From IMG/VR virus record IMGVR_UViG_3300049825_000186, positions 1 to 26,036 of that record: DNA of 26,036 bases, one strand, 5' to 3'. The position numbers and the translations under genes were made by a program. Within the stretch, counting starts at the first letter, position 1. The number at the start of each line of letters is the position of its first letter. The notes below the pieces were generated by a model that saw only the letters and a list, made by a program, of their open reading frames with translations, did not search any database and was not told the origin of the DNA. Source of the stretch: a virus. This document shows positions 1-26,036 of this stretch, piece after piece.

Positions 1-47
1 AAATCCCCCACCCCACCCAACACAACTTCAATCAGCGGAGACGGGGC

Positions 48-350
48 ATGAGTGAGCGTAAGCCGGTGCCGATTTCGCGGATTGCCGCTGAGACGGGTTT
101 TTCGGCGCGGTACTGGCGTGCGCGCGCGGCGGCCGGCGAGGTGCCTGGCGCCATTCAGCCGTCAGGGCCGGGAGGCGGCTGGCGCATCGACATCGACACT
201 TTCAGAGAGTGGCTTAAGGAAGGGCGTCCCAAGAAATGGCGAGCATCTACTGGCGGAACGGCATCGCGTGGGCGCGCGCCGCGCGTGACGGACACGAGTT
301 CCGAGTCTCCCTTAAGACAAAAGATCGCAAGGTGGCGCGCGAACGCCTGA
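48..350 (+). CDS. Excisionase-like helix-turn-helix protein
   Basis: This is a small basic protein of 100 aa. Residues about 7-30 (ISRIAAETGFSARYWRARAA) look like a helix-turn-helix of the MerR/excisionase type, followed by a G-G-W-R-I wing and a helix containing FREWL. Such proteins usually direct excision or repress the integrase. The start ATG has a GGAG box about eight bases upstream. The gene runs directly into the integrase and overlaps its first 115 bases in another frame. The last ~38 residues, which lie in the overlap, are rich in Arg, Ser and Thr and have no obvious fold, so the functional domain is probably residues 1-62. Role assigned from position and motif only; a general repressor is an alternative. 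Confidence 0.7.
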   Translation: MSERKPVPISRIAAETGFSARYWRARAAAGEVPGAIQPSGPGGGWRIDIDTFREWLKEGRPKKWRASTGGTASRGRAPRVTDTSSESPLRQKIARWRANA

Positions 351-1417
351 AGGCGTGGCTTGAAAGGATCGACAACGCCTCGTTTGGTATCAAGGAACAA
401 CACACTTTCGATGACGCGGCCGCGAAGTTCATTGACGAGCACTTGCCGACGATCAAGAAACGGTCGGCCGATCGCTACATGGTATCGATCGTAAACTTGA
501 TGAAGACATTCGAGGGGATGGGGCTCGCCGCGATCGGCAGCGCCGCGCTTAACGATTTCGTCAGCCGGCGCCGCAAGGATCAGGTGCCGCTCCCGCCGCT
601 GAGCAGGAGCATTCGCAACCCGAACCGGCAAATAACCGCTTCGACCGTGAGGCGCGATCTGCATTGCCTGTCGTCGATCTTCGGAATGGCGATCGAGTGG
701 GAATGGATCGACACGAACCCGGTCGGCCCGTTCCTCAAGCGCATGAAGCGCCGCGGCCTGCGCGAGAGTTCGGCGCGTACCCGCTACCTATCCCACGCCG
801 AAGAGGCGGCGATCCTTGCCGCGGCCGCACCATACGTTGCCGACGCGATCCGCTTTGCGATCGACACGGGTTTGCGCAAGGAGGAGCAATTCAGCCGAGA
901 GTGGGCACACATCGACTTTGAACGCCGCGAGGTCACCGTTCACGGCTCAACTTCCAAGAACGCGAAGGACCGCCGGGTGCCCATCCTGCCACGCACGCGA
1001 GACGTTCTTTTAGGCTTGAGGCGCGGCGACAAGATTAACGCCGTGTTCTGGCACAACAACCGCGGCCGTCAGGATACACAGAGGAGCAAGAGGGCGCGCC
1101 GCCTGGAGCCTCGCCGCTACCTGCATATGGACCGCGGACTGAAGGCGGCAGCCAAACGCGCCGGCGTTTCTGACGTGCGCTGGCACGACCTGCGCCGGAC
1201 GTGCGGGTGCCGCCTGCTGCAAGATCACGGGATGAGCATGGAGACGGTCAGCAAGTGGCTCGGGCACTCGTCGATCGCGGTCACGGAACGGTCTTACGCG
1301 TTCCTCGGCATCGACCACCTGCACCGGGCGGTCAAGCGTGCCGAAGCGCTGGCGATCGATCCGCCGACAATCGACGAAATCGCGCACGCTGGCGGGCACA
1401 ACGAGGTTTTGACGTGA
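236..1417 (+). CDS. int: Phage tyrosine integrase
   Basis: This 393 aa protein is a site-specific recombinase that would join phage attP to a bacterial attB. The N-terminus (MASIYWRNG) is the usual start of this family, followed by an arm-binding/SAM-like core-binding domain (about 55-170) and the catalytic domain (about 185-360). All catalytic residues are visible: R214 in TGLRKEE, K241, H317 and R320 in WHDLRRT, H344 in WLGHSS, and the nucleophile Y354 in ERSYAFL. Full length and apparently intact. It overlaps the preceding excisionase-like gene by 115 bases. Its stop lies 45 bases before a tRNA-Gln 3' fragment, which is the expected place for attP, so the predicted target is a host tRNA-Gln(TTG) gene. 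Confidence 0.96.
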   Translation: MASIYWRNGIAWARAARDGHEFRVSLKTKDRKVARERLKAWLERIDNASFGIKEQHTFDDAAAKFIDEHLPTIKKRSADRYMVSIVNLMKTFEGMGLAAIGSAALNDFVSRRRKDQVPLPPLSRSIRNPNRQITASTVRRDLHCLSSIFGMAIEWEWIDTNPVGPFLKRMKRRGLRESSARTRYLSHAEEAAILAAAAPYVADAIRFAIDTGLRKEEQFSREWAHIDFERREVTVHGSTSKNAKDRRVPILPRTRDVLLGLRRGDKINAVFWHNNRGRQDTQRSKRARRLEPRRYLHMDRGLKAAAKRAGVSDVRWHDLRRTCGCRLLQDHGMSMETVSKWLGHSSIAVTERSYAFLGIDHLHRAVKRAEALAIDPPTIDEIAHAGGHNEVLT

Positions 1418-1462
1418 TTGATTTTCGCGGCATTCCTGCTAGATTCGGGGACATGGGCTCTT

Positions 1463-1510
1463 GGATTTTGATTCCGCCATTCCTAGGTTCGAATCCTAGT
1501 ACCCCAGCCA
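1463..1510 (+). other. Attachment site (attP) made of a tRNA-Gln(TTG) 3' fragment
   Basis: These 48 bases match the 3' part of a bacterial tRNA-Gln. They contain the anticodon loop TTTTGAT with anticodon TTG at 1468-1470, the 3' anticodon-stem strand TCCGC, a T-arm with stem CTAGG/CCTAG around loop TTCGAAT (1483-1499), acceptor strand TACCCCA (1500-1506), discriminator G and CCA (1508-1510). The 5' half is missing: upstream bases do not supply TGGGGTA and the 5' anticodon stem pairs poorly. Integrases often use the 3' end of a tRNA gene as core, and the phage copy restores the tRNA on integration. With int on one side and the lysis genes on the other, this is best read as attP. Confidence 0.85.
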
Positions 1511-1766
1511 GGGTTTCAGCCATTTTTCGGCCAACACTTACGCAAAACCGCCAGTCGAAAATCGGCAGAAGTGGCTCAAAGAGTCGTGGAAGGCCGCACA
1601 AATCCGGGCACAGAGAACGAAGTGAGGCCGTGGGGTGGGCCGATGGTCCCCGCCTCAATCGATCGGCAAGGAATAGAGACTAGAATCACCCCCGCCTGAA
1701 CCCAGGCGCGGCCCGCCGGTGCTACCAACACCAACGAGCCGCTAACGTCACACGAGAGGTTACCTC
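1511..1766. other. Non-coding region right of the attachment site
   Basis: Together with 1418-1462 and the att core, this makes a 349-base stretch with no convincing gene. Short reading frames crossing it, including an antisense frame over the tRNA fragment, are typical chance ORFs. It may hold integrase arm sites, but I see no clear repeated arm motif. A TAGAAT at 1681-1686 resembles a -10 box, but no good -35 box lies at the right distance, so no promoter is claimed. Confidence 0.5.
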
Positions 1767-1883
1767 ATGCGCCGCTGCACGGCTCATAGCCGATTCTTGT
1801 CCTGTTTGTCCTTCGCCCTTTCCACCGCGCTGAACGGCTTCATGGTCGTTGGGCTGCTCTTGATCTATTGGGGGGTGATGTGA
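1767..1883 (+). CDS. Small membrane protein (38 aa)
   Basis: I do not recognise this protein. It has a basic N-terminus (MRRCTAHSR) followed by a hydrophobic stretch (about residues 11-37, including GFMVVGLLLIYW) that would form one transmembrane helix. A purine-rich GAGAGG box lies about seven bases before the ATG. Its stop overlaps the GTG start of the next small ORF (GTGA), which suggests translational coupling. It is transcribed opposite to the late operon and next to attP, a usual position for lysogeny-expressed accessory genes. Function unknown; candidate roles are superinfection exclusion or a toxin-like membrane peptide, both inference. Confidence 0.5.
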   Translation: MRRCTAHSRFLSCLSFALSTALNGFMVVGLLLIYWGVM

Positions 1884-2047
1884 GGGGGCGCGTCTTGCGC
1901 CGGCCGCTGGGCGGCTGGGGCGCCCGTCAGTGGCGCCGGGAGGTCGCACAGGCCCTTAGCGTCGGGCTCTTCGTTGTCGCTTCGTGGTGGTTCTGCCAGT
2001 GCGTTTTTGCGGTTCTGACCGCCCTTGCCGAGCAAGGGTTGCTGTAA
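1880..2047 (+). CDS. Small membrane protein (55 aa), coupled to the previous ORF
   Basis: Start is GTG, overlapping the TGA of the upstream small ORF; a G-rich stretch (GGGGGGTG) just upstream can serve as a ribosome binding site. The N-terminus is Arg/Trp-rich (RGRVLRRPLGGWGARQWRRE) and residues about 24-48 form one hydrophobic helix with two adjacent Trp and two Cys. Positive-inside topology would put the N-terminus in the cytoplasm. The stop is followed seven bases later by a hairpin shared with the converging late operon. No family recognised; the overlap with its partner and the similar architecture support reality, but short length keeps confidence moderate. Confidence 0.45.
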   Translation: MRGRVLRRPLGGWGARQWRREVAQALSVGLFVVASWWFCQCVFAVLTALAEQGLL

Positions 2048-2054
2048 AGCAAAC

Positions 2055-2077
2055 GGCCCGCCGGGTTAGGGCGGGCC
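2055..2077 (-). terminator. Terminator hairpin between convergent units
   Basis: A perfect 8-bp stem, GGCCCGCC (2055-2062) with GGCGGGCC (2070-2077), encloses a 7-base loop. Read on the minus strand it is followed by GTTTGCTTT, a T-rich tail, so it best terminates the late operon that ends with Rz1 at 2091. On the plus strand it lies seven bases after the small membrane-protein pair and may act in both directions. Confidence 0.7.
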
Positions 2078-2090
2078 ACGTCGATTTGAA

Positions 2091-2390
2091 TCACTGCACG
2101 CTGGGTTTCAATACCTCGGCAAGCTCATCGTTCTTCGCCTCGCATTCCGTGGCCCAAAGGAACCACTCCGCGAAGTAGTCGGCGGCTGGCTTCGACAACG
2201 TGTTACCCGATTGGGGTTTCGGGGGCGGGGTTGGTTTCGGTGGGCACTTCGGGTCGATCAGGATCGGGCGTTCCTCCGACTGGATTTTGGTCAACACGAT
2301 CGGCGGTTGGTCCGCGTCCATCCACGGCGGCACGCATCCCGTCAAGGACGCGCTCAATAGCAGCAGGGACAGGAGGGTTTTCGGTGACAT
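2091..2390 (-). CDS. Rz1-like outer-membrane spanin lipoprotein
   Basis: This 99 aa protein begins with a lipoprotein signal: Lys-containing N-region, a run of Leu/Ser, then the lipobox LTGC with C19 as the predicted lipidated residue. The mature part is Pro-rich (KCPPKPTPPPKP), as is usual for Rz1 o-spanins. Its start lies inside the upstream Rz-like gene in a different frame (188-base overlap) and it extends past the Rz stop, the classic overlapping Rz/Rz1 arrangement. With Rz it would fuse inner and outer membranes at the last step of lysis. The C-terminal extension with EWFLWATECEAKNDE is longer than in lambda Rz1. It is the last gene of the late operon. Confidence 0.85.
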   Translation of the reverse strand: MSPKTLLSLLLLSASLTGCVPPWMDADQPPIVLTKIQSEERPILIDPKCPPKPTPPPKPQSGNTLSKPAADYFAEWFLWATECEAKNDELAEVLKPSVQ

Positions 2391-2706
2391 TCTGAATGTC
2401 CTTCCTAAGCAGGTTGTTTTCGCGGAGCCGGTCGCGGGATTTCTTCTCTGCGGCGGCGGCTATCGCGGCTTGACGTTGGGCTTCGGCCTTCGTTGCGGCC
2501 AGAGCGTCGAGGGCGCCTTGGTTGATCTTGCCAGCGGCCTCTAATTCCTTCTGCGCCAAGACCAAAGATTTACGCACGCCTTCGGCTTCTTTCTTTGCCG
2601 CGTTGAGCTGGTGCGCTTTCCACTTGTACGCGCCGAACAACGCCAACACGACAAGACCGAGGATCACATATTGATTGCCGATCGCTCGGCCTAGGATCGC
2701 CATCAT
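2203..2706 (-). CDS. Rz-like inner-membrane spanin
   Basis: This 167 aa protein has a short N-terminus, one transmembrane helix (about residues 13-29, VILGLVVLALFGAY) and a long Ala/Glu/Lys-rich coiled coil (about 30-105). It ends in a Pro-rich tail. This is the form of an i-spanin. The C-terminal third is overlapped out of frame by the Rz1-like lipoprotein, which strongly supports the assignment. Its start overlaps the stop of the upstream membrane protein (ATGA), so translation is probably coupled. The two codons ATGATG leave a one-residue ambiguity in the start. Confidence 0.85.
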   Translation of the reverse strand: MMAILGRAIGNQYVILGLVVLALFGAYKWKAHQLNAAKKEAEGVRKSLVLAQKELEAAGKINQGALDALAATKAEAQRQAAIAAAAEKKSRDRLRENNLLRKDIQNVTENPPVPAAIERVLDGMRAAVDGRGPTADRVDQNPVGGTPDPDRPEVPTETNPAPETPIG

Positions 2707-3287
2707 TGGACGGCCTCGCCCTTGCGGCGCACACCGCGCGGCGCCGTCGCTGCCATGAGCGTGGCAACGTCAGCGGGGACGGCGGCTTTCTCCAACTTCG
2801 ACGCCTTCACCGATCCGGGCGGCAGGCGCGTTTGAATGAGGTCAACAACCCCGTTCCCGTCCTTGTCGGCCCACTTCGTAATCTCGCGATTGTACGAGTG
2901 CAGAAACATCACCATGGCGTTGACGTAGCCGTCTCGATCCTTGGCGAGGTCAAACTGCGTCCGTGCGTAGGCTTCGGCGCGGTCGAGGGCGCTGTTGACC
3001 AGATTTTCCCAGTTAAGGGCTTCCTTGGTCGTCAGTGCGTCAGCAATGGCGCGAAGCCACGGCGGCGGGTTGATGGCCGCCCAGATCAGCGCTACGAGTC
3101 CGCTGATAGCCGCCGATGTGGTCGAGAACACAAGATCGATCAAATCTGGCTCTGCCGCCGGCGGGGCCGCGGGAGCCGCCTGGGCAAGTGCCGGGACCGC
3201 CATCATGGCGAATGCAAGCGCAAGCGCCAGGATGAACAGCACGAGCACGATTGCCCGCGCGTAGAACATGCGCAATGTGGTTTCCAT
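2703..3287 (-). CDS. Exported or membrane protein of the lysis region (possible holin)
   Basis: This 194 aa protein has a basic start and a long hydrophobic segment (about residues 10-35) ending in VPALAQA, which looks like a signal peptide or signal anchor. An Ala/Pro linker and a second hydrophobic segment (about 56-72, AISGLVALIWAAI) follow. The soluble C-terminal part contains DKDGNGVVD, similar to an EF-hand calcium loop. It sits directly upstream of the spanins, where a holin or endolysin would be expected, but I see no muralytic motif. ATG at 3287 has only a weak ribosome site; a second ATG at 3269 is possible. A holin with a large C-terminal domain, or a signal-bearing lysis regulator, are the main options. 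Confidence 0.6.
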   Translation of the reverse strand: METTLRMFYARAIVLVLFILALALAFAMMAVPALAQAAPAAPPAAEPDLIDLVFSTTSAAISGLVALIWAAINPPPWLRAIADALTTKEALNWENLVNSALDRAEAYARTQFDLAKDRDGYVNAMVMFLHSYNREITKWADKDGNGVVDLIQTRLPPGSVKASKLEKAAVPADVATLMAATAPRGVRRKGEAVQ

Positions 3288-3365
3288 GGTTTCACCGTAA
3301 CGTTGGGGATGGTGCGAGCCGCTTTTAGTCAGGCGGGCCGCTTGCCTGTTTCACCCCCTGGTGAA

Positions 3366-4190
3366 TTAGAGCGCAAACGCCTCTTGCTTTGGCTTCGGCG
3401 CTTCGTCTTTGAACAGCCGCGGCTGACGGTAAGCCTCATCGATCCGCTTGCACGCGATGTCGAAATACTTCGGCTCAATCTCGATCCCGATGAACTTCCG
3501 CCCTAGCTTGGCACAGGCTACGCCTGTGGTGCCGGAGCCCATGAAGGGGTCTAGGCACGTAGAGTCTGGGCGAACCCATTGCTCGACAATGTGCCGCACT
3601 TGGTCGAGAGGGCGAGGGCATGGGTGGCCCCTCTCGAGATTTTCCGGTGTCGCGATGACGGGTGCCGTATTGGCAACATGAAAGTCTCGAGACGCAGTGC
3701 CCGCGGACCACTTGTCGCCTTCGGTCCACCACGCAATGACGGGATCATAGGCAAACTGCATGGCCGTTGGGCGCATCTGGACGAAATTTTTAGCCGCGCA
3801 GAATAACCGCCACTCTCGAGGAAAGCGGCTTGCAAACTTGCGAACGTGTAGGGAGGCTTGCCAAACGAAGACCGGAGACCCCGGCATCAAATGCGCCTCG
3901 CCCGCCTCGAGAATGCCCCATAGCCAGGCGTCGTAGCCGCCTTCGTAAGCGGCGGGCGAATCGTCGTGGCTTGCGTATTTGAACCCAACCCCATACGGCG
4001 GGTCGCAGACGAGAGCGTCAACCCGAAAGCATGGGGGCCACTCGTCCAGTATCTCCCGGCAATCGCCAAGGTAGAGGGTGGCGTCGCCGATATGCTCGCG
4101 GCGGAAGGAGCGCAGTTTCTCCCCCATTGCCGCAATGCAAACGTCATAGGATTTGCGGAGGTCGTCGGCGGCGTCGTAGGCGTCTGACAT
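3366..4190 (-). CDS. DNA methyltransferase, beta-class (probable N6-adenine)
   Basis: This 274 aa enzyme would transfer a methyl group from S-adenosylmethionine to a base in DNA. Catalytic motif IV DPPY is at 63-66, in the context LVCDPPYGVGF. The S-adenosylmethionine-binding motif I, DPFMGSGTTG, is at 214-223 near the C-terminus. The order IV then I defines the beta class, and DPPY favours N6-adenine over N4-cytosine. No restriction endonuclease is next to it, so it is an orphan enzyme, perhaps protecting phage DNA from host restriction or marking it for replication or packaging. A GAGG box precedes the ATG and overlaps the end of the upstream gene. Gene appears complete. Confidence 0.92.
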   Translation of the reverse strand: MSDAYDAADDLRKSYDVCIAAMGEKLRSFRREHIGDATLYLGDCREILDEWPPCFRVDALVCDPPYGVGFKYASHDDSPAAYEGGYDAWLWGILEAGEAHLMPGSPVFVWQASLHVRKFASRFPREWRLFCAAKNFVQMRPTAMQFAYDPVIAWWTEGDKWSAGTASRDFHVANTAPVIATPENLERGHPCPRPLDQVRHIVEQWVRPDSTCLDPFMGSGTTGVACAKLGRKFIGIEIEPKYFDIACKRIDEAYRQPRLFKDEAPKPKQEAFAL

Positions 4191-4196
4191 GGAGCC

Positions 4197-4490
4197 TCAA
4201 TTCAGAACGAAATTAGCGACGGCTTGCAGGGCCGATGTGTTCCCCGCGAGCGCCAAGCCGATCAGCACCCAAAGCAGCCGCATGGTGCGGGCCTGCTCGA
4301 TGCGGAGGTCTTGCAGTTCGACCCGGATTTCGACGTAGCGCGCATGGCACTCGCGAATATGACCCGCGAGCGTTTTTTCCTTCGTCGCGTCAGGCATCAC
4401 CGCACGAATCGCGTGCCGGTCGAATGGTTTCGGGAGCGGGCTGACAAATTCAGCGAGGGATTGAAGTATCCCTGGGAGCGCGAGATTCAC
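4197..4490 (-). CDS. Small C-terminally anchored membrane protein (holin-like candidate)
   Basis: This 97 aa protein has a soluble N-terminal half, a helical charged stretch (about 45-70, HARYVEIRVELQDLRIEQAR) likely to form a coiled coil, and one C-terminal hydrophobic helix (about 71-95, LLWVLIGLALAG). This layout is reminiscent of XhlA-type lysis accessory proteins. Its start overlaps the stop of the upstream 72 aa gene (ATGA) and its stop lies just before the methyltransferase. Assignment as a holin or antiholin is an inference from architecture and from its place between the tail fibre and the spanins; no sequence match is claimed. Confidence 0.6.
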   Translation of the reverse strand: MNLALPGILQSLAEFVSPLPKPFDRHAIRAVMPDATKEKTLAGHIRECHARYVEIRVELQDLRIEQARTMRLLWVLIGLALAGNTSALQAVANFVLN

Positions 4491-4705
4491 GACGCGCGGA
4501 CCTCAACCAAATTCGCCGTCGCCATAGCTTTGAGCAATTCCGGGCGGTAGCCGAGACGAAGCAGTTCCCGCTTGTACGCATCGCGCTCCATCTCCAGGTT
4601 AATCCGCTCTTGCTCTACGGTGCAGTAGTCCGCAACGCTCGGAGGGCGGGGCGGGTCGCCGGCGAAGGCTTCGGCTAGCCATTCTCTAAATCCGAACAGG
4701 CTCAT
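4487..4705 (-). CDS. Small phage protein of unknown function (72 aa)
   Basis: I do not recognise this protein. It starts MSLFGFREWLAEAF, an amphipathic helix, continues with a Pro-rich turn (GDPPRPPS) and then a charged helical region (residues 30-50, EQERINLEMERDAYKRELL). It overlaps the next gene by four bases (ATGA), typical of a translated late-operon gene. It follows the tail fibre gene, where chaperones or lysis regulators are often found, but nothing in the sequence decides. Confidence 0.6.
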   Translation of the reverse strand: MSLFGFREWLAEAFAGDPPRPPSVADYCTVEQERINLEMERDAYKRELLRLGYRPELLKAMATANLVEVRAS

Positions 4706-4733
4706 TTGGGGTCACTCCCGATGAGGTTGAAAG

Positions 4734-6110
4734 TTACTGATCGCCAAGAACGACGAAGTGGATCGCATCGCCCACGTCTTGCGCTGACGCGGCGGACGCC
4801 GACATTTGGAAAATGGTAAATCCGGTCGTCGCCTTCGACCGTGACACGTTCAGAAGATTTAGAGCCGTTGACGCTTCCGATGTCGCCGTCACTGCGTAAT
4901 TTGCCGACGACATATTCGTGGTGAAAACCACGTCATAGGTGCCCGCCGCGCTGCGCGTAACGCTCGTGATGTTGTGCGAGGCGTTGAGCGTGCAAGTGCC
5001 GTTCGTGCTGCGCGGGACAAAGGTTGCCCACGCTTTGACCACGCCGGGGTGGTTTTGCAGCCGCCCAGGTGTGGCGTAAACGGCGTTTGAAGATGCGGCC
5101 TCCATCTGCGCCTGAGACGCCGCAAAGAGCGTCTGTAGCGTGCTAAGCAGAACCTTCTTAAGCAGCCCCGCCGATACGTCCTCAGTGACGAAGAAATCAC
5201 CCGTCGCGCCGGTCCCGTCCTGCGTTAGTGCCGTGACCTGCGTGTACGTGAGGCCAAGCGGGATGGCGCGATAGTTGGTCCCATCCGACGAAATCAGGTG
5301 GCAGTCGTCCGTTTTCTGCACCAACGTCGCCGCGCCGTTGATCGTGCTTGTCGTCGGCGTGATCGTGTTCGCACCTGCCCCGAGGTTGTGCGAAATGTAC
5401 TGGAACCCGTCCCCGAAATTGCCCGTCGCCTGGGGAAGCGTCGTTGCAATGGCCGAGCCGTTCGAGTGCGTGACGTACTTGTTGTGATCGCCCGCCAGCA
5501 CCGTGTACGTGGTCCCGGTCTGTGCGTTGCGCTTTTGCTGATTGTCGATCCGGCGCCACGTGATCGCCGTGGTGTTCAGCGTGCCGCCCGTGTCTGCCGT
5601 GCAGAGCCAAACGGTATCGGCCCATTGCGTGCCCGCTTCCACCGCAACAATCGCGCCGGGAACTTCGGTTGCCCAGGCGTCCATGTCGGTCGCACGGGTC
5701 CACGCGCCGGAGCCGGTGACATAGATACCGTTTTCCGCCGGCGCCGTCTGAGCCCGCACCAGGACGCGGCTGGAACTGGTTAGCTGCCCGTCTAGGGTTT
5801 GCTCCGCAGACAGCGATATGTTGCCCGTGGTGGCGCATAGGACGCTGCCCTTGATCTTCATCGCCGCAACGCCAGAGGCAACCGTGGCGTCAACGTATTG
5901 CTTCGGAGCCGCACCAAGAACATTCGACGGGTTGCCGAATAGCAGTTGCTCCGCTGTGAACGCCTTAGACCCGTTCGCCTTGATACAGGCGGTTAGGGCC
6001 GTCTCGATGTCTTGCAGGGGCGTGTTGTGTTGTGTGGCGGCGGAGGTTTGGCCGGTCGTGACCAAAGAGCCCGCTGGCAACGAAAATGTGCCTGACCCGT
6101 CGAATGGCAT
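4734..6110 (-). CDS. Tail fibre protein
   Basis: This 458 aa protein is rich in Thr, Ser, Ala, Gly and Asn with no predicted membrane segment. The N-terminal part (MPFDGSGTFSLPAG) is a typical virion-attachment start. Residues about 70-185 (APKQYVDA, then GSVLCATTGNISLS and RVLVRAQTAPAENGIY) resemble the repeated shaft module found in many phage tail fibres. The C-terminal part (about 360-458) is a beta-rich tip. It likely contacts the host surface. It is preceded by GAGGGAAG and is the last virion gene before the lysis region, the usual place for receptor-binding proteins. Host receptor cannot be told from the sequence. Confidence 0.8.
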   Translation of the reverse strand: MPFDGSGTFSLPAGSLVTTGQTSAATQHNTPLQDIETALTACIKANGSKAFTAEQLLFGNPSNVLGAAPKQYVDATVASGVAAMKIKGSVLCATTGNISLSAEQTLDGQLTSSSRVLVRAQTAPAENGIYVTGSGAWTRATDMDAWATEVPGAIVAVEAGTQWADTVWLCTADTGGTLNTTAITWRRIDNQQKRNAQTGTTYTVLAGDHNKYVTHSNGSAIATTLPQATGNFGDGFQYISHNLGAGANTITPTTSTINGAATLVQKTDDCHLISSDGTNYRAIPLGLTYTQVTALTQDGTGATGDFFVTEDVSAGLLKKVLLSTLQTLFAASQAQMEAASSNAVYATPGRLQNHPGVVKAWATFVPRSTNGTCTLNASHNITSVTRSAAGTYDVVFTTNMSSANYAVTATSEASTALNLLNVSRSKATTGFTIFQMSASAASAQDVGDAIHFVVLGDQ

Positions 6111-6183
6111 GGGTGAACTTCCCTCAAAAGGTGTGTTGGCGCGCTCGCGCGAATCCGGTTAGCCTCGGAGACGGAGGTGCGGG

Positions 6184-6315
6184 ATGGAAATTGGTATGTT
6201 TGTGCAGGTAGCGCTGACCGTCTGCGCCGCCGTGCTCGTTGGAATCTTCGTGGAGTTGCGCGGCCTTCGCCAACAAACCAAAGCCTTGCACGAACTGATC
6301 CGGCTGGGCCGTTAG
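6184..6315 (+). CDS. Small membrane protein on the opposite strand of the late operon (43 aa)
   Basis: The ORF starts at ATG with a strong GGAGGT ribosome site five bases upstream. It encodes an N-terminal hydrophobic helix (about residues 4-24, containing QVALTVCAAVLVGIFVEL) followed by a charged amphipathic tail (RGLRQQTKALHELIRLGR). It lies in the 201-base gap between the tail fibre and the ejection-type gene, facing the other way. Its TAG stop shares bases with the TAA stop of the 565 aa gene on the minus strand. A lysogeny-expressed moron such as an exclusion protein is plausible. A TTGGCG at 6136-6141 could be a -35 box but the -10 is poor. Confidence 0.55.
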   Translation: MEIGMFVQVALTVCAAVLVGIFVELRGLRQQTKALHELIRLGR

Positions 6316-8009
6316 GGCTTCATCGGCGGACGGGTAAGCATCCGAATTGGTCCGCGCAACATTGGCGCCTGGGTCTTGCCAGAGCGAACAGCGCGACTGA
6401 GCATCCGCACGTTGCCCTTCGTCATGGCGTCGGCTATCGGCCGGGCAATAGCACCAGCCACTGGGAACGCAAGCATTGGCGCCGTAACAGGGGCAGCAAG
6501 CGCAGAGCCGCCCATGCCAGCCGTCAGCAACGACATGAGCCCGCCAGAGCGTGGGGACAGTTTACCAACCCAACGCATGAACTCCTGGGTGTTCCCGCGC
6601 CCCTTGACTACGGTTCGGATCATGTCCAACTCATCGGCGGAAAATCCGCGACGCTTGGAGGCACTGTTTAAAATGCGGTCGAACTGTTGACGGATCGCGT
6701 TGTCAATGTTCCCGCCAGAGTTGGCGCGGCTCGTTTGCCTACCAGCACGGTCAAGGGCCTCGTCAACAATCTCGGACTTCCGAAGCCGCGCCCAATAGTC
6801 CCGCGCCTCCTTCAACGCTTTGACGCCCCCCTGAACGTCGCCCATCACAACGTCATCGGGCGTAAGTTTCGCCAGCATGTCGTCAATGCGTTTGACAATC
6901 TTGCCGGTAACTTTCGCGTCCTTCCAATTCATCGGGGCCGCAGCGTCTTTGACGACTTGGCGGACAAGATCCACGCCCTTGAGGGTGATGTTGCCGCCGT
7001 TGGCCGCGCTCTCAAGCTCGGCAAGACCAACTTTGCCGCCGGGGTGAAGCTGATCGTGGTATCCAAAGTCGGCAAGTTCACGCTTCAATTCCGCAAGCGT
7101 GTTTTGCATCGCTTCCGGTTTGATGATGATGCCCGCATCGTCCGCCCGCTTGTAGGCGTCCTGAGCCATGCTGCGGAGCTTGGCATTCGAAGGTGCAGGA
7201 CCATCTGCGACAGCATTCGGACGCCGCGCGCCGGCGGCACCGCCGACCACACCGCCCGCAAACTCGCCGTATCCCTTGGTGAATTCTGGCGCGACTTGAT
7301 CGAGAGCGCGGCCAGCCTCGGAACCAGCGAAAGCGGTCGCGGTCGGAACCATCGCGGCGGGACCGGCGAGGACGCCGCCAGTGGCGAACTGCGCAGCCTT
7401 GTCAACAAGGCGCTCGGCGGTCGTCTCGGCAGGGGGCGCATATTCGAAGTCGGCGAAAGTCGTCTTGCCCGTGGGGTCGGACGGGTCGTGCATGTTCCGC
7501 TTGAGCGTGTCACGCCACCCTGCCCCACCCCAATCATAGGCTGGCGTTCCGGGACCGGTCGGCGCCTCCGGCAAATCGAATTGACGGCGCAGGAAGTTGC
7601 CGCCGCCAACCATCAAATCGATAGGCACCCCAGGAAGCCCTAGGGCCGTGTCCACGACGTTGCTTCCTGCGCGGGCCGCTAGGTCCATGCGTGGGCGAGA
7701 TGCCGCCTGCGGACTCGTAGGGGTCACCTGGGCGGCTCTTGGCGCTGGGGCCTGCTCGTGGGGCAGGATGCCGTGACGGTTGACCATTTCACGGCGCTGG
7801 TCGCCAATATCGGCAAAGCCGTATTTGTCCGCATCGGGCGGTGTGAAGGTTTCGGGGCCACCTTGCGCCGATGGCGCCGGCGCGGGTTGCCCACCACCGT
7901 GCAGCGCCTGCACCTGACGCAAGATTTCCTCTTGCGACGGGTTCGTGCCTTCCGGCGGCGTCACGTTGTAGGTTTTGCCATCGGGCGCGGTGACGCGAAA
8001 GGTGGGCAT
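6312..8009 (-). CDS. Internal virion / DNA-ejection-type protein (565 aa)
   Basis: The N-terminus (MPTFRVTAPDGKTYNVTPPEG) is a short beta-rich motif often seen at the start of large podovirus virion proteins. Then come a Pro/Ala-rich linker (about 40-105), a Gly/Ala-rich hydrophobic section (about 205-262), a helical charged middle (about 270-460), and another hydrophobic Gly/Ala stretch (about 488-530, with LTAGMGGSALAAPVTA). Such mixed helical and membrane-active parts are typical of ejection proteins that cross the cell envelope with the DNA. It is one of three consecutive genes of this style between the nozzle and the tail fibre, matching the ejection cluster of podoviruses. Its start overlaps the upstream stop by one base (TAATG). 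Confidence 0.6.
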   Translation of the reverse strand: MPTFRVTAPDGKTYNVTPPEGTNPSQEEILRQVQALHGGGQPAPAPSAQGGPETFTPPDADKYGFADIGDQRREMVNRHGILPHEQAPAPRAAQVTPTSPQAASRPRMDLAARAGSNVVDTALGLPGVPIDLMVGGGNFLRRQFDLPEAPTGPGTPAYDWGGAGWRDTLKRNMHDPSDPTGKTTFADFEYAPPAETTAERLVDKAAQFATGGVLAGPAAMVPTATAFAGSEAGRALDQVAPEFTKGYGEFAGGVVGGAAGARRPNAVADGPAPSNAKLRSMAQDAYKRADDAGIIIKPEAMQNTLAELKRELADFGYHDQLHPGGKVGLAELESAANGGNITLKGVDLVRQVVKDAAAPMNWKDAKVTGKIVKRIDDMLAKLTPDDVVMGDVQGGVKALKEARDYWARLRKSEIVDEALDRAGRQTSRANSGGNIDNAIRQQFDRILNSASKRRGFSADELDMIRTVVKGRGNTQEFMRWVGKLSPRSGGLMSLLTAGMGGSALAAPVTAPMLAFPVAGAIARPIADAMTKGNVRMLSRAVRSGKTQAPMLRGPIRMLTRPPMKP

Positions 8010-9178
8010 TACGGCACAACCTCAATCTTCCAACCGTTGCCGCCGGCGGCCGGCGCTGCGGGCTCACTGCCCGGCAAAGCCACGGACGCGGGGTCGAATG
8101 ATTCCATGTTGTTCCGCTGGCGGCGAATGTTGATGAGCTGCACCCGCTGCGCCGCTGCGCGCTCGTTCAAGACCTTGATGCGGGCGATTTGAGCCCGAAC
8201 CACTTTCGGGTCATTCACGTTCGCAACAAGTTCGTTCCAGGCGCGCACCGCATCGCCTTCCGTCTGCACGCCGCTGTTGAGGCGCAAGCTGTCGTTGCGC
8301 ATCTTCTCAAGCGTTGACATCATGGTCGCGTAGTTCGTGCTGTTTTCGGTCGATGCGCCCGCGAAGTTCTGAGCCCGCGCCCCCAGGTTGTTGAAGAAAC
8401 CAAGATCGAGCTTGCCGCCCGCAATCATGCCGTCGATACCGTCCAACTGCGCGTTGATCGACTGCACACCCTGCACCGCGGCAATGTCCTCGTCCTCGGC
8501 CTTCTGCACCTGTGGCTTAGGCGCGGCGGCCGGGTCGGCCGGCAAACCTTCCGCACGAACGACCTTCGGCGCCCCCGGCGTGCTTCCCGGTGCGATCGCG
8601 TAGCCCTGCGGCGGCTGGAATACCGGCGTCTTGAGCGTCTGCATGTAATCCATGAACGTGCCCGGGTAGCCCTGCGCCTTCGCGGCTGCATACTCCCGCT
8701 GATCGTCGGTCGGGGCTGGGTTGTTTCGTGCAATCTGCGCATTGACGAACCCGCGCGCGCCCTCGCTTGCCCAGGGATCATCGACCAAGCCCAATTCCTG
8801 CGCGATCTGATCGGCTTTGGAAAGCGAAGGGTCGCCTAGTGATTTCTGGTAGGCCTCCAGCTTCGTCTTGAAACCAGCGCGGCCTTCTGCCTCTTCGCTG
8901 TCCGCGCGGCGTTGCTGCAATCCGCCGACAAGCGCATTTGCGAGACGCGCCGCGCCTTGGGTCCACGAAGCGACGGGCGAGTAATCCATGCCCTGCCCGA
9001 TCATTGCTTCCGCAATAGCACGTTCTTTCGCAACCTGCGCAGGCGTGCGGCCTGACGCATCCTGGGCGGCAGTCGGTGGCGGTTCACGCAACACTTGCTG
9101 CGGCTGCATCTGGCCGCCCATGTCCTGCTGCGTGAGCATCGGCTTAAAGCGCGGCATTGGAGGGGTCAACATTGCCAT
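8009..9178 (-). CDS. Internal virion / ejection-type protein (389 aa)
   Basis: No enzymatic motif is seen. The N-terminal ~50 residues are rich in Pro, Met and Gln. Residues about 48-150 are helical, with an internal motif SWTQGAARLANALVGGLQQRRAD seen in broken form here as SWTQGAARLANALVGG. A Pro-rich hinge lies at about 175-225, and the C-terminal half is helical with an Arg-rich end (RVQLINIRRQRNN). The composition resembles that of ejected podovirus proteins, and it stands between two similar genes. Translation is coupled to the 565 aa gene downstream (TAATG). Assignment rests on gene order and composition, so a tail-assembly protein is an alternative. Confidence 0.55.
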   Translation of the reverse strand: MAMLTPPMPRFKPMLTQQDMGGQMQPQQVLREPPPTAAQDASGRTPAQVAKERAIAEAMIGQGMDYSPVASWTQGAARLANALVGGLQQRRADSEEAEGRAGFKTKLEAYQKSLGDPSLSKADQIAQELGLVDDPWASEGARGFVNAQIARNNPAPTDDQREYAAAKAQGYPGTFMDYMQTLKTPVFQPPQGYAIAPGSTPGAPKVVRAEGLPADPAAAPKPQVQKAEDEDIAAVQGVQSINAQLDGIDGMIAGGKLDLGFFNNLGARAQNFAGASTENSTNYATMMSTLEKMRNDSLRLNSGVQTEGDAVRAWNELVANVNDPKVVRAQIARIKVLNERAAAQRVQLINIRRQRNNMESFDPASVALPGSEPAAPAAGGNGWKIEVVP

Positions 9179-9185
9179 TTGAACG

Positions 9186-10010
9186 TTACCACTTCATACC
9201 GGTCAAACCGGTTGTTGCCGATCCTGCAAGCCCGAACAAACCACCCATGAGCGCGCTGTTGTTCGCGTTCTTCATCTGCTGCTGGGCAACTTCGGCGTCA
9301 TATTTGTTCTTGACCATGCCCGCATAATCGACCCCGCCGACGCTTGCTTGCGGCGTGCCGACGAAATTCGGTTGGCTCACCTGCGATCCCGACATCAGCG
9401 CAGTAATTTCATTCAGGGGTTGATTTCGCTCGGTCAGGATTTCCTGAATCGCCTGTCCACGCCCGCCCAATGCCAACTGATCGTAAGCGTCGGTCTTGTG
9501 CTGGTTGAAATCGTCCATTTCCGTGTTCCACGCATCCGAACCCTGACGAATGCCGGAATTGATCAGCCGCGTTCGCATCGCTTCCTCATCCCGTGCGAAT
9601 TGCGGGTTGAGGCGCTTCGTGCCGAGGTCGAATAGGCGGCTTTCAACGGCTTCGTTGTTCAGATCAACCGGCCGATCGAGCAACCCGCCAAGCCGTGCGC
9701 CCTGATCGCGGGCGAGCGTGGCAAGGTTGATGTCCGACTGCGCGTTGATGTCGTGGAGTTGCTGACCTTGCGGCGATAGCGTTTGCGTGGCCGTGAAGCG
9801 CGGAATGTTGACCGTGCGCCCGTTGCTGTCGGTGTAAGAGTTTGTGCCGTTCTGCGCATAGCTCAACCCACCGTCAGGCCCGGCCTGATCCGTCATGTTG
9901 ACGAGCTGTTGAGCGACGGCCGTGTCGATATTCATGCCGGTCTGGGCCTGCGCCGTCTTCATCGGATCGGGGGCGGGGGGCGGTTTCGGGCTTTTCAATT
10001 GAACCTCCAT
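9186..10010 (-). CDS. Virion protein of the ejection/tail cluster (274 aa)
   Basis: The protein opens with a Pro/Lys-rich stretch (KSPKPPPAPDPMKTAQAQTG), followed by a mainly helical body with many Gln, Asn and Asp. The end is short and hydrophobic (about residues 251-270, ALMGGLFGLAGSATTG), which could interact with a membrane. Proteins with this start are common in the tail/ejection cluster of alphaproteobacterial podo-like phages, as far as I recall. It overlaps the upstream acetyltransferase gene by 16 bases. Function is inferred from neighbours: nozzle and adaptor upstream, other ejection-type genes downstream. Confidence 0.55.
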   Translation of the reverse strand: MEVQLKSPKPPPAPDPMKTAQAQTGMNIDTAVAQQLVNMTDQAGPDGGLSYAQNGTNSYTDSNGRTVNIPRFTATQTLSPQGQQLHDINAQSDINLATLARDQGARLGGLLDRPVDLNNEAVESRLFDLGTKRLNPQFARDEEAMRTRLINSGIRQGSDAWNTEMDDFNQHKTDAYDQLALGGRGQAIQEILTERNQPLNEITALMSGSQVSQPNFVGTPQASVGGVDYAGMVKNKYDAEVAQQQMKNANNSALMGGLFGLAGSATTGLTGMKW

Positions 10011-10381
10011 TCGTCGCGGAGCACGCCAAGCAATGTCGCGTCCCCGTCATCGTACCAATTGCGCAAGACGCCCTCTAACTTCGCCCCCATGCGCAAGCAC
10101 ATCGGAACCATCGACGGGCGGACGTGCATCGAAATGCGTTTAACCTTCAATTCGTCCCAAACGTAATCGGTGAAGAACCGAGAGAACGCGACCGGCCATG
10201 ACTTCGCAGTGTGCGCAATCGACAAATCCACGTTGCGACCGTTGAAGCCGTTCAGCACGATGCCGCCGACGATTTCGCCGTTCTGCGTGTAACCGATCGC
10301 GTGATACGGCTCGGAGAATTCGGCGCGGCAGCGTTCGCCGACGAACTGAGCAACCAGCGGGCCTTGGACGATTTCCATCAT
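9995..10381 (-). CDS. GNAT-family N-acetyltransferase
   Basis: This 128 aa protein has the compact GNAT pattern: a strand with GEIVGGIVL (about 35-43), a central helix (FSRFFTDYVWDEL), a strand KRISMHVRP, and the C-terminal LRMGAKLEGVLRNWYDD, which matches the RimJ/RimL-style end (G-x2-x-EG-x-LR). It would move an acetyl group from acetyl-CoA to an unknown acceptor, perhaps a virion or host protein. The acetyl-CoA loop is only weakly conserved. The gene is embedded among tail genes, overlapping the nozzle gene by four bases (ATGA) and the next gene by 16 bases, so it is expressed late. Similar enzymes are known in tail clusters of some podoviruses; substrate unknown. Confidence 0.78.
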   Translation of the reverse strand: MMEIVQGPLVAQFVGERCRAEFSEPYHAIGYTQNGEIVGGIVLNGFNGRNVDLSIAHTAKSWPVAFSRFFTDYVWDELKVKRISMHVRPSMVPMCLRMGAKLEGVLRNWYDDGDATLLGVLRDEWRFN

Positions 10382-11976
10382 CCCGGCGTCTTCCCGACCG
10401 TAAATTGCAAATCGATCCGCATCAGCTCAATGTCCGGCAAGGCATCCTGCCCCACCGTCACCTGCAAACTTGGCGCAACGGCCAAACCTTCACCCGTCAC
10501 CGCGACCCAATTCTTTTGCACGGTCTGTTCGGAACCCTCGCTCCAAACGAACGTGCCCCAAACGCCAGTGCCCCACGTGTTGCCACCCGAGAGCGGCGTG
10601 GCTGCGTTCGGAGCAGTCGGAAACCCGCTCACGTAATCGAAAGCGGTCGAAACCTTGTCGCCGATCGATTGCGACGTGAGATAGACCGGCCGCGCGAGGC
10701 TCACGAACTTCTGCAATGCGCCGGCGCCGCAGTCGGAAAACATCAGCGCCATTTTTGCCGTGTAGGAATCGCCCTGGTCGTTCCCGCCAACCTCGGCCTC
10801 GATCACCGTGCCGGTTGACGTTCCGAAAAACAGCCGGTCCTGATAGAGCCCCAACGAATGCGTGTCCCATCCGGTGTACCGGGTCCATGCCCCGGTGCGG
10901 ATGTTCGCGACAAAGCAGATTTCCGGCAGGGTCGAATAGGACGGCATCGCGACCAGCATCATTTGCTTGGTCGGCCACATTTCGACGTGCCACGGATAGA
11001 GGCCGACGCGATCGACAACCTCATCCGCCCATTCGTCTTCGATCTGGCGCGTGATGGCCTTCTGCCCCAATGCACCAAGGTCGGTCGTAATGGCTTGGGA
11101 CAACGGGACGATGCCAACGTCCGTCGCAATCGCCAAATCGCCACCGGCCCTAAACACCGCACGTTGCCCAAGGGGGCGGCCTACGCGATAGACGCCCTCA
11201 AGAGCCCACGAAGCAGCCGAGGCCGGGTCGGTGCCCTCGTAAATCGCAACCTCGCCCTCGCTCGTGACGAACACGCATTTCTCGCCAAGGCCGGACCCTG
11301 TATCGACCGCCCACGACCCGCCGAACACGAGCGAGCCGCCGCGCTTGAAAACACCGCCAAGCGGAAACTTTGTCGCCGCGCCGCCGATGCTGTCGGTTGC
11401 GAGATACCAAGAATTGAGGGTGTTCTTCTCCACGAAGAACAGGCGATTTTTGAACACCCAAACGTGCAGCAGGTTTTCGTCCGTGACGCCGGTAATTAGC
11501 GGGGCCGTGCCCCACGCCGCCCCATCGTAAATCAAGGGGGTGTCAACGCCATTCACAAGGCGGAGATACGTGCCACCCGATGTCGTAAATTGAACGAAGG
11601 CCCAATCGCCGCTTGTCAGCGCTGCAACCGCCGCGGCCGGCGATACTGCCGAATCGACAACGGTCGTAATGTCGTAAATCGCCGTATCGTTCGCCGCGAA
11701 CAGCTTCTTCGTTGCCCCGGCAACATAGGGGATGATCGCCCCAACACGCGTCCCTGCACCCACCGTAGCGTATAACTCAGAGCCGCCACGAACCCTTGCC
11801 CCCGTCGCAGTCGGGAACCAATTGTCTAAAACGTCTGCGCCGTCGCCCTTGTTCGAAACGCGGGCCTCGTTTCGAATCCAGCCGCGCAACGGTGCCGAAA
11901 AGCTCTGCATCCGCGCAATTTGAGTTTGGCGCGGGGGCGAGACTTGTTTGACGCGTTTCGCAACCGCAACCCTCAA
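10378..11976 (-). CDS. Tail nozzle / DNA-stabilisation protein (P22 gp10 or T7 gp12-like)
   Basis: With a TTG start at 11976 the protein is 532 aa. The first stop-free codon lies 24 codons earlier, but TTG gives a four-base overlap (TTGA) with the upstream adaptor gene and has a GTGAGGG box. An internal ATG at 11910 (MQSFSAPLRGW) has no clear ribosome site. The sequence begins with a Trp/Arg/Asn region (RGWIRNEA...LDNWFPTATGARVRGG) followed by repeated short beta units with aromatic and Gly residues, the style of beta-propeller nozzle proteins. The N-terminal motif is typical of the family that plugs podovirus tails. The position right after the gp11-like adaptor supports this. Confidence 0.7.
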   Translation of the reverse strand: MRVAVAKRVKQVSPPRQTQIARMQSFSAPLRGWIRNEARVSNKGDGADVLDNWFPTATGARVRGGSELYATVGAGTRVGAIIPYVAGATKKLFAANDTAIYDITTVVDSAVSPAAAVAALTSGDWAFVQFTTSGGTYLRLVNGVDTPLIYDGAAWGTAPLITGVTDENLLHVWVFKNRLFFVEKNTLNSWYLATDSIGGAATKFPLGGVFKRGGSLVFGGSWAVDTGSGLGEKCVFVTSEGEVAIYEGTDPASAASWALEGVYRVGRPLGQRAVFRAGGDLAIATDVGIVPLSQAITTDLGALGQKAITRQIEDEWADEVVDRVGLYPWHVEMWPTKQMMLVAMPSYSTLPEICFVANIRTGAWTRYTGWDTHSLGLYQDRLFFGTSTGTVIEAEVGGNDQGDSYTAKMALMFSDCGAGALQKFVSLARPVYLTSQSIGDKVSTAFDYVSGFPTAPNAATPLSGGNTWGTGVWGTFVWSEGSEQTVQKNWVAVTGEGLAVAPSLQVTVGQDALPDIELMRIDLQFTVGKTPG

Positions 11977-12674
11977 GGCGTAACCCTCACGTCCCCAAAT
12001 TCGTCTTCGTAATCGCCATGCGCAAGGTCGCGCGCCATCAAGCCCCAATCGTGCGAGGCTTCGGTTTCAAGCATCCGCTCGAACGACGACAGCGCCTCGG
12101 CATAGTCCAAGCCCTTCGCCGCCTTCCAGCGCCACACCAGCCCAAGGCGGATAAGGCGCTCGCTGATCCGGGCCGTGTCGGTGTCGTAGGTCCATTCGGC
12201 AATGTTGCCCGGCGTACCCGATCCGACTTGATAGATCGGCTTCGACGATTGGTAGCTTAGCGTGTAGGCTTCATCGTCCGCCGGCGCACTGTGGAACTTC
12301 ACATAGCCGCCCTCGATCTGATAGGCGGGCCTGGTCGAAATCACTTGCAGCGATGTGGCGCTGATCCATTCCGGCGCGGTAAGGGGACCAACGGCCCAAA
12401 ACGAAGACGTTGACCCGTCACGCGACAGCGCAGGCATTTTCGACAAGCGCGAAAAATCGGACGGCAAGGCAAAGTCCGTTGTCGTGCCGTCGCCCGTGAT
12501 TGCGTATGTGCTATGCAGCGCCCGCCAATCGTGACGCAATGCAAGGTCGTCGATCGTCTCTTGCGCCCATTCGACCATTTGCAACCACGTCTCTTCCGCC
12601 GACCCCATAACCGAGGTCGGAGGCGTGAGGCCGCATTGTCGAGCTGCGCGAGCGACGATCGTTAAAAGCGTCAT
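11973..12674 (-). CDS. Head-tail adaptor / tail tubular protein A (gp11-like)
   Basis: This 233 aa protein resembles the T7 gp11/P22 gp4 adaptor class. It has an N-terminal helical bundle (residues about 1-50, with ARAARQCGLTPPTSV and AQETIDDLALRHDW), then a beta-rich part beginning TYAITGDGTTTDFALPSDFSRL, and a helical C-terminal part (about 165-215). It would form the ring between portal and nozzle. It is immediately upstream of the nozzle-like gene and overlaps the preceding gene by four bases (ATGA). Full length for the family. Confidence 0.75.
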   Translation of the reverse strand: MTLLTIVARAARQCGLTPPTSVMGSAEETWLQMVEWAQETIDDLALRHDWRALHSTYAITGDGTTTDFALPSDFSRLSKMPALSRDGSTSSFWAVGPLTAPEWISATSLQVISTRPAYQIEGGYVKFHSAPADDEAYTLSYQSSKPIYQVGSGTPGNIAEWTYDTDTARISERLIRLGLVWRWKAAKGLDYAEALSSFERMLETEASHDWGLMARDLAHGDYEDEFGDVRVTP

Positions 12675-13288
12675 GCCGCGGCTTCTTCCTCAACCGGCGC
12701 CTTGGCCTTGCCCTTCTTCGGTTCGGCGCGGGCTTCCTGCATCGCCGCGATCTGCGCCCGCAATGCGTCCATATCGTTCGACAGACGAAGGTTTTCCGCC
12801 CGTACCGCTTCCATGTCAGGATTGACCGAGGCCAGCATGGTCTTGGCCTTCGCGATGATGTCGCGCGCCTTGGGGCCGAGCATCGAGGCAATGCCGCGCT
12901 CGTCAACCGCAACCAGCGCCTCAACGGTCGTAATCTTCGACGCCTCAAGCGTCTTGATCATCGCGGGCGTGAGGTCCGCGAGGTCTTCCAGCGGTGTCCC
13001 GCTCACGCTGTTGTCGAGACCTTCTTTCCAGCGGGCGTAATGGTCGCGGAAAGTGGAACGCGGAATGTCCAAAATCCCCTCGCCGTCCTTCATCGCAAGC
13101 CAGTCGTCCGTGATGAGGTCGGAATTCTCTTGCTTTGGCGAACCGGCAGACGGGATGCGCTGATAGGCAACCTCAACGTCGCGATAAACCTTGCGGCCCG
13201 CGATTTTCGATTGCACCGGATGTTCCTGCGCTTCGGTCGTGAAAATCACCGTCACGCCGTCATATTGGAAGGAGTATTCTTTCGCCAT
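12671..13288 (-). CDS. Virion-module protein with HhH-like motif and coiled coil (205 aa)
   Basis: The N-terminal part (about 1-100) is mixed, with YSFQYDGVTVIFTTE and basic stretches. Residues about 105-152 (DLTPAMIKTLEASKITTVEA, then GIASMLGPKARDIIAKAK) read like a pair of helix-hairpin-helix units of the type found in DNA-binding or RNA polymerase alpha C-terminal domains. Residues about 160-188 are a coiled coil, and the end is Lys/Glu/Ala rich. It sits between decoration and adaptor genes, where head-completion proteins are often encoded. No firm family match; a head-tail connector accessory or DNA-end binding role is speculative. Confidence 0.6.
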   Translation of the reverse strand: MAKEYSFQYDGVTVIFTTEAQEHPVQSKIAGRKVYRDVEVAYQRIPSAGSPKQENSDLITDDWLAMKDGEGILDIPRSTFRDHYARWKEGLDNSVSGTPLEDLADLTPAMIKTLEASKITTVEALVAVDERGIASMLGPKARDIIAKAKTMLASVNPDMEAVRAENLRLSNDMDALRAQIAAMQEARAEPKKGKAKAPVEEEAAA

Positions 13289-13313
13289 TTGAAACCTCGC
13301 GGGGGTGGAAAGA

Positions 13314-13335
13314 GGGAGGCAGTTTCCCGCCTCCC
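13314..13335 (-). terminator. Hairpin between capsid and tail gene blocks
   Basis: GGGAGGC (13314-13320) pairs perfectly with GCCTCCC (13329-13335) around an 8-base loop. On the minus strand it follows the decoration gene by nine bases and is followed by TCTTTCC, a short pyrimidine tail. It could partly terminate transcription so that capsid and decoration genes are expressed more than the tail genes behind it. Confidence 0.45.
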
Positions 13336-13344
13336 CTTATCTGC

Positions 13345-13842
13345 TTAGACGATCTGACCCTGAACGAATGGGCGAGAAATCGTAATCAGGCCCAAGCCTG
13401 AAGACGGCGTGCCGGTCGTGGTCGTAACCACGGCGTTAAGCACCTGTTCGCCGTTGACCGCCGCATCGTCAACGCTGCCGGGTGTCGCCGCCAGCATGAA
13501 GACGTTGGCGCCGGGGGCCATGGCGTTCGGAGCCTTCACAGCCGCAACGCCGCTGATCTGATACCAGCCGTATTGACTGGCAACATTGGCGGACATTGCA
13601 ACAGCGCAAGGACCGGACGCTGCGCCCGTCGCCGGAACAAGCGTGGTCGTGCCCAGATACGGGTCATAGATCACGAGTGAGCCGACAACCGTTGAGGCAA
13701 CGCCTTGCAGGTAGATGAATTCGCCGCCGCCGTAGGTATCATCGATACCGCTGACGATAGTTCCAAGCGGAAGCTTTTTTGTGGTGAGGGTGTCCGTGAA
13801 GATTTGCGGAAGAACCCACGATTCAGTGGAACGAAAAGCCAT
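13345..13842 (-). CDS. Head decoration-type protein (165 aa)
   Basis: The protein is rich in Val, Ala, Gly and Thr, has no charged clusters, and reads as a compact beta-rich fold (IVSGIDDTYGGGEFIYLQG, SGPCAVAMSANVASQYGWYQ). Its place directly after the major capsid protein and its length fit small trimeric decoration or stabilisation proteins (DUF2190-like style). A head fibre base is an alternative. Only 15 bases separate it from the capsid gene, so it is in the same transcription unit; a hairpin follows its stop. Confidence 0.6.
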   Translation of the reverse strand: MAFRSTESWVLPQIFTDTLTTKKLPLGTIVSGIDDTYGGGEFIYLQGVASTVVGSLVIYDPYLGTTTLVPATGAASGPCAVAMSANVASQYGWYQISGVAAVKAPNAMAPGANVFMLAATPGSVDDAAVNGEQVLNAVVTTTTGTPSSGLGLITISRPFVQGQIV

Positions 13843-13857
13843 GTGTTGGGTCCTCCC

Positions 13858-14844
13858 TTACGTATTGAGCAGCACGCCCTGCCCAGGCGCCCAATCGAGC
13901 GTCATGTTGCCGGCGAAGCCAATGAGGTTGATGGATGCGTCCTGGTTGACCGGAACGCGGCCCTCCCCGATCTGCTCAAGGTTGCGATCTTCGTGCGGAC
14001 GCAGGAAGAGATGGCGCGTGTTGAGCATGTACGTGGTATTTGCCGGGACGTTGCCGCCCTGACCGTTCGGCACAACATCGGCGCCCTTGTACTTGTAGGT
14101 TTCGAACCCCAAGTCGCCGTTCGTCGATGTCGTGATGCGCTGTAGGCCCTGCACTGCCGCCTCGAAGAAGATGAAATCTTCGTTCGACATCAGCACGAGG
14201 TCCGGCATGTCGGAGCCGCGAACCTGCGTGATCCAGAGCCGGTCCATGTAGAGCGATATATTTGTCGCGCTCTTGATCGCGCCGCCGTCCGTCAACGCTT
14301 GGTAGCGTTTGGAACGGGCAACGGTGTAGGTCGCACGGTTGATACCGCCGATCGTTCCCGTGGTGGGGTTTGAGGGAACCAAAAGCTGCAAGCCACCGAT
14401 CTGCTTACCGCCCGAAGCCGTTCCGTCCGAGCAACAGTCAGCATCGAGCTGGTTCTGTCCTTCGGACATCGCGTTCTCGATGCGGCTTTCGAGCAAGTCG
14501 ATGAGCTGGGCCTCGCCCTGGTTCATCAACAACTCTTCGCCGCTGATCGTAACCGCCAACATCGCGTACTTCGGATCGAACTCATACGAGCCGATCGTTT
14601 CGCTAGGTTGAATCGTCAACGGGTCGTAGCCGCGATAACGCGTCCACGTTGTGTTGCCAGAGTAGTGAAACTCTTGCAGGATCGTTCGTCCACCGCGCCA
14701 CGGCTTGATTTTGCCGCGCGTGCGAAGACGCCGAAGAACCGGATTGTTCGTGGACGTGCCGTCCGCCAGTTTGCCTGTGCGGCTGCGTGCAGTGGTCGCA
14801 ACGAGTTCCGATGCTTCGGTTACAGAAATTGAACCGATAGGCAT
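13858..14844 (-). CDS. Major capsid protein
   Basis: This 328 aa protein is preceded by the scaffold gene and followed by a decoration-type gene, the usual capsid order. The sequence has an N-terminal arm (residues about 1-45), then the conserved-looking segment NTTWTRYRGYDPLTIQPSET, FDPKYAMLAVTISGEELLMN and the spine helix AQLIDLLESRIENAMSEGQN, consistent with an HK97-fold E-loop and spine helix. The C-terminal part contains the ADVVPNGQGG and LGFETYKYKG strands. A strong AAAGGAT box precedes the ATG, as expected for a highly expressed gene. I recognise it as a phage major capsid family but cannot name the closest phage. Confidence 0.85.
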   Translation of the reverse strand: MPIGSISVTEASELVATTARSRTGKLADGTSTNNPVLRRLRTRGKIKPWRGGRTILQEFHYSGNTTWTRYRGYDPLTIQPSETIGSYEFDPKYAMLAVTISGEELLMNQGEAQLIDLLESRIENAMSEGQNQLDADCCSDGTASGGKQIGGLQLLVPSNPTTGTIGGINRATYTVARSKRYQALTDGGAIKSATNISLYMDRLWITQVRGSDMPDLVLMSNEDFIFFEAAVQGLQRITTSTNGDLGFETYKYKGADVVPNGQGGNVPANTTYMLNTRHLFLRPHEDRNLEQIGEGRVPVNQDASINLIGFAGNMTLDWAPGQGVLLNT

Positions 14845-14877
14845 TGGGGTAAATCCTTTTGTTGGGTTTGGTTCGTC

Positions 14878-15972
14878 TTAGACGCGCCCGGCAAGCATCG
14901 TTCGCACGCGGCTTGTGAGGTCGTCTCTCAGGCTTGCCGGACGGTCGGCCTTGCGGCCCTCGGCGGCGGGGAGGGTGCCGGCGACGGAACCCGAAGCAGA
15001 GCGCGCCTTGGTCAGTTCTTGCGTTCTGACTTGGGTTTGAGCCTGGGCTTGTTGGGCAGATTGTTCCGCGAGGATTTTCTGCCGTGTCCCTGGGTTAGCC
15101 CAAATGACGCGCTCGTAAATCTGTTTGAGGTCGGGCTGACGGCCTTGCGCTTTCTCGAAACCGATCTCGCGCATGATGTCGTCAGCGACTTCCTCGAAAT
15201 ACTTGTTGGCCGGGTCGGTGCGGAACTTCGTCACCTGCTCCTGTGCCGCGCGCAGTTTCTCGTTGCGCTGCGCTTCCAGTAATTGATCAACGCGGGGGTC
15301 GCGGAATTGCTGCTGCGGTTGCTGCTGTTGCTGGCCCTGTGGCACCTGGGCGCCGTTCGGGTTGACGCCCAGCTTCGTTAGCGCACTTACCAGCGTCTTA
15401 ACCGCCGATCCGTGATCGAGCCCCACGGCCTGCATCGCCGCAATGAGCCCATCGGGCGGGCTCTCGTACATCTTCGTCTCGACCGCGTGCATCCGGTCCA
15501 GCACTTCGGGGAGCGTGGTCCCGTTCTCCAGTGCCGTCTCGTGCCACCTCTTGAGCCCGCCGTAATTCTGGTGGAGCTGGTCGGCCTGCGTCTCGCGTTC
15601 CGTCACGTAGGCGCGCTGTTCCGGCGTCATCGCGGCCCACAGCGAGGCCTTGTCCGCACCCCAAGCCTTGGGCATGTCGGCGGGGCGTTCGATCTTGGCC
15701 GGCGCGATCGGTTGCGGCTGTGACGGGTCGAGGCCGTTCGGTGTTGGCGCTTTCTCGACCGGCGCGAATTTCCCCGTTGCCGGGTCGCGTGCGCGGTCGC
15801 GTAGGCCCTTGATACCGGCTTCTAGGCTGTCACGGAGCGACGGCCCCTTGTCGGCTTTCGGTTCTGGCGTGGTTGTCGTGTTTAGCGGCTTCTCGGACTC
15901 AAGAAGCGGTAGCGTAGGGAGAGGCGCAGGCGTCGGCTGCTCAACCGCGAGGCTGAGTTGTTCGTCTTCCAT
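14878..15972 (-). CDS. Capsid scaffolding protein
   Basis: This 364 aa protein is of low complexity and mainly helical. It has a Pro/Glu/Lys-rich N-terminus, a recognised-looking middle (MPKAWGADKASLWAAMTPEQ, about 99-118) that is common in podovirus scaffolds, a polyglutamine stretch (about 214-222) and a highly charged C-terminal half ending in RTMLAGRV. It would assemble inside the procapsid and leave before packaging. It lies directly upstream of the capsid gene. No protease motif is seen in it. Confidence 0.82.
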   Translation of the reverse strand: MEDEQLSLAVEQPTPAPLPTLPLLESEKPLNTTTTPEPKADKGPSLRDSLEAGIKGLRDRARDPATGKFAPVEKAPTPNGLDPSQPQPIAPAKIERPADMPKAWGADKASLWAAMTPEQRAYVTERETQADQLHQNYGGLKRWHETALENGTTLPEVLDRMHAVETKMYESPPDGLIAAMQAVGLDHGSAVKTLVSALTKLGVNPNGAQVPQGQQQQQPQQQFRDPRVDQLLEAQRNEKLRAAQEQVTKFRTDPANKYFEEVADDIMREIGFEKAQGRQPDLKQIYERVIWANPGTRQKILAEQSAQQAQAQTQVRTQELTKARSASGSVAGTLPAAEGRKADRPASLRDDLTSRVRTMLAGRV

Positions 15973-15984
15973 GGGGAGCGATCC

Positions 15985-16404
15985 TTACGGGGCAGTAAAG
16001 CGGCGCGAGCCGCCGAAATGATCCACCGCAACCCGCTTGCGCCGGTTGGGAGAATCTAAAGCTTGGAGTTTCTCGCTAAGCTCTTTGCGCAGGCTCACGC
16101 GCTCATCATTGTTGAGCCGGAATTTCTTGGGTTTAGGGCGGGGCAACGTCTCTTTGCTGCCCAGGATTTCGCACCCAGCCGCCTTCACCGCGCGGTAATA
16201 GTCCGCCTTGCTCGTGTAGGTCCGCCCGTCTGCGGGGCACTCAAGAGCGCCGCCAGGCAGTTCGTCGCTGATAACAGCGGGACACGGTAGGTCAGACCGA
16301 GCAACGCCCAGGTGGCGCTTGTAATGGCCCATGCACGCAGACGGCCAGGGCTCGTCCATGTCGTGCCATTCGGGGCAAACCGTGCATTTGCGGGAGCGGG
16401 GCAT
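15985..16404 (-). CDS. Small Cys/His-rich protein, probable zinc finger (139 aa)
   Basis: The start is taken as ATG at 16404, which overlaps the upstream stop (TAATG); a longer reading frame to 16491 would lie inside the upstream gene. C7-x2-C10, H13 and C24-x2-H27-x3-H31 form a likely zinc site. The rest is basic, with KADYYRAVKAAGCEILG and a Lys/Arg/Pro stretch (RPKPKKFRLNNDERVSL). Proteins of this kind occur between portal and scaffold genes in related phages. A role in DNA or RNA binding is likely from the charge, but not proven. Confidence 0.65.
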   Translation of the reverse strand: MPRSRKCTVCPEWHDMDEPWPSACMGHYKRHLGVARSDLPCPAVISDELPGGALECPADGRTYTSKADYYRAVKAAGCEILGSKETLPRPKPKKFRLNNDERVSLRKELSEKLQALDSPNRRKRVAVDHFGGSRRFTAP

Positions 16405-16994
16405 TAGGCGGCGCGGACGAATATCGCGGGCGGGATGCCGTTCGCGTATGTCAGAGCAGGCGCGGTTGACGGGAGAACATATGTTCCCCAAGTTCCGATC
16501 ACCTGATCATTCAAGATGGCGGCAACGCCGGTCGTGATGTCGCCGTCGCTGTCGCCAGCCCAAAACGTCTGTTGGTTTGCACCAGCCGCAAAGCCTCTGA
16601 ACGTGGGCTGCGTTCCCGTTGCACCGCCGTTGCGATGCGACACCGCGCAAAGCCAAACGAACCCGGCAGGAAGTGTTGCGGCAACCGTTGCCGAAAAATC
16701 ACCTGTGCCGGTCCCGACCGTGACCTTGCCACCATCAACGATCAGAGCACCAGGAACGCCGTTCAAGTTGGCATACGCACCGAACTGGACCTGCGTCTGC
16801 GCATCGCCCGCGCCGGTCGAGATATTGTAGCCGATGCGGTCGATGCGCGTTGGCTGCGGAACATAAAACAGCATGAAGTAGAGGCGAGATTCGGTCGCCA
16901 ATTGCGTCCCGCTCGCCCCGAGGTTGCTCGTGTAAAAGCGGCCAGTGACAAGGCCGGGATGAGCGCCAGCCGCGCTGATAAGGACCGCGCTCAT
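16404..16994 (-). CDS. Beta-rich virion protein, possibly head or tail fibre (196 aa)
   Basis: The sequence is dominated by Gly, Ala, Thr and aromatic residues (TRIDRIGYNISTGAGDAQTQ; FVWLCAVSHRNGGATGTQPT), with no membrane segment and no enzyme motif. It reads as a jelly-roll or fibre-tip type protein. Upstream it joins the 101 aa gene (stop directly followed by ATG), and downstream it overlaps the zinc-finger gene by one base. Its location between portal and scaffold is unusual for a tail fibre and fits a head-associated fibre or spike better. Unrecognised family. Confidence 0.6.
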   Translation of the reverse strand: MSAVLISAAGAHPGLVTGRFYTSNLGASGTQLATESRLYFMLFYVPQPTRIDRIGYNISTGAGDAQTQVQFGAYANLNGVPGALIVDGGKVTVGTGTGDFSATVAATLPAGFVWLCAVSHRNGGATGTQPTFRGFAAGANQQTFWAGDSDGDITTGVAAILNDQVIGTWGTYVLPSTAPALTYANGIPPAIFVRAA

Positions 16995-17300
16995 TTATTT
17001 AGGGTCCTGATAACGGCCAAGCCGAACGATGACGGCGGCAGATGGTGTCCCGCTCGCCAACTGAGCCCGAACTCGCATGGCTTGGCTTATCGCAATCGGA
17101 CCCTGCACGCCGTTCGCTGAGAACGGGTTTCCCACATTCACATACGTCGCATTATCGGGCAGCAATGCCTGCAACTGCCAAACGCCCGTACCCCAGTTCG
17201 AGGACACGTAATCCATGTTGTACAGACCGCCTTCGACCCCCGTGGCCGAGCCCGTTGCGGTGCTGCCTAACGAGGTAAGCGGATAGACCAAATCTTGCAT
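16995..17300 (-). CDS. Small beta-rich virion protein (101 aa)
   Basis: I do not recognise this protein. It has strands such as GLYNMDYVSSNWGTGVWQLQ and AMRVRAQLASGTPSAAVIV with little charge, like small head-fibre or decoration proteins. A GAGG box lies about nine bases before the ATG. A 110-base untranslated gap separates it from the portal gene upstream, and its stop lies directly before the ATG of the 196 aa gene. It may pair with that gene as base and tip of a head appendage (inference). Confidence 0.55.
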   Translation of the reverse strand: MQDLVYPLTSLGSTATGSATGVEGGLYNMDYVSSNWGTGVWQLQALLPDNATYVNVGNPFSANGVQGPIAISQAMRVRAQLASGTPSAAVIVRLGRYQDPK

Positions 17301-17366
17301 TGTTGAATCCTCGGTGAAATTGACCGGAGCGAGGCTCTAGTTCGGTCGGTTATGCGTAAGGATGCG

Positions 17367-17395
17367 CCCGCCCAGCGCTCGCGTGGGACGGCGGG
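17367..17395 (-). terminator. Possible hairpin in the portal to 101 aa gene gap
   Basis: In the 110-base non-coding gap 17301-17410, CCCG/CGGG and CCCA/TGGG form a stem with a 4-base bulge and a 9-base GC-rich loop. There is no T-run on the minus strand, so it is more likely an RNA processing or pausing element than an efficient terminator. Weak evidence. Confidence 0.25.
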
Positions 17396-17410
17396 TTGAC
17401 CGCTCGGGGG

Positions 17411-19411
17411 CTAGTGAAATGCGGGCGGCATGGCCTGACGGGCTTGCGCCGTCATCAACTTTGCCGCCGCGTTGATGTTTCCGTCACGCTCGGCAAGGTC
17501 AAGCTTACGGCCTTCGATCTGCCGGCGGTGCTGCGCATCTTGCGCCTCGCGATCCGCCGCAATGCCCTGCTGCTGTTGCTCGGCTTGCTGCATCTGCGCC
17601 TGTTGCATTTGCTGCATCTGCATCTGTTGGGCTTTCGCCTCGACCGCCTGCACCAGCTCTTGCATTGACGTTTCGATGCGCTCTTCCAATTCCCGACCGG
17701 CCCGAAACCCGCGCGCCAAGAACGTGATCGAATCCCCCACCAACGGAATGAGGGCCTTCGCCATCATTGGATCCATGGTCTGCATCGACATAAGCGGGGC
17801 CATGGCTTGCGTCATCGTGGTCATGAATTCCACGCGGCGCTGCTTCTCGGCGTCCTCGTCCGGCTGGATCGTTGAATCCGTCTCAACGTCCACCAGCACG
17901 TCGCGGGCGAATTGCTGGCGCAGCAACTTGACCCAGCCCGCATCGAGCGGCAGCCCCGTCATGGGGTCGATAGCGGGCTGTTGCGTCACCTGCGGACCTT
18001 GCGGCCCCATCACTTGCTGCATGGCCTGCGCCGGCAGCGAGGTCATCATGGCGAGCTTTTGCGTCGTGTAGTGCTCGGCCACAATCTCCGCGAAGATTTC
18101 GCAACCCTCTTTCGCAAACCGCACGAAGTCGTCGCGCGTGTCCTTGAGGCGGTTGGAGCCATACTGAGCCTTGAGGCTTTGCGCCGTCGCCGTCTCTTGC
18201 GCTTCGGTCTGACCGCGCATTACGTCCGACAGGCCCGTGATCTGATAAATGTCCTCGATGAGCTGCTTACGCAACTGCACGCAGGCTTCGATTGTTTTGA
18301 TGACCTGATCGATCGGCAGATAGACGATCAGGTTTCCGGCACCGCCCTTTTCCGACAACGCCGCCCAATTCGGAACCGGGATGAGCTTGTTCTCGACGCC
18401 CGGCGTCATGGCGCGTTCGACTTCCGCGCGCCCCTCGCCCGATGGGCCGCCCGGGTAGAAGCCGACCAGCTTCAAGCTGTCCGTCAGCTTGTCGATACGG
18501 CGCGTGAGGCGCTGAATTTCTTCGGCCTGGTCCTGGTAGTACACATAGTCAGGCGTCGGGATGATGCTGTCGTTCGATACCGTGCCCAATACGGGCTTCG
18601 GGAACGGCCAGAAGTTCTTGAGGTCGAGCGGCGGCGGCGTGACGGCCAAAGCCTCCCGCGCGTTCTTCGCGATCCAATAGACCGCTTTGCGCGACTTGCA
18701 CCAGATTTGATACACGGTCGCCTGACGTTCATCGTCCGGCGCGTCCTTCTCGGCATAATCGAGCGAGACCCCGGCGCGCTCCATCACATCGTCGCCGAAC
18801 CGCTTCTTCAGCATCTCATCGGTGAAGTACGTTTCACGCCAAGCGCAGTCTACCTCTTCCCAAACCCGCCCCTCGCCGTGCCCGAATTTGGTGAACGGCA
18901 CAAAATGGGCGTTGATCGTTTGCGATGTGATTTGCTGACCGTCGTCCTGCGCTTCGTAGTCGATCCAAATCGTACCACGTGCCGCAAGCAACCGATCCTG
19001 CCGCGCCGCCATGATGGCCTGATGCAACCCACCGTCCGCAATCGCGATATTCGTGGCCCGCTCCAATCCGATGACGGCATTGCGCACGTCTTCGTTGGGC
19101 GTCTGAAACCGGCGCGACACGACGCACTTCGGAGCACGCGAGTAAACCGCAGGCCCCAGCGTCTGCACGTTTGCCCAGAGCACCGGGTATTTGCGCTTGA
19201 TCGCCTGCGTCGGCGTGCTTTCGGTGTCGGCGTACAGCTTCACGATTTTTTCGGCACGAGATAGCCAGCCCGTGCGCTTCTTCTCGTGGCGTTCCACCAC
19301 GGCAAGCCATTTTTTTTGAACGGCCACCAAATCAATTTGGCCGTCTGCGGTGACGGCAGAGCCTTCGCCCCCCTCGCCGCCTTCCATCGCCTGCGCGTAT
19401 TGGTCAGTCAT
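17411..19411 (-). CDS. Portal protein
   Basis: This 666 aa protein is of the podovirus portal type. It would form the dodecameric ring at one capsid vertex through which DNA enters and leaves. Family-like features include an N-terminal wing/stem region (YPVLWANVQTLGPAVYSRAP), the central beta part (TPDYVYYQDQAEEIQRLTRR, about 285-304), the long crown/stem helices with DIYQITGLSDVMRGQTEAQE and TATAQSLKAQYGSNRL. The end is a Met/Gln-rich coiled coil (about 590-620), the likely barrel/crown extension. It overlaps the upstream gene by one base (TAATG). An A8 run lies near codon 31. Upstream terminase and downstream scaffold/capsid genes support the call. Confidence 0.92.
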   Translation of the reverse strand: MTDQYAQAMEGGEGGEGSAVTADGQIDLVAVQKKWLAVVERHEKKRTGWLSRAEKIVKLYADTESTPTQAIKRKYPVLWANVQTLGPAVYSRAPKCVVSRRFQTPNEDVRNAVIGLERATNIAIADGGLHQAIMAARQDRLLAARGTIWIDYEAQDDGQQITSQTINAHFVPFTKFGHGEGRVWEEVDCAWRETYFTDEMLKKRFGDDVMERAGVSLDYAEKDAPDDERQATVYQIWCKSRKAVYWIAKNAREALAVTPPPLDLKNFWPFPKPVLGTVSNDSIIPTPDYVYYQDQAEEIQRLTRRIDKLTDSLKLVGFYPGGPSGEGRAEVERAMTPGVENKLIPVPNWAALSEKGGAGNLIVYLPIDQVIKTIEACVQLRKQLIEDIYQITGLSDVMRGQTEAQETATAQSLKAQYGSNRLKDTRDDFVRFAKEGCEIFAEIVAEHYTTQKLAMMTSLPAQAMQQVMGPQGPQVTQQPAIDPMTGLPLDAGWVKLLRQQFARDVLVDVETDSTIQPDEDAEKQRRVEFMTTMTQAMAPLMSMQTMDPMMAKALIPLVGDSITFLARGFRAGRELEERIETSMQELVQAVEAKAQQMQMQQMQQAQMQQAEQQQQGIAADREAQDAQHRRQIEGRKLDLAERDGNINAAAKLMTAQARQAMPPAFH

Positions 19412-19785
19412 TACGAGAATCCAACCTCGCCCTCGGCTTGGAACGTGAGCGCCGTTGTCGTACCAGCACCGCCCACGAGGAAGTCAGTGGATGCCAACAC
19501 AAGACGCCCAAACCACTCAACATACGAGTTCGCCGCAACGCTTGTGCCGATGCCCATAAATTCGGTACCCGCCGCGTTCGCACCCGTCGCACCGATCCAG
19601 AGCGAGAATGTCGCCGCCGAGCCGGTCTTATTGATGATGCGAATGTGTGACAGGATCAAAACCGGCTGCGTCAGCGTGATACCGACCGGACCGGCAAGCG
19701 ATGTGATCGCGCCGTTCAGGATGTTGGTCGTGAGCGTGGTTGTGAGCGCCACGGGTCCGATGCGGACCAGCTTGTTTTGTGCCAT
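19411..19785 (-). CDS. Beta-rich virion protein (124 aa)
   Basis: The protein has alternating hydrophobic strands (LVRIGPVALTTTLTTNILNG, ILSHIRIINKTGSAATFSLW) and almost no charge. The NKTG-x-AATFSLWIGATG strand-turn pattern is common in small phage virion proteins that make head or tail appendages. It is translationally coupled to the portal (TAATG). Function beyond virion association is unknown; it could be a capsid-fibre or connector subunit. Confidence 0.6.
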   Translation of the reverse strand: MAQNKLVRIGPVALTTTLTTNILNGAITSLAGPVGITLTQPVLILSHIRIINKTGSAATFSLWIGATGANAAGTEFMGIGTSVAANSYVEWFGRLVLASTDFLVGGAGTTTALTFQAEGEVGFS

Positions 19786-19794
19786 GCGAGTTCC

Positions 19795-21252
19795 CTATTC
19801 AAAGAAGCCGTCAACCGCGACGGACCCGCGGAAGATTTCCGTGGCCGTGGCCGTGCCGATCGGCATTTTCAGAATGATGTGCAGGAAGCGGCTTGGCTGA
19901 ACGACCATCGGCGTCCCCGGCGTCCAATTGAAACCGGGTTGGATGGCGCTGATCGCCGCCGCAATCGGGAACGACTGCGAGCCGATCTGCACACGCATCG
20001 GGGTGTAAGGAGCCGCCGTCGCAAGCGAGACCGCCGACGAATTGAATGCGGCACCCCATTGCAGGATCGTGGCCGTGGTCGCAACCGCCGCAACCATGTT
20101 CAACGTTTCGCCGATGCGAATGCCGGTGCAATAGAACGTGTAGGGGCTTGGATTCTGCCAGCCGAATAAGGCGTAGTCGGTTTCGGCACCAGCCACCGCC
20201 GCGAATTGCCATTGGCCGCCGAGCGCCGTGTAACCGGCCGCCGTGTTCGAGAGCGTCGCGCTGGCTGGGGCCGCGCTGTTCGAATAGTTGGCTGTCTGAA
20301 CGTAGCCCGTGGGGCTCGTTAGGCTGTTGAGGCCCATCCCCGACAGGGCGACCACATGCGGCCGCTGCGACCACATATCGGCCAAGAGCACGGAGCAGTG
20401 ATTGACGACGATCTGGGGTGCCGTGCCCGCCGCGCCCGAATTGTAGCAACGGAAGAAGCAGGGAATATGCGTGACCGCGAACAACCGCTGCTGTGACGCG
20501 ACACCCGTACCGGAACCACCCGTGGCACCGCGCTCCATCACCTGCGATGAAAGCAAAACGCCGGTTACGGACGTAATTTGGAACGTGGCCCGGTCGTCTT
20601 CGAGAAATATCTCATACCAGGCGTAATCGGTCGTGGCTGGACCGGTCATCGTCGGCCCGGCACCCTCGGTACCGTTGAACGATAGGATCGGCTGGAGCGA
20701 TCCCGCACCATCGCGCCGGAAGAACGCACCGTTTTGAATAATTGCGGTGGTCGAATCTGATGGCTGACCGAAGCCCCATTCTTCGAAACAGTTGGTCGCG
20801 CCCTGGTAACGGAGCCGCGCCCGGAAGATCAACGACCCGCGCGCGGCAATCGGGAAATGACGGTGCGATACCTCAAGGGCGCCCTGTGCGTTGGTCACGC
20901 TTGAGCCTGAGTTGAGGTTCAGGCCGCTTGCAAGAGATTGAGCCGTGGTGAACGATGCAACCGTTTCAATCCATTGGTTGAGGTTGCGCGTCGTGCCCTC
21001 GAACGCATCCCACAGCATGACCGTATCGTCACCGGCAATCTGTAGCGCGCCAGTTGACGATGCCCGCAGCGTACGCGCGATCTTGTAATCTTTGCCCGCA
21101 TTGATGACGCCGCCGGCCGTCTCGGACACCGCCGCACGGTTTGCAGCCGTTAGCAGGTTGCCGGAGCTGTCATAGAGAGACGCCCGCGCGGCCTTGGAGG
21201 TCGTGTCGATCGTCAGAACGTCAGCCGATGCACCGGACTGGATTTGAGCCAT
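19795..21252 (-). CDS. Large beta-rich virion protein, probable fibre or adhesin (485 aa)
   Basis: The first ~75 residues (GASADVLTIDTTSKAARASLYD) are a short repeat-like start found in phage appendage proteins. Residues about 90-300 look like a lectin-type jelly roll (GSLIFRARLRYQGATNCFEE, YAWYEIFLEDDRATFQITSV). The last ~150 residues form another beta domain (TDYALFGWQNPSPYTFYCTG). No catalytic motif identified. It stands between the collagen-like gene and the 124 aa gene, near the portal rather than near the tail genes, so a head-attached fibre that binds a carbohydrate is plausible (inference). It overlaps the upstream collagen-like gene by one base (TAATG). Confidence 0.65.
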   Translation of the reverse strand: MAQIQSGASADVLTIDTTSKAARASLYDSSGNLLTAANRAAVSETAGGVINAGKDYKIARTLRASSTGALQIAGDDTVMLWDAFEGTTRNLNQWIETVASFTTAQSLASGLNLNSGSSVTNAQGALEVSHRHFPIAARGSLIFRARLRYQGATNCFEEWGFGQPSDSTTAIIQNGAFFRRDGAGSLQPILSFNGTEGAGPTMTGPATTDYAWYEIFLEDDRATFQITSVTGVLLSSQVMERGATGGSGTGVASQQRLFAVTHIPCFFRCYNSGAAGTAPQIVVNHCSVLLADMWSQRPHVVALSGMGLNSLTSPTGYVQTANYSNSAAPASATLSNTAAGYTALGGQWQFAAVAGAETDYALFGWQNPSPYTFYCTGIRIGETLNMVAAVATTATILQWGAAFNSSAVSLATAAPYTPMRVQIGSQSFPIAAAISAIQPGFNWTPGTPMVVQPSRFLHIILKMPIGTATATEIFRGSVAVDGFFE

Positions 21253-22088
21253 TAAGCCGCCACCTGATAGAAGACCTTGCGCTTACCCGTGATCGGGCCG
21301 GGCGCTGCCGCCGCATATACCGTCGCGCTACCCGCCGCCGCCTTGGCCGCGAACGTAATCAAGTCCATTTCCCATTCGTCCGATTGCAGACCGGTTGGCG
21401 CGTTGCCGCTTGGCAAAACCATGACCTTTGACGAAGACCCAATTCCCGCATCGACAATTGAAAATTGCGCGTTCCAAACCGGACTGGAGCCGAAATCGAA
21501 TTCAACCTCTGTCCATGTTGAGCCACCGCCGCCCGCACCCGTGGCGCCTGTCGCACCTGGTGGGCCGCGCTCGCCGTCAACGCCGTCCTCGGCCAAGAAC
21601 CACAACGCCGGACCCATCGGCCCTTGTGCGCCCGTAGCACCGTCAGCGCCGCGAGCCCCAGGCGGACCCATGATGCCGTCTTCGCCATCGGCGCCGTCAT
21701 AACCGATCGGCCCACGCTCGCCCTGCGCGCCTGCGCTGCCGCTCGTCCCTGCCGCGCCTGCTGCGCCCGGAATACCGCGCTCGCCTTCAGGCCCATCTTC
21801 GGCGAGGAAGAACAAGGCGGGTCCCATCGGACCTTGCGCCCCGGTTGCGCCGGCCGCTCCGTCCGAACCGCGTTGGCCGGGAACGAATAGCGGTTCCTCG
21901 AACTCGCTGCCCGCCGCCGCCAATGCAGCAAGCGCAGCACCGACCGCGCCCGCGCTACCTGCCGAACCGCCACCACTCGCCGCCGCAATATCGGCAATCA
22001 ACAGCTTGAGAAGGTAGTTCAGCCAGTATTCCCGATCGCGCCCGCGACCCGGTACGTATAGGTCAATATCGTTTGAACTGACCGTCAC
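21252..22088 (-). CDS. Collagen-like virion protein (278 aa)
   Basis: Residues about 71-188 are Gly-x-y triplets typical of collagen-like phage fibres (GATGAQGPMGP, GERGPPGATG). They are interrupted twice by a non-collagen insert, ALFFLAEDG at 91-99 and ALWFLAEDG at 161-169, spaced 70 residues apart. The N-terminal ~40 residues (with DREYWLNYLLKLL) probably anchor it to the virion, and the C-terminal ~85 residues are a globular beta cap that may nucleate the triple helix. The start is GTG, two codons past the terminase stop. Such proteins form flexible trimeric fibres on heads or tails; the place before the portal suggests a head fibre. Confidence 0.8.
   Translation of the reverse strand: MTVSSNDIDLYVPGRGRDREYWLNYLLKLLIADIAAASGGGSAGSAGAVGAALAALAAAGSEFEEPLFVPGQRGSDGAAGATGAQGPMGPALFFLAEDGPEGERGIPGAAGAAGTSGSAGAQGERGPIGYDGADGEDGIMGPPGARGADGATGAQGPMGPALWFLAEDGVDGERGPPGATGATGAGGGGSTWTEVEFDFGSSPVWNAQFSIVDAGIGSSSKVMVLPSGNAPTGLQSDEWEMDLITFAAKAAAGSATVYAAAAPGPITGKRKVFYQVAA
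21567..21848 (-). repeat. Two in-frame copies of a collagen/insert unit
   Basis: Copy 1 covers 21777-21848 and copy 2 covers 21567-21638, 210 bases (70 codons) apart. Both encode ATGAQGPMGPAL, an aromatic residue, FLAEDG and then a GERG. They differ at a few residues and at several synonymous bases, which points to an old internal duplication kept under protein-level selection. Confidence 0.75.
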
Positions 22089-22091
22089 AGG

Positions 22092-23463
22092 CTAAATCCG
22101 CTGCTCGCGCTTCGATGAATAGGCGATGTGCTCGTCCCATGTGCCAAGGTCGGTACGGATCGGCGGCTTAACCTTCGGCGCTTCCGTCTCGAGCGTGACC
22201 CAGCCCATAGCGAGGGCTCTGAAGGCGTCAGCCCCGTGCGAAGCCCAATCGTGCAACGGCGCGTCCGCAAACGTCTTGCGCTGCTCGTTCCACTGGCGGC
22301 GGTAATTGCGAACCGCCCGAAGCCCAGCCGCGCACTTCACCGCGTCGAACCGGCACGCCGGGATGGTCTTACGCACCGCCGATATGCCGTCAGCCACGAA
22401 GTGCATCGGCACCACGCGAGGCTTGCGGCCTTCCTCAATCATTATTTCCACACGCGTTCGCGGTGGATTACCGATCGGCATCCGCTGGCGGGCATCGTGG
22501 GGCAAGAGGTCGTTGCCCTTGTAGCCCCGCGCCTCCAGCCATTCGATGTAATGTTCGAGGCCCTGGCCCGACGCCTCGTAGTAGTCCACGACGCGGATGT
22601 GATCGGGCGTCACCTGGAAGCACCAAATCGCGGTGCTATCCGAAACGCCCAAGTCCCATGCCGTATGCACGGGGAAGTCGTTCAGTACAGGCACAGCCCC
22701 AATTCGCCCGGTCTTCTCGGCTGTTTCCACAAGACGCGCGTAATAGCTCCCGATGAGCGGCGCGACGAAGCTGCACCTGTATTCCTGGTCAAAGAGCGCC
22801 TGGCCGTCTTCCGGGCCGTGGCGGTCTTGCATTTCGGCGAGTTCGCTGGCGAGCTGCTCCGGGGTGAAGACGCCCGTGTCGTCAACGCTGAGCTTCTCAG
22901 CAAACCATTGCTCGGGGTGCGTGACTGCGTAGTCGTACACCTGCTTGAAGTGATTATCGCCACGCGGCGTGCTGATGAAACAGGCCCAGCCATCATTCGC
23001 GGCAACGATCGGTCTGAGGTAGTCCCATGCCTGCGGCTTCGCGAGCGCGTATTCAGAGAAGACAATCCCGTAAGGCGTCGAGCCGACTAGGCTGTCGTAG
23101 TTGTCCGAGCCTACCACACGCCACACTGACCCGTTGGTGAAACGGATCATCATCTCGTCTTCGCGCGTGTTCGACCGCAGTTCCTTCGGGAACGCCTGAT
23201 CGATCCTGCGCTTACCGGTTGATGGGTCTACCGCTTCCCAAATGGCTTTCCGGGCTTGTGCGGCCTCGGGGAGCATGTGCCAAACCTCGCCCACACGCTG
23301 CACCATCGAAACCGCCGCCCAATTCAAGGCGAGGTCGTCTTTGCCCGAGCTATCGGCGGTGCCACACTAGGAGGCACCGCTTAACCCCTTTCTCAAGCGC
23401 ACCCCAGGCGCTCATCTGATAGGGGCGCGGGCGCCAGTTGTTAGGCAGCGTGACGATGGGCAC
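22092..23463 (-). CDS. terL: Terminase large subunit, interrupted by a frame change at Walker A
   Basis: The packaging ATPase/nuclease is spread over two frames. Frame 1 starts at GTG 23463, directly after the small subunit stop, and reads VPIVTLPNNWRPRPYQMSAW ... VWHRR before TAG at 23350-23352. Frame 2 continues as SGKDDLALNW and runs to 22092. Removing four bases (TAGC) would give WHRRSGKDDLALNW, very close to the WHRRAGKD Walker A known in this family; total would be 455 aa. Counting from the TTG at 23327 (411 aa downstream part), Walker B is IVFSEY (88-93), the coupling motif ISTPRG (118-123), and nuclease acids D225, D278 and D367 are intact. A perfect hairpin lies just upstream of the break. 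Sequencing error, a true mutation or recoding cannot be separated here. Confidence 0.9.
23356..23380 (-). repeat. Perfect 8-bp inverted repeat next to the terminase frame break
   Basis: GCGGTGCC (23356-23363) and GGCACCGC (23373-23380) form a stem around a 9-base loop. In the minus-strand mRNA its 3' edge lies three bases before the in-frame UAG at 23350-23352. It falls in codons for KRCLLVWHR, so part of the match could be codon choice, but eight perfect pairs at this exact site are notable. Confidence 0.6.
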
Positions 23464-23739
23464 TCAATCACCCGTGAATTTGATTACGTGCACCTGCAAC
23501 GGCCCGCCGTCCTTGCCCGACACTTCAAGCGATTGGGCGGACTTCCCGTGGCCGCGATCCAGCAATTCCTTAATGGCCGCTACACGTGCCGCTTCGCTTT
23601 GAGCGTTACTGGCGAGCCGCCCAAGTTCGGCTAGGGCCGCTTCGGTGTACTGACCGGCGAGGGCTTTGATATCCGCCGTCGCCTTGGTGACAGCCCCGAC
23701 CTTGCGACCGGCGCCTGTGCGCTTACCGCCGCGTGGCAC
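23464..23739 (-). CDS. terS: Terminase small subunit-like protein (91 aa)
   Basis: The basic N-terminus GGKRTGAGRKVGAVTKAT is the start typical of many small terminases and of DUF5681-like proteins. A helical centre (ALAGQYTEAALAELGRLASN; EAARVAAIKELLDRGHGKSA) follows, which suits oligomerisation. It would recognise phage DNA for packaging. It starts at GTG with an AAAGGA box and ends directly before the GTG of the large subunit. Shorter than many small terminases, but gene order supports the role. Confidence 0.75.
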   Translation of the reverse strand: MPRGGKRTGAGRKVGAVTKATADIKALAGQYTEAALAELGRLASNAQSEAARVAAIKELLDRGHGKSAQSLEVSGKDGGPLQVHVIKFTGD

Positions 23740-23775
23740 TTTTGATTTCCTTTGATTGTTTGGGTGTATTCGCCC

Positions 23776-24054
23776 CTATTCCTTCTCAGCCCACCCCTCC
23801 ACCAACACGGCAATGTGGCCGCGGGGGATTAGGGCGGATTTAGTATGGCCCCTGTGTAGAAAGTGGGGCGGGCGCCAGCGGTCTACGGTGTCTTGGTTCC
23901 TGTGCCAGCGGGCGTCGATCCGGCGGATTGCTATGTCGGTTATGCCCTGGAGTGTTGCGCGGGCCTTTGCCTCGCGAACAACGTCGAACAGGCCCGGCCA
24001 CGATTGAACGGGGCGCGGCATTGTGAATGCGAATGTTACCGCTGAAAGGTGCAT
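23776..24054 (-). CDS. Hypothetical protein (about 92 aa)
   Basis: This reading frame lies between the NusG-like gene and the small terminase. I do not recognise it. The body (PRPVQSWPGLFDVVREAKAR, IRRIDARWHRNQDTVDRW) is basic with five Trp and looks like a folded protein rather than chance. Neither ATG 24054, TTG 24087 nor ATG 24021 has a clear ribosome site; 24054 is chosen as the longest ATG version. In the same frame upstream there are three stops within ~70 bases, so an intact longer gene is excluded. An HNH-type fold was considered but the His/Asn pattern is not convincing. Confidence 0.45.
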   Translation of the reverse strand: MHLSAVTFAFTMPRPVQSWPGLFDVVREAKARATLQGITDIAIRRIDARWHRNQDTVDRWRPPHFLHRGHTKSALIPRGHIAVLVEGWAEKE

Positions 24055-24132
24055 GGGCTTGGCTGTCGTGGGTCGATAGCCGACCAAAGTGCGCTAGCTG
24101 GGGTGCTAGGGCTGGATTGACCCGGCTCCCCG

Positions 24133-24162
24133 CATATAAGCGGATCACTGCCAGACGGTCAG
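24133..24162 (-). promoter_or_regulatory. Possible late promoter
   Basis: On the minus strand CTGACC (24157-24162) and TATATG (24133-24138) are separated by 18 bases, each four of six from the sigma-70 consensus. The position, in the non-coding stretch before the packaging genes and after the NusG-like gene, suits a late-operon promoter. The -10 region lies in a small inverted repeat, CCGC...GCGG. Based on motif only. Confidence 0.3.
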
Positions 24163-24251
24163 GCGTCCTAGGCCGGTGAAGTACAAGCCCTAGTGGTAGA
24201 ACGCAATATGTTGGGCTGCAATTCCCGGCAGGTGTTGCACGTGCGACACGA

Positions 24252-24752
24252 TCAGGCGATGACCCGGCCCACGGCCTCCCGCTCCACCTCGAACGGCAAT
24301 CCGCCCGATAGAAGCTGCACCTTGATCCGTCGCCCCACTTCCATGACGCGGGCGCGCTTGCCACTGAGTAGGGCGTGCTCCAGTTCGACGATGGCGTTGC
24401 GATCGATCTTGGCCGGGTGACCTTTCGCCTGCGCAATTGATTGGGCCATGGCAACCTCGTTGATAGTTGTCAGCTCAGCATCGCTCACTAATTTCTCACG
24501 GAATATTCTCAGGCGGATTTTTGCGGTTTCGAATTTCTGCTTTCGGAACGCATCGTCACGCGCGATGAAAATGTAATTCGCGAGCAGCGGGAATTTCCCG
24601 GTCGTGAAAATGTATCCGCGCTTCGTCCACTTGCGCCGGCGCGAAATGTATTCGGGGCAGTAGGAATTAAACCCCGCATTCTTAATTCGCGCGGAAATTT
24701 CGAATTCCCAACCGCCCGGAACGCGCGTTGCCCACCAACCATCAGCATTCAT
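24252..24752 (-). CDS. NusG/RfaH-like transcription elongation factor (phage antiterminator candidate)
   Basis: The start ATG 24752 is preceded by GAGGGA at good spacing; a longer frame from 24809 lies inside the upstream gene. The 166 aa protein has an NGN-type pattern: WWATRVPGGWEFEISARI at the start, GFNSYCPEY (27-35), a basic loop, and FPLLANYIFI (54-63), which matches PLFPGYLFV. The C-terminal end GRRIKVQLLSGGLPFEVERE (140-159) fits the KOW end of NusG, where V-x-V-x-x-x-x-G-x-x-x-P-V-E-L-x is usual. NusG paralogues bind RNA polymerase and prevent termination at chosen operons. Placement right before the ~22 kb late operon suggests late-gene antitermination (inference). Confidence 0.78.
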   Translation of the reverse strand: MNADGWWATRVPGGWEFEISARIKNAGFNSYCPEYISRRRKWTKRGYIFTTGKFPLLANYIFIARDDAFRKQKFETAKIRLRIFREKLVSDAELTTINEVAMAQSIAQAKGHPAKIDRNAIVELEHALLSGKRARVMEVGRRIKVQLLSGGLPFEVEREAVGRVIA

Positions 24753-24790
24753 ATCTTTTCCCTCGCGTTCTCGTGGCCGCCTGATGCCCG

Positions 24791-25732
24791 TCAGTTTCGA
24801 CCATGCCAAGCATCGTCAAAATCGCTAGACGCCGTGGGCGACTTTGACGTTTGAGTTACGGCGGTGTCTGGTGGTGGTGACTCGGGGACAGCATGCTCAG
24901 CACCAACCAAATCGAGAAATTCGCGCGTCGCACCGTCCAAATTGATGTTCGACGCACGCGATTTCGATGCAGGGGCACGGTTGCGATCGACCATTTCCTT
25001 CACCGCAGCCGACACGCGCGCTTTTTCTTCCTCGGTCGGCGGGATCCAGGGCTCATCGGTCCAGAGAATTTTCCGGCAGGGGTATGGACCGATGCCAAGA
25101 CCAACTGCGCGCCCGAAGTGTTTCGTCAATTCACGACCGAATTTCTGGCGCACGTAATCGGCTTCGAATTCTGACAGCCCGAATATCTCATGCGGCTCGT
25201 AGCATTCGGCCTTGGCGAAAAAGAAATGTTCCGACGTGGGGTGTTGGCTATCGAGCCACCGCTTCCAAATCGGGAAACGACGCAGCGGACTGTCCGAATA
25301 CAAAAAACCCTTCATGCTCTCGGCCGGCTCGATCCGTCGCGGGTGAATTCCATGACGGTTCGCGGCTGCCTCAATCGGGGCACGCAGCATCCGGTCCGCA
25401 ATCGAACGGATGTCGGCAGGGCGCGGCCACCTGGAATGACCCCGCAGCCATTCGGTCACGGCACCGTCAACGATCACGGCCGGCAGGTCGGCTAGAGCCG
25501 TGACCCATTCTTCCGCCATGACTTTCGCCTTCGACCGATCGCTTCCCCACGGGTCCCCGTAAACCGCAACGAGCCGTACCAACGACCGGTTGACGATTTC
25601 CGAATCCGAGTTGCGCTCGAACTCAGTGCCGAGCAGCTTCGCGTTCAGCCCTGGCGGCGAGATAGTTTTCGAGGAAGACATCCCCGGCGGCGCCAGGCTT
25701 CCCATGCTGTCCCGATCCGTTGGCTCGTCCAT
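24791..25732 (-). CDS. Phage replication protein, possible helicase loader (313 aa)
   Basis: Residues about 40-115 (SLVRLVAVYGDPW, VMAEEWVTALADLPAVIVDG, EWLRGHSRWPRPADIRSIAD) follow the pattern of the N-terminal helical domain of phage helicase loaders and replication accessory proteins: a target helix, a P-A-x-x-x-x-A helix and a W/F-P-x-P-A-D/E-I-R motif. The central part is rich in aromatics (FPIWKRWLDSQHPTSEHFFF) and the C-terminal ~60 residues are disordered and polar. ATG 25732 has a GGAG box but lies 110 bases inside the upstream gene; ATG 25705 is an alternative. It follows another replication-type gene. Exact role is uncertain. Confidence 0.6.
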   Translation of the reverse strand: MDEPTDRDSMGSLAPPGMSSSKTISPPGLNAKLLGTEFERNSDSEIVNRSLVRLVAVYGDPWGSDRSKAKVMAEEWVTALADLPAVIVDGAVTEWLRGHSRWPRPADIRSIADRMLRAPIEAAANRHGIHPRRIEPAESMKGFLYSDSPLRRFPIWKRWLDSQHPTSEHFFFAKAECYEPHEIFGLSEFEADYVRQKFGRELTKHFGRAVGLGIGPYPCRKILWTDEPWIPPTEEEKARVSAAVKEMVDRNRAPASKSRASNINLDGATREFLDLVGAEHAVPESPPPDTAVTQTSKSPTASSDFDDAWHGRN

Positions 25733-26036
25733 TTGCGTACACTCCGTATGCGTTCAGTGCCCAGTTGCGCCACGTCGCCGGCCAATCGACCTTCGCGGCG
25801 TCGCGACCGGACTTCGCTGTCCAAAAATTTGTGAACTTCTCGGCCTCAAGCATGAGGTCGATGATCGGCAGGCCGCGCTCGGTGCGCTTGAGCGCCGCTG
25901 CCGCGATCCAATCATCCGGGACCGCCTGGCCTGGGGGCCAACGGGTGCCGTTCTGTCGTTTTGAGGAAATCGGCTTTGAAGCGGGCTTGGGGTGGGGTTT
26001 GCTTTGCTCAAAGCAAACCAACAAAGGTTCCGCTGG
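25623..26036 (-). CDS. Replication initiation-type protein, C-terminal part (runs off window)
   Basis: The frame is open to the right edge of the window, so only the last 137 codons are visible. The segment PDDWIAAAALKRTERGLPII, then EAEKFTNFWTAKSGRDAAKV and DWPATWRNWALNA is the characteristic C-terminal block of phage replication initiators of the lambda O/DnaD-like or DUF1376 style, which bind the origin and recruit helicase. Before it is a Pro/Lys-rich linker (KPHPKPASKP) encoded by DNA that contains a 24-bp near-perfect palindrome. The N-terminal DNA-binding domain must lie beyond the window. The gene overlaps the next by 110 bases. Confidence 0.75.
   Translation of the reverse strand, partial: PAEPLLVCFEQSKPHPKPASKPISSKRQNGTRWPPGQAVPDDWIAAAALKRTERGLPIIDLMLEAEKFTNFWTAKSGRDAAKVDWPATWRNWALNAYGVYANGRANGSGQHGKPGAAGDVFLENYLAARAEREAARH
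25996..26019. repeat. 24-bp palindrome in the replication gene
   Basis: GGTTTGCTTTG (25996-26006) and CAAAGCAAACC (26009-26019) are exact inverse copies, separated by CT. The 11-bp arms are AT-richer than the surrounding DNA and lie in the linker part of the replication-initiator-like gene. In lambda-type phages the origin lies inside the initiator gene, so an origin or operator site is plausible. Confidence 0.6.

Follow-up and report, generated by a model that had tools for sequence, protein, structure and literature searches.

Specialised NusG paralogues have been described for operons on chromosomes and plasmids, among them RfaH, UpxY, LoaP and ActX; the UpxY proteins serve capsule operons in Bacteroides. 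The Q proteins of lambdoid phages do not belong to the NusG family; their gene directly precedes the late operon, the leader of which contains a pause and a terminator. The longer form of the consensus for transcriptional pausing reads GGN6TGYG. Hallmarks of the consensus pause are -10G, -1Y and +1G (PMC10268239), and the ops element of the E. coli RfaH system matches this type (PMC7819879, PMC10268239). A DNA site within the late promoter is where Q engages polymerase in a sigma-dependent pause (PMC6606751). The RNA hairpin of LoaP does not give rise to a discernible pause (PMC12691694). Here we describe a phage gene that probably encodes a specialised NusG paralogue acting as a processivity factor for the late genes, in the place that Q occupies elsewhere.

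The stretch of DNA analysed, referred to as the window, is an IMG/VR virus record of 26,036 bases. An intact open frame of 166 aa with an ATG start lies on its minus strand at 24252..24752 and contains the motifs (WWATRV, PE and PLLANYIFI) that an earlier note had read as landmarks of the NGN domain. Single profiles give NusG-family signals that are weak but consistent for this sequence. The Pfam NusG model matched with E=0.0035 and 18.3 bits, below the curated cutoff of 22.2 that the relatives tested exceed, and PHROG 6386, annotated as 'transcription antiterminator', matched with E=0.006. The top-scoring profile was NCBIfam UpxY (E=8.6e-9), although its 35.6 bits are far under the UpxY cutoff of 100. 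An HMM built from 27 relatives, with the window protein left out, scored that protein at 36.7 bits (E ~1e-13, as obtained in a one-sequence search). An AF2 prediction from the single window sequence was poor (mean pLDDT 45.8) and was set aside. The model computed with 13 relatives, all proteins from loci fetched in this analysis, has the NGN order strand-helix-strand-strand-strand-helix, with 10-residue blocks averaging pLDDT 69-92 over residues 1-70. When this model was compared with the PDB by Foldseek, the best 18 matches were all RfaH or NusG, and VIA-align gave a Z of 8.9 and an rmsd of 2.8 over 101 residues against recruited RfaH. The NusG/Spt5 assignment is therefore based on the NGN fold and the relatives' HMM, not on the Pfam cutoff, and by its modelled fold the window gene encodes a very divergent NusG-family protein with an NGN domain. 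The structural part of the earlier proposal is thus borne out. Its KOW-like end is not: the KOW-only profile was matched or beaten by 30 of 500 shuffles, and the C-terminus is short (35-50 aa) and modelled at pLDDT below 50. A KOW alignment made by hand was dropped as evidence after the shuffle test. Single-protein scans of IMG/VR and of GTDB genomes returned no close relatives of the window protein; the sole match in the phage scan was 28% identical (E 0.2), and 385 genomes of one class yielded just four weak NGN matches. As a consequence, the window's own cis element could not be traced by comparison.

The gene was correctly placed at the junction of early and late regions. Upstream of it, on the same minus strand, are a gene to which no function was assigned (24791..25732; PHROG 8924, E=0.00021) and, on the early side, a fragment of a primosomal or replication-initiation-like gene (25623..26024; PHROG 3992, E=3.3e-10). 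Downstream lies an intergenic leader (24055..24251, minus), by its position the expected site of a recruitment element, followed by a small minus-strand open frame (23776..24054; 92 aa from its ATG) that has no family match and is only a possible gene. The late operon starts with a terminase small subunit-like gene (terS; 23464..23739, minus; PHROG 2538, E=0.00025, and PHROG 15261, E=2.4e-20) and the large subunit gene (terL; 22092..23454, minus; PHROG 2 and 2472). The presumed target, comprising terminase, portal, capsid, tail and other late genes recognised by profile matches, extends over 2091..23739 on the minus strand. The description of the gene as followed by a long operon thus stands, with the late genes running from 23739 to about 2091; the strand, which had not been given, is minus for both. 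The hairpins said to be visible along this operon were not recovered, as a strict terminator scan of its transcribed strand returned one terminator-like site only, at 14384. An integrase of the tyrosine-recombinase type is encoded on the plus strand at the opposite end of the window. A DNA methylase gene at 3366-4190 (Pfam N6_N4_Mtase, E 8e-24) belongs to the late gene block and lies towards its distal end. The terL reading frame changes near 23350, at 23345-23355, inside the ATP-binding loop: one part runs from 23454 to 23353 and ends WHRR, and the part in the other frame, from 23348, begins SGKDD. A sister contig, L261, reads through terL without a frame change, and the shift in the window may reflect a sequencing or assembly error or a decayed prophage.

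The position of the gene was then considered across relatives. IMG/VR was scanned by NusG sequence alone, using the proteins of a Bradyrhizobium phage, a Labrenzia phage and the window as queries, which gave 15 loci. The large terminase begins 600-1642 nt downstream of the NusG gene and on the same strand in 15/15; 11 of these terminases were verified by profile, and the remaining four (L022, L026, L029 and L030) are near copies of checked loci. The terminases found beside NusG paralogues form at least six groups, seven by identity when the Bradyrhizobium phage is included, and the phage relatives belong to PHROG 6386. The reverse approach started from 80 loci with relatives of the window TerL, 61 of which had at least 2 kb upstream and were evaluable; a NusG-like gene lies upstream in 7 of them, and none was seen there in the other 54. 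Because all 15 loci found through NusG have the arrangement but only 7/61 found through TerL do, NusG-before-terminase is a recurring layout and one of several solutions. The sister contig L261 (TerL 75% and portal 66% identical to the window) has a terminator before terS and a non-NusG gene directly adjacent. The terminator-like sequence, AGCCCTGCGAAAGTGGGGCTTTTTT, is found at about 480-520 just ahead of terS, and the upstream neighbour has no Pfam match.

Comparison of relatives revealed that the DNA separating the NusG gene from the terminase contains short blocks conserved far more than their surroundings. In one group of loci, designated clade 1, they make up an element of 64 bp composed of GCAAATC, a variable stretch of about 14 bases, GGCCGGT, a variable 5-32-base loop, and TTTCACCCGCCGGGYGGCTTGTGTC. 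The core of the element is invariant although the flanking DNA is not alignable. For example, L023 and L020 are identical at 23/23 core bases, while their NusG proteins share only 44% and 54% identity, respectively, with the Bradyrhizobium phage protein. At the end of the element the core holds GGGYGGCTTGTG, a full match to the pause pattern GGN6TGYG. Searching all of IMG/VR with the 20-bp core gave 27 stretches. Left out of these were L033, L049 and L055, three instances of a single unrelated coding sequence in which the GGCCGGT arm is absent, and L034, L038 and L054, which are too near a contig end. A NusG-paralogue frame lies directly upstream on the same strand in 20 of the 21 evaluable full copies. 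A looser form of the pattern picked up 71 further loci with partial matches, of which 0/71 have a NusG-like frame; these chance matches serve as a negative control. In GTDB (85,000 species genomes) the core matched eight times, about as often as a 20-mer would by chance in 257 billion bases, and one of the eight, in Bradyrhizobium tropiciagri, is a full element with the NusG gene present. Two named isolates have the full cassette, a B. tropiciagri genome and Bradyrhizobium phage ppBjS10J-1 (L002), where the NusG paralogue is at 4220-4852 and the element at 5116. The single full copy without a NusG gene (L039:1450-1483) sits on a rearranged fragment, the portal gene of which is split by about 1.2 kb carrying a bacterial-looking membrane-protein gene. 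The arms GGCCGGT and ACCCGCC could pair with one mismatch, the pairing ending 10 bases short of the putative 3' end of the RNA. The stability of the clade-1 RNA hairpin was not above that of shuffles, and since its pairs are nearly invariant there is hardly any covariation by which it could be proven; judged from sequence, such a hairpin is only plausible.

Terminators accompany these leaders. A strict scan of the DNA from the NusG gene to TerL in 22 loci detected 12 intrinsic terminators, compared with 0.6 in mononucleotide shuffles. Measured from the clade-1 element, an intrinsic terminator occurs within 150 nt downstream in 13/24 loci, where 0.8 is expected from dinucleotide shuffles and random windows gave 8/240. 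Several clade-1 leaders have no recognisable T-run. A conserved CCCCCA is present in the leader-terminator loops of L035, L038, L040, L043, L044, L050, L051, L052 and L002, and the motif is retained in L041 and L042, two leaders without a T-run. A second clade, made up of L341-L346 and the Labrenzia phage L006, has a conserved leader of its own that differs from that of clade 1. This leader is alignable between L006 and the others despite NusG identity of 27%, and it closes with a terminator just ahead of the small terminase region.

In the window itself, the leader gave no counterpart. The clade-1 core pattern is absent from it at up to two mismatches, and the clade-1 covariance model had no match in the window up to E 10. 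A scan for a pause plus hairpin found nothing in the leader, and neither GGN6TGYG nor a minus-strand intrinsic terminator was found in 24251-23740. With up to two mismatches allowed, the ops sequence GGCGGTAGNNTG was not found in 23740-24251, and across the whole window it occurs at chance level only. Rfam gave no match at this end of the window or in six relatives, and a tRNA gene search found none. Examining 23740-24251 for a conserved element, as had been suggested, therefore turned up no clade-1 element, pause or terminator; the partner element that the earlier note had left unidentified was again not found in the window, and one has been found in relatives. Because identity between the window NusG protein and those of the clades in which elements were found is only 17-23%, the window leader may use another code; a Rho-directed mode is also possible. 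By eye, a weak promoter-like CTGACC-17-TTATAT can be picked out at about 24165-24135, where the promoter scan found none. GGCTTGT at about 24189-24183, likewise seen by eye, overlaps the clade-1 element by 7 bases and is too short to count.

Set against the described systems, the locus resembles RfaH/ops in having a NusG paralogue with an NGN domain whose nearest solved structures are RfaH, and the clade-1 element resembles ops in matching the consensus pause (PMC7819879). The differences are that RfaH targets chromosomal and plasmid operons, whereas here the gene directly precedes its presumed target inside a phage; that the clade-1 element has another sequence and places an inverted repeat ahead of the pause; and that the window leader lacks an ops match. 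RfaH also has an alpha-helical autoinhibitory KOW that refolds, and the C-terminus of the window protein is modelled with low confidence. LoaP of Bacillus velezensis is likewise a NusG paralogue near its target operon, acting with a leader hairpin and an intrinsic terminator that polymerase reads past (PMC12691694). A comparable hairpin is plausible in the clade-1 leader, and none was assigned in the window. However, the targets of LoaP are antibiotic gene clusters; in the phage relatives a consensus pause stands at the end of the element, and a late operon is the presumed target. Lambdoid Q is matched in that the gene immediately precedes the late operon, both in the window and in 15/15 relatives; the leader terminator is matched in two relative clades, but none was found in the window leader. 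Although UpxY is the best profile, the window score is far below the UpxY cutoff. The protein family itself is already known as PHROG 6386, which is a sequence family; we came across no target site described for it.

The order NusG gene, pause-type leader element, terminator and late operon is that expected for antitermination by loading at a pause. In such a scheme, the NusG paralogue would be made together with the early genes. RNA polymerase would begin the late transcript just past the NusG gene and pause in the leader, where the paralogue would load through its NGN domain and remain bound. The polymerase could then pass the leader terminator, or Rho, and read the entire late operon. For the relatives, action of the NusG paralogues as Q-like late antiterminators is the most likely reading; in the window, an antitermination mechanism is inferred. 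The proposal that late control is exerted by a NusG paralogue instead of a Q- or N-type protein is accordingly strengthened by the constant position before the terminase (15/15) and by the leaders and terminators of two clades, but the empty window leader does not add to it. More broadly, we lean towards the view that NusG paralogues are widespread phage late antiterminators replacing Q, with clade-specific leader codes and a cassette that moves independently of terminase type. On this view, the clade-1 code would consist of the CAAATC box, the inverted repeat and the consensus pause, and each code would recruit its paralogue just ahead of an intrinsic terminator that keeps polymerase out of the genes for packaging and structure.

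Several other explanations deserve consideration. The clade-1 element could be a cos/pac packaging site or another terminase site, with the NusG gene nearby only incidentally, and its location between the NusG gene and terS/terL, its GC-rich composition and its inverted repeat would all suit such a role. Nevertheless, the same element precedes at least five terminase groups with little or no mutual similarity, its full copies co-occur with the NusG gene, and the element model found nothing in the 80 loci with relatives of the window TerL except a borderline L119 (E 0.17). A packaging site is thus highly improbable, and we rejected it because the element is common to different TerL groups. Alternatively, the paralogue may antagonise Rho or compete with host NusG, acting globally without a specific leader site. 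The lack of a detected site in the window leader agrees with this idea, as does the broad silencing of foreign genes by Rho (PMC7819879), yet a global factor would account poorly for the constant place ahead of the late operon and for the dedicated conserved leaders and terminators in two relative clades, and we regard it as unlikely.

It is also conceivable that decay or repurposing has left the window protein with an NGN domain only and devoid of antitermination activity, perhaps in a degraded prophage. Its strong divergence, the unconfirmed KOW domain, the frame shift in terL near 23350 and a leader in which neither element nor terminator was found would fit. Such decay is nonetheless quite unlikely given the intact 166-aa frame and the well-modelled NGN core, and the frame shift may itself be a sequencing or assembly error. 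A specialised NusG paralogue supporting late transcription is the reading we prefer.

In the open-access papers searched, we came across no account of a NusG paralogue controlling the late operon of a phage, nor of the clade-1 element, and a paper on RfaH evolution does not mention phages. If the proposed role is true, NusG-family proteins would be a third kind of phage antiterminator alongside N and Q. With its consensus pause and terminator on one short piece of DNA, the clade-1 element would be a directly testable recruitment site and a simple handle for locating late-operon control in many uncultured phages. Two further loci are of note. In one Azospirillum genome (A. canadense in GTDB), at least two specialised NusG-like frames are present (L146 and L148). 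In L027, the leader following the NusG gene (8501-8670) starts with a stretch resembling the 5' part of a Ser/Leu tRNA (GGTGTCCGAGTGGCTGAG), and a strong intrinsic terminator comes after this tRNA-like stretch.
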